Positions 1 through 64,000 of a stretch of DNA of 64,000 bases are shown piece after piece. Below the pieces are notes generated by a model. The model was not told the origin of the DNA. It was given only the letters and a program-made list of their open reading frames with translations, and searched no databases. Where the stretch lies: assembly GCF_001262015.1 (NCBI RefSeq), contig NZ_CP012075.1, positions 620,001-684,000 of the forward strand, in the 5' to 3' direction. Source of the stretch: Prevotella fusca JCM 17724 (GTDB lineage Bacteria > Bacteroidota > Bacteroidia > Bacteroidales > Bacteroidaceae). The position numbers were made by a program, and so were the translations under genes. Position 1 is the first letter of the stretch. Every line of letters begins with the position of its first letter.

Positions 1-1248
1 GCCGAGTACAGGCAGGGGAATGACGTGGAGCGTATCTACCGTATTCCTGACCGTATCGGCAACCTCTTTGAGACACGTGAGAAGGATGACCGTAAGTATG
101 GCACGGGCAGCAGGCTGGCGGAAGACCGTGACTACTTCTATCACTATGACTGTGAGGGCAACCTCGTGTTCAAGGAGTTCAGGACGCTGGACTGGACTGG
201 CATGTCCGTTCCGCTTGGCGGACAGAAGGCGCACCTGCAGGAGGAGCTCGGCATAACCTTCCGTGCCTTTGGTGCAGGCTGGCGTTATGACTGGCAGAGT
301 GACGGTATGCTGTCGAGGGTCGTCCGTCCTGACGGCAAGGAAGTGTCATTCGCATACGATGCGCTGGGCAGGCGGACCGAGAAAACCTATGAGGGTGTCA
401 CTACTCACTTCGTGTGGGACGGCAATGTTCCGCTGCACGAGTGGCAGGAAGTTGCTGCTGATGCCGGAAAGGCAGATGTCACAACCTGGCTCTTTGAGCA
501 GAACACGTTCATTCCTGCTGCCAAGCTCGCTGCCAACGGCGAGAGCTTCTCCATCGTGTCTGATTACCTCGGCACTCCCCTGCAGGCATTTGACAATAAC
601 GGCAACAAGGTATGGGAGCAGGAACTTGACATCTTCGGCAGAAAGAGGAAGGGAAACAATAAATCCTCCTTCATTCCGTTTAAGTACCAGGGGCAGTATG
701 AAGACGTTGAGACTGGGCTGTACTACAACCGATTCCGCTATTACGAACCTAATACTGGAACCTATATCAGCCAGGACCCGATAGGATTAGAAGGAGATAC
801 CCTTAACTTATATAATTACGTTGTTGATAATAATGACGGAATTGATCCTCTAGGTTTGTACAATCCTTATGGACATAAGAAGAATGGACAATTCAAAAAG
901 AAACCTGGTGCAAAACCAAAAGTCAAACCAAGTTTACATGGTAATTCTAGATCGTCTACCAAACCTGCTGTATTGTATGCCATGTATGATGGAGATGGTA
1001 ATTTCCAGAAATGGGGCATTACAGATAAAGTAAAGAACCCTAAATCTGGTCGTTATGGCAATTCTTTACCTGATGACTGGGATGTTAGAGAGATGAGTCG
1101 AGGAAAGAGAACTGATATGTTGGATTTAGAAAGAGAATTGTCTGAAAAGGTTCCAGGTCCTTTAAATCATGAAAGTTGGGCTGGAAGCAAAAAAGGTGAG
1201 ACGTTAAGTAATAAGGCCGAAGCTATATATAAGAAAGCAAATCATTGA
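1..1248 (+). CDS. Rhs C-terminal segment 1 with URI/GIY-YIG-like nuclease tip (5' end outside window)
   Basis: The reading frame is open from base 1, so this is the 3' part of a longer rhs gene. Bases 1-789 encode YD-type Rhs core ending in the conserved junction YISQDPIGL; after base 790 base composition drops and an unrelated tip of about 150 residues begins. The tip contains YAMYDGDGNFQKWGIT followed by a conserved R-Y and a later E/L-rich helix, the pattern of URI/GIY-YIG-fold nuclease toxins (Tox-URI2 class). Rhs proteins form a shell that encloses and delivers such a tip. The next gene begins 18 bases on and is the expected immunity partner. This is the only segment that could be the true end of an intact rhs gene. 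The tip assignment is by motif only; the Rhs call is certain. Confidence 0.8.
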   Translation, partial: AEYRQGNDVERIYRIPDRIGNLFETREKDDRKYGTGSRLAEDRDYFYHYDCEGNLVFKEFRTLDWTGMSVPLGGQKAHLQEELGITFRAFGAGWRYDWQSDGMLSRVVRPDGKEVSFAYDALGRRTEKTYEGVTTHFVWDGNVPLHEWQEVAADAGKADVTTWLFEQNTFIPAAKLAANGESFSIVSDYLGTPLQAFDNNGNKVWEQELDIFGRKRKGNNKSSFIPFKYQGQYEDVETGLYYNRFRYYEPNTGTYISQDPIGLEGDTLNLYNYVVDNNDGIDPLGLYNPYGHKKNGQFKKKPGAKPKVKPSLHGNSRSSTKPAVLYAMYDGDGNFQKWGITDKVKNPKSGRYGNSLPDDWDVREMSRGKRTDMLDLERELSEKVPGPLNHESWAGSKKGETLSNKAEAIYKKANH

Positions 1249-1266
1249 CATTTAATCGTTTGACAG

Positions 1267-1704
1267 ATGGAAATTATTGTAAGTTCTGTAATAGGTGGGC
1301 AACTAGTGCCTGAAGTTGGGATGGAGAAAAAACTACATCAAATAATAATTGAAATGAGGAAATCTCTAAAAAAACAGTTTGTAAATAATTCCTTTGAAGG
1401 GCTGTCCAAGATAAAGATCAATTTATACATTAGTGGAGATCTGTCAGAATATTGCTCCAAATCAGGAATAACAAAATATCGATATTTTCAGAAAAAGAAT
1501 GAATTTATTTCCGAGTTTTGTATTGATAGATATTATTGGAATTCTGAACCAATGCTTGATACGAAAAAGAAATTTCTATTGTTTTTAGAGAGTTCATTTA
1601 TAAATTTAGGGATTTTGATTAAGGAAAAACTAAAATCTAAAGGATATAACTTTGATAGTGAGATGTTTAAAGAAATAGCTTTAAAAAGCCTAATAGCACT
1701 ATAG
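1267..1704 (+). CDS. Putative immunity protein for the URI-like tip
   Basis: A 145-residue soluble protein without signal peptide or membrane segment, starting at ATG 1267, 18 bases after the stop of the toxin tip. Base composition is AT-rich like the tip and unlike the Rhs core. I do not recognise a family; the stretch FCIDRYYWNS in the second half and lysine-rich helices are all that stands out. Position directly behind a toxin tip is the only reason for calling it immunity, which is the normal gene order in Rhs loci. Confidence 0.55.
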   Translation: MEIIVSSVIGGQLVPEVGMEKKLHQIIIEMRKSLKKQFVNNSFEGLSKIKINLYISGDLSEYCSKSGITKYRYFQKKNEFISEFCIDRYYWNSEPMLDTKKKFLLFLESSFINLGILIKEKLKSKGYNFDSEMFKEIALKSLIAL

Positions 1705-1858
1705 AATGGACAACGACAATGAATGTTATTGATGTTTCATAGACCTTGAAGGGTCTTACGGAATTTGGAGTAATATCGTTTAATATCTGATTATCAACAA
1801 CTTTTGTAAATTCTATTCTTTTATTTCCCTTTATTTACTGAGTATTAAAGAATATAAT

Positions 1859-2218
1859 ATGTTTAAATTAGAATTTAAAGCAAATACTATCGTAGCTAAA
1901 AAGAATAGTAAGGACAATTATTATATGGTTGGTTTTGCAGATGACAAGTATAATTATAAGAATTATATATTGTTTCAAAGACCAATTATGTTGGATGACG
2001 ACGACGATCCAGATGCTGACTTAAATGGACTATATGCTGAATGTAATGGTGATATATGTTATAATGCTTGTAAGTCAGTACGAATGACAAGTAAGAGTTG
2101 TGTGTTTATTGTTCAAGATAGTACTATCATCGTAGATATAGAAAATATAAAGATAAACAAACGTTTTATAGAATATAGCAAGAGTATCTTTAAGGACTTG
2201 TTGGTTCTTGACCTTTAA
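1859..2218 (+). CDS. Imm10-like immunity protein (orphan)
   Basis: A 119-residue acidic, AT-rich gene. The block VGFADDKYNYKNYILFQR followed by an Asp-rich loop and a YAECNG strand resembles the Imm10 family (typically GFADD...YLxLQR). No toxin tip stands directly upstream: the preceding gene is the putative immunity gene of segment 1. It is therefore an orphan immunity gene, of the kind retained to protect against toxins of kin strains. Start ATG 1859 follows an AT-rich leader. Family call from motif memory, not a search. Confidence 0.55.
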   Translation: MFKLEFKANTIVAKKNSKDNYYMVGFADDKYNYKNYILFQRPIMLDDDDDPDADLNGLYAECNGDICYNACKSVRMTSKSCVFIVQDSTIIVDIENIKINKRFIEYSKSIFKDLLVLDL

Positions 2219-2271
2219 CCCTTTTTGCTCCTATTATTTAGTACAATATTCTTTTGTTTAGGAGCTTAGGG

Positions 2272-3118
2272 GAAGGATGACCGCAAGTATGGCACGGGCA
2301 GCAGGCTGGCGGAAGACCGTGACTACTTCTATCACTATGACTGCGAGGGCAACCTCGTGTTCAAGGAGTTCAGGACGCTGGACTGGGCCGGTGTGTCCGT
2401 TCCGCTCGGCGGACAGAAGGCGCACCTGGAGGAGGAGCTCGGCATAACCTTCCGTGCCTTTGGTGCAGGCTGGCGTTATGACTGGCAGAGTGACGGTATG
2501 CTGTCGAGGGTCGTCCGTCCTGACGGCAAGGAAGTGTCATTCGCATACGATGCGCTGGGTAGGCGGACCGAGAAGACCTATGAGGGCGTCGCTACTCACT
2601 TCGTGTGGGATGGCAATGTGCCGTTGCACGAGTGGCAGGAAGTCTCTTCTGATGCCGGAAGGGCAGATGTCACTACCTGGCTCTTCGAGCAGGACACGTT
2701 CATTCCTGCTGCCAAGCTCGCTGGCAACGGCGAGAGCTTCTCCATCGTGTCTGACTACCTCGGCACTCCCTTGCAGGCATTTGACAATAACGGCAACAAG
2801 GTTTGGGAGCAGGAGCTCGACATCTTCGGCAGGAAGAGGACGGGCAACAATAAATCCTCTTTCATTTCGTTTAAGTACCAGGGTCAGTATGAGGACATTG
2901 AGACGGGGCTGTACTACAACCGCTTCCGCTACTACGAACCGAATACTGGAACCTATATCAGTCAGGACCCGATAAGACTTAATGGCGGGCTATTGCTATT
3001 CGGATATGTTAGCAACTACATTAGTCAGGACCCGATAGGGTTATCGGAGGGAGATAATTTATATTCTTATGTACAAAATCCAACAATATGTATAGATACG
3101 TTTGGATTATCTGGGTAA
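2272..3118 (+). pseudogene. Displaced Rhs segment 2, no start codon, doubled junction
   Basis: Rhs core homology starts abruptly at about 2272 (KDDRKYG) in mid-domain, directly after AT-rich intergenic DNA, with no ATG or ribosome site; the first in-frame alternative start is GTG 2357. The core runs to YISQDPI (about 2950-2974), continues with a short scrap ending in GYVSN, and then repeats YISQDPIGL (about 3018-3042). This double junction suggests that one tip was replaced by recombination at the conserved site and left a stub. The frame closes at 3118, just where the toxin domain continues in another frame. It is best read as a silent cassette. Confidence 0.8.
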
Positions 3119-3518
3119 AGATGGATGGGGAAAACAAAAAAAGATGGGACTCCATACAAGAAACCTGGTCCCTAAGCCCAGAGGAACAGGAGCACACAAT
3201 GCAAAAATAGAAGAAATTATTAATCGAGAAGCATCAAAACCAGGTATTACTCATATCGGTGGCGGGTCAAAGAGTGAAATAACTATCAATACCCCAAATG
3301 GTAGTAAACCTTATCGAAGAATGGATACTTCATTCCAAAGAGCAGATGGTAGTATTTATCATATAAATGTTGGTAGGACGTTGAATGATGATAAGGCAGG
3401 TATAAAGAGAGAGCGATTAGCTCTTGAAGATGATCTTAATGATGGACATGACGTTTCGTTTGAAGGTTATGGGAGGGATTCGAATTTTAGAAAAAACAAA
3501 AAAACAGACACTCATTAA
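3119..3518 (+). pseudogene. Toxin tip of segment 2, frameshifted from its Rhs core (putative PD-(D/E)XK-like nuclease)
   Basis: The tip continues the segment-2 protein one frame over: the joint is near GLSG|KDGWGK at about 3112-3125. The roughly 130-residue domain contains YRRMDTSF, DGSIYHINVG and RERLALEDDL. I recognise this as the end of many Rhs tips of the form R-x-D...DG-x-Y-x-INVGK...RE-x-AL-x-DL, thought to be restriction-fold nucleases. The single-base frame change would stop toxin synthesis unless corrected. The open frame reaches back to 3102, but there is no good start. An intact downstream immunity candidate is retained. Confidence 0.55.
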
Positions 3519-3524
3519 TTGCTT

Positions 3525-4046
3525 ATGTCTTATATAAATGTTATTATGCCTTTAGTTGAGTTTGTGCCATATATTAACGATATGGTCGTGAAGTATGATT
3601 GTGTTGTATATTTAAGGGAAAAGAAAACAAAAGATGTTTTTTATACAGCAAAACTCAATATGGCAAATTATAGAAGTGTTATTGGTGATGGTATAGAGGA
3701 CAAGTTGTTTTTCTTTGTCTCTTTAAAAGATTACAACGAAGCAGGTATTTCTTTTTATGATGATGAAGTATGCAAGGGAACTATTGAAGGAATAGGAGGA
3801 AGGGCAAATGAAAACGAAGTTGAGTTGATTTCATTGCGGTTGATTTCTAAAGAACCTGAAGGAGAGATTAAAAGACTATTTAATGCCATAAGGAATAAAC
3901 TAAAGAAAGATCCAACTATAGGCGTTGGTGTTCAAAGTGGCTCATCGAGGTATCCTAAATTCTTTTATCAGAAGTCGCTGACAGACAATAAGGTCTTTAA
4001 GTTTGACCTCAATAATGACAAATTGCCTGTTATCAAGCCATTGTAG
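3525..4046 (+). CDS. Putative immunity protein for the segment-2 tip
   Basis: A 173-residue soluble protein starting at ATG 3525 (MSYINVIMPL), only a few bases after the toxin stop at 3518. It is AT-rich, with no signal peptide or membrane segment. I do not recognise the family. Visible features are an N-terminal YLREKKTKDVFYTAKLN strand pair, a Gly-rich loop (GTIEGIGGRANE) and a basic C-terminal half. The immunity role is inferred from position behind a toxin tip. Confidence 0.5.
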   Translation: MSYINVIMPLVEFVPYINDMVVKYDCVVYLREKKTKDVFYTAKLNMANYRSVIGDGIEDKLFFFVSLKDYNEAGISFYDDEVCKGTIEGIGGRANENEVELISLRLISKEPEGEIKRLFNAIRNKLKKDPTIGVGVQSGSSRYPKFFYQKSLTDNKVFKFDLNNDKLPVIKPL

Positions 4047-4175
4047 TAGATATTAAACTCAAATCGGTAATTAGAGATTTTGGAGAGAAAAGCGTTATGA
4101 ATTGCTATCAGTTATTGGAGAAAATATATTACTTCACGCATTACAATTACCATACATCTTGAATTTCCTGACAAA

Positions 4176-4661
4176 ATGAAAGCGAAATTTTCTAATGACC
4201 GCATTTGGGTTAAAGTGTTGCTACAGATTGAAATTCCTCGGCTAAGCGAGGATGTTGATATAGTTTCTATACGGAAAATATTAAATGAGTATGTAAATTC
4301 TCTTATTCCTCGGATCAATATCCAAGATTTAAAGGATTGGAGTCTTTTGATATGGGTAGCTTTCCGGTCTACAAATGGAATCGGCGTTTTTAAACGAGCA
4401 AGACGTTACCCTTCAGATAAAGAATTTGAATTTTCGATTTCTGTTACTATCCCAGATGATAATCAGGCTTCGTATGGTCTTTCCAAAGTAAAAGAAGCAT
4501 TCTACACACCACTGAATGATAAAAGTTTTTATAGCTTAGAATTTAACTTTGAAGACTACAACAATTTATACGAATACATTCTTGACAGTTCTAAACATGC
4601 AATAGATTTGGCCTTTATAAATGGTATTACATGTAATGGCAAAAAGATTAAGTTTCAATAA
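4176..4661 (+). CDS. Imm9-like orphan immunity protein, possibly 5'-truncated
   Basis: A 161-residue AT-rich protein. The segment FKRARRYPSDKEFEFSISV, a following YGL, and a C-terminal block ending NGITCNGKKIKFQ recall a Bacteroidota immunity family I associate with Imm9. The frame stays open upstream of ATG 4176 and encodes ITITIHLEFPDK, which looks like a missing N-terminal strand, but no in-frame ATG is present there, so the gene may have lost its start. No cognate tip lies upstream, so it is another orphan. Confidence 0.45.
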   Translation: MKAKFSNDRIWVKVLLQIEIPRLSEDVDIVSIRKILNEYVNSLIPRINIQDLKDWSLLIWVAFRSTNGIGVFKRARRYPSDKEFEFSISVTIPDDNQASYGLSKVKEAFYTPLNDKSFYSLEFNFEDYNNLYEYILDSSKHAIDLAFINGITCNGKKIKFQ

Positions 4662-4717
4662 TAATGGTGATACTCTAATGTATTATTAAGGTATGTGAGT
4701 TTGATCTTTCAAGAAAA

Positions 4718-5089
4718 AAGGAATCATTAACAGCTGAAGCAACAATTAAATGATCAGATTTAGGTACAGGAACAGATACAAACGCTGCATCTAGGAAGTA
4801 TGCAAGAAGTCTTGGTAATGCAGATGATGATGCTGGTCACATAATAGGAAAACAGCTTGGAGGTTCAGGTGGAAAGAAAAATGTTTTCCCACAAAACTTT
4901 CATGTAAATAGAGGCGAGTTTGCACAGGTTGAAGGACGTGTTGTCGATTTCGTTGACTTACATGGGCAAGCTGACATTCAAATAAAATTCCAGTATAAAA
5001 ACGGTGGAACGCGTCCAACAAAAATAACTTATACTGCAACCGCACCAGACAAGAGCAGAATTAAGAAAACGTTTAAAAAGACTCATTAA
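4718..5089 (+). pseudogene. Orphan DNA/RNA non-specific nuclease tip, copy 1 (stop codon inside, no Rhs core)
   Basis: About 120 codons matching the tip at 8,730-9,101 but without any Rhs core in front. It keeps the nuclease signature DDAGHIIGKQLGG, then NVFPQNFHVNRGEF and a late E, as in Endonuclea_NS_2-type toxins in which the GH histidine and a following Asn/Glu serve metal and catalysis. A TGA at 4751 interrupts the frame. The downstream immunity gene is intact. The remnant lies at the left edge of the 2.7-kb direct repeat. Confidence 0.75.
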
Positions 5090-5101
5090 TGTAAATTAAA
5101 T

Positions 5102-5521
5102 ATGGACAAGATTGAAGTTGCTAAAAATAGACTCTCTAATTTCATTAAAGCAATGAATTTGTGGGAAAAAGAATGTAATAGGAATGAAGAGGAAGATATT
5201 GACGAAACAGAGCAGTTTAGGTTACAAAAACAAATGCTTACTGATATCTTTTCAGAATATTGCACAGAAAGAAAAAGGCAAAATGGACGTCCTAACACTA
5301 TATCGTATGGGGCAGAAGGCTCATTTGAGTATGACCCTGAAGAAGAGAGAATAATTAATACAAATGAGTGTGAAAATAAGGTGTTAATTACCACGAAAAG
5401 AGAGAAGCCTATGCAAGAAGAGTTTATTTACACTTTGCTATGGAAAGGGGGAAACTGGTTATTGGATTCCAAAAAAAGATATTCCAGATGGAAAAACAAG
5501 TGGGAGGTCGTCTCATTGTAA
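5102..5521 (+). CDS. NTF2-fold-like immunity protein, copy 1
   Basis: A 139-residue protein starting at ATG 5102, 12 bases after the nuclease remnant. It is nearly identical to the gene at 9114-9533. It has a charged N-terminal helix, a central strand region (SFEYDPEEERI) and a C-terminal TLLWKGGNWLLDSKKRY, compatible with a cone-shaped NTF2-like fold seen in immunity proteins of nuclease toxins; this family call is tentative. Its toxin copy is dead, yet the immunity gene remains open. Confidence 0.6.
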   Translation: MDKIEVAKNRLSNFIKAMNLWEKECNRNEEEDIDETEQFRLQKQMLTDIFSEYCTERKRQNGRPNTISYGAEGSFEYDPEEERIINTNECENKVLITTKREKPMQEEFIYTLLWKGGNWLLDSKKRYSRWKNKWEVVSL

Positions 5522-5611
5522 ATCTCCACTCTTCAAATCATCCAATAATAAGTTGCATTTGACAAAATCAAGAATTTCTTTAAAATGGTAATGTAACAGA
5601 ACAGATTCTAA

Positions 5612-7912
5612 ACACTGAATTTTATACGCAAGTTCAACAGCCGGCAGGAACTCCGGCAGCTTGTCTTCCCGAATGGCATTCACCGTACATGGGACTATGA
5701 TGAGCGTGGAAGACTTGTCAAGGCAACGGATGTCAAGGGCAACGTGACTTCCTATGGCTATGATGACGCTGACAATCTGATACGCCTGCATGAACCGGAT
5801 GGCAATGTACACGATTTCTCCTATGACACCTCGGGCAACCTTGTCATGGCTTCCGACCGGCTGCGCAAGGTGGAGTTCGAGTACGGACCGCTGGGAACGC
5901 TCATCGGCAGGCGACAGTTCGACCATCATGTGCGTTTCCGTTATGACGGTGAGCTGCAGCTGCGCGAGATCATCAACGAGGGCGGCGAACGCTATTCCTT
6001 CCGTCTTGACGGACTCGGCCGTGTCGTAGAGGAGACGGGCTTTGACGGACTGCAGCGTAAGTACCTTCGTGATGGTGCCGGCAGGGTAATACGGGTTGTC
6101 CGCCCCGAGGGAAGACGGACTGACTATGAGTATGACGGTGTGGGCAATATCCTGCAGGAAACACATCATGACGGGCGGACAAGCTGTTTTGCCTATGACG
6201 GGGACGGACAGCTGCTGCGTGCAGAGAACAAGGAGATGAAGGTTGCCTTCAAGCACGACACAGGGGGGCGGATAGTGAAGGAGACACAGGGCGAACACAG
6301 TATCATGCGCAAGTATGAGCGCACAGGACGACACGTGCATACTGAGAGCAGTCTTGGGGCAAGCATTGACTATGCCCACGACAGGGATGGCAACCTCAGC
6401 GGGATGAACAGCGGAGGATGGTCAGCCAGATGGCAGCGTGACAGGGTAGGCCTGGAGACGGAGCGTGAACTTACAGGCGGAGTGCATGTAAGGACGCATC
6501 ATGACAGCCTTGGACGTGAGACCTACAAGTCAGTAGGTGCACGCAATGTCGAGCAGTTCCACCGCAGCTACACCTGGGGCATCGGCAACCGTCTTCATGC
6601 AACCGAGGACGGTCTTACGGGTCGCCGGGTCCGCTATGACTACGACGAGTTCGACGATCTTCTTTCCGCCGAGTACAGGCAGGGGAATGACGTGGAGCGC
6701 ATCTACCGTATTCCTGACCGTATCGGCAACCTCTTTGAGACACGTGAGAAGGATGACCGTAAGTATGGCACGGGCAGCAGGCTGGCGGAAGACCGTGACT
6801 ACTTCTATCACTATGACTGCGAGGGCAACCTCGTGTTCAAGGAGTTCAGGACGCTGGACTGGGCTGGTGTGGCCGTTCCGCTTGGCGGACAGAAAGCGCA
6901 CCTGGAGGAGGAGCTCGGCATAACCTTCCGTGCCTTTGGTGCAGGCTGGCGTTATGACTGGCAGAGTGACGGTATGCTGTCGAGGGTCGTCCGTCCTGAC
7001 GGCAAGGAAGTGTCATTCGCATACGATGCGCTGGGCAGGCGGACCGAGAAGACCTATGAGGGTGTGACCACTCACTTCGTGTGGGACGGCAATGTTCCGC
7101 TGCACGAGTGGCAGGAAGTTGCTTCTGATGCCGGAAAGGCAGATGTCACCACCTGGCTCTTTGAGCAGAACACGTTTATTCCAGCTGCCAAGCTCGCTGC
7201 CAACGGCGAGAGCTTCTCCATCGTGTCTGATTACCTCGGCACTCCCCTGCAGGCATTTGACAATAACGGCAACAAGGTATGGGAGCAGGAACTTGACATC
7301 TTCGGCAGAAAGAGGAAGGGAAACAATAAATCCTCCTTCATTCCGTTTAAGTACCAGGGGCAGTATGAAGACGTTGAGACTGGGCTGTACTACAACCGAT
7401 TCCGCTACTATGAACCGAGGACGGGAAGTTATATTAGTCAAGACCCGATTGGATTAGCAGGTGACAATCCAACATTATATTCGTATGTAGGAGAACCAAA
7501 TAAGTGGATAGACCTATTGGGATTATCAAAAACTCCGACATCTACACTGCAAAAAAAATGGGAAAATCATGTCGGTTCTAAGCATATACATTCTGATATA
7601 CATCATGGTTTTCCAGAGGAATTTTCAAGCAGATTTAAAAATATAGCAGATATTGATGTAAATAATCCGAAGTATTATTATAATCTGCCTAAATCTAAAC
7701 ATACTCGGAAGCCTGGTATCCACACAAATAGTTCACGTACAGGAAAAAATTGGAATAAAACATGGTCTGGTATTTTGGATCGGGTTGAAAAGATGAAATT
7801 ATCTAAGAATGAAGCAAAAACCTTTCTTGAGGCAAGGCTAAGGGAGCTTGCACGGAAAGAACGGATCAGTAAATATAATTCGGAAGCTGTAAAAAGAATT
7901 GGTAACCATTAA
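5612..7912 (+). CDS. Displaced Rhs segment 3 with HH-motif (HNH/Endo VII-like) nuclease tip
   Basis: The frame is open from 5612 after a TAA; Rhs homology starts near 5638 (SRQELRQLV). The first plausible initiator is GTG 5744 and no ribosome site is evident, so expression as it stands is doubtful. About 600 residues of YD repeats (RYDxxG-type) lead to YISQDPIGL at about 7,430-7,455. The tip of about 150 residues holds SDIHHGFPEEF, NNPKYYYNLP, KH and a final NWNKTW block, an arrangement of His/Asn/Trp typical of HNH/Endo VII-type toxin nucleases. The next gene is a SUKH immunity protein 14 bases on. Rhs identity is certain; tip class is by motif. Confidence 0.75.
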   Translation, partial: TLNFIRKFNSRQELRQLVFPNGIHRTWDYDERGRLVKATDVKGNVTSYGYDDADNLIRLHEPDGNVHDFSYDTSGNLVMASDRLRKVEFEYGPLGTLIGRRQFDHHVRFRYDGELQLREIINEGGERYSFRLDGLGRVVEETGFDGLQRKYLRDGAGRVIRVVRPEGRRTDYEYDGVGNILQETHHDGRTSCFAYDGDGQLLRAENKEMKVAFKHDTGGRIVKETQGEHSIMRKYERTGRHVHTESSLGASIDYAHDRDGNLSGMNSGGWSARWQRDRVGLETERELTGGVHVRTHHDSLGRETYKSVGARNVEQFHRSYTWGIGNRLHATEDGLTGRRVRYDYDEFDDLLSAEYRQGNDVERIYRIPDRIGNLFETREKDDRKYGTGSRLAEDRDYFYHYDCEGNLVFKEFRTLDWAGVAVPLGGQKAHLEEELGITFRAFGAGWRYDWQSDGMLSRVVRPDGKEVSFAYDALGRRTEKTYEGVTTHFVWDGNVPLHEWQEVASDAGKADVTTWLFEQNTFIPAAKLAANGESFSIVSDYLGTPLQAFDNNGNKVWEQELDIFGRKRKGNNKSSFIPFKYQGQYEDVETGLYYNRFRYYEPRTGSYISQDPIGLAGDNPTLYSYVGEPNKWIDLLGLSKTPTSTLQKKWENHVGSKHIHSDIHHGFPEEFSSRFKNIADIDVNNPKYYYNLPKSKHTRKPGIHTNSSRTGKNWNKTWSGILDRVEKMKLSKNEAKTFLEARLRELARKERISKYNSEAVKRIGNH

Positions 7913-7926
7913 ACATTGAGTTTATT

Positions 7927-8445
7927 ATGATTTTTAGGAAACTATCGGAATATGAAGTATTAGAAAGAATGGAACAAAGAAAGGTAGTACTTCGGAAATT
8001 GGATAAGCTACCCTTATTAGACAAGTTCTACCTTTCCTTCGTCTCAAAATACGAAGGCATAGAGATTACACCTGACATTGAAGTGTTTGGATATGAGAAA
8101 GCGTTATGCGAAAATCGCTATTTGGCAGCTAATTATGGCAATATAAGTGAAAAAGTTTGGCTAGTTGGCACTTCTGGACAAGGCGATGAATGGTTTATAA
8201 ACAGGGAAAACAACTTTGTGTTATTCTATGATCATAATCAAGGGGAATATTCTAACATTAGCCAGTTTACATGTTTAAACATTTCATTTTGCAATTTTCT
8301 ACAAATGGCTTTTTTATACCAAGACTTAGAAGAATTGTTGGACAAACAAGGACCTGTAGATAAGACTCTGATTGATAATTTTATTAAAGAGGTTAATTCC
8401 ATACACCCTGATCTATACACGACCTACCCTTATAAGTATTTCTGA
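7927..8445 (+). CDS. SUKH (SMI1/KNR4-like) immunity protein
   Basis: A 172-residue AT-rich protein following the HH nuclease tip. The central block VGTSGQGDEWFINRENNFVL followed by FYDHNQGEY and a C-terminal ISFCNFLQMAFLY is characteristic of SUKH-superfamily immunity proteins, which bind a wide range of nuclease tips directly. Start ATG 7927 lies 14 bases after the toxin stop. Its 3' end runs into the truncated Rhs segment 4, which begins about 12 bases after the stop. Confidence 0.7.
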   Translation: MIFRKLSEYEVLERMEQRKVVLRKLDKLPLLDKFYLSFVSKYEGIEITPDIEVFGYEKALCENRYLAANYGNISEKVWLVGTSGQGDEWFINRENNFVLFYDHNQGEYSNISQFTCLNISFCNFLQMAFLYQDLEELLDKQGPVDKTLIDNFIKEVNSIHPDLYTTYPYKYF

Positions 8446-8457
8446 TTTTATAGAGAA

Positions 8458-9101
8458 GGAGCAGGAGCTTGACATCTTCGGCAGGAAGAGCAGCAATAAC
8501 TCCTCCTTCATTCCGTTTAAGTATCAGGGGCAGTATGAGGATGTTGAGACGGGGCCGTATTACAACCGCTTCCGCTACTATGAGCCGAATACAGGAACCT
8601 ATATCAGTCAGGACCCGATAGGATTGGCTGGAAATAATCCCACGTTGTATGGATACGTAAACGATATTAATACACATTTGGATGTTTTAGGACTCACTAT
8701 AATTCCTACAGTTACAAGGGGTGCAAACAAGGAAGTATTAACAGCGGAAGCGACAATTAAAAGATCAGATTTAGGTACAGGATCAAATACAAACGCTGCA
8801 TCAAGGAAATATGCAAGAAGTCTTGGTAATGTAGATGATGATGCTGGTCACATGATAGGAAAACAGCTTGGAGGTTCAGGTGGAAAGAGAAATGTTTTTC
8901 CACAAGACTTTCATGTGAATAGAGGTGAGTTTGCACAGTTTGAAGGACGTGTTGTCGATTTCGTTGACTTACATGGGCAAGCTGACATTCAAATAAAATT
9001 CCAGTATAAAAACGGTGGAACACGCCCAACAAAAATAACTTATACTGCAAACTGCACCAGATAAAAGTAGAATTAAGAAAACGTTTAAAAATACTCATTA
9101 A
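8458..9101 (+). pseudogene. Displaced Rhs segment 4: shortest core plus DNA/RNA non-specific nuclease tip, late frameshift
   Basis: Only about 55 residues of Rhs core remain (from EQELDIFGRK to YISQDPIGL), without start codon. The tip carries DDAGHMIGKQLGG and NVFPQDFHVNRGEF, the His-Asn-Glu signature of Endonuclea_NS_2-type nucleases. Compared with copy 1, one extra base near 9050 (TYTAN versus TYTAT) ends the frame at 9064, whereas the homologous end lies at 9101. The catalytic block is before the change. The intact immunity gene follows 12 bases after the ancestral stop. Confidence 0.75.
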
Positions 9102-11437
9102 TGTAAATTAATTATGGACAAGATTGAAATTGCTAAAAACAGACTTTCCAATTTCATTAAAGCAATGAATTCGTGGGAAAAAGAATGTAATAAGATTGAA
9201 GAGGAAGATATTGACGAAACAGAGCAGTTTAGGTTACAAAAACAAATGCTTACTGATATCTTTTCAGAATATTGCACAGAAAGAAAAAGGCAAAATGGAC
9301 GTCCTAACACTATATCGTATGGGGCAGAAGGCTCATTTGAGTATGACCCTGAAGAAGAGAGAATAATTAATACAAATGAGTGTGAAAATAAGGTGTTAAT
9401 TACCACGAAAAGAGAGAAGCCTATGCAAGAAGAGTTTATTTACACTTTGCTATGGAAAGGGGGAAACTGGTTATTGGATTCCAAAAAAAGATATTCCAGA
9501 TGGAAAAACAAGTGGGAGGTCGTCTCATTGTAAATCTCCACTCTTCAAATCATCCAATAATAAGTTGCATTTGACAAAATCAAGAATTTCTTTAAAATGG
9601 TAATGTAACAGAACAGATTCTAAACACTGAATTTTATACGCAAGTTCAACAGCCGGCAGGAACTCCGGCAGCTAGTATTCCCGAATGGCATTCACCGTAC
9701 ATGGGATTATGATGAGCGTGAAAGACTTGTCAAGGCAACGGATGTCAAGGGCAACGTGACTTCCTATGGCTATGATGATGCAGACAATCTGATACGCCTG
9801 CAGGAACCGGATGGCAATGTGCACGAGTTCTCCTATGATACCTCGGGCAACCTTGTCATGGCTTCCGACCGGCTGCGCAAGGTGGAGTTCGAGTACGGAC
9901 CGCTGGGAACGCTCATCGGCAGGCGACAGTTCGACCATCATGTGCGTTTCCGTTATGACGGTGAGCTGCAGCTGCATGAGATCATCAACGAGGGCGGCGA
10001 ACGCTATTCCTTCCGTCTTGACGGACTCGGTCGTGTCGTGGAGGAGACGGGCTTTGACGGACTGCAGCGTAAGTACCTTCGTGATGGTGCCGGCAGGGTA
10101 ATACGGGTTGTCCGCCCCGGAGGCAGGCAGACTGAATATGAGTATGACGGTGTGGGAAATATCCTGCAGGAAACACATCATGACGGTCGGACAAGCCGCT
10201 TTGCCTATGACGGGGACGGACAGCTGCTGCGCGCTGAGAACAAGGAGATGAAAGTAGCCTTCAAGCACGACACAGGGGGGCGGATAGTGAAGGAGACACA
10301 GGGCGAACACAGTATCATGCGCAAGTATGAGCGCACAGGACGACACGTGCATACTGAGAGCAGTCTTGGGGCAAGCATTGACTATGCCCACGACAGGGAT
10401 GGCAACCTCAGCGGGATGAACAGCGGAGGATGGTCAGCCAGATGGCAGCGTGACAGGGTAGGCCTGGAGACGGAGCGTGAACTTACAGGCGGAGTGCATG
10501 TAAGGACGCATCATGACAGCCTTGGACGTGAGACCTACAAGTCGGTGGGTGCACGCAATGTCGAGCAGTTCCGCCGCAGCTATACCTGGGGCATCGGCAA
10601 CCGTCTTCATGCAACCGAGGACGGTCTTACGGGTCGCCGGGTCCGCTATGACTACGACGAGTTCGACGATCTTCTTTCCGCCGAGTACAGGCAGGGGAAT
10701 GACGTGGAGCGTATCTACCGTATTCCTGACCGTATCGGCAACCTCTTTGAGACACGTGAGAAGGATGACCGTAAGTATGGCACGGGCAGCAGGCTGGCGG
10801 AAGACCGTGACTACTTCTATCACTATGACTGTGAGGGCAACCTCGTGTTCAAGGAGTTCAGGACGCTGGACTGGGCTGGTGTGGCCGTTCCGCTTGGCGG
10901 ACAGAAAGCGCACCTGGAGGAGGAGCTCGGCATAACCTTCCGTGCCTTTGGTGCAGGCTGGCGTTATGACTGGCAGAGTGACGGTATGCTGTCGAGGGTC
11001 GTCCGTCCTGACGGCAAGGAAGTGTCATTCGCATACGATGCGCTGGGCAGGCGGACCGAGAAGACCTATGAGGGTGTGACCACTCACTTCGTGTGGGACG
11101 GCAATGTTCCGCTGCACGAGTGGCAGGAAGTTGCTTCTGATGCCGGAAAGGCAGATGTCACCACCTGGCTCTTTGAGCAGAACACGTTTATTCCAGCTGC
11201 CAAGCTCGCTGCCAACGGCGAGAGCTTCTCCATCGTGTCTGATTACCTCGGCACTCCCCTGCAGGCATTTGACAATAACGGCAACAAGGTATGGGAGCAG
11301 GAGCTTGACATCTTCGGCAGAAAGAGGACGGGCAACAATAATTCCTCCTTCATTCCGTTTAAATATCAGGGTCAGTATGAGGATGTTGAGACGGAGCTGT
11401 ACTACAACCGCTTCCGCTACTATGATTCGAGTACGGG
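8730..11437 (+). repeat. Direct repeat, right copy
   Basis: Right-hand partner of the 4,718-7,425 repeat. Most differences are single bases in the Rhs core; the toxin part differs more (no internal stop here, but a late frameshift). Confidence 0.85.
9114..9533 (+). CDS. NTF2-fold-like immunity protein, copy 2
   Basis: A 139-residue protein differing from the 5102-5521 copy at only a few positions near the N-terminus (for example NSWEKECNKIEEED versus NLWEKECNRNEEED). The long identical 3' part and spacer show recent duplication or gene conversion. It should protect against the adjacent nuclease tip; fold call tentative. Confidence 0.6.
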   Translation: MDKIEIAKNRLSNFIKAMNSWEKECNKIEEEDIDETEQFRLQKQMLTDIFSEYCTERKRQNGRPNTISYGAEGSFEYDPEEERIINTNECENKVLITTKREKPMQEEFIYTLLWKGGNWLLDSKKRYSRWKNKWEVVSL

Positions 11438-11945
11438 TAATTATATCAGCCAGGACCCGATAGGATTGGCGGGTGGTAATCCGACATTATATGGCTATGT
11501 TTTTAATTCTAATATAGAGCTAGATATTTTAGGGCTCATAATTGTTTATAGGGCACTAAACGGAAAACAGGAAGAACAGGCATTAAATAATACATCCATT
11601 CAGCCAAAGAACAGCTCTGCTAATTACTCCATCCAAGAGCATATAGATAATGGAAACTTAGAAACGCAATATATCTCTACGACAAAACGACAAGAAATAG
11701 CAGAACGCTATGCGAGTCCAAACCCTAAAAGAGGGAAGACAGAGTCAAGTACTATTATAGAAATTGACACAGACAAATTAAACCCAAAGAAAGTATGTGA
11801 TGTTTCTAATGGGATTAATCCAGAAACAGGAGTCCCTCTTAATAATCCAGTAAGAAAGTGGGCAAGGAAAGACTCAGAAGTTCTTATTCATGGAGATATT
11901 CCTAATGACGCATATAAAATTCATAAAAAAGGAGGAAATCATTAG
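9624..11945 (+). CDS. Displaced Rhs segment 5 with ADP-ribosyltransferase tip
   Basis: The Rhs core is nearly identical to segment 3 (repeat copy), open from 9624, first plausible initiator GTG 9756, no clear ribosome site. After YISQDPIGL the tip begins IIVYRALNGKQEE and shows the three landmarks of R-S-E class ADP-ribosyltransferases in order: the Arg in VYRAL, the STT in QYISTTK, and the late Glu in SEVLIHGDIP. Such tips transfer ADP-ribose from NAD to a target protein or nucleic acid. The stop at 11945 is immediately followed by ATG 11947 of the next gene. Tip class is well supported by motif order; target unknown. Confidence 0.78.
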   Translation, partial: TLNFIRKFNSRQELRQLVFPNGIHRTWDYDERERLVKATDVKGNVTSYGYDDADNLIRLQEPDGNVHEFSYDTSGNLVMASDRLRKVEFEYGPLGTLIGRRQFDHHVRFRYDGELQLHEIINEGGERYSFRLDGLGRVVEETGFDGLQRKYLRDGAGRVIRVVRPGGRQTEYEYDGVGNILQETHHDGRTSRFAYDGDGQLLRAENKEMKVAFKHDTGGRIVKETQGEHSIMRKYERTGRHVHTESSLGASIDYAHDRDGNLSGMNSGGWSARWQRDRVGLETERELTGGVHVRTHHDSLGRETYKSVGARNVEQFRRSYTWGIGNRLHATEDGLTGRRVRYDYDEFDDLLSAEYRQGNDVERIYRIPDRIGNLFETREKDDRKYGTGSRLAEDRDYFYHYDCEGNLVFKEFRTLDWAGVAVPLGGQKAHLEEELGITFRAFGAGWRYDWQSDGMLSRVVRPDGKEVSFAYDALGRRTEKTYEGVTTHFVWDGNVPLHEWQEVASDAGKADVTTWLFEQNTFIPAAKLAANGESFSIVSDYLGTPLQAFDNNGNKVWEQELDIFGRKRTGNNNSSFIPFKYQGQYEDVETELYYNRFRYYDSSTGNYISQDPIGLAGGNPTLYGYVFNSNIELDILGLIIVYRALNGKQEEQALNNTSIQPKNSSANYSIQEHIDNGNLETQYISTTKRQEIAERYASPNPKRGKTESSTIIEIDTDKLNPKKVCDVSNGINPETGVPLNNPVRKWARKDSEVLIHGDIPNDAYKIHKKGGNH

Positions 11946-11946
11946 A

Positions 11947-12294
11947 ATGGAAGAGACGTGTTATCTAAAAGAGATTGAAAGAATAAAATCTATATTAGAA
12001 GATTATTATAACAAAGACTTTAATTCAGAAGAGGAGGATTTTCGTGTAAACAAGTTCAACAAAGAACTAATAGAGAAACTGATCGTTAATGTAAAACATG
12101 ATGATACAATGGCTGTTTCCAACAAAAGCTCTCTAATCAAGGAAGCACTTGTGCTCTTAGCAAAGAATACCGGGTGCGCAGAGGACGAGGTGATTTCTGA
12201 AGAAATACTAAATCGATTGTTGCTTACACAAACAATCGTACAGCAGGACATTGAATTTTATTCTAATCTAAAATCAACTAGAAGATGGATCTAA
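11947..12294 (+). CDS. Putative immunity protein for the ADP-ribosyltransferase tip
   Basis: A 115-residue acidic, helical protein (MEETCYLKEIERIKSI). Start chosen at ATG 11947 because AAAGGAGG lies just upstream inside the toxin's last codons, giving near-overlapping, probably coupled translation. The frame itself is open further back, but that would overlap the toxin by 50 bases. No family recognised; role inferred from position. Confidence 0.55.
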   Translation: MEETCYLKEIERIKSILEDYYNKDFNSEEEDFRVNKFNKELIEKLIVNVKHDDTMAVSNKSSLIKEALVLLAKNTGCAEDEVISEEILNRLLLTQTIVQQDIEFYSNLKSTRRWI

Positions 12295-12417
12295 TTTTAT
12301 AGCAGTCCAATATTTAACAGCATACTTTCCTATGCGGGTTCTTTTAAATAGATAATATCGTATTGTACTAGAAGAAATAAGCCACCTGATAAAATAAGTA
12401 TTGTATGCTTATGGTAT

Positions 12418-13782
12418 TACAACCGGCTTCACGTAACCGAGGACGGTCTTACGGGTCGCCGGGTCCGCTATGACTATGATGAGTTCGACAATCTTCTTTC
12501 CGCCGAGTACAGGCAGGGGAATGACGTGGAGCGTATCTACCGTATTCCTGACCGTATCGGCAACCTCTTTGAGACACGTGAGAAGGATGACCGTAAGTAT
12601 GGCACGGGCAGCAGGCTGGCGGAAGACCGTGACTACTTCTATCACTATGACTGCGAGGGCAACCTCGTGTTCAAGGAGTTCAGGACGCTGGACTGGACCG
12701 GTGTGTCCGTTCCGCTTGGCGGACAGAAGGCGCACCTGGAGGAGGAGCTCGGCATAACCTTCCGTGCCTTTGGTGCAGGCTGGCGTTATGACTGGCAGAG
12801 TGACGGTATGCTGTCGAGGGTCGTCCGTCCTGACGGCAAGGAAGTGTCATTCGCATACGATGCGCTGGGCAGGCGGACCGAGAAAACCTATGAGGGTGTC
12901 ACTACTCACTTCGTGTGGGACGGCAATGTTCCGCTGCACGAGTGGCAGGAAATTGCTGCTGATGCCGGAAAGGCTGATGTCACCACCTGGCTCTTTGAGC
13001 AGAACACGTTTATTCCTGCTGCCAAGCTCGCTGCCAACGGCGAGAGCTTCTCCATCGTGTCAGATTACCTCGGCACTCCCCTGCAGGCATTTGACAATAA
13101 CGGCAACAAGGTATGGGAGCAGGAGCTTGACATCTTCGGCAGGAAGAGGACGGCCAACAATAAATCCTCCTTCATTCCGTTTAAGTACCAGGGTCAGTAT
13201 GAGGACATTGAGACGGGGCTGTACTACAACCGCTTCCGCTATTATGAACCGAATACTGGAACCTATATCAGCCAGGACCCGATAGGATTGGTGGGCGGAA
13301 ATCCGACACTATATGCGTATGTTGGAAGTCCTAACAACTGGTATGATATATTTGGCTTACGACCATTCGGGCATGCTGTGGGAGATATTGGTGAGAAAGC
13401 TGTAATTAATGACCTTAAAAAGAACGGTTATGAGATTATAGACGTAAAGTACGGCTCTAACAACGGTATTGATGTGCTTGCCAAGAGTCCAAGTACAGGG
13501 AAATATGATGCTTTTGAGGTGAAGTCTTCGACAGTAGGCAAATATAATCTTTCTGAAGCTCAAATGGATCCTGAAAACTTTGTTAAGACACGAGTGAATA
13601 ATGCTGTAGCAAATGGCAAAATTAATAAGAGAACTCGCAGGGATATCATGACTAATTTAGGGGATAGAAAAGTAGCCTATGTGGGTATAAAGCGTGGTGA
13701 AAAAGGGAAATTGTATGCAGATTCCATCAGGTATGAGAATTGGGATACAGAAGCAAAAAGGGTTCTGCTGGATTTAGTGTGA
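12418..13782 (+). CDS. Displaced Rhs segment 6 with PD-(D/E)XK nuclease tip
   Basis: Rhs homology begins mid-core at 12421 (NRLHVTEDG) after AT-rich spacer; the first alternative start is GTG 12526. After YISQDPIGL (about 13,285) the tip shows GDIGEKAVINDLKKNGYEII, NNGIDVLA, FEVKSS and a later SEAQ, i.e. the E...D...ExK...Q order of PD-(D/E)XK (restriction-fold) nucleases. All catalytic positions look intact. Unlike the other tips, no immunity gene follows: an ISL3 transposase remnant on the other strand starts one base after the stop, so the partner was probably lost or displaced. Confidence 0.75.
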   Translation, partial: YNRLHVTEDGLTGRRVRYDYDEFDNLLSAEYRQGNDVERIYRIPDRIGNLFETREKDDRKYGTGSRLAEDRDYFYHYDCEGNLVFKEFRTLDWTGVSVPLGGQKAHLEEELGITFRAFGAGWRYDWQSDGMLSRVVRPDGKEVSFAYDALGRRTEKTYEGVTTHFVWDGNVPLHEWQEIAADAGKADVTTWLFEQNTFIPAAKLAANGESFSIVSDYLGTPLQAFDNNGNKVWEQELDIFGRKRTANNKSSFIPFKYQGQYEDIETGLYYNRFRYYEPNTGTYISQDPIGLVGGNPTLYAYVGSPNNWYDIFGLRPFGHAVGDIGEKAVINDLKKNGYEIIDVKYGSNNGIDVLAKSPSTGKYDAFEVKSSTVGKYNLSEAQMDPENFVKTRVNNAVANGKINKRTRRDIMTNLGDRKVAYVGIKRGEKGKLYADSIRYENWDTEAKRVLLDLV

Positions 13783-13783
13783 A

Positions 13784-14880
13784 TTAACTTATGTCTAGCC
13801 CACCGTAGAAAAATAGAATAGCAATCCTGTATCTCTCGGCAGTTCCATATCCTCTGTCGATGGTCTTTATCTCTTGAATGGAGCCGTTGGTTCTTTCGGC
13901 TTTGCCGTTATTTGCACCTGTGACCATGGCTCTGACAATGCCTTTAAGGTGTCTCTTGAACATGAAGACCACCCCGTTGATTTCCTCTATGTTGTACCGC
14001 AATGCATCATCCATCCGGCGCAGCAACATTCCGTAAGCTTCCATGTCACCATGGTACTTGAGATGTAGGAGGTCACGAAAGAGTTCTTTGACTTTCCAAG
14101 CCTGCGAAACCTCATATTCCGCATCTTCAAGCTTGTTGAAACGAGCCTGGTCGTTGGTGGTATATTTGGACTGGTCCTTTAACCACAAATATTTGGTGTG
14201 TCTCAGTTCCGGGAAGTGCCTGACCTCACGTTTGCGAACTTTGTCAACGGCGTCGTTCAGATAGGTGACACAGTGGTACATGTCGTGGCAGTGGCTGGCG
14301 TTAGGGAAGTACTTCTTCGCTCCGTCAATGAAGGCGTCCCACATGTCCGTGCATACGGTCTTCACACCTGCTCTTTGCTCTTCAGTGAAAGCCTTGGTGC
14401 ACAGATTCTCAACACTTTTCCTGGTGCGCCCGCCCTCTACTTCGATGACATTTCCTGTATCTCCGTCATAGAGCATACTCACATACTCATGCCCCCGTCG
14501 GATTGACTTCTCATCCATACAGACATGCTCATGGATGTGCCTGTCGTCACGCCGATTCAATCCCCGTTCAACAGCTCGTTGCATCACTCCATGTACTTGG
14601 TCAAAGGACAGGCGAAGAAGACGTGCAGTCTTTGTCTGATTCTTGGTGGACAGTAATGTTTCTACCGTTTTTTTTCCATCAACCAAGACAGCCGGGAGTT
14701 CGGCATTGCCCACGGAACGGGGACGCTCTTGATTCCGTCTCCATCCCGGTATCGGGGGACTCGGGCTTCAAGAATCGTCTTGTACTGCCACATGTCCAAG
14801 TGCCTCCAACTCCGTTCGTGACGGAAGTCAAATATAGGGAATTCCTTCCCATCAACATGGATGGTGTCATGGCGATATTT
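13784..14880 (-). pseudogene. ISL3-family transposase in two frames, truncated at its 5' end
   Basis: The C-terminal 309 residues form one frame (14713-13784) with the ISL3 DDE landmarks: CMDEKSIRRGHEYVSMLYD, VKTVCTDMWDAF, HCHDMYH and NNGKAERTNGSIQEIKTIDRGYG. The N-terminal part (HDTIHVDGKEFPIFDFRHERSW, RYRDGDGIKSVPVPWAM) is in the neighbouring frame at about 14,880-14,665. The frames join across a run of eight A (coding strand) near 14,664-14,671; a -1 shift there gives a continuous ISL3 protein. The gene is cut at about 14,880 where another element begins, and no IS end is visible beyond its stop. It is a remnant. Confidence 0.8.
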
Positions 14881-14881
14881 G

Positions 14882-15470
14882 AAATGCGTAGATTGGAAAC
14901 AGAACCAAAGGCTTATACACCTGTATGGTATGACTATCCAAAATCAGACGGTCTCACAAAAAAGGATAAAGTGCAAGATAAGAATGCAGAAAAGGCAAAT
15001 ACTTACTATGCCCTTCCGTCTTCTACAAACAACTTATTCCCATACTAACCGCTATTTGTAAACTATTTTCATGCAACCCAAAACCAATACATGGTCTCTT
15101 GGCTTTGAAAAGACGCCCAATTGACTTGCAATAGACACCCTTTTGAGGTCTAACTAACGCCCTTTTGAAGTCCAATTAAGCACCTTTTCTTACATGACCC
15201 TATAACTAACGGATTTTCTGCAGGTTGCAAACTTGCTTTTTATGCGTGTTATTGCCTTTATCTGTAGGTATTTTATCCGAAATTATGTCATGATTTTTCA
15301 ATCTGCTGCCTGCTGTTTCAAAGTATTGGTATGAAAAGGTTTTCTGCATCGGAGGATGATAATAAAGTAGGTAGCCAAGACAGTCTCTTGACTATGTTTT
15401 ATTTAATGAACAACTCCAGTTCTTCCGTTAAAGCTATACGAAAAGTGTCCACACATTTAACGGAAGAACC
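14882..15470 (-). mobile_element. Non-autonomous ISL3-like element, copy D (one end truncated)
   Basis: One of four copies of a 0.6-kb element with ends related to GGTTCTTCCGTTAAATGCGT. Here the end at 15470 is intact and followed by the target sequence CTTTATAA, while the end at 14882 is cut next to the ISL3 remnant. The interior carries a small hairpin (AGCCAAGAC/GTCTTGGCT) and the GCTTAATTGGACTTCA repeat array. It sits inside an IS1380 transposase fragment. No transposase of its own. Confidence 0.75.
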
Positions 15471-16013
15471 CTTTATAAGCCCCATTCTCCGTATCATCCG
15501 TAAAAGTAAGGTATTCAGCTTCTCTGCAGTGTTGAACCTGTAAGACCTGCCAGAGGTTTCGCTCTTATAGACAATATTCTCTTCGGCAAGCTCCTTCAGT
15601 CCGCGCCCCACGGTGTCGGCACAGGGTAACAGCGTAGCAGGTCTCTGCCTGAACTGTCCTGTAAGCGCATTGATGTCCTCAAGACAATCCCCACCGCAAA
15701 GGCAGCTGAAGAAGAGAGAGCCCAGAATGCTTCCATGGCTGAATGCCTTGCCGCTGCATCCGCATCTGCCCAACACGGATTCGGTAAGTTTTTCAAAGCC
15801 CAACTTTGAAAAAACGTCCATGATGTGATAAATTCCTCCGAAGGAAGTGATATTCTCGTTTTTAATTGCTACCTTTGTCATGTCAGATTTTTGCTTGCTT
15901 GTTATGTTTGTTGCACTAAGATAGGTGAAAATTCTGACATATCCAAGTGTTTTGAGGACTTTGTTTCTCTGGCACTTGGATTTCTCACAAGAAATAATGC
16001 TGCGGAATTAAGG
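15471..16013 (-). mobile_element. IS1380-family element remnant, copy D (left end and transposase N-terminus)
   Basis: The frame starting at ATG 15881 (MTKVAIKNENITSFGGIYHIMDVF) and LCGGDCLEDINAL are the N-terminus of IS1380-type transposases. The frame continues to RMIRRMGLIK and then reads into the inserted element, gaining about 23 foreign residues before a stop at 15399. The IS left end (TTCCGCAGC... then CTTGTGAG on the minus strand) is at 16013 and abuts an IS66 fragment. The catalytic domain is absent. Confidence 0.75.
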
Positions 16014-16757
16014 AGATTAAAGAATATATCAAGTCATCAGCAGTAGTTGGTTTCGATGAGAGTGGCTTGTACTGTAACAAAAGACTCGATTGGGCATGGA
16101 TTGCACAGACTATTTATTACACATTGCTTTTCCGTGCTAATGGAAGAGGGTCGAAGGTATTAGCAGACAAATTTGGCGATAGCCTGGAACGAATGACTGC
16201 CGTTACCGACCGCCATAGCGCATACTTTGCACTCCGTTTCCTCAATCATCAGGTATGTCTTGCCCACTTGCTTCGCGAATTGCAATATCTTTCAGAGTTG
16301 AACACCGAGCAGGAGTGGTCCGGGAAAGTAACCAGTCTGTTCCGTGAAGCCATTCACGAGCGGAACGCCAATCCGAACGACGTCATAGACAAGGTGTCAT
16401 GGATTGAACGTTTAGACAATCTGCTCAAACAGAATATAGAGGGGCTTGGTAAAAAGTTCATTACGTTCAAAAAAGGCCTGGTCAAATGCAGGGACTACAT
16501 TTTCAGTTTCCTTGAAAATCCGATGATACCCTCTGACAATAATGGAAGCGAACGGGGAATACGCAAGCTGAAAATCAAACTGAAGAACTCCTGTACATTT
16601 CGTTCCGACTTCGGAGCAGACGCTTTTCTTGAACTTCATTCGATTGTAGAAACAGCTAAGAAACACGACAAAACTCCATATAATGCGATTCAAGCCTTAT
16701 TTAAGGTTTGATAAATTGATATGCACTGTATATATTTGGTTATCGCTGAATAGTTAC
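16014..16757 (+). pseudogene. IS66-family transposase, 3' fragment
   Basis: The frame from about 16014 to 16711 begins in mid-protein (SSAVVGFDESGLYCNKRLDWAW) and contains DRHSAYF, QVCLAHLLREL and the terminal DNNGSERGIRKLKIKLKNSCTFRS block of IS66 DDE transposases. The 5' part was removed where the IS1380 end is joined. The IS right end (GTTATCGCTGAATAGTTACC) lies at about 16738-16757; the same end recurs at 63.7 kb. Confidence 0.8.
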
Positions 16758-16878
16758 CACCACACAGAATGATATTTCTCAACTCTGCGTTCAGATTCTA
16801 CTTTAACTTTCATTCCGCAACTGTGCCTGAACCAACTTATCAACCAAAAACTGCATTGCCTTTTCGAAATGTATTCGA

Positions 16879-17232
16879 TTATTCTAATTGGTCTTCTATG
16901 ACAAAGGAAAATAAGGTCCTATCACAAGAATGATTTTTGTAAGTCTTTATGTAAGATTCAGATTTATTACAACTGTTTTGCACATAATTGTAATATGACT
17001 CACTTGGAGTTCTATCATAATACCAAGTGTCATCTAAGCCCTTTATTGTAGAATCATTCCAACTATATACATCACCACCTAAGATTGGAATCGATAAAAG
17101 TTTGCATAGTTGCACTATTTTAAGTGCTTCATGGTCTGGAAAAGCATAACCTTCAATACCTAAATGCTTCAAGGAATAATATTCGGAAATATCATTATCT
17201 TGAATAATTGAAATTATATCATTCTTTTTCAT
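16879..17232 (-). CDS. Imm40-like immunity protein (orphan)
   Basis: A 117-residue protein on the minus strand. The order YSLKHLGIEGYAFPDHEALKI, ILGGDVYSW and a following WYYD matches the Imm40 immunity family as I know it (GDVY...WY). It lies 120 bases outside the IS nest and has no toxin beside it, so it is probably the right-hand outlier of the same toxin island, separated from it by insertions, or an independently held orphan. AT-rich like the other immunity genes. Confidence 0.6.
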   Translation of the reverse strand: MKKNDIISIIQDNDISEYYSLKHLGIEGYAFPDHEALKIVQLCKLLSIPILGGDVYSWNDSTIKGLDDTWYYDRTPSESYYNYVQNSCNKSESYIKTYKNHSCDRTLFSFVIEDQLE

Positions 17233-17346
17233 TTAAAGGAACTAAATAATCTATGCCTTGAAAGGCTAAAATATCAAATAGCGTAGCCCACTAAAAGAGA
17301 CTAAAAGCTATCCAAAGATTTATATATAAAAAGGCGTAGAACACAA

Positions 17347-17391
17347 AAAACAGGAATTCCACAAAAAAAACATTATAGAAACTCCTGTTTT
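17347..17391 (-). terminator. Intrinsic terminator of the phosphohexomutase gene
   Basis: Inverted repeat AAAACAGGA...TCCTGTTTT with short mismatched extension. Read on the minus strand it is followed by a T run (TTTTTTGTG). It lies about 50 bases after the stop of the gene at 17444-19189. Confidence 0.65.
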
Positions 17392-17443
17392 AATTTATAA
17401 TATCAAGCCCTCTCAAATATTATCAAAGGCTAAGAACAGACAA

Positions 17444-19189
17444 TTACAAACCCAGGCTCTTCTTGATAGCCTCAATCTTTGCACCTACACGCTGCTCGCA
17501 AGCAGGGAAATCAGAAGCTGAGTTCATTGTATCCTTAATCTCAAGATAGAACTTAATCTTTGGCTCAGTACCTGATGGGCGTACACTCACCTTAGTTCCA
17601 TCTGTGCAGAACCACTGGAGAACATTGCTTGTATCAGGCATATCCATCTTCTCCTTAGAGCCGTCAGCCTTTGTAATCTCGAGGCTCTGGAAGTCCTTAC
17701 AAAAGTCGATGACACTACCGCCAAGCTCCTTCGGAGGATTAGAACGGAAGTTCTTCATCATCTGCTGAATCTCGTCAGCACCACTCTTACCCGGACGTTC
17801 AACGTTGATGGTGAATTCATGGCTATAGCCATACTCCATATAGATATCCATAAGAATATCATACAATGTCTTGCCATGATCCTTTGCGTATGCACAAATC
17901 TCAGCCAATAAAGAACAAGCACTAACAGCATCCTTATCACGAACAAAGTCTTCCGCAAGGAAACCATAGCTTTCCTCACCACCACCAATATACTGCTGTT
18001 TGCCCTCTGAGATTGCAATCTCACGTGCAATCCACTTGAAACCAGTGTAGCAATCTCGCATCTCTACGTTCTGCTTCTCAGCAATCTTACGGATAACCTC
18101 TGTTGTTACGATGGTCTTCACGATGAAGTCTGTTGGCTTCATCGTGCCTACAGCCTGACGATTGGTGATGATATACCACAGGAAAAGCAGACAAGTCTGG
18201 TTACCGTTAATCAGTACCCACTCGCCATCGCTGTTCTTGCAAGCCATACCTACACGGTCAGCATCAGGATCGGAAGCCATCAGAATATCAGCGTCAAGTG
18301 CCTTTGCGTCACGTAGACCGAGTGTCAAAGCCTCTGCTATCTCCGGATTCGGACGGTCAACGGTCGGGAAGTTACCATCCTTTACCATCTGCTCCTTCAC
18401 GCAATGAACATTGTCAAAGCCCCACAACTCTAATGAGCGTGGAATCATTACGCGACCTGCACCGTGCAAAGGAGTATAGACAATCTTCAAATCGTGCTGG
18501 TTCTTAATTACCTGCGGGTCTATACTGATGGTCTTTACCTGCTCAAGGTAAGCCTTGTCTATATCCTCACCGATAATCTCAATCAGTTCCTTGTTTCCCT
18601 CAAACTTGACATCCTCAACCTTAACCTTGTTTACTTCGTCGATAATGCCCTTGTCATGTGGTGCAAGTACCTGTGCACCATCATCCCAGTAAGCCTTATA
18701 ACCGTTATACTCACGTGGGTTATGACTTGCTGTGATGTTCACACCAGCCTGTGCCTTCAAGTAGCGTACTGCAAATGAACACTCTGGAGTAGGACGGAGG
18801 TCCTCGAAGAGGTACACCTTAATGCCATTAGCAGAGAAGATGTTTGCAACAGTCTCAGCAAAGAGACGTGAATTGTTACGGCAGTCGTGGCAAACAACAA
18901 CGCTGATTTGCTCCTTATCCTTGAAGTTAATCTTCAGATAATTGGCAAACCCCTGAGTAGCCATACCAACGGTATAGATATTCATGCGGTTAGAGCCTGC
19001 ACCCATAATACCACGGAGTCCACCTGTTCCGAACTCTAAATCTTTATAGAAACTTTCAATAAGGTCTGCTTTATCCTCATTGTTAATCATAGCCTCAACG
19101 GCTGAACGGGTCTCTTCATCGAAAGCAGGAGACAACCACTGTCTTGCTTTTCCTTCGCATTGTGCGATAAGTGTCTGATTATTGTCCAT
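17444..19189 (-). CDS. Phosphoglucomutase/phosphomannomutase (alpha-D-phosphohexomutase)
   Basis: 581 residues, full length for the PGM2-like group. It interconverts hexose 1- and 6-phosphates in the cytoplasm, feeding glycogen and surface polysaccharide synthesis. The four family sites are visible in order: active serine loop TASHNP (residues 153-158), metal loop DPDADRVG, sugar loop GGGEESYGF, and phosphate loop RPSGTEPKIKF near the C-terminus. Start ATG 19189 has a TAnnTTTG promoter 35-42 bases upstream; an intrinsic terminator follows. Single-gene unit. Substrate preference (glucose versus mannose) cannot be told from sequence. Confidence 0.93.
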   Translation of the reverse strand: MDNNQTLIAQCEGKARQWLSPAFDEETRSAVEAMINNEDKADLIESFYKDLEFGTGGLRGIMGAGSNRMNIYTVGMATQGFANYLKINFKDKEQISVVVCHDCRNNSRLFAETVANIFSANGIKVYLFEDLRPTPECSFAVRYLKAQAGVNITASHNPREYNGYKAYWDDGAQVLAPHDKGIIDEVNKVKVEDVKFEGNKELIEIIGEDIDKAYLEQVKTISIDPQVIKNQHDLKIVYTPLHGAGRVMIPRSLELWGFDNVHCVKEQMVKDGNFPTVDRPNPEIAEALTLGLRDAKALDADILMASDPDADRVGMACKNSDGEWVLINGNQTCLLFLWYIITNRQAVGTMKPTDFIVKTIVTTEVIRKIAEKQNVEMRDCYTGFKWIAREIAISEGKQQYIGGGEESYGFLAEDFVRDKDAVSACSLLAEICAYAKDHGKTLYDILMDIYMEYGYSHEFTINVERPGKSGADEIQQMMKNFRSNPPKELGGSVIDFCKDFQSLEITKADGSKEKMDMPDTSNVLQWFCTDGTKVSVRPSGTEPKIKFYLEIKDTMNSASDFPACEQRVGAKIEAIKKSLGL

Positions 19190-19223
19190 AATTTAAGTTT
19201 TTCTTATTTAATACTTGTATCTG

Positions 19224-19231
19224 CAAATGTA
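19224..19231 (-). promoter_or_regulatory. Promoter -7 box of phosphohexomutase
   Basis: TACATTTG on the minus strand, matching the Bacteroidota -7 consensus TAnnTTTG, 35 bases before ATG 19189. Confidence 0.55.
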
Positions 19232-19275
19232 ATCAATTATTCTGAGAAACTCACTTCCAAGTAGAGATTTTTTTG

Positions 19276-19283
19276 TATTTTTG
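19276..19283 (+). promoter_or_regulatory. Promoter -7 box of the DUF4491 gene
   Basis: TATTTTTG on the plus strand, 95 bases before ATG 19378, divergent from the phosphohexomutase promoter. Confidence 0.5.
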
Positions 19284-19377
19284 CACCTACTTAAACCAGA
19301 AATTTTGCAGAAAGCAATATGCTCTGGAGTTTTTCCCTCAATATTGAATTAGATTTAATCTTAAAACTTAGACAGAA

Positions 19378-19728
19378 ATGGAACTGAATTTTGAAGGCAT
19401 CCTTCTCGCTGTAGGTACGTTCTTGATTATCGGACTTTGTCATCCGTTAGTAATAAAAACAGAGTATTATTTCGGTACAAGACCTTGGTGGGTATGGCTT
19501 GTTTCCGGCATTGCATGCTGTGTTGCAGCCTTGTTTGTACAGAGTATTTTCTGGTCGGCTCTTCTCGGTGTCCTCGGTGCTTCATTACTTTGGGGGATTG
19601 GAGAGCTCTTCTCACAAGAGAAACGGGTGCTCAAAGGTTGGTTCCCTATGAATCCTAAACGCAAGGAGTATTACAAGAAACTTGGCAAAAATGAGCATTC
19701 GTGCCCTACCTGCAAGGATAAGAATTAG
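19378..19728 (+). CDS. DUF4491 family membrane protein
   Basis: 116 residues. Three hydrophobic segments (about residues 5-25, 36-53, 57-75) followed by a charged cytoplasmic tail ending in CPTCKDKN, where CPTC could bind a metal. The block HPLVIKTEYYFGTRPWW and the later FSQEKRVLKGWFPMNPKR are features of the DUF4491 family found almost only in Bacteroidota; function unknown. Own promoter; followed by an IS. Confidence 0.8.
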   Translation: MELNFEGILLAVGTFLIIGLCHPLVIKTEYYFGTRPWWVWLVSGIACCVAALFVQSIFWSALLGVLGASLLWGIGELFSQEKRVLKGWFPMNPKRKEYYKKLGKNEHSCPTCKDKN

Positions 19729-19862
19729 TAACATTCAAGTTATAGAGTGACCTATCGGTTGGTAAAATACAAGTTTACCAACTATCCAGTCAACCCTAAT
19801 AGGACTGTAACAAGACACTTGGATTCCATCCATAATCAACATAAGAAATACACTTACTCAAA

Positions 19863-21724
19863 GAGGGTGTGTCAAAATGTACACATCCTCTTTTTTATGT
19901 ACAAAGCCCCGACTTTCTCAAGCCAGGGCTTTGCTATTTCCTAAAGTTTTTGTACCTTTAGGCATACAAAAAAATCTCATTATGGCAAAGGTACACTTTC
20001 GTTCTTACATACACAATAAAATGATTCTTTTTCCTCAAAGAATTGATAAGGATATTGCAGAAGATGTCCCTGTTCGTCTTCTGAATGCCTTGGTGGATAA
20101 CCTTATGTTGGATAATGTTTACAAGCTCTACAAGCCCAGTGGACGTAATCCATATCATCCGCAAATGATGCTTAAGGTAGTTCTTTATGCCTATATGAAC
20201 AACATCTATTCCTGCCGTCGCATGGAGTCGCTTCTCAAGCGAGATGTCCATTTCATCTATCTGGCAGGATATGAACAGCCCGACTTCGCTACCATCAACC
20301 GTTTTCGCAATCGTGTGAAAAAGGAAATCAACAATATCTTCACACAGGTCGTATTGATACTTGCAGCCAAAGGTCTGATAAGTCTTGACGTTGAATATAT
20401 TGATGGCACAAAGATAGAATCGAAAGCCAACAAGTATACTTTCGTTTGGAGAAAAACCGTAGAGAGAAGAACCGTGCCAGGTTGCAGGAACAAATACGCA
20501 CACTCCTGCTTCAGGTTGACGATGTCATAGCGCAGGACAATGCAGCAAAGAAAGAAGGTGTCGGGTTCACCGCAGACCTGCTCAGTGAGATATCCGAGGA
20601 GTTGAACAAGTCTTTGGAATCAGTCCCTGAGCCTGAGACAAAAGAAGAAAAGCAGGCTATAAGAGCCAAGAAGAAACAGCTTAAGGAGCTTGAGAAGAAA
20701 CGTAACAAACTCCAGGAGTACGACCAGCACCTTGAGATTATGGGCGAGAGGAGTTCTTACAGCAAGACTGACTCTGATGCCACGTTTATGCATATGAAGG
20801 AGGATGCTGTGCGGAACGGACAAACCAAGCCGGGATATAATCTGCAGATAGCAACGGAGAACCAGTTCATCACCGACTTTGCACTCTATGCCAATCGTAC
20901 CGATACACTCACACTACCTTCATTCCTGGAGTCTTTCAACTCATGTTACAATCATTATGCCAAGACAGTCGTAGCCGATTCGGGGTATGGTTCCGAGGAG
21001 AACTATCTGTTCATGGACACACATAATATTGAAGCTTACGTAAAATACAACTACTTCCACAAAGAGCAGCGTCCACGTTATACACCTAATCCCTTCAGTC
21101 CTGCAGGTCTTTATTATGACAAGGAACAGGATTTCCACGTCTGTCCGATGGGACAGCACATGAGGCGTATTGGTATGAAGCGTTCCATCAACTCCAATGG
21201 ATTCGTTACTTACAGCGTACGTTATCAGGCAGAACGCTGAGAGGGCTGTCCGCTGAGAGGCTTATGCTTCAAGGCAAGAGGAAACAGGACCATAGAAGTA
21301 AACCACCAGCTACAGCAATATGAACAAAAGGCACGGGAACTACTGACCTCCAAGGAAGGCATCAGGCATCGAGGACAAAGGTGCATGGAACCAGAAGCTG
21401 TTTTTGGACAAACAGAATATAACAAAGCCTACAAGCGGTTTGGACATTTTGGGAAAGACAAGGTCAATATGGACTTTGCCTTCTTTGCCATTGCGTTTAA
21501 CATAGGAAAAATGTGCAGGAAAACCAATCTCAGGGAACTAAAAGCCCCTATGGAGGTACTTTTAGTCAACTTTAGATGCCATATAGGAGTTCGCATAGGC
21601 TATTTGAAGCCCAACAAACAAATTTATTTGAAATTAGCAGCATAGCTGCAGTAAATAACGAATTATGCGACAGACGAAGTAAAGGGGGATAAAAAAGAAG
21701 GTGTATCAATTTTGACACACCCTC
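19863..21724 (+). mobile_element. IS1182-family-like insertion sequence, inactivated
   Basis: Bounded by inverted ends GAGGGTGTGTCAAAAT (19863-19878) and ATTTTGACACACCCTC (21709-21724), about 1.86 kb. It carries one transposase gene broken by a frameshift and a nonsense codon. No obvious target duplication. It sits between the DUF4491 gene and htpG. Confidence 0.85.
19982..21645 (+). pseudogene. IS1182-type transposase, frameshifted and interrupted
   Basis: The start MAKVHFRSYIHNKMILFPQ and the block HPQMMLKVVLYAYMNNIYSCRRME, then DFATINRFR and DGTKIESKANKYTFVW, are typical of IS1182/DUF772 transposases. Near 20,460 an extra AG dinucleotide (GAGAGAAG where GAGAAG is expected) shifts the frame; homology continues to 21240, where a TGA replaces the Cys of the expected CxGCPL motif, and goes on in the same frame to the true end FNIGKMCRKTN...LKLAA at 21645. 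It cannot make a full transposase. Confidence 0.85.
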
Positions 21725-21838
21725 GTGTTTTTTATCACTTTGAGTGAATAATTCAGTGGAGTAGTAGCAGCTTTTTATCATGGCACGGAGTTTGTTACAT
21801 ACAACGAAGAAAATAGAAAACAATTAAATTATATTGCT

Positions 21839-23893
21839 ATGCAAAAAGGAAATATCGGGGTTACAACAGAGAATATCTTCCCCGTAATCAAAAAGTTCTT
21901 GTATTCAGATCATGAGATTTTCTTGCGCGAGATGGTTTCAAATGCTGTCGATGCTACGCAGAAACTAAAGACACTCGCAGCAACTGGTGACTTCAAGGGA
22001 GAACAAGGTGATTTGAGTGTTCGCATCAGTCTGGATGAGGCAGCAGGAACATTAACTATCAGCGACCGTGGTATCGGTATGACTGCTGAAGAGATTGAAA
22101 AGTATATCAATCAGATTGCTTTCTCTGGTGTCAATGACTTCCTTGAGAAGTATCAGGATAAAGCAGAGGCTATCATCGGTCATTTCGGACTTGGTTTCTA
22201 TTCTTCCTTCATGGTTGCAAAGAAGGTTGAAATCATCACAAAGAGCTATAAAGAAGGCAGCAAGGCTGTAAAATGGAGCTGTGACGGTAGCCCAGAGTAC
22301 ACACTTGAAGATGTTGAAAAGGAAAATCGTGGTAGTGACATTGTACTATACATTGACGATGATTGCAAGGAATTCCTGCAGAAATCAAAGATTGAAGAAC
22401 TGCTGAGCAAGTATTGTAAGTTCATGGCAGTTCCTGTTGTCTTTGGTAAGAAGACAGAGTGGAAAGATGGAAAGACCGTTGATACAGAGGAAGATAATGT
22501 TATCAATAGCGTTGAGCCATTGTGGGTAAAGGCTCCATCTGGACTGAAAGATGAAGACTACAAGAGCTTCTATCGCACACTCTTCCCTATGAATGACGAG
22601 CCATTGTTCTGGATTCACTTGAACGTTGACTACCCATTCAATCTCACGGGTATTCTCTATTTCCCACGTGTTAAGAACAACATTGAACTTCAACGTAACA
22701 AGATTCAACTCTATTGCAATCAGGTTTTCGTAACTGATCAGGTTGAGGGGATTGTACCAGAGTTTCTCACACTGCTTCATGGTGTAATCGACTCACCAGA
22801 CATTCCTCTGAACGTGAGCCGCAGTTATCTGCAGAGTGATGCCAATGTAAAGAAGATTGCAACTTATATAACCAAGAAGGTTGCTGACCGTCTGCAAAGT
22901 ATTTTCAAGGAGAACCGCAAAGAATATGAGGAAAAATGGGATGACCTGAAGCTCTTTATCAACTATGGAATGCTCTCCGAGTCTGATTTCTACGACCGTG
23001 CCAAGGACTTTGCTCTTGTCAAGGATACGGAGGGAAAGTTCTTTACCTTCGAGGAATATAAGACACTTGTAAAGGACAACCAGACTGACAAGGAGAATTT
23101 CCTCGTAAATCTTTACACAACCAATAAAGAAGAACAATACAGCTATATTGAAGCTGCAAAACAGAAAGGTTACAGTGTTATTGATGCGAGTGGACAGCTG
23201 GATGTGCCATTACTTTCAATGCTTGAGCAGAAGCTGGAAAAGACACGTTACGTTCGTGTTGACTCAGACATAGTTGACCGTATCATTCAAAAGGAGGATG
23301 CGCCGAAGAATAATCTGTCAGCAGAAGAGACTGACAATTTGTCAGAGACATTCCGTTCACAGATTGCTACTATCGAGAAGGCTGACTTTACGGTTGATGT
23401 GCAGTCGCTCGGTGAGGCTTTCCAGCCAGTTCTTGTAACGCAGAACGAGTATATGCGTCGTATGAAGGAGATGAGCCAGTTCCAACAGGGCATGGGCTTC
23501 TACGCTCAGCTGCCTGATTCTTATAATCTTGTCTTGAATGCTGACCACCCATTGTTGAAGAAGGTGCTCGGAGACATTACTGCAAATACAGCTGAAGACC
23601 TGAAACCTGTAGTAAGTGAACTGAAGGGGCTGGAAGCTCGTCTGGCTGCTTTGCATCAGTCACAGGACAAGAAAAAGACCGAGGAATTGACACAGGAGGA
23701 AAAGGATGATATGCAGAATACACAGAAGGCTGTATCCGAACTACAAGATAAGAAGAAAGCCATTGTTACTGCATACGCTAAGAGTAATGATATAGTTCAT
23801 CAGCTCATTGACCTTGCACTGCTGCAGAATGGTATGCTTCAGGGTGCTGCACTTGATAAGTTCCTAAAGCGTTCAGTCAACCTGATTAAGTAG
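21839..23893 (+). CDS. htpG: Molecular chaperone HtpG (Hsp90)
   Basis: 684 residues. N-terminal GHKL ATPase domain with EMVSNAVDAT (Mg-binding Asn), DRGIGMT and GHFGLGFYSSFMVA; middle client-binding domain with PLFWIHLNVDYPFNL and NVSRSYLQSD (catalytic Arg loop); C-terminal dimerisation domain after residue 500 with the extra charged insert common in Bacteroidota. A cytosolic ATP-dependent chaperone for folding and stress. Start ATG 21839 with an AT-rich leader just right of the IS; a hairpin terminator follows. The IS insertion 115 bases upstream may have replaced its original promoter. Confidence 0.96.
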   Translation: MQKGNIGVTTENIFPVIKKFLYSDHEIFLREMVSNAVDATQKLKTLAATGDFKGEQGDLSVRISLDEAAGTLTISDRGIGMTAEEIEKYINQIAFSGVNDFLEKYQDKAEAIIGHFGLGFYSSFMVAKKVEIITKSYKEGSKAVKWSCDGSPEYTLEDVEKENRGSDIVLYIDDDCKEFLQKSKIEELLSKYCKFMAVPVVFGKKTEWKDGKTVDTEEDNVINSVEPLWVKAPSGLKDEDYKSFYRTLFPMNDEPLFWIHLNVDYPFNLTGILYFPRVKNNIELQRNKIQLYCNQVFVTDQVEGIVPEFLTLLHGVIDSPDIPLNVSRSYLQSDANVKKIATYITKKVADRLQSIFKENRKEYEEKWDDLKLFINYGMLSESDFYDRAKDFALVKDTEGKFFTFEEYKTLVKDNQTDKENFLVNLYTTNKEEQYSYIEAAKQKGYSVIDASGQLDVPLLSMLEQKLEKTRYVRVDSDIVDRIIQKEDAPKNNLSAEETDNLSETFRSQIATIEKADFTVDVQSLGEAFQPVLVTQNEYMRRMKEMSQFQQGMGFYAQLPDSYNLVLNADHPLLKKVLGDITANTAEDLKPVVSELKGLEARLAALHQSQDKKKTEELTQEEKDDMQNTQKAVSELQDKKKAIVTAYAKSNDIVHQLIDLALLQNGMLQGAALDKFLKRSVNLIK

Positions 23894-23940
23894 AAGAGGA
23901 TGACTGCTGGGTAAGTTTACCAGTTAATTGAATAATATGT

Positions 23941-23991
23941 AGAGAGCCGTTGGTTTGTTGAGGAGCTACAGACTTGCGGCTCTTTCCTTTT
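23941..23991 (+). terminator. Intrinsic terminator of htpG
   Basis: Stem AGAGCCG...CGGCTCT with a 27-base loop, followed by TTTCCTTTT, 50 bases after the htpG stop. Confidence 0.65.
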
Positions 23992-24080
23992 ATGTTTATC
24001 TGTAACAGATAATGTTGGATGCTTTCAGTAAAAAAAGGGATCAGTCCTAAAAAAGTCCATTAAGAAGCATGAGCAAATAA

Positions 24081-24131
24081 AAAGTGTACCATAAGTAGAA
24101 ACGATGTTGTTCCATACTTATGGTACACTTT
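24081..24131. terminator. Bidirectional hairpin between htpG and rho
   Basis: A perfect 17-bp inverted repeat (AAAGTGTACCATAAGTA and its complement) around a 17-base loop, 60 bases beyond the rho stop. With A/T-rich flanks it can end rho transcription on the minus strand and block read-through from htpG. Confidence 0.6.
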
Positions 24132-24191
24132 ATACTTATCTATTCTTGAACATTATGACTTCCAGTATCAGAAAATCATCTTCAAATATCA

Positions 24192-26150
24192 TTAGTCATT
24201 CATTGATAACAGGAACTCATCGTTGTTCTCAGTCCGTCTCATGCGGTCATGAATCGAATTCATTGCCTCAATAGAATTCATGTCAGCAATATACTTGCGG
24301 AGAATCCACATGCGGTCAAGTGTTGTACGATCCTGCAACAGGTCATCACGACGCGTACTTGAAGCAACCAGATTGACAGCTGGGAAGATACGCTTATTGC
24401 TTAAGCTGCGGTCAAGCTGCAATTCCATATTACCCGTACCCTTGAACTCCTCAAAGATAACCTCATCCATCTTGGAACCTGTATCAATCAATGCAGTAGC
24501 AATGATAGTCAGAGAGCCACCACCCTCAATATTACGGGCTGCACCGAAGAAACGTTTTGGCTTCTGCAACGCATTGGCATCAACACCACCTGTCAGCACT
24601 TTGCTGGAAGCTGGTGCAACCGTGTTGTAAGCACGTGCCAGACGTGTTATGGAATCAAGGAAAATAACAACATCGTGACCACACTCAACCATACGCTTTG
24701 CCTTCTCTAATACGATACCGGCAATCTTCACGTGACGTTCTGCAGGTTCATCAAATGTTGACGCAATAACTTCCGCATTTACTGTACGTGCCATATCCGT
24801 AACCTCCTCCGGACGTTCATCAATCAGAAGCATCATCAGATAAGCCTCCGGATGATTGGCTGCAATAGCATTAGCAATGTCCTTCATCAAGATAGTCTTA
24901 CCCGTCTTTGGCTGTGCAACTATCAACGCACGCTGTCCCTTGCCGATTGGGGAGAAGAGGTCTACTATACGTGTTGAAAGATTGGTTGTGCGAGAATCAC
25001 CACAAAGTGTAAACTTTTCTTCCGGGAAGAGCGGCGTAAGATGTTCAAATGGAATACGGTCACGCACCTCCGAAGGCATACGACCATTGATTTTATCAAT
25101 ACTTGTAAGTGGGAAATACTTCTCTCCTTCATGTGGAGGACGCACATGACATTCTACGACATCACCCGTCTTCAAGCCATACTGCTTGATCTGATTGTTT
25201 GCAATATATACATCATCAGGTGACGACAAATAATTATAATCGCTTGAGCGGAGGAAACCATAACCGTCAGGCATCACCTCAAGAACTCCGTTTGCCTTGA
25301 TAAAATCAGAGAAATCATAGCCTACATTATTAGCTACAGGTATATTCTCATACATCGGGGTTGCTGGCATCTGAGCAGGAGTCGTCGGCTGGTCAAACAT
25401 ATCATAATTGGGAACAACTCCCTGATCCTCTATCGGAAGGTCAACTATTGGAATGAAATCAGTACCGTCCCCAGGGTCGCCAGCCCATATACCATCTGGC
25501 ACAACAGGAGAACCAGCAGTCTCCATGTTCATATTATGTGCATTCACCTTTTCCTGCAAACGAGCCAACAGTTCTTCCTTGTCTTCTGTTTCATCCTGTG
25601 ACTGTTCACCAGAGAACTGGTCTTCGGGGATAAAATCTTCGGAAACAGAAGGAGTTGTGACCTCCGTCGTTTCTTCTTTCTTAGCTTCTTCTTCCATCTT
25701 TGCCTGCTCAGCTTTTGCCTTTATTGCAGCTTCAGCAGCTGCAATAGCTTCAAGTTCAGCCTTAGACTTACGACCGCGATGCTTGGGAATAGATGCCAAG
25801 ATTTCTTCTGGAGATATTTCTTCTACCTTTTCTTCCTTGGTTTCTGGCAAATCCTTGAACAGTGTTGGCTGGGTGATATTCCCCGCACCTTTATTCTTCT
25901 GTACATCAAAGTTCTCGCCTTCCTCACCGTGTACTGAGTAAACCCTGTCTGTATCCTTTCGTGCTATCCTGGTACGCTTACGCTTTGATTCTAAGGGATG
26001 AGCGGTGCCAACCTCTTCTGCCTGACGGTCAAGGATAGCATAGACGAGCTTGTCCTTGTCATCCCCAGGTGTATAAACGGCACCAGTGCTCTGAGCGATT
26101 TCTTCAAGCTCAGAAACTTCTTTCTCTAATAATTCTTCTTTGCTTAACAT
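24192..26150 (-). CDS. rho: Transcription termination factor Rho with Bacteroidota N-terminal extension
   Basis: 652 residues, about 230 more than the E. coli protein. Residues about 1-45 resemble the Rho N-domain; about 60-270 form an acidic/Ala-rich, low-complexity insert ([28 protein letters not shown], then Gln/Asp-rich), followed by the cold-shock-like RNA-binding domain ([15 protein letters not shown]) and the ATPase with Walker [12 protein letters not shown], Walker [17 protein letters not shown] and the R-loop region. A ring helicase that ends transcription. Insert regions of this kind are typical of the phylum. Promoter box at 26232-26239. Confidence 0.95.
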
Positions 26151-26231
26151 ATATAATATGTATAGGAAATTACATTTGATAGTGTTGATGTTTCATAAAG
26201 CTGAAACATCCTTAATGTGTCTTTTGTGGCG

Positions 26232-26239
26232 CAAAGGTA
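26232..26239 (-). promoter_or_regulatory. Promoter -7 box of rho
   Basis: TACCTTTG on the minus strand, 82 bases before the rho start, giving an untranslated leader of about 75 bases. Confidence 0.55.
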
Positions 26240-26369
26240 TAATATTTATTTGAATCGTACAAGAATTCTCTTGTCTTTTTTTGATATTATCCTATTGAAA
26301 AAGAGGATTTGTAGAGGTTTTCTTAGGTACAGCTGATTTAACTACTATCAGCACACCTTTCCTAAAATA

Positions 26370-26452
26370 TTATCAGTGATTGATAAAAATGTTACCAATC
26401 ATTGGTAATGATGTTCCCACCCGCTGGTATCGGATTACCAACGATTGGGAAC
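26370..26452. repeat. Cluster of TTACCAAT-type palindromes
   Basis: Three adjacent dyads upstream of rho: TATCAGTGATTGATA (26370-26384), TTACCAATCATTGGTAA (26392-26408) and a hairpin with arms GTTCCCA/TGGGAAC and TGGTA/TACCA (26413-26452). A related palindrome lies at 53,056. The rest of the 26,151-26,561 gap holds only the rho promoter and AT-rich DNA. Confidence 0.55.
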
Positions 26453-26561
26453 ATTGTTGTCTGACAAAACTTAAATTGCATACTCTACCATGCAGAATCT
26501 CTTTTAAATACAAACAGCTATAATAACTTATGAACTTGATTAGATTCTGTTCATATTACGA

Positions 26562-28079
26562 TTATTGGTGCTGCTCACGCAAGAGATCGTTGACAGTCTT
26601 TACAGGATTGAAAGTTCCGAGTGGAACTTCAACAAAGACAGTATTCCAATCACTCATAGCACCATTCCAAAGTCCGGGAAGCTCCAAAGCCTTAAGGTCG
26701 CGACCATTCTTTGACTTAGAACTGATAAAGCCCGTAGACTTATCTACATATTCAGTCAAGTCAAAAGCATTACCCTTATAATCCTTGATGGCACAGACAA
26801 GGTCAACAGGATTGAAATGTGTTCCTTCGGTAAACATCTTCATTGAAGCCGCATCATTCTTGTCAATCTGCGAACTCTCAAGAATCTGTAGGCTTACAGT
26901 GCCGTCTTGATTGTAAGCCAGGAACGGACCGCCACCGGGTTCACCTACATTCTTCACCATACCACACACACGCATCGGACGGTTCAGCTTCTTATAAAGG
27001 TAATCCGCCAGTGCAGCATCATCAAGAGAAGATACATTATGACTCTCGCAGGAAAGTTCATTTTGAAGGAATCCAACCATCTCTTCCATTTCTGCACGCA
27101 TGCAAGCACCGTGTTCCAATTGGCGAAGATAAGCAAAAGCACGCTCCTGCAATTCAACGAGCTTGCCTGCAATAATCATCTTCCAAATGACGGTTTCATC
27201 CTTCAAGCGGTCTGGCACAACATTATCAATGTTCTTGATAAACACTACATCTGCATCCAAGTCATTCAAATTCTCAATCAATGCACCGTGACCACCAGGA
27301 CGGAACAGCAATGATTCATCTTCATTGCGGAAAGGAGTATTGTCAAGATTTACGGCAATTGTGTCCGTACTCGGCTTCTGTTCAGAGAATGATATGTCAA
27401 AGCCAACGCCAAACTTCGCCTCGTATCCAGCCTGCTTGTCTGCCACTTTCTGCTTGAAGAATTCCAAATGTTCATGTGATACCGTAAAATGTACATGTGC
27501 CTGCTTATTGCTTTCTGCATAGCGTGCAGCTTCAACAAGATGCTCCTCCATTGGTGTACGCATTCCGTCAGCATAAGAATGGAACAGAAGCAGCCCCTTA
27601 GGAAGCTGTCCGTAATTCAGTCCTTCTTTATTCAATAAGGTCGCAACAACAGCCTTGTATCGTCCATCAGCAATCAATTCATCCGCAGTCTTACCCTCCA
27701 ACTGCTGGCATTTCCCTGACAGTTCCTCAAAAAATGCAAACCGATGAATATTTGAGAAGAACTCCTTTTCAAAATCGCTTACGGGTACTTCACTGCTTCC
27801 ATTGAGGAAAGCAAAAAGGTCCTTGAACATACGACTGGCAGCACCTGATGCCGGAACAAACTTGACAACCTTATGCCCATCAGCTTGATAACCCTGCCAT
27901 GTGCGACAAGCTGCCTCACAAGCATTCTTGTCAAGTACCGTCACACCTTTGCTGGATGTTGCTGCACCTTCAAGTTTTAAGTACGGGAAACCTCTCTTGA
28001 AGTCTTCAAGCTGCTTGCCAATTTGTTCCTTACTTATTCCTTTCTCATGAATCTGTTTTAGGTCTTCTTTATTCAACAT
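26562..28079 (-). CDS. DUF4301 family protein
   Basis: 505 residues, no signal peptide or membrane segment. The opening MLNKEDLKQIHEKGIS, the motif KFVPASGAASRMFKDLF near residue 90, LFHSYADGMRTPMEEHL in the middle and FNPVDLVCAIKDYKGNAFDL near the end are features of DUF4301, a large conserved protein of Bacteroidota with no known function; PASGAASRM resembles a nucleotide- or sugar-phosphate-binding loop, which is my inference. It stands alone, divergent from the relA/spoT-type gene, with its own TAnnTTTG box at 28114. Confidence 0.85.
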   Translation of the reverse strand: MLNKEDLKQIHEKGISKEQIGKQLEDFKRGFPYLKLEGAATSSKGVTVLDKNACEAACRTWQGYQADGHKVVKFVPASGAASRMFKDLFAFLNGSSEVPVSDFEKEFFSNIHRFAFFEELSGKCQQLEGKTADELIADGRYKAVVATLLNKEGLNYGQLPKGLLLFHSYADGMRTPMEEHLVEAARYAESNKQAHVHFTVSHEHLEFFKQKVADKQAGYEAKFGVGFDISFSEQKPSTDTIAVNLDNTPFRNEDESLLFRPGGHGALIENLNDLDADVVFIKNIDNVVPDRLKDETVIWKMIIAGKLVELQERAFAYLRQLEHGACMRAEMEEMVGFLQNELSCESHNVSSLDDAALADYLYKKLNRPMRVCGMVKNVGEPGGGPFLAYNQDGTVSLQILESSQIDKNDAASMKMFTEGTHFNPVDLVCAIKDYKGNAFDLTEYVDKSTGFISSKSKNGRDLKALELPGLWNGAMSDWNTVFVEVPLGTFNPVKTVNDLLREQHQ

Positions 28080-28113
28080 AATGGTAAGGTGTTAAAAGAT
28101 TGTTTTGTAAATG

Positions 28114-28121
28114 CAAAAATA
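28114..28121 (-). promoter_or_regulatory. Promoter -7 box of the DUF4301 gene
   Basis: TATTTTTG on the minus strand, 35 bases before ATG 28079. Confidence 0.5.
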
Positions 28122-28186
28122 ACGAATTAAACCGAAAGAAAGAAACTATTTGTTACTTTTATTTCCAGTAATATCGATTTTCTTTG

Positions 28187-28194
28187 TACCTTTG
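28187..28194 (+). promoter_or_regulatory. Promoter -7 box of the RelA/SpoT gene
   Basis: TACCTTTG on the plus strand, 28 bases before ATG 28222. This places transcription start close to the ATG and argues against the longer in-frame start at 28150. Confidence 0.6.
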
Positions 28195-28221
28195 CCTTTG
28201 AACAATAAACGTAAAGTGCTT

Positions 28222-30432
28222 ATGGAGGAGAAATTCATATATACGGATAATGAGAAAGAATTATCCGAACAGATACTCGGAGACCTGAGAGAAACTCTCG
28301 GACAGCCGTTTCTTGAGAACGATCTTCCCAAACTGCGCGAGCATCTGGGCAAGTCAATAGCAGACAATGCTATCCAGCGCAATGTCTTCGGCTTGAATCC
28401 CATTCTATGCTCCCTGCAGACAGCTGCCATCGCTGTTAAGGATATTGGCTTGAACCGCGACTCTGTCATAGCCATCCTCCTGCACCAGAGCGTCCAGGAA
28501 GGAAATCTCTCACTCGAAGAGATTGAGAAACGTTTTGGCGAAGGTGTCGCAAAGATTATCCACGGACTGATTCGTGTCCAGACACTTTACAAGAAAACTC
28601 CCGTCATCGAAAGCGAGAACTTCCGAAACCTCCTGCTGTCCTTTGCCGAGGATATGCGTGTCATTCTGATAATGATAGCCGACCGTGTCAACCTCATGCG
28701 TCAGATTCGTGATGTTGAGAACAAGGAAGCGCAGCGCAAGGTGTCTGAAGAAGCAAGCTACCTCTATGCTCCTTTGGCACATAAATTAGGCTTGTACCAG
28801 CTGAAGAGTGAGCTCGAGGATCTCTCCTTGAAGTATCTTGAACATGATGCATACTATCTCATCAAAGACAAACTGAATGCCACCAAGGCAACACGTGATG
28901 CCTATATTAGCAGTTTCATCACTCCTGTCAGCGAACACCTGAAAGCAGCAGGACTGAAATTCCATATCAAGGGCAGAACAAAGTCAATCCATTCCATCTG
29001 GCAGAAGATGAAGAAACAGAAGTGCGGCTTTGAAGGTATCTACGACCTCTTTGCCATTCGTGTTATTCTTGATTCGCCGGAAGACAAGGAAAAAATGCAG
29101 TGCTGGCAGGCCTACTCTATCGTAACTGATATGTATCAGCCTAATCCGAAACGACTGCGCGACTGGCTTTCAGTACCTAAGTCCAACGGGTATGAATGTC
29201 TGCACATTACTGTCCTTGGACCTGATAAGAAGTGGGTGGAGGTACAGATACGTACAGAACGTATGGACGAGATTGCCGAACATGGTCTTGCTGCCCACTG
29301 GCGTTATAAAGGCGTAAAGGCTGAGGGCGGAATGGACAGCTGGCTGGCTTCCATCCGTTCGGCACTTGAGGCTGGCAACAACCTTGAAGTGATGGACCAG
29401 TTCAAATCCGACCTTTATGAGAAGGAGATATATGTCTTCACACCAAAGGGCGACCTGCTGAAGTTCCCAAAGGGTGTGACGGTGCTGGATTTTGCCTATC
29501 ACATTCACTCCAAGATTGGAAATCAATGTGTAGGTGGAAAAATCAATGGCAAGAATGTTTCCTTCCGCACAGAACTGCACAGTGGCGACTCTGTAGAGAT
29601 TCTTACTTCAACGACCCAGAAGCCAAAGCGTGACTGGCTTAACATCTGCAAGTCGTCCCGTGCAAAGGCTAAGATACGTCTTGCACTGAAGGAAACCCAG
29701 ATTAAGGACGGACTCTATGCTAAGGAACTTCTCGAAAGACGGTTTAAGAACAAGAAGATTGAGATTGAAGACTCAACTATGGGACATCTCATCCGCAAAC
29801 TGGGCTTTAAAGAAGTATCAGAGTTCTACAAGCAGATAGCAGACGAGAAACTCGACCCAAACTACGTCATTGAGGAATATCAGAAGGTCTACAACCACGA
29901 CCATAACCTCAACCAGCCCAAGGAAGCTGAGAGTGCAGAGAACTTCGAGTTTGAGAATCCGACGAGCGAGTACCTGAAGAAGAATGATGATGTACTTGTC
30001 ATAGACCAGAACCTCAAAGGACTGGACTTCTCACTTGCCAAGTGCTGCCATCCTATCTATGGTGACCCTGTCTTCGGCTTCGTGACTGTCAGCGGTGGTA
30101 TCAAGATTCATCGCAACGACTGTCCCAATGCTCCTGAGATGCGCAAGCGTTTCGGCTATCGTGTCGTAAAGGCACGCTGGAGTGGCAAGGGCTCTTCCCA
30201 GTATGCCATTACCCTGCGTGTCATCGGCAATGACGACATCGGTATTGTAAGCAACATTTCCAACATCATCTCCAAAGATGAGAAGATTGTCATGCGTTCC
30301 ATCAACATTGATTCGCACGATGGTCTTTTCTCTGGCAATCTTGTCGTTCTCCTTGATGACAATTCCAAGTTGAACATGCTCATCAAGAAGCTACGAACGG
30401 TAAAGGGGGTGAAGGAAGTAGTAAGAATATAA
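28222..30432 (+). CDS. RelA/SpoT-family (p)ppGpp synthetase with degenerate hydrolase site
   Basis: 736 residues from ATG 28222 (MEEKFIYTD); the in-frame start at 28150 is upstream of the promoter box. Domains in order: HD-type hydrolase region (residues about 20-190), synthetase (GRTKSIHSIWQKM, IYDLFAIRV, SNGYECLH, EVQIRTERMDEIAEHGLAAHW), TGS (YVFTPKGDLLKFPKGVTVLDFAYHIHS), helical/zinc-finger-like region and C-terminal ACT (ITLRVIGNDDIGIVSNIS). The HD metal motif reads LLHQSV (HQ at 88-89) instead of HD, and the following ED is QE, so hydrolysis is probably lost and this is the RelA-like enzyme of the pair usual in Bacteroidota. Makes the stringent alarmone. Confidence 0.92.
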   Translation: MEEKFIYTDNEKELSEQILGDLRETLGQPFLENDLPKLREHLGKSIADNAIQRNVFGLNPILCSLQTAAIAVKDIGLNRDSVIAILLHQSVQEGNLSLEEIEKRFGEGVAKIIHGLIRVQTLYKKTPVIESENFRNLLLSFAEDMRVILIMIADRVNLMRQIRDVENKEAQRKVSEEASYLYAPLAHKLGLYQLKSELEDLSLKYLEHDAYYLIKDKLNATKATRDAYISSFITPVSEHLKAAGLKFHIKGRTKSIHSIWQKMKKQKCGFEGIYDLFAIRVILDSPEDKEKMQCWQAYSIVTDMYQPNPKRLRDWLSVPKSNGYECLHITVLGPDKKWVEVQIRTERMDEIAEHGLAAHWRYKGVKAEGGMDSWLASIRSALEAGNNLEVMDQFKSDLYEKEIYVFTPKGDLLKFPKGVTVLDFAYHIHSKIGNQCVGGKINGKNVSFRTELHSGDSVEILTSTTQKPKRDWLNICKSSRAKAKIRLALKETQIKDGLYAKELLERRFKNKKIEIEDSTMGHLIRKLGFKEVSEFYKQIADEKLDPNYVIEEYQKVYNHDHNLNQPKEAESAENFEFENPTSEYLKKNDDVLVIDQNLKGLDFSLAKCCHPIYGDPVFGFVTVSGGIKIHRNDCPNAPEMRKRFGYRVVKARWSGKGSSQYAITLRVIGNDDIGIVSNISNIISKDEKIVMRSINIDSHDGLFSGNLVVLLDDNSKLNMLIKKLRTVKGVKEVVRI

Positions 30433-30449
30433 AATAATCTAATAAATCC

Positions 30450-30496
30450 AGCCCCCATTCTCTACCCTACTGATGCGGAGAGAATGGGGGCTTTTT
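30450..30496 (+). terminator. Intrinsic terminator of the RelA/SpoT gene
   Basis: A perfect 14-bp stem AGCCCCCATTCTCT with a 15-base loop followed by TTTTT, 18 bases after the stop codon. Confidence 0.85.
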
Positions 30497-30680
30497 AAAA
30501 TTGTAATCCTATTTTTGCGTAGTTTGATGGCTTGAGAGTCCGTATAATCACCGTATGTTATTGTAAATTTTTATTACAAAACCAAGGTGATAAAATCCGA
30601 ATTTAGGACTAAAAACAGCACTTTTTAGATGTGTTGTAACTTTCAGATTATCAACATGTTGTGAAAGTGTATTTCAAAAG

Positions 30681-30779
30681 GTGCTTAATTGGACTTCAAA
30701 AGGGCGTTAGTTAGACCTCAAAAGGGCATCTTTTAGAAGCCAATAGATGCTTAATTAAAGTGCTGTTAAGCATCTATTG
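30681..30779. repeat. GCTTAATTG-type dispersed repeat array, copy 1
   Basis: Units GCTTAATTGGACTTCA, AAAGGGCGTTAGTTAGACCTCA and AAAGGGCATCTTTTAGAAGCCA in tandem, then an inverted repeat AATAGATGCTTAA (30742-30754)/TTAAGCATCTATT (30766-30778). The same units occur inside the ISL3-like elements and, in shorter form, at 45.0 and 52.0 kb. The rest of the 30,497-30,818 gap shows no gene. Confidence 0.7.
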
Positions 30780-30818
30780 AATTTCATGGGTATGAATTTT
30801 TATTACAATCTTTAGGTT

Positions 30819-31952
30819 TTACCTTCCCACTGTGTTTATCCGCTCTAAACGCTTTGCCATAGCCTGCGATTTAGGACTCAGCTTTCCTTTAAGGTACTTC
30901 TCCATTATCAGCCCCGCTATCGGAGCAGCTGCGTCGGCACCAAATCCACCGTGTTCAACATATACAGCTATGGCAATCTTCGGCTCGTTCATTGGCGCAA
31001 AGCCCATGAAAGCAGAGTGATCCCTACCAGCATTCTCAATTGTCCCGGTTTTTCCGCAAACTGGATAAGACGTACCTTTGAGTACGGTTGCCGTTCCCTT
31101 TGTGACAGCCAGGTGCATACCATCAATCACAGCTGCATAAACCCACGAAGGAACTTTCGTCTGACGGGGTGTAAGGAAACGTGAAGGCAATGGTGCCCAG
31201 TCCACGTTCTTATGGATATGTGGTGTAAAGAAGAAGCCACGGTTAGCTATTGATGCAGCTAAATTACAGAGTTGCAGAGGTGTAACGGTAATATCCCCTT
31301 GTCCCATACCTGCCCACATGATGGTCTTCGCATTCCATCCCGACTTGTAACGGCGTGCAAGATAGTTCACATTAGCTACCAATCCTCCTTTCTCGCCAGC
31401 CATATCAACACCCAATGGTCCGCCAAGTCCCATGCTGACAAGGTAATCACGCCACACGGTAACGGCATTTTCCTTTGAACCATACTTGTGTGTATTGCTT
31501 ATCATTGACAGGTATGACTTCAGAAACCAAGTGTTACACGATACTGCCAGAGCCCCTGTCAGTGTTTCTGGAGAATAATGTGGATGACATTTCACCATAA
31601 TGTTTCCATCACGGAAGCCCCTGTAACAGGCAATCTTTGTGTCAGCCTTGACAAGTCCTTCTGAAAGGAACGTCAGTGCCTGTGCAGGCTTGATCGTCGA
31701 TCCGGGAGCATAGGCAGTTGAAATAGCGAGGGCATCATTGGGACCTTCGGGTGAATTGGTCACCATGCAGAGAACATCACCAGTGGCAGGATCAATCGCT
31801 ACGATGCTTCCCTTCTTTCCCTGCATCAGTTCTGTTCCAAGCTGTTGTAACAGCGGGCGAAACGTGAGTGGAGGTTCTTGGTAAAATTCCTGTGCATAAA
31901 TATTTCCTACAGTAAGTAACATGAGAGCCATCATGACTGTACGAAAAGACAT
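30819..31952 (-). CDS. Penicillin-binding protein, transpeptidase domain only
   Basis: Start taken at ATG 31952, which gives a signal peptide MSFRTVMMALMLLTVGNIYAQ; the frame is open back to 32015 without a hydrophobic start. Mature part of about 355 residues contains the three penicilloyl-serine transferase motifs: STIK (85-88), SCN (138-140) and KTGT (301-304), with the PBP2-like QGDITVTPLQL before them. The large N-terminal pedestal domain and membrane anchor of class B PBPs are absent, so this is a periplasmic, probably soluble transpeptidase-like protein in cell-wall metabolism. Its neighbour is a GH25 lysozyme on the same strand. Confidence 0.85.
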   Translation of the reverse strand: MSFRTVMMALMLLTVGNIYAQEFYQEPPLTFRPLLQQLGTELMQGKKGSIVAIDPATGDVLCMVTNSPEGPNDALAISTAYAPGSTIKPAQALTFLSEGLVKADTKIACYRGFRDGNIMVKCHPHYSPETLTGALAVSCNTWFLKSYLSMISNTHKYGSKENAVTVWRDYLVSMGLGGPLGVDMAGEKGGLVANVNYLARRYKSGWNAKTIMWAGMGQGDITVTPLQLCNLAASIANRGFFFTPHIHKNVDWAPLPSRFLTPRQTKVPSWVYAAVIDGMHLAVTKGTATVLKGTSYPVCGKTGTIENAGRDHSAFMGFAPMNEPKIAIAVYVEHGGFGADAAAPIAGLIMEKYLKGKLSPKSQAMAKRLERINTVGR

Positions 31953-32232
31953 AACTATCTTATTATTACTTGAATTATACATATCTGTTAAATTATAGTT
32001 TAAAGTTATCATCATTTTTTCTCATTATCCGGAAAGTATGAATATACAGCTCGTTCATTCGGCATTCTCTGCTTTACGAATGCACAAATTGAATGTCCCT
32101 GTACGCAGAGGATTCAATACGCTTTCCTCTTCTATTTTCAGTGGATACAAAAATACAAATAAATTATGCGTCTGACCGCATCCTTTCATTTGTTTATATT
32201 TAATTTACATCAACCCAAATAATTGTAAATAA

Positions 32233-32943
32233 CTATAGAAGAATATCTGCAAGCGACGTCCCAGACATGAAGCGACTGAGGTCAACATATCCACGAATAC
32301 CGCGCACTTTTCCACGGTCAGAGAATTGCCAGATGTTATGTCGCCCTACTCCTTTGATAGAAGGACGTACAGAACTATATCTTCCAAGGAAAAGAAAATA
32401 TTTGTTGAATTGAGGATTAAGATGCGAATTATAGAAACTTACATGTGAATAAATAAGTGGTTTCCTCCCATACTTCTTCTGTATCAGCTTAGCAAACAGT
32501 GCAACGCTGTCTTGTACCTGTTTTCGTGTCCAGCCTCTTACACCTTCACGTTCCACGTCAATCATCGGAATCAGGTCCTGTCTATGTCCCCGCATCACTT
32601 TCTGGAAATGACGGAACTGTGCCCTTATGGATGTGTAAGAAGAAAGGTAGTGATAGGAACCACAACGCAGTCCATGCCGACGTGCCCCTTTGATGTTCTG
32701 CTCGTAACATCTGTCTTTTATCGAAGTACCTTGTGTTGCCTTTATATACACAAATCGTATGTTCTTGTCTTTTGCCACTTCCTTCCAGTCAATCTGTCCC
32801 TGATGATGCGAAACATCAATGCCTTCATAATGGCGTTTGTGTTTTTTCGAAGGCATGCTGGAAGCTGTATATGCACTTGAAAGTACACAGACTGAAAACA
32901 ATAGGATAAAGGTAAGGAGGCGGGGGAGTATATTTAACTTCAT
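32233..32943 (-). CDS. GH25 family lysozyme (muramidase)
   Basis: 236 residues with an N-terminal signal sequence (MKLNILPRLLTFILLFSVCVLSSAYTA). The catalytic barrel shows HYEGIDVSHHQGQIDW (first acid), FVYIKATQG, LIPMIDVEREG (acidic pair on the strand end), PLIYSHVSFYN and NIWQFSDRGKVRGIRGYVDLSRF, all hallmarks of GH25 enzymes that cut the MurNAc-GlcNAc bond. Exported to the periplasm or outside; likely wall remodelling. 217 bases from the PBP gene and on the same strand, but the gap argues against tight coupling. Confidence 0.92.
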   Translation of the reverse strand: MKLNILPRLLTFILLFSVCVLSSAYTASSMPSKKHKRHYEGIDVSHHQGQIDWKEVAKDKNIRFVYIKATQGTSIKDRCYEQNIKGARRHGLRCGSYHYLSSYTSIRAQFRHFQKVMRGHRQDLIPMIDVEREGVRGWTRKQVQDSVALFAKLIQKKYGRKPLIYSHVSFYNSHLNPQFNKYFLFLGRYSSVRPSIKGVGRHNIWQFSDRGKVRGIRGYVDLSRFMSGTSLADILL

Positions 32944-33073
32944 TATTTATAATTGAAACTTGTACTATCAGATTCTTGGCGAACCAGAATTATCCTGTCA
33001 ACGACTCTTGAGAGTCGCTGCAAAATTACCACATTTTTCCTGAACAAACACATAAAAATCCGAGAATAATCAT

Positions 33074-33081
33074 TATCTTTG
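33074..33081 (+). promoter_or_regulatory. Promoter -7 box of cysE
   Basis: TATCTTTG followed by C, 30 bases before ATG 33111. Confidence 0.55.
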
Positions 33082-33110
33082 CAACGTAATTACATCTCAA
33101 TACAGTGTCA

Positions 33111-34055
33111 ATGAGTAGACAGGACATTATTCATCAGCTTATCCAGACAGTTGATGAGCTTTCCGAACCAGAAGCGTTGCAAGGAATCTTCCATGAACAC
33201 CGTGATGGAGACCCATTGCCATCAGCTAAGGAGCTGGAGGAGATTATTGAGCTTTCACGTTCTATACTCTTTCCCGGCTTTTACGGAAAATCGTCTGTCA
33301 ATATCGAAACCATCAAATACCAAATAGGGGTAAACATGGAGCGGCTACATAAGCTGCTCAGCAGGCAGATTATGGCAGGACTATGTTTTGATGAGGACTG
33401 CCACTGTCCGAATGCTGATGATATGCGTCGATGTATGCAGGAGGAAGCAGATATGATTGCAGGACGTGTCATTACAAAGTTCCCAACTATACGCAAGACA
33501 CTTTCAACTGACATACAGGCAGCCTTTGACGGTGACCCTGCAGCGGTCAACCAGGGAGAGGTTATATCATGCTATCCTGCAGTAAAGGCAATCATCAACT
33601 ATCGCCTGGCGCATGAACTGGTCCTGGAGAATGTACCACTCATCCCACGCATGATTACAGAAATGGCACATTCAGAGACTGGAATCGACATCCATCCTGC
33701 AGCAACAATCGGTACACATTTCACCATTGACCATGGTACGGGTGTCGTAATTGGTGCAACATGTATCATAGGCAATCATGTAAAACTTTATCAAGGTGTG
33801 ACATTAGGAGCCAAGAGTTTCCCGCTTGACAAGGACGAAAAGCCTATCAAGGGCATTCCACGCCATCCTATATTGAAGGACAATGTCATTGTTTATGCCA
33901 ACGCCACCGTTCTCGGACGCGTGACAATCGGAAAAGGCTGCGTCATTGGAGCCAACGTATGGGTCACACGGGACATGCGTCCTTGCTCGAAGAAGTACAA
34001 ACAGAATAAAACGGATATTCTTGATATTGACTTTGAGGACGGTAGTGGAATATAA
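33111..34055 (+). CDS. cysE: Serine O-acetyltransferase
   Basis: 314 residues from ATG 33111 (a GTG two codons earlier is possible). Long N-terminal helical domain (about 1-190) followed by the left-handed beta-helix with GIDIHPAATIGTHFTIDHGTGVVIG (catalytic His-Asp), GNHVKLYQGVTLGAKSF and ILKDNVIVYANATVLGRVTIG hexapeptide repeats. It transfers acetyl from acetyl-CoA to serine, the first step of cysteine synthesis. The extended N-terminus is the EpsC-like form. Single gene with its own promoter box. Confidence 0.93.
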   Translation: MSRQDIIHQLIQTVDELSEPEALQGIFHEHRDGDPLPSAKELEEIIELSRSILFPGFYGKSSVNIETIKYQIGVNMERLHKLLSRQIMAGLCFDEDCHCPNADDMRRCMQEEADMIAGRVITKFPTIRKTLSTDIQAAFDGDPAAVNQGEVISCYPAVKAIINYRLAHELVLENVPLIPRMITEMAHSETGIDIHPAATIGTHFTIDHGTGVVIGATCIIGNHVKLYQGVTLGAKSFPLDKDEKPIKGIPRHPILKDNVIVYANATVLGRVTIGKGCVIGANVWVTRDMRPCSKKYKQNKTDILDIDFEDGSGI

Positions 34056-34194
34056 ATCCCTGCCCTATCCTTACCCGAAGAAAGGTAAGCGAACGGTATA
34101 GCCAGCTGTCCCGGTCACATCTCATCAAAGATTATCATGCTCTGTCACAGCATATTATCATTTATCATCGCATATAAAATTATCTATCACATAA

Positions 34195-35742
34195 ATGCAA
34201 GAATTTGAACTCATCGCCAAAACCTTCATGGGTTTGGAGCAAGTATTAGCAAAAGAACTGACACAGTTAGGTGCCAACAACGTACAGATAGGACGCCGCA
34301 TGGTATCATTCACCGGCGACAAGGAAATGATGTATCGTGCTAATTTCCAGTTACACACAGCTATTCGTATCCTTAAACCTATTGCACACTTCAAGGCGAA
34401 GAGTGCTGAGGATATGTATAATGAGGTGATGAAGATTGACTGGAGTAAGTATATCCTTGCAGGAAAGACCTTCTCTGTTGATTCAGTTGTATATTCCGAA
34501 GAGTTCACAAACTCACGTTTCGTTACTTATAAGGTGAAGGATGCTATTGTTGACCAGTTCCGTGAACGTACTGGTACTCGTCCGAACATCTCTGTCAGCA
34601 ACCCAGATATCCGTCTGAATATCCATGTAGCAGAGGACAATGCAACGCTTTCGCTGGATTCAAGTGGTGAGTCTCTGCATCGCCGTGGCTATCGCCAGGA
34701 AAGCGTTGAGGCTCCACTGAATGAAGTTCTGGCTGCAGGAATGATTCTCATGACTGGCTGGAAAGGGGAGACTGACTTCATTGACCCAATGTGTGGTTCC
34801 GGCACATTGCCTGTTGAGGCTGCACTCATTGCACGCAATATATCTCCTGGAGTATTCCGCAAGGAGTTCGCCTTCGAGAAATGGCCTGACTTTGACCAGG
34901 AACTCTTTGATATGATATACAATGACGATTCACAGGAACGTGAGTTCACACATCATATCTATGGATATGATACTGACATGAAAGCGGTGAATACAGCTCG
35001 TATGAATGTGGCTGCAGCCGGCTTGTCAAGGGATGTAACCATTGAACAGCAGGATTTCAAAGACTTCACGCAGCCAAAGGAGAAGAGCATTATTGTAATG
35101 AATCCTCCATACGGAGAGCGTATCTCTACGCCTAACCTGCTTGGAACTTATAAGATGATTGGTGAACGACTGAAGCATCAATTCATGGGTAACGAGGCAT
35201 GGATATTGTCTTATCGTGAGGAATGTTTCCGTCAGATTGGACTGAAACCAAGCATCAAAATTCCTGTTTATAATGGTTCGTTGGAATGTGAGTTCCGCCG
35301 CTATCAGATGTTTGACGGCAAGATGAGTAACTTCCGTCATGATGGTGGTGTCGTAAAGACCGAGGAAGAGAAGCGTGAAATGGCACAAAAGCACCGTTTC
35401 AAGAAAGAACGTGAGTTCAAGAAACGTCTTGATGAGAATGAAGAAAATGCTGAAGCAGACATCCGTTCGTTCACTTTCCACAGCTTGGAACGAAACAAGT
35501 TCAGCGGTGGAAAGTTCCGTGATGACTACGAGCGTCGACCTCGTTTCGACCGTAATGTAGAAGACCGTAAACGTTCTTTCAGAAGAGGAGACGATGACCG
35601 CAAGCGTTCATTCAAGCGTGACGACGATCGTAAACGCTCGTTCAGCCGTGATGATGAGCGTAAGTTTGGTGGTAAACGATTTGATAAATCTAACAAGCGC
35701 GGAGGATTCCGTGGTAAAAACACGTATAAACATGAAGATTAA
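34195..35742 (+). CDS. THUMP-domain rRNA N2-guanine methyltransferase (RlmL-like) with basic repeat tail
   Basis: 515 residues. N-terminal ferredoxin-like/THUMP region (about 1-160), then a Rossmann methyltransferase with DPMCGSGTLPVEAALIARN (SAM binding) and the catalytic MNPPYGERI. Residues about 440-515 form a tail of repeated DDRKRSF/RDDERK units ending in GGFRGKN, rich in Arg, Asp and Lys, probably RNA-binding. It modifies 23S rRNA (G2445-type). Its last four codons overlap the start of the DPP IV gene (ATG 35732), so the two are translated together. Such tails are common in RNA-related proteins of this phylum. Confidence 0.88.
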   Translation: MQEFELIAKTFMGLEQVLAKELTQLGANNVQIGRRMVSFTGDKEMMYRANFQLHTAIRILKPIAHFKAKSAEDMYNEVMKIDWSKYILAGKTFSVDSVVYSEEFTNSRFVTYKVKDAIVDQFRERTGTRPNISVSNPDIRLNIHVAEDNATLSLDSSGESLHRRGYRQESVEAPLNEVLAAGMILMTGWKGETDFIDPMCGSGTLPVEAALIARNISPGVFRKEFAFEKWPDFDQELFDMIYNDDSQEREFTHHIYGYDTDMKAVNTARMNVAAAGLSRDVTIEQQDFKDFTQPKEKSIIVMNPPYGERISTPNLLGTYKMIGERLKHQFMGNEAWILSYREECFRQIGLKPSIKIPVYNGSLECEFRRYQMFDGKMSNFRHDGGVVKTEEEKREMAQKHRFKKEREFKKRLDENEENAEADIRSFTFHSLERNKFSGGKFRDDYERRPRFDRNVEDRKRSFRRGDDDRKRSFKRDDDRKRSFSRDDERKFGGKRFDKSNKRGGFRGKNTYKHED

Positions 35743-37960
35743 ATCATTTATTGGTCTCGTGGGGCTTTGTGCTCTCACGGGACTTTTCAGTCCTACTGAA
35801 AGTATGGCACAAAAGCAGTTTACACTGGAGGATTTGAACTTTGGTGGTACTAATTTCTACAACATGCGCCCTGAAACACGTTATCTTACGTGGTGGGGAG
35901 GCAAGTTGGTACGTCAGGATCTGAACAGCTGTTCACTGGTTGACCCTGTAAACGGCAAGGAGACTCAGCTGTTTTCATTGGATGAACTCAACAACTGGGC
36001 TGGACTGACGAAACCCGAGGAAGTTGTCCGTCACCTCTATGCTGCTGAGTTTCCCTATGCAGACCGCCCTGTTGTGATAGTACAGAATGGCAATGAGGAC
36101 TTATACATTGACTTCAAGGCACATAAGCTGGAGCAGCGTTTGAGCCGCCCATCTGGTTTACAGGCACGTGAGTGGAACAAGCAGTCTGGTGCTACAGCGT
36201 TTGTGACCGATAATCAACTATATGTTACAGATGCAAAGGGAGAGAAACACCAGCTGACAACAGACGGCTCAAGCGATATTGTTTACGGTAAGAGTGTCCA
36301 CCGTGACGAGTTCGGCATTGATGGTGGACTCTACTGGAGTCCAAAGGGAAACCGTTTGGCATTCTATCGAATGGACCAAAGCATGGTCGCCGACTATCCT
36401 CTTATAAGTGTTCCTGAATTGGATTGGACACCGAAGAAAGGTGAATCACGTGCTGCCAAGGCTGCACCTACCAAGTATCCTATGGCAGGTGAAACATCTC
36501 ACAAGGTAACAGTTGGCGTATATGACCTTACAACTGGCAAGACTATCTACCTTCAGGCAGGTGACCCAACCGACCGTTATTTCACTAACATCGCATGGAG
36601 CCCTGATGAGAAGGCCATCTACATGTTTGAAGTTAACCGTGACCAGAACGATTGCCGATTGGTATCTTATGATGCGGCAACAGGTGCTAAGCTGAAAGAA
36701 CTCTATCGTGAGACGGATGCAAAGTATGTTGAACCATGCCATCCGATTCAGTTCTTACCATGGAACGACAAAGAGTTTATCCTACAAAGTCAGAAAGACG
36801 GTTATAACCATCTTTACCTCTTCAATACAGATGGTCGCCAGCTCAAGCAGATTACAAGTGGCAAATGGGTCATTATGGATGTTCTTGGCTTCAACAGCAA
36901 GCAGAAGAGTATTGTCTACGTATCCAACGAGTGTAATCCTATTCAGCGCAATGCTTGGCTTGTCAATGTGGCATCAGGAAAGAGAACATTGCTTGACAAT
37001 GGTCGTGGCTATCACCATCCAAGGCTGAGCAAGGATGGTAATGCTGTTATGGATAGTTATAGCGAACCGTCAGTGCCTCGCAAATATGAAGTCATAACAC
37101 TGAATGGCAAGCCAAAACGCCATGAATACTTCACATCAGCCAATCCTTGGAAAGACTATAAGGTTCCTGAATATACAAATGGAACTATAAAGGCTGCAGA
37201 TGGAAAGACCGACCTGTACTGGCGTATGGTGAAACCTGTTGACTTCGACCCGAGCAAGAAGTATCCTACCGTTATCTATGTATATGGAGGTCCACATGCC
37301 CACAATGTAGAAGCATCATGGAACTGGGGCTCACGTGGCTGGGAAACCTATATGGCACAGAAAGGCTATCTGCTCTTTATCCTCGATAACCGAGGTAGCG
37401 AACATCGTGGCAAAGAGTTTGAGCAGGTGAGTTTCCGACGCCTCGGACAAGAGGAGATGAAAGACCAGATGGAAGGCGTTAAATACCTGAAGTCTCTCCC
37501 ATACGTTGACCAGAACCGCATAGGTGTACACGGCTGGTCTTTCGGTGGATTCATGACCACCTCTCTGATTACCAACTATCCTGATGTGTTCAAGGTTGGT
37601 GTTGCAGGTGGTCCTGTGATTGATTGGAAATGGTATGAGGTAATGTATGGTGAGCGTTATATGGACACACCACAGACCAATCCAGAAGGATATGCACAGA
37701 CTTCACTCCTCACGAAGGCAAAGGAACTCAAGGGTAAACTTCAGATTATCACTGGACTGAATGATCCAGTTGTTGTTCCTCAGCACTCTTACTCCTTCTT
37801 GAAGGCTTGTATTGCTGCTGGTACACAACCCGACTTCTTTGTTTATCCAGGTGAGCCTCACAACATGCGCGGACATCAGAGTGTACACCTGCATGAGCGC
37901 ATCACGCAGTACTTTGAAGACTATCTGAAACCCATCACTTCTGCAAAAGAAGAACGTTAA
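35732..37960 (+). CDS. Dipeptidyl peptidase IV (S9B family)
   Basis: 742 residues from ATG 35732, which lies inside the end of the methyltransferase gene; upstream in-frame starts fall within that gene and give no signal peptide. MKIKSFIGLVGLCALTGLFSPTESMA is a signal peptide. Beta-propeller domain about 30-480, then the alpha/beta hydrolase with the triad Ser603 in GWSFGGF, Asp678 in GLNDPVV and His710 in GEPHNM. It removes X-Pro dipeptides from peptides in the periplasm, supporting the amino-acid-fermenting, protein-degrading lifestyle of the group. A 37-base gap and two small hairpins separate it from purD. Confidence 0.93.
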   Translation: MKIKSFIGLVGLCALTGLFSPTESMAQKQFTLEDLNFGGTNFYNMRPETRYLTWWGGKLVRQDLNSCSLVDPVNGKETQLFSLDELNNWAGLTKPEEVVRHLYAAEFPYADRPVVIVQNGNEDLYIDFKAHKLEQRLSRPSGLQAREWNKQSGATAFVTDNQLYVTDAKGEKHQLTTDGSSDIVYGKSVHRDEFGIDGGLYWSPKGNRLAFYRMDQSMVADYPLISVPELDWTPKKGESRAAKAAPTKYPMAGETSHKVTVGVYDLTTGKTIYLQAGDPTDRYFTNIAWSPDEKAIYMFEVNRDQNDCRLVSYDAATGAKLKELYRETDAKYVEPCHPIQFLPWNDKEFILQSQKDGYNHLYLFNTDGRQLKQITSGKWVIMDVLGFNSKQKSIVYVSNECNPIQRNAWLVNVASGKRTLLDNGRGYHHPRLSKDGNAVMDSYSEPSVPRKYEVITLNGKPKRHEYFTSANPWKDYKVPEYTNGTIKAADGKTDLYWRMVKPVDFDPSKKYPTVIYVYGGPHAHNVEASWNWGSRGWETYMAQKGYLLFILDNRGSEHRGKEFEQVSFRRLGQEEMKDQMEGVKYLKSLPYVDQNRIGVHGWSFGGFMTTSLITNYPDVFKVGVAGGPVIDWKWYEVMYGERYMDTPQTNPEGYAQTSLLTKAKELKGKLQIITGLNDPVVVPQHSYSFLKACIAAGTQPDFFVYPGEPHNMRGHQSVHLHERITQYFEDYLKPITSAKEER

Positions 37961-38016
37961 GAAAGTTCTCCAAAGGTATTCTGTCATCGTATATAACAAT
38001 TAATAAATACCCCACG

Positions 38017-38054
38017 TGCAGCAAGTCTGCACTCCCCTCCTTATCCGGGAGGGG
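38017..38054 (+). promoter_or_regulatory. Two adjacent hairpins in the purD leader
   Basis: GTGCAG/CTGCAC (38017-38032) and CCCCTCC/GGAGGGG (38034-38054) sit directly before the G-rich ribosome site and ATG 38070. They could end the DPP IV message or mask the purD ribosome site; the GC-rich block looks like a dispersed extragenic repeat. Confidence 0.45.
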
Positions 38055-38069
38055 GCTGGGGGACGCTTT

Positions 38070-39338
38070 ATGAGAATATTACTTTTAGGTAGCGGCGGCC
38101 GAGAACACGCCTTGGCATGGAAGATTGCACAGAGTGCAAAGTGTAACAAGCTCTTCATCGCACCGGGTAACGCTGGTACGGGAGCAGTTGGTGAGAACGT
38201 TGCAATCGGAGTAAATGACTTTGACAAACTGAAGGAATTTGTTGTCGAAGAGAATATTGACATGGTTGTCGTTGGTCCGGAAGACCCATTGGTAAACGGC
38301 ATATATGATGCCTTCAAGGAGGATACACGCACTGTGAGCATCCCCGTTATCGGTCCTTCAAAAGCCGGCGCAGTACTGGAAGGCTCCAAGGACTTTGCCA
38401 AGGCTTTCATGAAACGTCATAATATTCCGACTGCTGCCTACGAGACATTCGACGGTACAACCATTGAAGAAGGTATGCGCTTCCTCGAAACACTCAAGGC
38501 TCCTTATGTGCTGAAAGCCGATGGTCTGGCTGCTGGCAAAGGTGTTCTCATCCTTCCGACACTTGAGGAAGCAAAGAAGGAACTACGTGAAATGCTTGGC
38601 GGTATGTTCGGTAATGCTTCAGCCAAAGTTGTCATTGAGGAATTCCTTTCAGGCATCGAATGTTCAGTATTCGTACTTACAGACGGCACCCATTATCAGA
38701 TACTACCCGAAGCAAAGGACTACAAGCGCATAGGCGAACATGATACTGGCTTGAATACAGGCGGCATGGGTAGCGTTACCCCTGTCCCGTTTGCCACAAA
38801 GGACTGGATGGCAAGGGTAGAAGAGCGCATCATCCGCCCTACTGTCGAGGGATTGAAAGCAGAGGGTATTGATTATAAAGGCTTTATCTTCTTTGGTCTG
38901 ATCAATGTTAATGGCGAACCGATGGTTATAGAATACAACTGTCGTATGGGCGACCCAGAGACAGAGAGTGTCATGTTACGTTTGAAGAGCGACATCGTTG
39001 ACCTTTTTGAAGGCGTTGCCGAGGAAAATCTTGACCAGCGACAAGTTGAATTTGATTCCCGTTCAGCAGTTTGTGTAATGCTTGTCAGTGGTGGATACCC
39101 AGAGGAATATGTAAAGGGTTATCCTATCACTGGGCTTGAGGATATTGAAGGTTCAATTGTATTCCATAGTGGAACTACACAGAAGGACGGACAGATTGTT
39201 ACCGCTGGCGGGCGTGTCATCGCTGTGTCTTCTTATGGCAAGAACAAAGAAGAAGCACTCAAGAAGAGCTTTGCAGAAGCACAGAAGATTGAATTTAAGG
39301 ATAAATATTTTAGAAGAGATATAGGACAGGACTTATAG
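38070..39338 (+). CDS. purD: Phosphoribosylamine-glycine ligase
   Basis: 422 residues from ATG 38070 ([19 protein letters not shown]); the upstream in-frame extension reads through hairpin DNA and is not credible. ATP-grasp fold: PGNAGTGA in the N-domain, [14 protein letters not shown] in the A/B-domain, GGMGSVTP, and [12 protein letters not shown] at the metal site, then a C-domain with AGGRVIAV. It makes GAR from phosphoribosylamine, glycine and ATP, the second step of purine synthesis. Length is normal. Confidence 0.96.
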
Positions 39339-39426
39339 TCTTTGCTCCACGAAGAAAAAGAGATAACTCTGACTTGCCTGTTACCCGGCAACGTCTATTA
39401 TCCCCTAACTTCGCTTATCATCCATT

Positions 39427-40371
39427 ATGCAACAGAAACGCATCCAAAATCGAATAGCAGAAAGCCGCTGGACACAAGCATACGTTGTTTCAGCGGCTGC
39501 TCTTGTATGGGTTACAGCCGGGTTGCACAACCTTGCCGTAATAGCACCAGGCATCTGTCTCTTGCTATCCACCTATCTTATGATGGAGCTGAATAATGCC
39601 AATGCTCTCATCCGTATCTACAGCCGAATGGTATCATGCTCGTTCCTGACTTTGACGACCATGGCAGTATTCATGTTCCCTTCCATCCAATCAGCCATCA
39701 TCATGCTGGGTATTGTAGGTTTTTATACCTTCTCTTTCCGCTGTTATCAGGATACTCGTGCACCGGGCTGGACTTTCTATGCTTACTTCTGTATTGGCAT
39801 GGCAAGTATCGTATGGGTACAAGTCCTGTTCTTTCTGCCCATCTTGTGGATAGTCATGCGTACCAATATTCTTACAATGAGTCTTCGGAACTTTGTAGCT
39901 TCTCTTCTCGGCATCATGCTTCCTTATTGGTTCTATGCGGGGTATCTGGCTGCAAAAGGAGATATAACCCTACTTGCTGACCACTTCATACAGCTTGCAG
40001 TGTTTACTGAACCTTTTCGATTTATATCACTGAATATAAGTCAGATAACAACCCTGTCATACGTATTGATTTGTGCTGTAATCGGTATAATCCACTTCTT
40101 GAATCAAAAGCGTAATGACAATATCCGCACACGATTATTCTATCAGATTTTCATCACCATAGATCTTGCAGCCATCGTCTTCCTCTTCCTTCAACCACAG
40201 CATTATGATGCTTTGTTGAGCATATTGATTGCCACGACTGCACCACTGATTGCACATTTCTTTGCACTGACACGTACACGGATAACCAACTGGATGTTCC
40301 TTATCCTGTTTTATGCAGCTATCATCATCACTCTTTTCAACTTATGGACGTTTTTACACACTTCCTTTTAG
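39427..40371 (+). CDS. Hypothetical polytopic membrane protein
   Basis: 314 residues with about nine to ten hydrophobic segments spread over the whole length and short loops, starting with a basic N-terminus (MQQKRIQNRIAESRW). No catalytic motif recognised. This arrangement, directly ahead of a DedA/YqaA-type gene with a 28-base overlap, suggests translational coupling. Bacteroidota have conserved membrane proteins of this length and context, but I cannot name the function. Confidence 0.75.
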   Translation: MQQKRIQNRIAESRWTQAYVVSAAALVWVTAGLHNLAVIAPGICLLLSTYLMMELNNANALIRIYSRMVSCSFLTLTTMAVFMFPSIQSAIIMLGIVGFYTFSFRCYQDTRAPGWTFYAYFCIGMASIVWVQVLFFLPILWIVMRTNILTMSLRNFVASLLGIMLPYWFYAGYLAAKGDITLLADHFIQLAVFTEPFRFISLNISQITTLSYVLICAVIGIIHFLNQKRNDNIRTRLFYQIFITIDLAAIVFLFLQPQHYDALLSILIATTAPLIAHFFALTRTRITNWMFLILFYAAIIITLFNLWTFLHTSF

Positions 40372-40796
40372 ACTATGGCTATTGGGGGATGCTTCTATCA
40401 GCATTCCTTGCTGGCAGTGTCTTACCTTTCAGTAGCGAAGCAGTCATGATCGGTCTTCTTGCAGCAGGTCTCGACCCAGTTTTATTGCTCATCTACGGTA
40501 GTACAGGTAATGTTTTGGGCGGAATGTTGAACTACGGTCTTGGACGCCTTGGCAAGCTGGAATGGCTGGAACGGTACTTCCATGTGAAGCCAGAGTCTAT
40601 TGACAAAGCATATCGTTTTATGGGCGGACGTGGAGCATGGATGGGTTTCTTTGCTTTTCTTCCTATTCTCGGCAGTGCCGTAACCATCGTTTTAGGACTT
40701 ACACGTGCCAATATTCCTGTATCAGTTTTAAGTATAACAATAGGTAAGGTTCTGCGCTATGCTGTGCTGATATGGGGAGCTAATTTCTTCATGTAG
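40344..40796 (+). CDS. YqaA/DedA-family (SNARE-associated) membrane protein
   Basis: 150 residues, four to five membrane segments. The N-terminal YGYWGMLLSAFLAGSVLPFSSEAVMIGLL and the later GNVLGGMLNYGLGRL and FFAFLPILGSAVTIVLGL match the small YqaA-type branch of the DedA superfamily, proposed lipid or proton-coupled membrane transporters. The start ATG 40344 lies inside the end of the preceding membrane-protein gene (other frame). An IS end begins 7 bases after the stop. Confidence 0.82.
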   Translation: MDVFTHFLLDYGYWGMLLSAFLAGSVLPFSSEAVMIGLLAAGLDPVLLLIYGSTGNVLGGMLNYGLGRLGKLEWLERYFHVKPESIDKAYRFMGGRGAWMGFFAFLPILGSAVTIVLGLTRANIPVSVLSITIGKVLRYAVLIWGANFFM

Positions 40797-40802
40797 TATT
40801 TT

Positions 40803-42237
40803 ACAATACTCCGTTAATTTTTATGCTGCGTCAGCATCGAAACTAAACATCTCATTAATACTTTCTTTATTTAAAGGCGTGTTCGGGTTCTTCTCGAACA
40901 CGTCAATAATTCGTTGCGCATAGTAGGCATTGACCATCTGCGCTTTAAGTCGACCGATGGACGTGCCAAGTTCCTTGCATATGATTTTGGCCACATTGAG
41001 TGCCGTGAATGAAGAGTTGAAGGCAAAGTCAAGTTTTCTCTTGTCGCGTGCCTGACAATCTGTAAGACCGAGGAACTGCTTTGCGTCGCGAAAGCAAAAC
41101 TCCTCTTGGAAACGTGTGGTGTAGTACTCCACCACATCGCGTCCGCTCATGTTCTCATCCGTAGAGAAGTACAGACGGCGGACACCGTTGGGCAGCTCGT
41201 GGATGACAAGCGAAACGACCCTGCACAAGGACTTGCACCATGCCTTGAGCGCATAGGCCTTGCCGGAGGTCTCCTCCAGCCCAAGCATTTCGACTTTAGA
41301 CATATCAATGTTCCTCACGTCAATCTTGTCACCTTTGACACGGGGACGGCCGGGCCTTCCCGTGGGCTCCCCGTCCCATGTGTAGAACAAGGCTGCGTCA
41401 TGACGCAGGCGGCTCACAACATGGAATCCCATCTTCATCACCCTGTCGATGAAAGGTCTCTTGGAGAAGGCTGAGTCGGCGACAAGAACCTTGCAGATAC
41501 GCTGCTGCCTTACCATGTCGTCCTGCAACACCTTGGCATACCAGTCTCATACAGGCTCATCTCTTTTTTCTCCTCACCTTTTTCCAATGTGGTCTGCACA
41601 GCCTTCAGCATCATACACTCATGCAGGTCCACGTCTATCACACCGATGCCGAGGATCTCAAGTCCGTGCTTTACCGCACCTGCACAGCCCGACCAGAACG
41701 TACCAACGTATGGGGTATGCTTCCCAGCCTTCTTGATGAAGCTCGGGGCTATGACGATGGCATTGCGACCCTTACCCCTCCTTGAAGGCGAAAGCACTCA
41801 GCCACATGTTCATTTCGAGCCAGTTCACGCTACGCTCTGCCGTCTGCCGATAGCATTGCTCGTCACGCTTTCCATAGCGTCCCATCTGCGTGAAATTGCA
41901 TCTCCTTGGGATGACCATCAAAAGAAAAAGCATTTCCATGACGTTTGTCTGGATACTTTTGCTTAACTTTGCTCCATCTTCAGCACTAAATGCTGCTTTG
42001 CAGAGCCTCATATATCGGCTAATCAAGTTGGTTATCAGCATAAACTTTATTGTCTTTTTTATATCTATAAAGTTACTGAAATTCAATGAGATAGCCGATT
42101 TTATTATGTTATATTTTGTTATATTCTGTTGCCTAATTATCTCTTTTCAGAGACTTATCATGTTTTCTTTCTGCCACAATTCCTGTTGACTTAGGGACGA
42201 AAGATTCGTAAACCACAAAATTTTAACGGACTATTGT
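40803..42237 (-). mobile_element. IS4-like insertion sequence, inactivated
   Basis: Ends ACAATACTCCGTTAA (40803-40817) and TTAACGGACTATTGT (42223-42237) are inverted with one mismatch; length 1.43 kb. It contains one transposase gene on the minus strand split into three frames. It sits 7 bases behind the YqaA-type gene. Confidence 0.8.
40821..42086 (-). pseudogene. IS4-like DDE transposase broken by two frameshifts
   Basis: Three pieces in order: 42086-41772 (IKKTIKFMLITNLISRYMRLCK...MWLSAFAFKEG), 41797-41510 (KGRNAIVIAPSFIKKAGKHTPYVGTFWSG, IDVDLHECMML) and 41531-40821 (VLVADSAFSKRPFIDR, RLYFSTDENMSGRDVVEYYTTRFQEEFCFRDAKQFLGL). The first break is an extra G in GAGGGG near 41,780; the second an extra GA in TATGAGACTGG near 41,545. 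The D...D...YxxRxxxExxFRDAK layout is that of IS4-group transposases. Confidence 0.82.
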
Positions 42238-42282
42238 ATAAAATATAGCACTAATAATCTTGTAAAAATCTATAGTATATTC

Positions 42283-42988
42283 CTATTTATTTTTTGATGT
42301 TCTTGCAGCACTGTGCCTAAATCGCTTCCAATCCTTCTTGCTAGCCCAAGCCCACCTTTTCTTTTTTATCGGGAACAAAGATGGAGAAGGAAGTGTCTTG
42401 GCTGGGATAAATTCAAATATCCTATTCCGAACACAAGTATCGTTTTCATTTCCAAAAATATAAGTTTCATCTAAAAGTAACAAATGATTACGGTCGATGA
42501 TTTTATACCTCAATAAAAACATTTGTGTGCGTAGCATATAATATATACGTCGTTACACAGATGGTATCTTCATTTACTTTATAACATCCACTCCTCATAA
42601 GATAGATATTATTCAAAGGCTTACACTCCTTGTCTAATTCCATATCGACTTTTTTATAATATTCATTTGCCGAAAAATCTTTCCCCACAGCATTGAAAAG
42701 AATATTTCCGTAAGTCCCATCCTCATAGAGAATAAAGGGATTATAGCCTGCAAGTGTCAATATTCTACCATTATAAGTTACCAAATATTTTCCCTCGGAT
42801 GCCGATATATTACTGTCAACAAGAGAATAATAACCTTTTATGTTTACTTTTGTACCAATCATAGTATTCGTGTTGGCCCGGAAACCATTATATACGAGAG
42901 ATTTCTCATAACGATCAGGAAAGAAACTCAAACAACTTGTTAAAGTCACAGATACCATAATTGCAGTAAAAACAAATTTCCTCATAAC
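42283..42988 (-). pseudogene. Lipoprotein of unknown function, frameshifted at a TA repeat
   Basis: Start at ATG 42988 gives a lipoprotein signal MRKFVFTAIMVSVTLTSC (lipobox LTSC). The first frame ends at 42503; a second frame (42537-42283) continues with MLRTQMFLLRYKIIDRNHLLLLDETYIFGN and a basic C-terminus. They meet in the alternating stretch TATATATTATAT at about 42,535-42,550, where losing one base or gaining two restores about 235 residues. No family recognised. It neighbours a second lipoprotein gene on the same strand. Confidence 0.6.
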
Positions 42989-43109
42989 ATGAAAGTTATC
43001 TATCCAAGAATTGGGTAAGACCAATTCTTGGATAGAATTATTAGTTGCCATGGCTTTTACGAAAAGCTCTTCTACATATTCTTTTTAATACCATCAAAAA
43101 GTATTACCC

Positions 43110-43577
43110 TTATAGCCCCTTGTTTTTCCAAAGTTTCTTTTCATGGAAATGGCGCATTTTTGCCTTTACATGAAGTTCCTCACATTTCCTGTCAAATTCC
43201 GGCTTCCTCATAGGACCTATGACCTGATTTGTCTCTTTATTTATAATCCAATAGCAATGTTTCATTTCTTTCAGCTTTGCGAACTGGATAAACAAACTGT
43301 CTTTTTCTTCTGCTATTTGGTTAGAATTATACCATTCACTGCCATCGTAAATCTGATAGGCTATGATGAATTTATTGTCATAGCCATAATTCAAGACCTG
43401 TGGGCGGATAAGAAGATCATAGGAAAGGCTGTTTGCCGTTTCTTCTTTTATCTTAACTATTATTCTGTCCTCCAACCATGCATAATGATTGCCTAAGTCT
43501 ATATAGAACACACCAAGACACGAAGTTAGGAGGCTACAGAAGAGCAGGACAACGATATTTAATATTCTTCTACACAT
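43110..43577 (-). CDS. Small lipoprotein of unknown function
   Basis: 155 residues with lipoprotein signal MCRRILNIVVLLFCSLLTSC. The mature part has DLGNHYAWLEDRIIVKIKEE, YGYDNKFIIAYQIYDGSEWYN and a basic C-terminus with IGPMRKPEFDRKCEEL. Proteins with this kind of layout are seen in Bacteroidota next to other lipoproteins, but I know no function. It lies 120 bases before the frameshifted lipoprotein gene on the same strand; both are enclosed by two IS elements. Confidence 0.6.
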   Translation of the reverse strand: MCRRILNIVVLLFCSLLTSCLGVFYIDLGNHYAWLEDRIIVKIKEETANSLSYDLLIRPQVLNYGYDNKFIIAYQIYDGSEWYNSNQIAEEKDSLFIQFAKLKEMKHCYWIINKETNQVIGPMRKPEFDRKCEELHVKAKMRHFHEKKLWKNKGL

Positions 43578-43614
43578 TATTTGTTATGGTATAACCCGTT
43601 AAAAATTATTTTAA

Positions 43615-44972
43615 CCTTAATTCCGCAGCATAATTTCTTGTGAGAAATCCAAGTGCCTGAGAAACAAAGTCCTCAAAACACTTGGATATGTCAGAATTAT
43701 CACCTATCTTGGTGCAACAAACATAACAAGTAAGCAAAAATCTGACATGACAAAGGTAGCAATTAAAAACGAGAATATCACTCCTTTCGGAGGAATTTAT
43801 CACATCATGGACGTTTTTTCAAAGTTGGGCTTTGAAAAACTTACCGAATCCGTGTTGGGTAGATACCGGATGCAGCGGCAAGGCATTCAGCCATGGAAGC
43901 TTCCTGGGCTCTCTCTTCTTCAGCTACCTTTGCGGTGGGGATTGCCTTGAGGACATCAATGCGCTTACAGGACAGTTCAGGCAGAGATCTGGTACGCTGT
44001 TACCCGGTGCCGACACCGTAGGACGCAGACTGAAGGAGCTTGCCGAAGAGAACATTGTCTATAAGAGCGAGACATCAGGAAAGTCCTACAGTTTCAACAT
44101 TGCAGAGAAGCTGAACACCTTACTTTTACGGATGATACGGAGGATGGGGCTTATAAAGGGTTCTTCCATTAAATGCGTGGATGTTTTTCGTATAGCTTTA
44201 AAGGAAGAAGCGATGTTGTGCGTTAAACAAAAAGATAGCCAAGACAGTCTTGGCTACCTTTTTTATTATCATGCTCCGACATAGAAAACCTTTTCATATT
44301 AATTCTTTGATAATTCGCAGGGAACAGTTTGAAAAATCATGACATAATTTCGGGTAAAACACCTACAGATAAAGGCAAAAACACGCATAAAAAGCAAGTT
44401 TGCAACCAACAGTAAATCAGTTGGTTATAATATCGTGCAAGAAAAGGTGCTTAATTGGACTTCAAAAGGGCGTCAGTTAGACCTCAAAAGGGCATCTATT
44501 GCAAGCCAATTGGGCGTCTTTTAGAAGCCAAGAGACCATGTATTGGTTTTGAGTTGCATAAAAATAGTTTACAAACATTGGTTGATATGGGAATAAGTTG
44601 TTTGTAGAAGACGGGAAGACATGGTATCTGTTTGCCTTTTCTGCATTTTTATTTTGTGCTCTATCCCTTTTTGTGAGACCGTCCGATCTTGGATAAGTCA
44701 TACCATACAAGCGTATAAGCCTTTGTTCTGTTTCCAATCTACGCATTTAACGGGAGAACCTTATAAAGGCAGGCAGCCATGTTGACCTGGACTTTGACCA
44801 CCAGTTTGTTCCTGCCTACAAGTTCGATGCAAAGTATTCCTACAGGCAGGGGGATTTCATGCCTAAACAAGCCTCAAGCCCCCCAAAAGAGCCTCATATC
44901 AACATATAGAGCCAAAAAAGACATCTCAACATATAAAATCGCCTCACAAGGAAAAACGCTGCAGAAAAGAGG
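43615..44972 (+). mobile_element. IS1380-family element, copy B, internally deleted, carrying the ISL3-like element
   Basis: Left end CCTTAATTCCGCAGC at 43615, right end ...CTCACAAGG...GCTGCAGAA ending 44972. It holds the transposase N-terminus (ATG 43747, MTKVAIKNENITPFGG; a small indel near 43,870 shifts the frame), the 602-bp inserted element, then only about 35 codons of the DDE region (HVDLDFDHQFVPAYKFDAKYSYRQG) before the right end. The catalytic part is deleted, so it depends on a transposase elsewhere. Confidence 0.8.
44159..44760. mobile_element. Non-autonomous ISL3-like element, copy B (complete, 602 bp)
   Basis: Ends are inverted over about 25 bp with a few mismatches (GGTTCTTCCATTAAATGCGT on the left; GGTTCTCCCGTTAAATGCGT on the right strand). 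Both sides carry the 8-bp duplication TTATAAAG (44151-44158 and 44761-44768). Removing the element joins RMIRRMGLIK to AGSHVDLDFDHQF and restores the IS1380 frame. 8-bp duplications and GGTTCT/GGCTCT ends fit the ISL3 family. The interior has no transposase. Confidence 0.85.
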
Positions 44973-45013
44973 TTTATGATGAATTGTATCCTAACTAAGC
45001 ACAAATTGAAGTC

Positions 45014-45073
45014 TAATAGATGATTAATTGAAGTCCAACTAAGGCTTAATTGAAGTCCAATTAAGCATCTATA
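45014..45073. repeat. GCTTAATTG-type dispersed repeat, copy 2
   Basis: ATAGATGATTAATTGAAGTC, then AACTAAGGCTTAATTGAAGTC, ending CAATTAAGCATCTAT: two direct units framed by an inverted repeat. Lies just outside the IS1380 right end. The rest of 44,973-45,309 shows no gene. Confidence 0.65.
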
Positions 45074-45309
45074 ATTTGCACAGCAACATAACTCACAGTT
45101 TATTAGGTTCTTACAAACATGCAAAAGAATAAATCACATTCATGTTTTTTTTATCAGGAATGTTCACTTTTATGTAAAGATATTTCAGACTTCTACTTAT
45201 CCCAAATATCCTCAAGATACAATATAAAATTTCAGTTAAGGCAGCTTAACATTAAGTTCTAATATTAATGTTCCATGATAATGACTGCCCGCAAGTAGTA
45301 TAAATTACA

Positions 45310-45371
45310 AAGAACGCATAGTTCGTGTGTCTGCCATTCAGGCATTATGTTCACACGCACTATGCGTTCTT
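45310..45371. terminator. Long hairpin behind the MBOAT gene
   Basis: A 20-bp stem with one mismatch (AAGAACGCATAGT-CGTGTG) around a 22-base loop, 120 bases beyond the MBOAT stop; on the minus strand it is followed by TTTGTAATTTA. It probably ends the SGNH-MBOAT operon. Confidence 0.6.
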
Positions 45372-45489
45372 GCATTAATATATAGTTTCCATTTATTCCT
45401 TTCTATACTTTGCGCCCTGCCTTGACATCTGCAAAGAGAAGTTTGGAATTCCATTTCCCCCTTTCCTTAAAGAGAAAATATTGGGAAAA

Positions 45490-47037
45490 TCAGAACTGGA
45501 AGTAAATAAACGGCTGGATATCCGAACTTTTCACCTGCATGATGATAAAGATTACAATGGTAATGGCAATAGCAGAAACCACTACCCCACCTTTTTCCAG
45601 AACACGTACACAACGGTTCTGCCAAGAGTCTGGAATCCAGTGTGTGAGGAGAGCAAATGCCATAAACAGGAATACATACTTATAGCCCACTAAGACATTG
45701 GGAAGTACAGTAGGATTGAACTTTGTGAACATCTGCTTGAGCATAACCCATACACCATCGAAGTCCTTACAGCGGAAGAAAAGCCATGTGAAGCAGAGGA
45801 CGTGGAAAGTAATGAACACAGAAAAGAAGCGGCGTATACCGGAAGGATGGTAACGGCGGTCGTGCTTCATAACAGTCTGTGACCAGAACTTATGCAGGCA
45901 GACCAATGCACCATGCAACACTCCCCATACGACAAAGTTCAGCGAAGCACCGTGCCAGAGTCCGCAAGCAGTCATAGCCACCATCTGGTTGAAGTACATG
46001 TGGAGCGTTCCCTTTCTGTTTCCACCAAGCGATATATACACGTAATCACGAATCCAGGTTGAAAGAGAAATGTGCCAACGACGCCAGAAGTCGGTCATTG
46101 AGTCGGCAGTAAGCGGTGCATTGAAGTTCATCGGAATCTTGAAGCCGAGAAGCAATGCAATACCGATTGCCATGTCCGAATAACCCGAGAAGTCACAGTA
46201 AATCTGTATGCAGTATCCATAAAGCCCGAGGAGCACTTCTCCACCTGAGAAAAGTGTGGGATTGTCGAAGATACGGTCAACAAAGTTCTGTGATATATAA
46301 TCGGAGATAACAGCTTTCTTGAAAAGACCGATGATGATGAAGAACACTCCCTGTGCAAACATCTCCCTGCTGATGTGAAGCGGTTTACGAATCTGCGGTC
46401 CGAAGTCGGTCGTCCGAGTGATAGGACCGGCGAGGAGTGTCGGGAAGAAACTGACGTAGAAAGCATAGTCGAGAAGTGACTCCATCGGCTGTTCTTTCTT
46501 ACGATATACATCTACAACGTATGAAATGGTCTTGAAAGTATAGAAGCTGATGCCAACAGGCAGGAAGATGTCCCACGGCTGGAAGTTTCCACCAATCATC
46601 TGTGTCACCATACCTGCAAAGAAGTTGGTGTACTTGAAGTAAGCCAGCAAGCCGAGATCGATAAACAGTGTCAATGCTAACCACAGCTTAGGATGCTTCC
46701 CTTTGGCTACCCGTCGTGCGATATAGAAGTCGCTGACGGTAACAATAATCAGCAACAGGAAGTAGAAGCTACTGCTCTTATAGAAGAAGTAATAAGAGAA
46801 GAGCGTTACGAAAAGTAACCTTGCATCCAACTTGTTCCGCAGACAGTAATAGCCTACCATGAAGACAAGGAAAATGAAAAGAAAGGCTCCCGATGAGAAG
46901 AGGAGTGGCTCACGTGGATTATAGAGCAGAATGTCTGTCACTTTCGTAAAGTCGAGACTTGAGAAATAAGACTCTATACTTTGTAGGAATATCTTTAATG
47001 TAGCCATAATCTGGCTGAGAATATTATTTATTTCCAT
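45490..47037 (-). CDS. MBOAT family O-acyltransferase (AlgI-like)
   Basis: 515 residues, about ten to eleven membrane segments. Family marks: FFPTLLAGPITR, DFSGYSDMAIGIALLLGF, FWRRWHISLSTWIRDYVYI (conserved His) and CGLWHGASLNFVVWG (invariant catalytic His). It moves acyl, usually acetyl, groups across the inner membrane for transfer to a surface polysaccharide or peptidoglycan. Start ATG 47037 (an internal ATG at 47007 is possible). It lies 45 bases after an SGNH-type gene, the standard partner that completes the transfer outside. Confidence 0.9.
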   Translation of the reverse strand: MEINNILSQIMATLKIFLQSIESYFSSLDFTKVTDILLYNPREPLLFSSGAFLFIFLVFMVGYYCLRNKLDARLLFVTLFSYYFFYKSSSFYFLLLIIVTVSDFYIARRVAKGKHPKLWLALTLFIDLGLLAYFKYTNFFAGMVTQMIGGNFQPWDIFLPVGISFYTFKTISYVVDVYRKKEQPMESLLDYAFYVSFFPTLLAGPITRTTDFGPQIRKPLHISREMFAQGVFFIIIGLFKKAVISDYISQNFVDRIFDNPTLFSGGEVLLGLYGYCIQIYCDFSGYSDMAIGIALLLGFKIPMNFNAPLTADSMTDFWRRWHISLSTWIRDYVYISLGGNRKGTLHMYFNQMVAMTACGLWHGASLNFVVWGVLHGALVCLHKFWSQTVMKHDRRYHPSGIRRFFSVFITFHVLCFTWLFFRCKDFDGVWVMLKQMFTKFNPTVLPNVLVGYKYVFLFMAFALLTHWIPDSWQNRCVRVLEKGGVVVSAIAITIVIFIIMQVKSSDIQPFIYFQF

Positions 47038-47082
47038 CTTGGTTCTTTATTGGACTTATTGACCTAATAGGCTGGTAACTGT

Positions 47083-48486
47083 TTATTCTTCCATTAGCTT
47101 TGCACGTCGTGCATAATTCTTCTGCCCTGCTACGATAGACTTGAAAATACGTTGACCAACATATTTACCGCCTTTGTAATTGATGTGTACATAATCTTTT
47201 GTTCCCATATCCTGCTCGTCAACAATACGCATCATTGTGCCAGGACCACCCATTGCACGGAACAGATTATAGAAACCTACGTGACAATCGGCAGCGAGCT
47301 GTTCCTGATAGCCTACCAACATCTCAACACCCTTCATCGTACCGTCAGGTGAAGTCTTAGAGCCACGGTCGGGACTTCCGACAATAAGGATGCTTGTCTC
47401 CGGAAAACACTTGTGGAAGAGGTCTACTACAAGTTTCATGTCGCTCATATACACCTTCAAACGTTCAGGAGTAGTCTGTGCATCAACAGCATTGACACCG
47501 AACTGAAAGACAATGAGGTCGTATGGACGTACACGGGCAAACTCCTTCAACATCTGTTCGGGAAGACTTGCCAAGGTGGTACCAGAAGAACCACGCATGC
47601 TGAAATTGTCGAGCACAATACCTTCCCTACCCTCCTGTGATGTACCAAAGAGAACTGTATTAGCACCATTCACCTTGATTGTTGCATGAGAGGTTATACC
47701 GTCCATCTTCACAGCCTGTACTTCCGCCGACGGACTTACACGCTGCGTTGTTGTCTTTCCTCCATCTATCTCAAAGCTGACCTCAGCTCCTCCTTTTGAG
47801 CGCAGGTAAAGCCATGTACTTGTCCATTTCTCCGTAAGCGGGTACTCGTGTGACAGGGAGAATGGAGCATAAGACATTATAGCTTGCCCTCCCATCGTGT
47901 AATAACGCTCAGCTATACCAGCCTGATTGACATCATAGCTTGCCGGCTTCTTCACCATGTGCTCAGCAAGTCCTGTGAAATTCTTATCCACGGTGTGCTT
48001 ATATTGGTCAAGATCATTACCTGCATCAATCCAACCGACGCCACATCCACCATACTTATGCTGGAGTTCTTCACGTAAATCAGCCAAAAGAATATCACCT
48101 TCAATGAACGAGTCACCAAAGTAAGCAATGCGTACAGGACGACCGACAGACTGCTTCTGAACCAAAAGATTAAGCTGACTGTAGAAATGGTCAAGCCCAC
48201 CTGGCTTTCCTGCAGAATAGTCAACGATGCGTTCAGTTCCCTTAGGCCACTCTTCTTTGAAGTTGATTATCTTTCCATCCTTGTCATATGCCACTTCAGA
48301 TGACGGTTTCTTTGGCGACGGGATTACATCCTTAAGCTCTTTCTTCTTTTGGGCAAGGTCGCTCAGAATGTCAATCTCACGCAGTTCCGTCCCATCAATC
48401 TTAAATGTAGGAAGGAAATGAAGCAGAAAAAGAAACAATGCCACCAACAGCGTCAGTAGCAAGGTCTTGTAAGTATTGTCTTTCAT
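47083..48486 (-). CDS. SGNH/GDSL-type hydrolase, partner of the MBOAT protein
   Basis: 467 residues with an N-terminal membrane anchor (TLLLTLLVALFLFLLHFLPTF). SGNH blocks: IAYFGDSFIEGDILL (catalytic Ser), a central beta domain, VFQFGVNAVD (Asn) and DYVHINYKGGKYVG (Asp-His). Proteins of this layout act outside the inner membrane as O-acetyltransferases or esterases together with MBOAT proteins (as in AlgI/AlgX or PatA/PatB pairs). Same operon as the MBOAT gene. A TetR-type gene lies directly upstream; a dyad ATGTATG-CA-CATACAT sits at 48540. Confidence 0.82.
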   Translation of the reverse strand: MKDNTYKTLLLTLLVALFLFLLHFLPTFKIDGTELREIDILSDLAQKKKELKDVIPSPKKPSSEVAYDKDGKIINFKEEWPKGTERIVDYSAGKPGGLDHFYSQLNLLVQKQSVGRPVRIAYFGDSFIEGDILLADLREELQHKYGGCGVGWIDAGNDLDQYKHTVDKNFTGLAEHMVKKPASYDVNQAGIAERYYTMGGQAIMSYAPFSLSHEYPLTEKWTSTWLYLRSKGGAEVSFEIDGGKTTTQRVSPSAEVQAVKMDGITSHATIKVNGANTVLFGTSQEGREGIVLDNFSMRGSSGTTLASLPEQMLKEFARVRPYDLIVFQFGVNAVDAQTTPERLKVYMSDMKLVVDLFHKCFPETSILIVGSPDRGSKTSPDGTMKGVEMLVGYQEQLAADCHVGFYNLFRAMGGPGTMMRIVDEQDMGTKDYVHINYKGGKYVGQRIFKSIVAGQKNYARRAKLMEE

Positions 48487-48539
48487 TTACTATATAATCT
48501 TTTTACCCGAAGGAACTTTAAAGGAACTTCAATAGAATT

Positions 48540-48555
48540 ATGTATGCACATACAT
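48540..48555. promoter_or_regulatory. 16-bp dyad, possible operator
   Basis: ATGTATG and CATACAT separated by two bases, 54 bases before the SGNH gene and downstream of the TetR-type gene. Size and symmetry suit a TetR-type operator; this is inference. Confidence 0.35.
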
Positions 48556-48605
48556 TTTCTTACTTATATGTCCTTATCGATTCTTACTTGTATGTCTTTA
48601 CTATT

Positions 48606-49252
48606 TTAATTGTTTGATTCTACCAATGCAAGAGATTTGAGTTCCTCATCCAACAGCTTAATACCTTTTATCGTACAGAATGCACGAATATATAGCAGAA
48701 TACCGATGTATGCCAGCTCCTTCACGTCATATGTCTTGTAAAGGTACTGGTTCAGATTGCCTGTTGCGAGGCAATGGTAAGTGTACGGACTATCTCATAA
48801 TTTATGTCGGAAAGGAAAAGCCCCTCATCAATACCACGTTGCATAAAGGAAAGAACATCACTTTCCCTTTCCTTATGCTGGCTGCGCACATAAGCAAGCA
48901 GCTCTGGATATTTATGAATATCCTCGAAGAACTGCGGATTAATCCTGCTAAACTCCTCGATACGATGTCTGCAGACCTCTATGACGATATTAATTACATT
49001 CATTCCAGGCTTATCAAATGCCTGCATCTGACGCCTCTCCTCCTGTTTGTGGCGACGCACCACTTCCAGAAGCAGCTCTTCCTTATTGCTGTATATTTCG
49101 TAGAGCGTACGCTTTGATATCTTTAAATCGTTGGCAATATCATCCATCTTGACTCTTCTGATTCCATGCTTATGGAAAAGAGTTGTGGCAACACACAGGA
49201 TTTTCTCCTTTAGTTCTTGCCGGTAAGTGGTTTCTGTTGAAGTATTATACAT
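48606..49252 (-). pseudogene. TetR/AcrR family regulator with C-terminal frameshift
   Basis: Frame one (49252-48752, 166 residues) has the TetR DNA-binding domain: ILCVATTLFHKHGIRRVKMDDIANDLKISKRTLYEIYSNKEELLLEVV. It stops at SQQAI, but the next frame continues with TGNLNQYLYKTYDVKELAYIGILLYIRAFCTIKGIKLLDEEL up to 48606, as expected for a TetR ligand domain of about 215 residues. A one-base change near 48,755 separates them. The truncated protein might still bind DNA, since the dimerisation helices are partly lost. Divergent from maeB, with its own promoter box. Confidence 0.75.
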
Positions 49253-49270
49253 TAATATTTACATTTGTAG

Positions 49271-49278
49271 CAAAAATA
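49271..49278 (-). promoter_or_regulatory. Promoter -7 box of the TetR gene
   Basis: TATTTTTG on the minus strand, 19 bases before ATG 49252, giving a very short leader. Confidence 0.5.
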
Positions 49279-49387
49279 ATACCAGTGAGTGCAGAGGAAG
49301 TTGGTTCCCAGTTCACCGGCACTGTTTTATTTTCTGCAAAATTACAAAAAACTTTGATAATGACGTTTGTTTTAGAGTGGATTTTAC

Positions 49388-49395
49388 TAACTTTG
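49388..49395 (+). promoter_or_regulatory. Promoter of maeB
   Basis: TAACTTTG with an upstream TTTG at 49366-49369 (18-base spacing), 45 bases before ATG 49440. Confidence 0.6.
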
Positions 49396-49439
49396 TAGAA
49401 CGAATATATATTTTTGTAATATAAAGTAAAAGATTAATT

Positions 49440-51725
49440 ATGGTCAAGGTAACAAAAGAGGCCGCTCTGGAATATCATCACAACGGCCGTCCAGGCAAGA
49501 TAGAGGTCAAGCCTACCAAACCTTACAGCACACAGACGGATCTGAGCCTGGCGTATTCGCCTGGTGTGGCTTATCCCTGTCTGGAAATCCAACAGAATCC
49601 CGATGACGTATATAAATATACCGATAAAGGCAATCTGGTCGCTGTTATCAGTAATGGTACTGCCGTATTAGGACTGGGAAATATAGGTGCTATGAGTGGC
49701 AAGCCTGTCATGGAGGGCAAGGGATTGCTGTTCAAAATCTATGGCGGTATTGACGTATTTGATATTGAGGTGGACGAACAGGACCCTGACAAGTTCTGTG
49801 AAGCTGTTGAGAAAATTGCATCAACCTTTGGCGGTATCAACCTTGAGGACATCAAGGCACCGGAGTGTTTTGCCATCGAGGAGCGTTTGAAGAAGACCCT
49901 CGACATTCCTGTCATGCACGACGACCAGCACGGAACAGCTATTATCTCAGCTGCGGGATTGAAGAACGCCCTGGAAGTAGCTGGCAAAGACATTGCTGAT
50001 GTCAAGTTAGTTGTCAACGGCGCAGGTGCTGCTGCTATTTCATGCACGAAGCTGTACATGGCTTTGGGCTTGAAGAAAGAGAACATCGTAATGCTCGATT
50101 CCAAGGGAGTTATCAGCTCCGACCGTGAGAAGCTGACACCACAGAAGGCACTCTTTGCCACTGACCGAAGAGACATCCACACGCTGGAAGAAGCCATTAA
50201 GGGAGCTGATATATTTGTCGGACTGTCAAAGGGTAACATCCTGACACAGGATATGATTCGCTCGATGAACGAGAATCCTATTGTATTTGCATTGGCTAAC
50301 CCTGTTCCTGAAATATCATACGAAGATGCAGTTGCCGCACGTCCTGACGTTATCATGTCGACCGGTCGTTCTGACTACCCTAACCAGATAAACAATGTAA
50401 TCGGTTTCCCATACATTTTCCGTGGTGCACTGGATGTACATGCCAAGGCTATCAATGAGGAAATGAAGATGGCTGCCGTACTTGCTATTGCAGATTTAGC
50501 TAAGCAGACGGTACCTGACGTTGTAAATGAGGTATATCATGTGAACGACCTTGCTTTCGGGCCGAAGTACTTTATTCCAAAGCCTGTCGACCCACGCCTT
50601 ATCACCGAGGTCAGTGCTGCTGTTGCCAAGGCGGCAATGGACAGTGGTGTTGCCCGTACGCCAATCAAGGACTTTGAGGCATACAAGCAGAACCTGCGTC
50701 AGATGCTGGGACAGGAAACCAAGCTGACACGTACACTTCATGCTACGGCAGCTCAGCACCCACAGCGTATTGTCTTTGCAGAGGGCGGTCATCAGACGAT
50801 GATGAAGGCTGCTGTACAGGCAAAGCAGGAGGGTATATGCGTACCTATTCTCTTGGGAAATCCCGACCGTCTGAGCCGTGTTGCCAACCGTTTGAAACTT
50901 GACATTTCAGACATCGAGATTGTAGACATGCGTGCTGACAAGGAACAGGGACGTCGTGCCACCTATGCCAAGCACTTAGCTGAGAAGCGTGCACGTGAAG
51001 GGTATACCTTTGAGGAGGCTTACGACAAGATGTATGAACGCAACTATTTCGGTATGTCAATGGTTGAAAATGGTGATGCCGATGCGTTTATCACGGGGCT
51101 TTACACAAAATACAGCAATACCATCAAGGTTGCAAAGGATGTAATCGGCATCCGACCAGAGTACAAGCACTTTGGAACCATGCACATTCTGAACACCAAG
51201 AAAGGTGTATTCTATATTGCCGACACACTCATCAACCGTCATCCGGACAGTGACGTGTTGGCTGATGTAGCCCGACTGGCATCGCATTCGGTAAGTTTCT
51301 TCAATGACGAGCCTGTTATTGCTATGCTCTCCTACTCTAACTTCGGTTCGGACAAAGAGGGTTCTCCACAGAAAGTACACACAGCCGTTGAGATATTACA
51401 GCAAGAATGTCCAGAACTGGCTATTGATGGCGAGATGCAGGTAAACTTCGCATTGAATAAAGAACTGCGCGATGAGAAGTTCCCATTTACCCGCTTGAAA
51501 GGTAAGGATGTGAATACGCTCATCTTCCCTGACCTATCTTCAGCCAACAGCGGTTACAAACTCTTGCAGGCACTGAGTCCTGAAACGGAAGTAATCGGTC
51601 CTATACAAATGGGGCTGAACAAGCCTATTCACTTCACAGACTTTGAGTCTTCTGTACGTGATATTGTCAATATCACAGCTGTTGCTGCCATTGATGCATA
51701 CGTGGAGAAAGTGAAGCAGAAGTAA
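49440..51725 (+). CDS. maeB: NADP-dependent malic enzyme fused to a phosphotransacetylase-like domain
   Basis: 761 residues. Residues about 1-420 are malic enzyme: [63 protein letters not shown] (metal acid) and [12 protein letters not shown] (NADP loop). Residues about 430-761 resemble phosphate acetyltransferase ([15 protein letters not shown]..., [12 protein letters not shown]), a domain thought to regulate the enzyme through acetyl-CoA. It converts malate to pyruvate and CO2 with NADPH formation. Own promoter, own terminator; divergent from a TetR-type gene. Confidence 0.94.
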
Positions 51726-51748
51726 AAAGGTTCTTACTAAATAGATTT

Positions 51749-51783
51749 AAAGCAGGATACCACACATTGGTGTCCTGCTTTTA
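51749..51783 (+). terminator. Intrinsic terminator of maeB
   Basis: AAAGCAGGATACC/GGTGTCCTGCTTTT stem with T run, 24 bases after the stop. Confidence 0.8.
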
Positions 51784-51960
51784 TTATATCCCAGAACAAT
51801 TTAACGATATGAAAATGGTTCTTGAATGACCATTTTTAAATAACGAAATATATTTACACAATTAACTGGAAAAACTTATTTTAATCATAAACAGACACAA
51901 TAAAAAAACGAACATGCAACAACCAGACTACCAGTTGATTACAAAACCGCAAAATAACTA

Positions 51961-52053
51961 ATGCTTAATTGCGTTCTTACTAACGCCCTTTAAGCGTTCA
52001 ATTAAGCCTTAGTTAGACTTCAATTAAGGCTTAGAAGCAACGCAATTAAGCAT
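51961..52053. repeat. GCTTAATTG-type dispersed repeat, copy 3, with perfect 15-bp arms
   Basis: ATGCTTAATTGCGTT (51961-51975) and its exact complement (52039-52053) enclose further CAATTAAG/CTTAATTG units, so the whole 93 bases can fold into one branched hairpin. Otherwise the gap 51,784-52,084 is AT-rich without a gene. Confidence 0.7.
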
Positions 52054-52084
52054 CTGTAATTTTCAGTGATTGATTTAATTATTA

Positions 52085-52937
52085 CCTTATTTCCGCAGCA
52101 TTATTTCTTGTGAGAAGTCCAAGTGCCTGAGAAACAAAGTCCTCAAAACACTTGGATATGTCAGAATTTTCACCTATCTTAGTGCTATCAAATAATAAAC
52201 AAGCAAAAATCTGACATGACAAAGGTAGCAATTAAAAACGAGAACATCACTTCCTTCGGAGGAATTTATCACATCATGGACGTTTTTCAAAGTTGGGCTT
52301 TGAAAAATGCGTGGATGTTTTTTCGTATAGCTTTAATGAAAGAACTGAAGTTATGCATTAAATAAAAACATAGCAAAGACGGTCTTGGCTACCTACTTTA
52401 TTATCATCCTCCGACACAGAAAACCTTTTCATGTAAATATTTTGAAACAGCAGGCAACGGATTGAAAAATCATGACATAATTACGGGTAAAATACTTGCA
52501 GATAAAGATAAAAATACGTGTAAAAAGCAAGTTTGCAACCAGCAGTAAATCAATTGGTTATAAAGCTGTGCAAGAAAAGGTGCTTAATTGGACTTCAAAA
52601 GGGCGTTAGTTAGACCTCAAAAGGGCGTCTATTGCAAGTCAATTGGGCGTCTTTTCAAAGCCAAAAGACCATGTATTGGTTTTGGGTTGTATGAAAATAG
52701 TTTACAAATAGCGGTCGGTATGGGAATAAGTTGCTTGTAGAAGACGGAAAGACATAGCCTCTGTTTGCCTTTTCTGCATTTTTATGTTGTGCTTTACCCT
52801 CCTTTGTGAGACCGTCTGATTTTATACATAGACAAGCCTCAAGCCCCCCGAAGAGCCTCATGTCAACATATAGAGCCCCAAAAAGACATCTCAACATATA
52901 AAATCGACTCACAAGGAAAAACGCTGCGGAAATGAGG
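52085..52937 (+). mobile_element. IS1380-derived non-autonomous element, copy A (853 bp)
   Basis: Both ends are present (CCTTATTTCCGCAGC at 52085; GCTGCGGAAATGAGG ending 52937) and flanked by the 5-bp duplication TATTA (52080-52084 and 52938-52942). Inside are about 30 codons of the IS1380 transposase start (ATG 52217, MTKVAIKNENITSFGG), a deletion, most of the ISL3-like element (about 52309-52825) and the right-end region. It cannot encode transposase, so it moved as a miniature element or decayed after insertion. Confidence 0.8.
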
Positions 52938-53055
52938 TATTACAAAAAGGAAGGTTTGTATTCAAGTTGACCAGTAGGATTTCGCAGCATTCTGGAGTTG
53001 TGAGAAACTCCAATGACCAATTTGAGTTAAATAAGTACCCATCGTTTGCAACATC

Positions 53056-53075
53056 ATTACCAATGCGTTGGTAAT
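53056..53075. repeat. TTACCAAT-type palindrome
   Basis: ATTACCAATGCGTTGGTAAT, an 8-bp-arm dyad related to those upstream of rho; followed by ACACCAACGCCGG. Intergenic. Confidence 0.5.
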
Positions 53076-53124
53076 ATTATACACCAACGCCGGATAATAA
53101 TGAAGGATGTATAAAAGTCATCTT

Positions 53125-53835
53125 TTACTCGTAATCATCAATCACATTATTAATAAAGTCCATCATTGGTTTACCCGTTTTGCAAATAATCTCTAACTTT
53201 CCAAGCCATCCATCACCCTCGAAGAAATCATCAGGGACAGACACCCAGCAGCAGTAGTCTTTCATGCGGAGATACTGAACAAACTCATAATCCTTTGGAA
53301 ATCCTTTGGGAACAGTCTTCAAGGCTGTAAGTCCAAAGCCTTTCCCACTAACCTTGTCATCAGCCCATTCGCCTTCATTCGGGCGCCCGAACAGGTCTAC
53401 GAAGTCGTTACTCTCTACATCTTTACGCCACTCATCTATATTCGCCATGATCTCATTGCGACACGATGTGAGGATATTTGTCGGCAACCAATAACAACCT
53501 ACAGCTATCAGGCAGTTACCCGGCTGAAGATGAACATAATATCCTCCACGCAAAGACTTCCTGCCATGTGCACAGATATAAGCTCCGAAATGTCGTTTAT
53601 ACGGACTCTTGTCGGGTGAGAAGCGTACATCACGGTAGAAACGGTAAGTACAATCCTTTGCCGTCAGATGAGATACCTCATCATCAAAGGTTGACAATTG
53701 TGATATTATCAAATCAACTCCTTGCTCGAAATCAGCTTTTACCTCGTCATATTCAGCCTTATTTTCCAGAAACCATTGCCGGTTATTATTTGCAGCAATG
53801 CCTTTTAGGAAGTGCATTATCTTCTTTGTATTCAT
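53125..53835 (-). CDS. DUF2461 domain-containing protein
   Basis: 236 residues, soluble. Marks of the family: FLKGIAANNNRQWFLENKAEYDEVK at the start, FRFYRDVRFSPDKSPYKRHFGAYI-like block (here YRFYRDVRFSPDKSPYK), GGYYVHLQPGNCLIAVGCYWLP in the middle. Found across bacteria; function unknown. It follows nth after 21 bases on the same strand, so both form an operon, which may hint at a nucleic-acid link but is weak evidence. Confidence 0.88.
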   Translation of the reverse strand: MNTKKIMHFLKGIAANNNRQWFLENKAEYDEVKADFEQGVDLIISQLSTFDDEVSHLTAKDCTYRFYRDVRFSPDKSPYKRHFGAYICAHGRKSLRGGYYVHLQPGNCLIAVGCYWLPTNILTSCRNEIMANIDEWRKDVESNDFVDLFGRPNEGEWADDKVSGKGFGLTALKTVPKGFPKDYEFVQYLRMKDYCCWVSVPDDFFEGDGWLGKLEIICKTGKPMMDFINNVIDDYE

Positions 53836-53856
53836 AATCTTTACTTCTTTACCTTT

Positions 53857-54504
53857 TTACAGTTTGCTATTCTCCAATCGCTTTGGACATATTTCATCAA
53901 AAGGACAATGCTCACAATCAGGCTTTGCACTCTTACAGACATAACGACCATGCAGCAGTATCCAATGATGTGCATCCGAAACCTCCTCTGTTGGAATATT
54001 CTTCATCAGATAATCCTCCACCTTACGAGGAGTATTTGCTGTTGACGGAACAAGTCCCAAACGATGACTGACACGATAGACATGCGTATCAACAGCGAGT
54101 GTCGGCTTACCAAACCACACTGCCTGTATGACATTTGCCGTCTTGCGACCTACACCCGGCAGTGTAACGAGTGCACTGGCTTCAGAAGGAACCACACCGT
54201 TAAATTCCTCAACCAACATCTTCGACATCTCAACCAGATGCTTCGCCTTTGAATTAGGATAAGAAACACTCTTCACATATTCAAAGATTTCCTCGGCCGT
54301 TGCCTCCGACATGGCTTTCGCATCCGGGTAATGACGGAACAAATCTGGTGTAATCGCATTGATACGCTTGTCCGTACATTGGGCAGAAAGCAGTGTTGCA
54401 CAAAGAAGTTGGAAGGCAGAACCAAAATTAAGCTCAGTTGTTACATGTCCTACATGCTTGCGGAAGTAATCCAAAACATAAGTATATCGTTCTTTTCTTG
54501 TCAT
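53857..54504 (-). CDS. nth: Endonuclease III
   Basis: 215 residues, normal length. Helix-hairpin-helix LPGVGRKTANV with the catalytic Lys, VDTHVYRVSHRLGL with the catalytic Asp, and the C-terminal 4Fe-4S ligands spaced C-x6-C-x2-C-x5-C (CKSAKPDCEHCPFDEIC). A DNA glycosylase/AP lyase that removes oxidised pyrimidines in base excision repair. First gene of a two-gene unit with the DUF2461 gene. Confidence 0.95.
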   Translation of the reverse strand: MTRKERYTYVLDYFRKHVGHVTTELNFGSAFQLLCATLLSAQCTDKRINAITPDLFRHYPDAKAMSEATAEEIFEYVKSVSYPNSKAKHLVEMSKMLVEEFNGVVPSEASALVTLPGVGRKTANVIQAVWFGKPTLAVDTHVYRVSHRLGLVPSTANTPRKVEDYLMKNIPTEEVSDAHHWILLHGRYVCKSAKPDCEHCPFDEICPKRLENSKL

Positions 54505-54553
54505 CTTTTTATAGTATAGTGCAGCATAAAATATACATCTTAGCCAATTAAAC

Positions 54554-55279
54554 TTATTTTCTTTCTTTTATTACGATATTATTTCCCACAACGGCAATAG
54601 CTTGCTGGTTTGTAATAATCTTCAAGGGCAGATGACTGTTTTTATTGACAACTTCCCGTGCAGCCTCTTCAAAAGGAAAGCAATCGAAATGTACAACAGG
54701 ATAGAATCCAACAATGCCAAGACCGATAAAGTCCTCGAACTCTGGCGTCAGCGAATAACAATCATCCATATCCTTTGCATATTCAACGTTGGGAGCAAGA
54801 ATCATAGCTCCAGCAGATTCTCCAATATATAGTTTCCCTTTCTCCACCTGTTCTATGATATACTTGTCGGCACCTGTTCTCCTCAATTCCTGCAAGAGAA
54901 AAAACGTATTGCCACCCGATACATAGATACAGTCGCAGTTTGTCAGGACCTCTTCCATTTCATTCTTACTGCATTGAGTAATTTCCAATTCCTTGACGAT
55001 AAGTCCAAGAGAGTCAAGTGCCACCCTGGCATCTTCCACATATTGCGTATACTCTTCATGAATGCTTGCTGTAGGGATAAATGCTACTGTCTTGCCTCTC
55101 AACGGAACTGAAACGGATTCGGATAAAATTGAAGCAACATCAGAAAAAGATGAACATAAAAAGATTTTCTTCATTGATATATTATGTTTTAGGACTTCCC
55201 TATCATTAGTACTGTAAACAGCTTGAACAGGAATAAAAATAAGTATTATAATTAAGAATATTATAAATCTATACCTCAT
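54554..55279 (-). CDS. Peptidase E (S51)-like protein, possibly exported
   Basis: S51 marks: VAFIPTASIHEEY, YVSGGNTFFLLQEL, GESAGAMILAP (nucleophilic Ser in GxSxG-like turn) and HFDCF. Two starts compete. ATG 55174 (MKKIFLCSS) gives the usual 206-residue cytosolic peptidase. ATG 55279 adds MRYRFIIFLIIILIFIPVQA, a good signal peptide, and lies just 21 bases after the promoter box TAACTTTG (55307-55300). I chose 55279 because of the promoter distance; the shorter form remains possible. Family peptidases cleave Asp-X dipeptides. Confidence 0.75.
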   Translation of the reverse strand: MRYRFIIFLIIILIFIPVQAVYSTNDREVLKHNISMKKIFLCSSFSDVASILSESVSVPLRGKTVAFIPTASIHEEYTQYVEDARVALDSLGLIVKELEITQCSKNEMEEVLTNCDCIYVSGGNTFFLLQELRRTGADKYIIEQVEKGKLYIGESAGAMILAPNVEYAKDMDDCYSLTPEFEDFIGLGIVGFYPVVHFDCFPFEEAAREVVNKNSHLPLKIITNQQAIAVVGNNIVIKERK

Positions 55280-55299
55280 ACATTTCACGTTTAATACTG

Positions 55300-55307
55300 C
55301 AAAGTTA
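55300..55307 (-). promoter_or_regulatory. Promoter -7 box of the peptidase E-like gene
   Basis: TAACTTTG on the minus strand; transcription would begin about 14 bases before ATG 55279 and about 120 before ATG 55174. Confidence 0.55.
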
Positions 55308-55349
55308 CTAAAAACTAACAGATTATTTGGTGCTTTCCGAAACTTAATG

Positions 55350-55357
55350 TAATTTTG
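55350..55357 (+). promoter_or_regulatory. Promoter of the small membrane protein
   Basis: TAATTTTG with TTTG at 55326-55329, spacing 20; 27 bases before ATG 55384. Confidence 0.6.
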
Positions 55358-55383
55358 CATTAGAAATAAAAAACAAATTAATT

Positions 55384-55605
55384 ATGACAACTCCAATGAT
55401 AGGTTTGATTGCACTGCTTGTTATTGCATTGATCGGCTGGGTAATCGCAGAACTTAAAGACAAATGTGTTACATTCGTTCACTCAGAAGAAGAAGCTGAG
55501 GGAGAGGAAGAGATGAGAGAAGCGTATGAAGGTCATGGAGGCAAGGAACTAAATCTCAAGGATCTGCTTGCACATAACAGCACAAATGGCTATGAGTCAA
55601 TTTAA
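55384..55605 (+). CDS. Small single-span membrane protein
   Basis: 73 residues: one N-terminal membrane helix (PMIGLIALLVIALIGWVIA), then an acidic cytoplasmic tail (HSEEEAEGEEEMREAYEGHGG). A well-formed promoter and ATG directly after an AT-rich leader support it as real. No family recognised. It is divergent from the peptidase E-like gene. Confidence 0.65.
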   Translation: MTTPMIGLIALLVIALIGWVIAELKDKCVTFVHSEEEAEGEEEMREAYEGHGGKELNLKDLLAHNSTNGYESI

Positions 55606-55915
55606 AATCAGATAACTATAGAATATATAGGAGCGGGATTTGTATAGTTCAGGTTTCTGATTCTATAGAATCGGTGCATAATATTTCCAAACAATTTTAT
55701 ACAGAATATTCGGAAAAAGAATTCCTAAGTATTTGAACACATCTAAAACTGCTTACACATGATCAACATTTAATTACATCTTATCTTGCTCCACTACTTT
55801 ACAAGTAATGTATAATCAATGTTCCTAATATTGTATTTTGTTATATTATATTTTTCAATATAAGCGTAATAGATTATCCTACAAATACTTTAATAAAATA
55901 AATCTTGCATTATTT
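55606..55915. other. Intergenic stretch with a 14-bp palindrome
   Basis: AT-rich. The only structure seen is GATTCTATAGAATC at 55659-55672; no ORF or clear terminator. Confidence 0.4.
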
Positions 55916-56584
55916 ATGGTAAACGTAAAGAAAAGAGTTCTGGGTCATTTAAATGGAATAACATCAAGATTAATGTATATTCCCAGAAGAATGTATCATA
56001 AACAAAAAGCAAAGAGATGTAATACAGAGAAATGTTGCATCATCTGTAATAATTGCACAGGTGGTATGATTTTACATGACTTAGGACTTAGATTTGATAG
56101 TCCTACGATAAACACCTTGTTTTATTCAGCCGATGATTTTCTTTTTTTTGCTAATAATATCAAGTCGATCTTTGAATGTGAAATCGTCAAAATTTGTGAT
56201 TCGGGATATCCATATCCTGTAGGAGGCATTAAACTTGGTAATCGAGAGATAAAAATCGGTTTTGTCCATTATTCAACATTTGAAGAAGCTAAGAAGAAAT
56301 GGATTGATAGATTTAAAAGAGTTGATTTCGATAAAATATTAGTATTGTGGGAAGGAAATGGACTCAACGATAATGATTTAGAATTATTAGATAAAATGAG
56401 TTTTCATAAACTTGTTTTTTCAATTCCAAACAAAAAATATTCTGATAAATATCCATTTTATTTAGGGAGCAATATTTATAACAATTGGTATCCTGGAAAG
56501 ATTCTTGACTATAAACATCCATATTCCCTTAAACGATATCTTGATGATTTTGATTATATCAGATTCATTAACAATGGAACATAA
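55916..56584 (+). CDS. DUF1919 family protein (putative surface-polysaccharide biosynthesis)
   Basis: 222 residues from ATG 55916 (MVNVKKRVLGHLNG); the frame is open upstream to 55838 but that part is AT-rich filler. DUF1919 marks: CCIICNNCTGGMILHDLGLRFDSPTINTLFYSADDFLFFANNI and GGIKLGNREIKIGFVHYSTFEEAKKKW. Family members occur in capsule and exopolysaccharide clusters, sometimes near glycosyltransferases; exact reaction unknown. It stands alone here and is markedly more AT-rich than its neighbours, which suggests recent acquisition or a relic of a polysaccharide locus. Confidence 0.78.
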   Translation: MVNVKKRVLGHLNGITSRLMYIPRRMYHKQKAKRCNTEKCCIICNNCTGGMILHDLGLRFDSPTINTLFYSADDFLFFANNIKSIFECEIVKICDSGYPYPVGGIKLGNREIKIGFVHYSTFEEAKKKWIDRFKRVDFDKILVLWEGNGLNDNDLELLDKMSFHKLVFSIPNKKYSDKYPFYLGSNIYNNWYPGKILDYKHPYSLKRYLDDFDYIRFINNGT

Positions 56585-56780
56585 ACAAGAGGAGTCTTTT
56601 CCCATACAAGACAAAGGCAAACGTATGGGTCTAATTGTTACTCTTTGAATATTATATTGAGCACCTTATTCTATTTTTTTATCTTTGACAACTGATTCTT
56701 CTACCCTATAGTGATCGAAATATCACACAAAGTATCGGATGAATTAATTCTTTTACTCAGGAAGATTTAGAAACAAAACA

Positions 56781-56845
56781 GGGACATACACCCTTCGTCT
56801 ATCTGTTCCATGATAGATTAATCGGATAAACGAAGACGTATGCCC
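56781..56845 (-). terminator. Long imperfect hairpin behind the acyl-CoA ligase gene
   Basis: GGGCATACGTCTTCGTTTAT pairs imperfectly with ATAGACGAAGGGTGTATGTC on the minus strand, then TGTTTTGTTTC. A small hairpin CCCATAC/GTATGGG lies at about 56,600-56,630. No other feature in 56,585-56,877. Confidence 0.55.
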
Positions 56846-56877
56846 ATACCATCTTGTTTGTCAATAACGCTATAAGG

Positions 56878-58542
56878 TTATTCTGTATAAAGGAATCGCT
56901 TAATGGATTTCTTTGGTGTCTTCTCGAACTCTTCCTCTTGAATACGTATCTCAGCAACCTTACAGTAAGCTGGCACAATGGTATTCAGCTGAGTGCGATT
57001 CTCCTCCATGATGTTCTTTATATCCTCTGCATTGAGTCCTAAGTTCTGTGCCTCATCATAGTCCGGATGCACCAATCCAATAAGTTTCTCACCGCTTTGA
57101 ATAACCAGACTCTCACTAACCAAGGTCAGTGAATTCAACTTATCCTCAATCTCTTCGGGATAGATATTCTGTCCATTACTTCCCAAAAGCATATTCTTGG
57201 AACGACCTTTAATAAACACATTACCATCATCGTCCATAAGACCAAGGTCACCTGTATGAAACCAGCCATCCTTGTCAATCGTCTGCTTTGTATCCTCTTC
57301 ATTCTTATAGTAACCTAAAAGAACATTAGGTCCCTTTGTCAGAATCTCTCCCGGCACATTGGCTGGGTCTGAACTGTCAATGCGGACTTCCTGATGAAGA
57401 GCAGCCTGCCCACAAGAGCCTTGTTTAAAGGTGTGCCAGTCACGATAACAGATAATCGGACCACACTCAGTAGCCCCATAACCGACAGTATATGGGAAGT
57501 CTATACGACGCAGGAAACTCTCAATTTCACCGTTGAGTGCAGCTCCGCCGATAATAATCTGATAAAGATTACCGCCAAATGCCTGGTAAACCTGCTCACG
57601 AATCTTCGCACATACCTTTTTATTGATAACCGGCATATTAAGCAGCAGACGCATACGGTTGTTCTGAATCTTAGGGAATACTTTCTTGCGAATAATCTTC
57701 TCTATCACCAGTGGCACAGCAATCATTATGACAGGCTTTACTTCCTGAAGTGCCTGGGAGATAATAGCAGGTGACGGAATACGCGTCAGGTAGAAGATAT
57801 GAACACCTGAGAGGAATTCATAAATAAACTCAAATGACATTCCATACATGTGAGCCATTGGCAAGATACTGATTACATTACTGCCCGGCTTCACCACATT
57901 ACCTAAGACATTCTTGGCAAAATCAGCATTACTCCATAAAGAACGATAAGGAATCATAACACCTTTGGAGCGTCCAGTCGTTCCACTGGTATAGTTTATC
58001 AAAGCCAGTTCATCAGGGCTCTGTTCACGATAATAATGAACATGCTCTGCCCGGAAGTATTTTGGATAGCGACGTCCGAACTCTTCGTTCAGATGCTCAC
58101 GGGCATAAGTCAGCTTCTCTGTGCGGCTTACAACCAACGAATAATCCGGAATATATATAATACCTTCCAGCCCCGGCATCTTCATTGCATCAATCTGCGT
58201 TACAACAACATCACCGACAAAGAGAAGTTTTGCATCAGAGTGATTGACGATGTTATGAATCTGTTCCGGCATAAACTCATGCAGGATGGGCACAGCCACA
58301 GCACCGTATGTGAGTACAGCTAGGAATGCTGCAGCCCATGCGGAAGAATTGCGACCACAAAGCGCAATCTTGTCACCACGCTGTACGCCACTCGCCTCAA
58401 ACATAATGTGCAGTTTCTCTATTTTCCTGGCAACATCATGATACTGGAGGGTTTTACCCTTATAATCTGTTAGAGCATCAAGATCCCAATGGGTAATGAT
58501 ACTCTTCTCTATTAATTCATTAAAACTCGGAATCTTTTCCAT
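56878..58542 (-). CDS. AMP-binding long-chain acyl-CoA ligase
   Basis: 554 residues from ATG 58542; the longer TTG start at 58557 would place the first codon at the transcription start. Adenylate-forming domain marks: LINYTSGTTGRSKGVMIPY (P-loop), YGATECGP, GWFHTGDLGLMDDDG and IKGRSKNMLLGSNGQNIYPEEIE with a C-terminal lysine (KTPKKSIKR). It activates a fatty or related carboxylic acid with ATP and CoA at the inner membrane face. Own promoter; hairpin downstream. Substrate unknown. Confidence 0.88.
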   Translation of the reverse strand: MEKIPSFNELIEKSIITHWDLDALTDYKGKTLQYHDVARKIEKLHIMFEASGVQRGDKIALCGRNSSAWAAAFLAVLTYGAVAVPILHEFMPEQIHNIVNHSDAKLLFVGDVVVTQIDAMKMPGLEGIIYIPDYSLVVSRTEKLTYAREHLNEEFGRRYPKYFRAEHVHYYREQSPDELALINYTSGTTGRSKGVMIPYRSLWSNADFAKNVLGNVVKPGSNVISILPMAHMYGMSFEFIYEFLSGVHIFYLTRIPSPAIISQALQEVKPVIMIAVPLVIEKIIRKKVFPKIQNNRMRLLLNMPVINKKVCAKIREQVYQAFGGNLYQIIIGGAALNGEIESFLRRIDFPYTVGYGATECGPIICYRDWHTFKQGSCGQAALHQEVRIDSSDPANVPGEILTKGPNVLLGYYKNEEDTKQTIDKDGWFHTGDLGLMDDDGNVFIKGRSKNMLLGSNGQNIYPEEIEDKLNSLTLVSESLVIQSGEKLIGLVHPDYDEAQNLGLNAEDIKNIMEENRTQLNTIVPAYCKVAEIRIQEEEFEKTPKKSIKRFLYTE

Positions 58543-58565
58543 TGCACAATTTTTCAATCTCTGTG

Positions 58566-58573
58566 CAAAGATA
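58566..58573 (-). promoter_or_regulatory. Promoter -7 box of the acyl-CoA ligase gene
   Basis: TATCTTTG on the minus strand, 24 bases before ATG 58542. Confidence 0.55.
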
Positions 58574-58944
58574 CATATTTATAAGCACATTTCAAAATAA
58601 AATGTGCAGAAATATATAAAGATTAACTCAAAGTTCAAGATTGCATAAGCAGTAATCATGATTTAAAACATAATGACTTATCTGTTGAGTATAAAAAAAA
58701 TACTTGTTAACTTACTTGACACGAATTATCTTTTCACCTAACTAACTGAAAGTCTTAACAAGTTTAGTAACCAAGACCTAACGGGTATGATGCAAACTAT
58801 TCCACAATGTCATTCTCATGATAACAGTAGCAGAAACACTTATCTTGAATCAATGCAAAGGAATGAAATCATAAATGAGAAGGTTAAAATCTTCATGAAG
58901 GAAGTAGGAAGCAATACGAGCTGTCATAGAATTCATAAAGAATA

Positions 58945-59220
58945 TCTGAAAAAGACAAAGAGCGAGTAGGATTCCTACTGCGCTCTTAAATTATCTTTTC
59001 GTATAAAACTCTGTCTTATGCTTGATTTTTGGTTCACGCCTCACGGCGTTCCCCAATCATCTTGCATCGTTGTTATCCTTTAATCAATCTTCTTTGTTAC
59101 CTTAACTAAAAACCTATTTTTTGTTATCTGAACAATACTCTTTTGTTCTACCTTAAAATTAAATAACTAAAAACCTAAATCTATTACTACTAACCTAAAC
59201 AATCTATTATTTGTCTTTTG
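58945..59220 (-). ncRNA. Candidate short transcript with leader repeats, tiny ORFs and intrinsic terminator
   Basis: On the minus strand a consensus promoter (TTTG, 20 bases, TACCTTTG at 59234-59227) is followed by about 260 bases ending in a strong hairpin (58987-58958) with TTTGTCTTTTT behind it. The leader repeats TAGGTTTTTAGTTA twice and AGGTA(G)AACAAAGA-like blocks. An 8-codon ORF (59067-59041, MQDDWGTP) has GGATAACAACG before it; a neighbouring frame encodes RREPKIKHKTEFYTKR up to about 58,997. It could be a small RNA, a small-protein gene with a frameshift, or the leader of a lost gene. Confidence 0.45.
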
Positions 59221-59226
59221 ATGATG

Positions 59227-59259
59227 CAAAGGTACATATTGTTTGCGCACACACCAAAT
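59227..59259 (-). promoter_or_regulatory. Consensus Bacteroidota promoter facing left
   Basis: TTTG (about 59,256), 20-base spacer, TACCTTTG (59234-59227). It is one of the best matches in the window, yet no recognisable gene follows. Confidence 0.6.
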
Positions 59260-59743
59260 GTTTTCAGCGTAAATTGTAATCATTCTAATATTTCTTGATT
59301 TGCATCAATGCTTACTAATCAAAAAAAATAGAAAGAGAAAGAAGGGTAACAGCTTTTCACTCTCATGATTCTCACATTAACTCCCACTCAGACATTAAGC
59401 CACAACGTCTATCTTCCCTCGTCATAAATTCTTTTATAATTCCTTAATTCCGCAGCGTTTTTCCTTGTGAGGCGATTTTATATGTTGAGATGTCTTTTTG
59501 GGGCTCTATATGTTGACATGAGGCTCTTCGGGGCTTCTTGAGGCTTGTCTAGGCATAAAATCCCCCACCCAAACCAATGGGGAATATGAGAACCACAAAG
59601 AAATGCTGCTTGTTCAAGGAATACTTCAGAGTAGTATGTTTTATTTGTATACAGGTTCAGAACGTTCCGCCTTCATGTTCGCACCCATTTTGCCGGTACG
59701 CTGACAAAATGCAGGATAAAGGCTTTCAGTCTGCTTGTCTTTT

Positions 59744-60297
59744 TCAAAAACTTGACCTTTTCGCTGATGTGTATATCACTCCGAACATATCCGTCTGTTC
59801 CCTGCCGTGCTTGTCCTTCAAGGGAGTACGCTGTACGACAAGCCTGTATGACTTTCCTTCGATGAGGTTGTCCATGCTGACGGATGTGACATCGCACTTC
59901 TCATGATTAACTTCAACGCTCTTCCATTCTTCCAGCTGGCGGAACTCCCCGCACCGGTTGCCGCAGTTGGCAGCACGTATATAGAACGTGTTGCAGCACT
60001 GCTCTACGGTTCGGATGATTTCCTTCGAGAACGACCCGCAGTCGGCACGGAAACGCTCTATTACAACACCAAGTTCGGAGGTCACACGGTCCATAATTCG
60101 GCGAAGCGTGTCCTCCTGATGGAATTTCACATTGGTGTTTCCGTCACGGTTCTCACCTCCGACTATGGTGCCCCCGATGGAAGCCCAGCCCGGGAAATAG
60201 CCATGGTCCTGCCTGTAGGAATACTTTGCATCGAACTTGTGGGCAGGAACAAACTGGTGGTCAAAGTCCGGGTCAACATGGCTGCCCGCCTTTATAA
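59744..60297 (-). pseudogene. IS1380 transposase, central DDE fragment
   Basis: Contains AGSHVDPDFDHQF (first catalytic Asp region), GYFPGWASIGGTIVGGENRDGNTN, FHQEDTLRRIMDRV, FRADCGSFSKEI (second Asp) and VVQRTPLKD before it ends in deleted DNA. Open in one frame across about 185 codons but without its start or end. Confidence 0.78.
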
Positions 60298-60890
60298 GGC
60301 TCTCCCGTTAAATGCGTAGATTGGAAACAGAACAAAGGCTTATACGATTGTATGGTATGACTATCAAATATCAGACGGTCTCACAAAAAAGGATAAAGCG
60401 CAAGATAAGAATGCAGAAAAGGCAAATACTTACCATGTCCTTCCGTCTTCTACAAACAATTTATTCCCATGTTGATCGCTTTTTGCAAACTATTTTCATG
60501 CAGTTCAAAACCAATACATGATCTTTTGGCTTTGAAAAGACGCCCAATTGGCTTGCAATAGATGCCCTTTTGAGGTCTAACTGACGCCCTTTTGAAGTCC
60601 AATTAAGCACCTTTTCTTGCACGTCTCTATAATCAACTGATTTACTGTTGGTTGCAAAATTGCTTTTTACACGTGTTTTTGCCTTTATCTGTAGGTATTT
60701 TACCCGAAATTATGTCATGATTTTTCAACCCCTTGTCTGCGATTTTCAAAGTATTAAAATGAAAAGGTTTTCTGTGTCGGAGGATGATAATAAAGTAGGT
60801 AGCCAAGACAGTCTTGACTATCTATTTGTTTAAGGCATAACTTCGCTTCTTCCGTTAAAGCTATACGAAAAACATCCATGCATTTAATGG
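60298..60890. mobile_element. Non-autonomous ISL3-like element, copy C (one end truncated)
   Basis: The end at 60298 (GGCTCTCCCGTTAAATGCGT) is preceded by the target sequence CTTTATAA; the other end is cut after CATTTAATGG at 60890 by a deletion into the IS1380 transposase. Interior as in copies B and D, including the repeat array at about 60,530-60,615. Confidence 0.75.
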
Positions 60891-61272
60891 TCCTGTAAGC
60901 GCATTGATGTCCTCAAGACAATCCCCTCCACAAAGGTAGCTGAAGAAGAAGAGCCCAGAATGCTTCCATAGCTGAATGCCTTGCCGCTGCGTCTGCCCAA
61001 TACGGATTCGGTAAGTTTCTCAAAACCCAACTTTGAAAAAACGTCCATGATGTGATAAATTCCTCCGAAGGAAGTGATATTCTCGTTTTTAATTGCTACC
61101 TTTGTCATGTCAGATTTTTGCTTGTTTATTATTTGATAGCACTAAGATAGGTGAAAATTCTGACATATCCAAGTGTTTTGAGGACTTTGTTTCTCAGGCA
61201 CTTGGATTTCTCACAAGAAATTATGCTGCGGAATTAAGGGAGGAATCGCATTATTTTCAGAAACAACAGAGT

Positions 61273-61980
61273 ATGAAAGATAAAATAACTAATGGGTGTA
61301 TATACCTTTTTATATATAGCTTACCATTTGCATTTGGGTGGTGTGCATACGTCACTTTCCAAGACGGTTTATGGTTCTTATGTTTTATAATGGCTTTAGT
61401 AGCGTTATTCTTTTTGTTCCTCATTTTGGTATCCATCTTTTTCAAACCAGCCCCTCAAGAGCCTTCTCCAGAAGAACTGTTGCAGCGTATTATGGTTCCT
61501 GAGAGAGAAGAAGAATTACTGGCTTTTGCTCAGAAAGTGGCTGGAGAAGACAAAGAACTTATGCAGATGGTGAAAGAAAGCCTCCAAGATCCGATTGAAT
61601 TTTATCGTCAGCAGGAGAAAAGAACCAAAAACAGATATATCGCTGATATATATTATGAAATGCTGGAATACTACCAAGAGAATCTGGAAGAACTAAATCA
61701 TTTCACCTTACCTTACCTGTTATATGAGTACAAAGCACTTGGATGGCTTGCCCGTAAAGAGGACGAAGAGGATATTGTAAGCGAAATACAATCCCTGCAA
61801 CGTGTCATATGCCACCATCTTCCTATTCCCGAACTTGATATGTCAATAGATTATGATGTTCCTAATGCCCTCCTTTGTGTTAATGAGGCATGGAAAACAA
61901 GTGGTTATCAGATAGCACTTATTGATGAAGACAGTTCCGATTACTGGATTGCCATCATCCCTTTAGAATATAATAATTGA
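61273..61980 (+). CDS. Membrane-anchored protein with DUF6630-like domain
   Basis: 235 residues from ATG 61273 (MKDKITNG); the frame opens upstream within the IS end, so an original longer N-terminus may have been lost. Two N-terminal membrane helices (YLFIYSLPFAFGWCAYV; LWFLCFIMALVALFFLFLILV), then a cytosolic domain with Glu-rich helices and a C-terminal AWKTSGYQIALIDEDSSDYWIAIIP, which resembles the DUF6630 ending. Function unknown. It lies 33 bases from the IS1380 end and 39 bases before the HAD gene. Confidence 0.6.
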   Translation: MKDKITNGCIYLFIYSLPFAFGWCAYVTFQDGLWFLCFIMALVALFFLFLILVSIFFKPAPQEPSPEELLQRIMVPEREEELLAFAQKVAGEDKELMQMVKESLQDPIEFYRQQEKRTKNRYIADIYYEMLEYYQENLEELNHFTLPYLLYEYKALGWLARKEDEEDIVSEIQSLQRVICHHLPIPELDMSIDYDVPNALLCVNEAWKTSGYQIALIDEDSSDYWIAIIPLEYNN

Positions 61981-61991
61981 AATCTTTTTTG

Positions 61992-61999
61992 TACCTTTG
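61992..61999 (+). promoter_or_regulatory. Promoter -7 box of the HAD hydrolase gene
   Basis: TACCTTTG, 21 bases before ATG 62020. Confidence 0.55.
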
Positions 62000-62019
62000 T
62001 AGTCTAAAAGAGATTCAAC

Positions 62020-62814
62020 ATGGCAATTAAAGCTGCATTCTTCGATATAGACGGTACGCTGGTATCATTCCAGACTCATCAGATTCCAGCATCTACAATA
62101 AAGACGATAGAACAGGTTAAGGAACAAGGGATGAGGATTTTCATTTCTACAGGACGCCCTGTAGCCATCATCAACAATATTGATGTCATCCGTCACCTTG
62201 TTGATGGATATATAACCTTTAATGGTGCACGGACATTCATCGGCGCTGAGGATATTACCTTGATGCCTATTCCTGAAGAAGAAGTGCGAGCCATGATAGA
62301 GGATGCCAGCCGTCGAAATTATGCTGTTGTAGTGTGTGGTAGGGATGATATTGGCATCCACAATCATACAAGCATCTTTGACGACATCTTTGTACGTGGC
62401 TTGGGAGTTGATAATATTGACATCCATCAGCCTATAGACCCTTTACTTCAGCGCCCTGTCTTGCAACTTACTCCTTTCTTCAGTGAGGAAGATGAGAAAG
62501 AGATACTTCCTTCAATGCCGCATTGCATATCGGCACGTTGGCATCCAAGTTTTACGGATATAACTGTACATGGTGCTGACAAAGGCAATGGGTTACTGCA
62601 GATGGCGGAACATATTGGTATCAGTCCTGAGGAGTGTATTGCCTTCGGTGATGGTGGAAACGACATAAGTATTCTCCGCTCTGCAGGTATCGGGGTGGCA
62701 ATGGGAAATGCCGATGAGGATGTACAGGCTGTTGCTGATTATGTTACAACAAGCGTAGATGAGGATGGAATACGCAATGCGTTCATACACTTCGGGATAA
62801 TCAATAAATCATAA
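62020..62814 (+). CDS. Cof-type HAD-IIB family phosphatase
   Basis: 264 residues. HAD motifs: FFDIDGTLVSF (nucleophile and acid Asp), ISTGRP (motif II Ser/Thr), a C2B cap in the middle, Lys in GADKGNG and AFGDGGNDISIL (metal Asp pair). These cytosolic enzymes dephosphorylate sugar phosphates, nucleotides or cofactors; substrate cannot be told. Own promoter. Confidence 0.9.
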   Translation: MAIKAAFFDIDGTLVSFQTHQIPASTIKTIEQVKEQGMRIFISTGRPVAIINNIDVIRHLVDGYITFNGARTFIGAEDITLMPIPEEEVRAMIEDASRRNYAVVVCGRDDIGIHNHTSIFDDIFVRGLGVDNIDIHQPIDPLLQRPVLQLTPFFSEEDEKEILPSMPHCISARWHPSFTDITVHGADKGNGLLQMAEHIGISPEECIAFGDGGNDISILRSAGIGVAMGNADEDVQAVADYVTTSVDEDGIRNAFIHFGIINKS

Positions 62815-62884
62815 CTCGGAAATCAAAATAATAAATCCAATTTTTCTTGTATTAGTTATATTCTCATAATATACACGGTAATCA

Positions 62885-62892
62885 TAATTTTG
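62885..62892 (+). promoter_or_regulatory. Possible promoter -7 box of the cation transporter gene
   Basis: TAATTTTG, 44 bases before ATG 62936, inside a run of short repeats (GAATTATGAA, GAACTATGAA). Confidence 0.4.
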
Positions 62893-62935
62893 AATTATGA
62901 ACTTTGAACTATGAATTATGAATTAAAAGAGAGCA

Positions 62936-63568
62936 ATGTCAAGTAAAATAGAACGTTATTCACAGGAAAAGCGCACAGCTTTTGTGGTGGTCTTTGCATT
63001 CTGTGTGATGCTTGCTGAAATCATCGTAGGACTTTTCTCCCATTCAATGGCACTCTTTGCAGATGGTGTCCACATGGGATCGCATGTGCTGGTTATTGGA
63101 CTTAACTGGGCTGCCTATGTCCTGGTACGTCGATTGGAAAGCAAGGGAACAACACGCTATGATACGGAGAAGATATTGAATCTGTCAGCCTTTACAAGTG
63201 GTATTCTGCTGATTCTTACAGCTATATTCATCATCGTTGAGGCTGTGGAACGTCTTACGACACATGGAGAAATCCTTAATTATGAGCTTGCCCTCATCAC
63301 GGCAGGTATCGGACTGATAGCTAATACCATCAGTGCGTCAGTACTTCATGGACATCATGGTACTACGGATTACAACAGCCATGCCGCTTATCTCCATGTT
63401 CTTTCCGATGCACTGACAGAGATTGGAGCTATCATCGGGCTGTTCTGTGCCATGCTTTGGGACATCACTTGGATTGATTCTGCTGTTGCTGTAGTCAGTG
63501 CTTTGGTTGTTCTCCGCTGGGCAAAACGACTACTTTGGGACACAGGCAGGTCGTTGACAAAATTATGA
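62936..63568 (+). CDS. Short cation diffusion facilitator (DmeF-like)
   Basis: 210 residues with six membrane helices. Metal site motifs: ALFADGVHMGSHV in helix 2 (Asp and His) and HVLSDALTEIGAIIGLF in helix 5 (His-x3-Asp), with a short His-rich loop HGHHG between. It exports divalent metals such as Co, Ni or Zn against protons. Members with the C-terminal cytosolic domain are about 300 residues; this one ends right after helix 6 (WDTGRSLTKL), as DmeF-type short forms do. Confidence 0.87.
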   Translation: MSSKIERYSQEKRTAFVVVFAFCVMLAEIIVGLFSHSMALFADGVHMGSHVLVIGLNWAAYVLVRRLESKGTTRYDTEKILNLSAFTSGILLILTAIFIIVEAVERLTTHGEILNYELALITAGIGLIANTISASVLHGHHGTTDYNSHAAYLHVLSDALTEIGAIIGLFCAMLWDITWIDSAVAVVSALVVLRWAKRLLWDTGRSLTKL

Positions 63569-63681
63569 ACTATATGAGTTTCATGGAATCAAGGCTGAAA
63601 CTGTTTATTCCCACTCTTGGGTTGTTTTAACCCAAATCATTTGATAGTACAGAGAACTGTTTACAATTTTTCTGTGTGGAG

Positions 63682-63792
63682 GTAACTATTCAGCGATAAC
63701 AGATATATACAGGGCATATCAATTTATCAAACCTTAAATAAGGCTTGAATAGCATTATATGGCCTTTTGTCGTGCTTCCTAGCAGTTTTGTA
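63682..63792 (-). mobile_element. IS66-type 3' end relic
   Basis: The minus strand encodes AYKTA..HDK.PYNAIQALFKV then a stop and the IS end GTTATCGCTGAATAGTTACC, matching the end of the IS66 fragment at 16.7 kb. About 110 bases only. Confidence 0.7.
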
Positions 63793-63853
63793 AGCATCTC
63801 GTGTATTTAGATAATAGCAGAAACTTTTGATATTTTGCTTCCAAAAATAACAA

Positions 63854-64000
63854 TGAACAAACTTGGGCTAAAGTATAAAGACCCAGAACAATTTACGAGA
63901 CTAACCATGATGTGGAACCTACAGAACGAGCGTTTACCTTTTAAAGAGTTTGATATTCATTGGAATAACGAAGCATCTGATCTGTGTACGATTCTGAATA
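63854..64000 (+). CDS. Start of an unrecognised gene cut by the window edge
   Basis: ATG 63854 opens a frame to the end of the window: MNKLGLKYKDPEQFTRLTMMWNLQNERLPF, then FDIHWNNEASDLCTIL. Soluble so far, AT-rich, 60 bases beyond the IS66 relic. No family recognised from 49 residues. Confidence 0.45.

Follow-up and report, generated by a model that had tools for sequence, protein, structure and literature searches.

We conclude that the locus analyzed here is, very probably, a C-terminal displacement array lying behind an rhs effector gene of a type VI secretion system in a Prevotella. C-terminal displacement has been described since 2009, and the array is a well-formed example of an arrangement known from other bacteria. 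One complete rhs gene carries one live tip plus its immunity gene; behind it, in the same direction, stand tip-plus-immunity cassettes, which would be older or acquired and which each retain a piece of core and miss the front of the protein. We infer that, if an orphan core crossed over with the main core, the main gene would acquire the orphan tip, a switch of tips inside this genome, and that orphan immunity genes that remain open would protect against relatives still bearing the matching tips.

Results

The stretch of DNA analyzed (the window) comprises 64,000 nucleotides of Prevotella fusca JCM 17724. Positions below are those of the window, and features lie on the + strand unless stated otherwise. 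The initial annotation had described six displaced tips in a switchable arsenal, which called for a full-length rhs gene left of base 1. That gene is present. It has 1419 codons and 0 internal stops (L013:89-4348), begins 3.0 kb before the left edge of the window, and runs in the direction of the array from C2:616989 to window position 1248. Its end (1..1248), a frame without a stop that bears RHS repeats, holds core, junction 766, and the live tip T1. Since the first of the six tips is live, the displaced tips that bear a junction number five rather than six, and we reject the reading that counts every one of the six segments as displaced. Rhs proteins of 1428-1538 aa (e.g., P0010, P0007, and P0062) also carry T1 as their tip; T1 gave no useful match in a PDB search, its single-sequence structure model has a mean pLDDT of 46.0, and an Imm12 immunity gene follows it (1267..1704; PF15560, E 1.2e-52). 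Upstream of the complete gene lie hcp, vgrG, and a 456-aa gene, with profile matches of the neighbor proteins to TssD/Hcp (E 4.2e-43) and VgrG domains. TssC is found in the same genome (C2:1336225, E 1.3e-227) and in 0 of 14 control genomes. The Pfam matches of the complete rhs protein at E 0.01 include RHS repeats and DUF6531 and no PAAR family.

The window has six + strand copies of the junction pattern (766, 3020, 7433, 8603, 11445, and 13267), as initially annotated; in reversed form the pattern has 0 matches in the whole genome. That the tips are displaced rhs ends is borne out by blastn against the complete rhs gene (core ranges and identities below), in which five orphan core fragments with four different 5' starts match the main core at 85-97% identity. 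The GC content of cores is mostly 57-60%, with about 51-52% near core ends, and that of tips and small genes is about 27-40%.

The first gene behind that for T1 immunity (1859..2218) is immunity-like, has no tip of its own, and matches Imm10 weakly (PF15588, E 8.1e-4, 20.0 bits, below the cut-off of 28.6). Orphan core 2 (2272..3118; 2272-2977, 94.1% over 706 bp) has a doubled ISQDPI motif (2957 and 3020), and its open frame (2270-3118) closes before the tip. Tip T2 (3102..3518) is open in a frame that differs from that of its core and is 67.6% identical to the tip of the complete Rhs protein P0004. The presumed T2 immunity gene (3525..4046), so called on position and composition only, matches no family at E 0.1 (Pfam) or 0.01 (NCBIfam), and a PDB search with 3525-4043 gave no useful match. 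Next stand a solo Imm9 immunity gene with no tip ahead (4176..4661; PF15587, E 2.2e-63) and the remnant of tip T3 (4714..5086), which is 91.0% identical to the tip of P0005 over its residues 41-162. This remnant, the sixth displaced tip, is of T5 type, has lost its front end, carries one internal stop, and lacks core and junction; an immunity gene of NTF2 fold follows it (5102..5521; PF15655, E 3.8e-23).

The T4 cassette (5630..7912) joins an orphan core of 1835 bp (5630-7464, 96.9%) in frame to its tip at junction 7433, within an open frame of 766 codons (5612-7912). A PDB search with T4 gave no useful match, its single-sequence structure model has a mean pLDDT of 58.6, and the presumed immunity gene (7927..8445) is weakly SUKH-like (PF14568, E 0.016, 16.2 bits, below the cut-off of 27). 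A short orphan core with tip T5 follows (8458..9064; core 8458-8636, 84.9%), its frame broken near the 3' end. T5 matches a DNA/RNA non-specific endonuclease family (PF13930, E 1.1e-12), and its NTF2-fold immunity gene (9114..9533; PF15655, E 6.2e-23) is a near copy of 5102-5521. The T6 cassette (9642..11945) has an orphan core of 1826 bp (9642-11467, 96.9%) in frame with its tip at junction 11445; T6 is ADP-ribosyltransferase-like (PDB 9zdm_B, E 2.6e-18; DUF7587, E 1.8e-9), and its RhsFi-like immunity gene (11947..12294) matches PDB 9zdm_A (RhsFi, E 3.7e-9). The last cassette (12420..13782; core 12420-13289, 96.9%; junction 13267) carries T7, whose nuclease matches (UPF0102 and Mrr_cat) are weak, both below cut-off, and whose last residues are unlike those of its relatives; a PDB search gave no useful match. 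An ISL3-type transposase gene on the - strand abuts its end (13784..14713; PF01610, E 1.6e-53). In P. denticola and P. jejuni the same tip is followed by a 280-aa gene. Searches for this gene gave no match in the window and 0 across the genome, the genome search having been run without a positive control. That T7 has no immunity gene is what one would expect of a silent or dead tip rather than of an immunity bank.

Both recombination in the core and tip exchange between lineages have good support, and so does exchange of sequence among the core copies of the array. The mosaic pattern of the main core and the cores at 5630 and 9642 was reached by 1 of 5000 permutations, and 8 of 11 mosaic tests lay at or below 49/5000; the others gave 58, 88, and 1153, the last (1153/5000) far from significance. 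An identical run of 470 bp between diverged core stretches was equaled in 0 of 20000 shuffles, and in 7 of 20000 after removal of the variable last 174 bp.

Of the five distinct orphan tips, three serve elsewhere as the working tip of a complete rhs gene: T5 in P0005 (90.5%), T2 in P0004, and T7 in P. denticola. T7 is 80.9% and 77.9% identical to the tips in P. denticola and P. jejuni, respectively. Against tip exchange, T4 turned up in just 1 of the 398 genomes of the genus, the one analyzed here; searches with T6 and T5 that included the linker returned, beyond their own genome, 33-68 residues at the junction only, in 2 of 149 genomes. The tip comparison included 106 proteins, that of this genome among them, after 15 of 121 without the junction motif had been dropped. 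Core and tip histories are decoupled. P0002, from a relative, has a core 91% identical over 1288 residues and a tip unrelated to T1, and this live tip shares 131 of 142 residues with an orphan tip of P. jejuni. The tip was closer than the core in 13 of 17 comparisons, with the reverse in 4, a count that is biased because many subjects were found by their tip. Eight of 11 T6 relatives entered this comparison, four of which lacked the junction motif and were dropped (P0122, P0123, P0128, and P0131; P0128 was compared separately), together with five of six T1 relatives and with T5 and T7 relatives hand-picked from the tip comparison and loci. Given the same tips on complete genes and the recombining cores, tips pass between orphan and live positions in the course of time, in one direction or the other. 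The idea of a switchable arsenal thus gains from core exchange and from the three of five tips live elsewhere. It loses in that only two displaced tips (7433-7912 and 11445-11945) combine an open frame that continues their core with an uncut end, so that the usable arsenal is smaller than the tip count.

Immunity-like frames are open in 8 of 8 cases, and tips that are open, in frame, and normal at their end number three (one live and two orphan), in agreement with the earlier claim that immunity genes outnumber intact toxins. The related observation that a small gene normally follows each tip holds for T1, T2, T4, T5, and T6, each followed by a small immunity-like gene; T7 is an exception. Family support is firm for the immunity genes of T1, T5, and T6; the Pfam search that had been proposed matched PF13930 among the tips and, above the cut-off, Imm12, Imm9, and Imm-NTF2 (twice) among the immunity genes. 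PADLOC assigned 0 families to nine proteins, and a scan of the window against Rfam at gathering thresholds found 0 matches. It is possible, though less likely than not, that the cassettes are kept for immunity only and that the tips are passengers never reloaded, a view compatible with our main reading. Besides the excess of immunity-like genes over usable tips, two of these genes without an effector tip ahead (1859-2218, with its weak family match, and 4176-4661) favor it, and the gene at 5102-5521 follows a tip remnant. In the available part of one report, E. coli EC93 makes orphan CdiI and apparently not the orphan toxin (PMC3150448). Against it stand the occurrence of the same tips on complete genes elsewhere and the recombination of cores.

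Damage falls on four of the six displaced tips: T2 is out of frame, T3 and T5 are broken, and T7 is ended at the transposon and has no immunity gene. This raises the rather unlikely alternative that the array is debris of past tip replacements with no present role, its open frames being young, not kept. The eight open immunity-like frames argue against it, as does the NTF2 pair, with 3 synonymous changes per 75 sites versus 4 non-synonymous per 342, a small sample. A 2.78-kb unit is present twice (4714-7488 and 8725-11500; 96.5% identical), and its differing bases number 26 of 374 in the toxin versus 7 of 420 in the immunity gene (Fisher p 2.4e-4), a contrast that may be due partly to gene conversion, as 0 of 108 bases differ in the spacer beside the immunity gene. 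Toxin parts probably lose integrity earlier than immunity parts.

Transcription signals bear on the same alternative. A Bacteroidota promoter pattern, strict and of low sensitivity, matches eight times in the window and 0 times in bases 1-16700, which is consistent with debris; the terminator-like sites (7 versus 11.2 by shuffling) include none found on the + strand between cassettes, so that read-through from the main operon is possible, a point against debris. Sigma-70-like sites number 42 versus 28.7 (sd 5.8) in shuffled sequence, an excess that stands against calling the orphans silent. Sigma-70 motifs differ from Bacteroidota promoter motifs, and we therefore give these matches little weight. 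Strong sites (11/12 matches) on the + strand lie just before the long orphan cores, at 5559 and 9571. These sites, the long open frames with in-frame starts, and the description of an orphan Rhs of Salmonella as a toxin-antitoxin module (in the available part of PMC7043789) would suit stand-alone modules translated from GTG starts (5744, 9756, and 12526) and acting in the cell, which we regard as very unlikely, as those starts fall within stretches matching the main core, the two strong sites belong to the two copies of one duplicated unit and are not of the Bacteroidota motif, the strict Bacteroidota pattern gives no promoter match there, and T7 would be unprotected.

Discussion

This array adds a Prevotella to the bacteria in which a well-studied toxin-switching arrangement is known; among the titles listed by the literature searches, none concerns Prevotella rhs arrays, and the kind of system itself is long known. 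As far as the accessible text of the cited reports goes, the closest parallel is with the rhs loci of Enterobacteriaceae (PMC2935791), in which a long series of dissociated tips, with core pieces of varied length, likewise stands behind a complete gene and core and tip histories are decoupled; here the host belongs to Bacteroidota, and a related array, that of P. jejuni, mixes core clades. In the sections available for Salmonella Typhimurium LT2 (PMC3967940), an orphan tip with its immunity gene shares 95% with the main gene over 522 bp, and a main/orphan fusion was seen in evolved cells. The orphans of P. fusca likewise lie behind the main gene, four of five sharing 94-97% over 706-1835 bp, but they comprise six displaced tips or remnants in place of one.

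Rows of orphan toxin-immunity modules are also described, in the portion available, for cdiA-CT/cdiI (PMC3150448), with up to eleven modules, some disrupted by insertion elements, and there both the reservoir and the immunity-repertoire ideas were already stated for other bacteria; that system uses CdiA/CdiB two-partner secretion and a VENN junction, whereas the rhs gene here is of type VI secretion and its junction is DPIGL. The retention of old immunity genes once their effectors have been replaced recalls the type VI orphan immunity arrays of Vibrio cholerae, which consist of orphan immunity genes in the text available (PMC5361080), whereas here tips persist too. In Serratia Rhs1, too, an orphan immunity gene lies downstream of a complete rhs gene, and there it was shown in tests to protect against a tip that another strain carries on the same core (PMC10539506, in part); here such protection is predicted. 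T6 and its neighbor match both chains of RhsF/RhsFi of Chromobacterium violaceum (PMC13324451, in part; PDB 9ZDM), although RhsF is the tip of a complete gene and T6 an orphan cassette. Orphan immunity genes in Bacteroidota are likewise a feature of acquired interbacterial defence (rAID), which we reject for this locus, as none of the 17 Phage_integrase matches in the genome lies on C2 at 184.5-767.4 kb, a span that includes the array.

The genome, in two contigs of chromosome size, contains a second array with 12 orphan junctions, some cut short, which brings its displaced tips and tip remnants to about 18 (six here). The two arrays offer a ready system for asking whether such cassettes serve attack, defence, or neither. 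When 14 tip/immunity modules were compared with 13 loci (the second array, P. jejuni, P. denticola, G075, and G132), only T7 was matched. The core bodies of the two arrays are hardly alignable as DNA, and the junction block (~75 bp before to ~100 bp behind) has about 69-85% DNA identity between them. Each tip-plus-immunity unit has core on either side and could thus be moved by double exchange or gene conversion, with the displaced tip kept. That Prevotella units move in this way, also between arrays and core clades, is a speculative proposal that we consider improbable; this genome's two arrays have 0 of the 14 tested modules in common, which speaks against it. If true, it would depart from the within-clade rule reported for rhs in enterobacteria, where tips at one locus are said, in the text available, to carry cores of one clade only (PMC2935791). 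The shared block for such moves would be the junction itself, and their traces would be the mixed-clade array of P. jejuni and P0128, a protein with a chimeric core and a T6 tip. Of all the details of the analysis, that array and this single chimeric core were expected the least.

A displacement array behind a complete rhs gene

The window spans bases 620001-684000 of C2, the second of the two contigs that make up this 3.26-Mb genome, and carries a C-terminal displacement array, ordinary in kind and rich in detail. Left of base 1 lie hcp (TssD, E 4.2e-43), vgrG, a 456-aa gene not firmly assigned to any family, and the full-length rhs gene that the initial annotation had expected there. This main gene has 1419 codons and ends at window 1248. 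A motif scan confirmed the six junctions in the window (the ISQDPIGL motif between rhs core and tip). We correct the earlier view that all six segments are displaced: the first is the live tip (T1) of the complete rhs gene, because that gene reaches into the window, and five are orphan cores. Among named organisms, the nearest rhs relatives occur in Prevotella jejuni, with 87-89% identity over the best stretches, and in P. denticola (72%).

The orphan cores share 85-97% identity with the main core; their starts correspond, in order, to main positions 3093, 1975, 3627, 1975, and 2931. Cores are mostly 57-60% GC; in tips the value falls to about 27-40%. Both cores that start at 1975 (c5630 and c9642, named for their window starts) are directly preceded by the same 40 bases and belong to a 2.78-kb unit that occurs twice (4714-7488 and 8725-11500; 96.5% identity). 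The most plausible reading of the duplication is a single unequal exchange with later loss at the left copy. In cassette 2, two ISQDPI motifs lie at a distance of 63 bases (window 2957-3042), which looks like one tip fused into the beginning of a second.

Tips, immunity genes, and expression signals

Earlier work already proposes reservoir and immunity readings (PMC3150448, PMC8125069, PMC5361080), and evidence for the tip switch itself is described for Salmonella (PMC3967940). Immunity genes do outnumber intact toxins here, as had been claimed: there are eight immunity-like genes, five with firm support, versus three tips that are open and in frame with their own core (T1, T4, and T6). The orphan tip T2 differs in frame from its core, T3 and T5 are broken, and T7 is in frame, but its end is changed at a transposon and its immunity gene is absent. 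T7, which is without its usual last residues, is immediately followed by an ISL3-type transposase (window 13267-14713 for the pair).

Profile searches placed part of this set in known families. Imm12, Imm9, and Imm-NTF2 (twice) scored above the Pfam cut-off, Imm10 and SUKH below it, and gene 3525-4046 had no family match in Pfam and NCBIfam profiles. T5 is a non-specific endonuclease (PF13930 match), and the nuclease matches of T7 are weak and stay below cut-off. T1 matched no Pfam family at E 1; six further Rhs proteins (1428-1538 aa) carry it as their tip too. In PDB searches, T6 matches RhsF, an ADP-ribosyltransferase toxin (PMC13324451), and the gene behind it (11947-12294) matches RhsFi, the second chain of the RhsF crystal complex (PDB only). 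A possible parallel to T7 is the nuclease effector RdnE, described together with its immunity partner RdnI for P. jejuni CD3:33 (PMC12483513).

The Bacteroidota promoter pattern had 8 matches in the window (2.56 by chance) and none in 1-16700. Sigma-70-like sites exceeded those in shuffles; two strong ones on the + strand, 5559 and 9571, fall one per copy of the duplicated unit. Across the array a single terminator-like site was detected on the + strand, and it falls within a core (5640). Transcripts of the main operon may read through into the array.

Recombination among cores and divergence of the duplicated unit

Evidence of recombination comes from 11 triplet tests of site clustering (5000 permutations each). 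For main/c5630/c9642 at whole length, one permutation reached the observed clustering; for the other 10 tests the counts were 0, 58, 1153, 5, 0, 88, 14, 0, 49, and 48, figures that overstate the case somewhat, because the tests have sequences in common and are not independent, and sites in coding genes vary unevenly. Cores c5630 and c9642 differ at 55 of 1824 bases and share a 470-bp identical run, a length that 0 of 20000 shuffles reached; once the variable last 174 bp were excluded, 7 of 20000 did. Identical runs in common with the main gene carry less weight (reached by 187, 45, and 52 of 5000 shuffles).

Between the unit copies, 26 of 374 bases differ in the toxin, 7 of 420 in the immunity gene, 0 of 108 in the spacer, and 58 of 1835 in the core. 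By Fisher's test, the toxin is set apart from immunity gene (p = 2.4e-4) and core (p = 0.0015); immunity versus core gives 0.11, and immunity plus spacer versus core 0.023. The unchanged spacer suggests gene conversion of the immunity/spacer stretch, which leaves selection on the immunity gene as a possibility.

The same tips in other genomes

Tips were compared with the array in 106 of 121 Rhs proteins, our own included, 15 without the junction motif having been dropped. T5 shares 90.5% identity with the tip of P0005, a complete protein whose core is at 71-73%; between T2 and the P0004 tip the identity is 67.6%. In P. denticola NCTC13067, T7 is the live tip (80.9%), and in P. jejuni DSM 26989 it is an orphan (77.9%); it was the sole match when 14 modules were searched in 13 fetched loci. 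T6 occurs at 99% on eight further proteins of 444-729 residues, in a search blind to proteins above about 1275 residues. T4 was found in its own genome only (1 of 398 searched); its weak matches among the 106 tips (about 27-50%) are partly or wholly linker. The P0002 core is 91% identical to the main gene across 1288 residues with an unrelated tip, which matches a P. jejuni orphan tip at 131 of 142 residues. Of 17 comparisons, 13 placed the tip closer than the core, a count biased because many subjects were found by tip, and four placed it farther away (P0031, P. jejuni T7, P0022, and P0087).

A second array and a dispersed repeat

A second set lies on the other strand at C2:814784-841807 (L011, L014): a complete rhs gene of 1395 codons, preceded by an hcp and a vgrG of its own, and 12 orphan junctions. 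One of nine scanned ORFs around it has a Pfam immunity family (SUKH). DNA similarity between the arrays runs mostly from about 75 bp before to 100 bp behind the junction, the exception being one short core match (117 bp at 69%). The P. jejuni locus L017 (1190-9528) carries cassettes of our array's core type (72% and 89%) alongside two closer to the second array's core (45% and 66%, versus 38% and 41% to the first). P0128, one metagenome protein, joins about 60 residues like the second P. jejuni type (57/59) to a first-type core and a T6 tip. Set against the within-clade limit stated for rhs cores and tips at a locus (PMC2935791), this mixed array and apparent chimera are leads, not proof.

By eye, the two rhs loci (L009 11280-13611, L011 15149-17492) encode one and the same Hcp sequence, and their VgrG proteins resemble each other at the front but not at the end; VgrG may share the modular design of Rhs.

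A dispersed repeat of about 590 bp lies at window 14880-15470, 44159-44748, and 60310-60890. It has at least 40 copies of 518-602 bp (85-100%; 40 scored of 225 candidates) on both contigs and strands. In five copies checked, no open stretch exceeds 89 codons; the two ends are mirror images, and the repeat appears MITE-like. At each rhs locus, hcp has one copy upstream of it.
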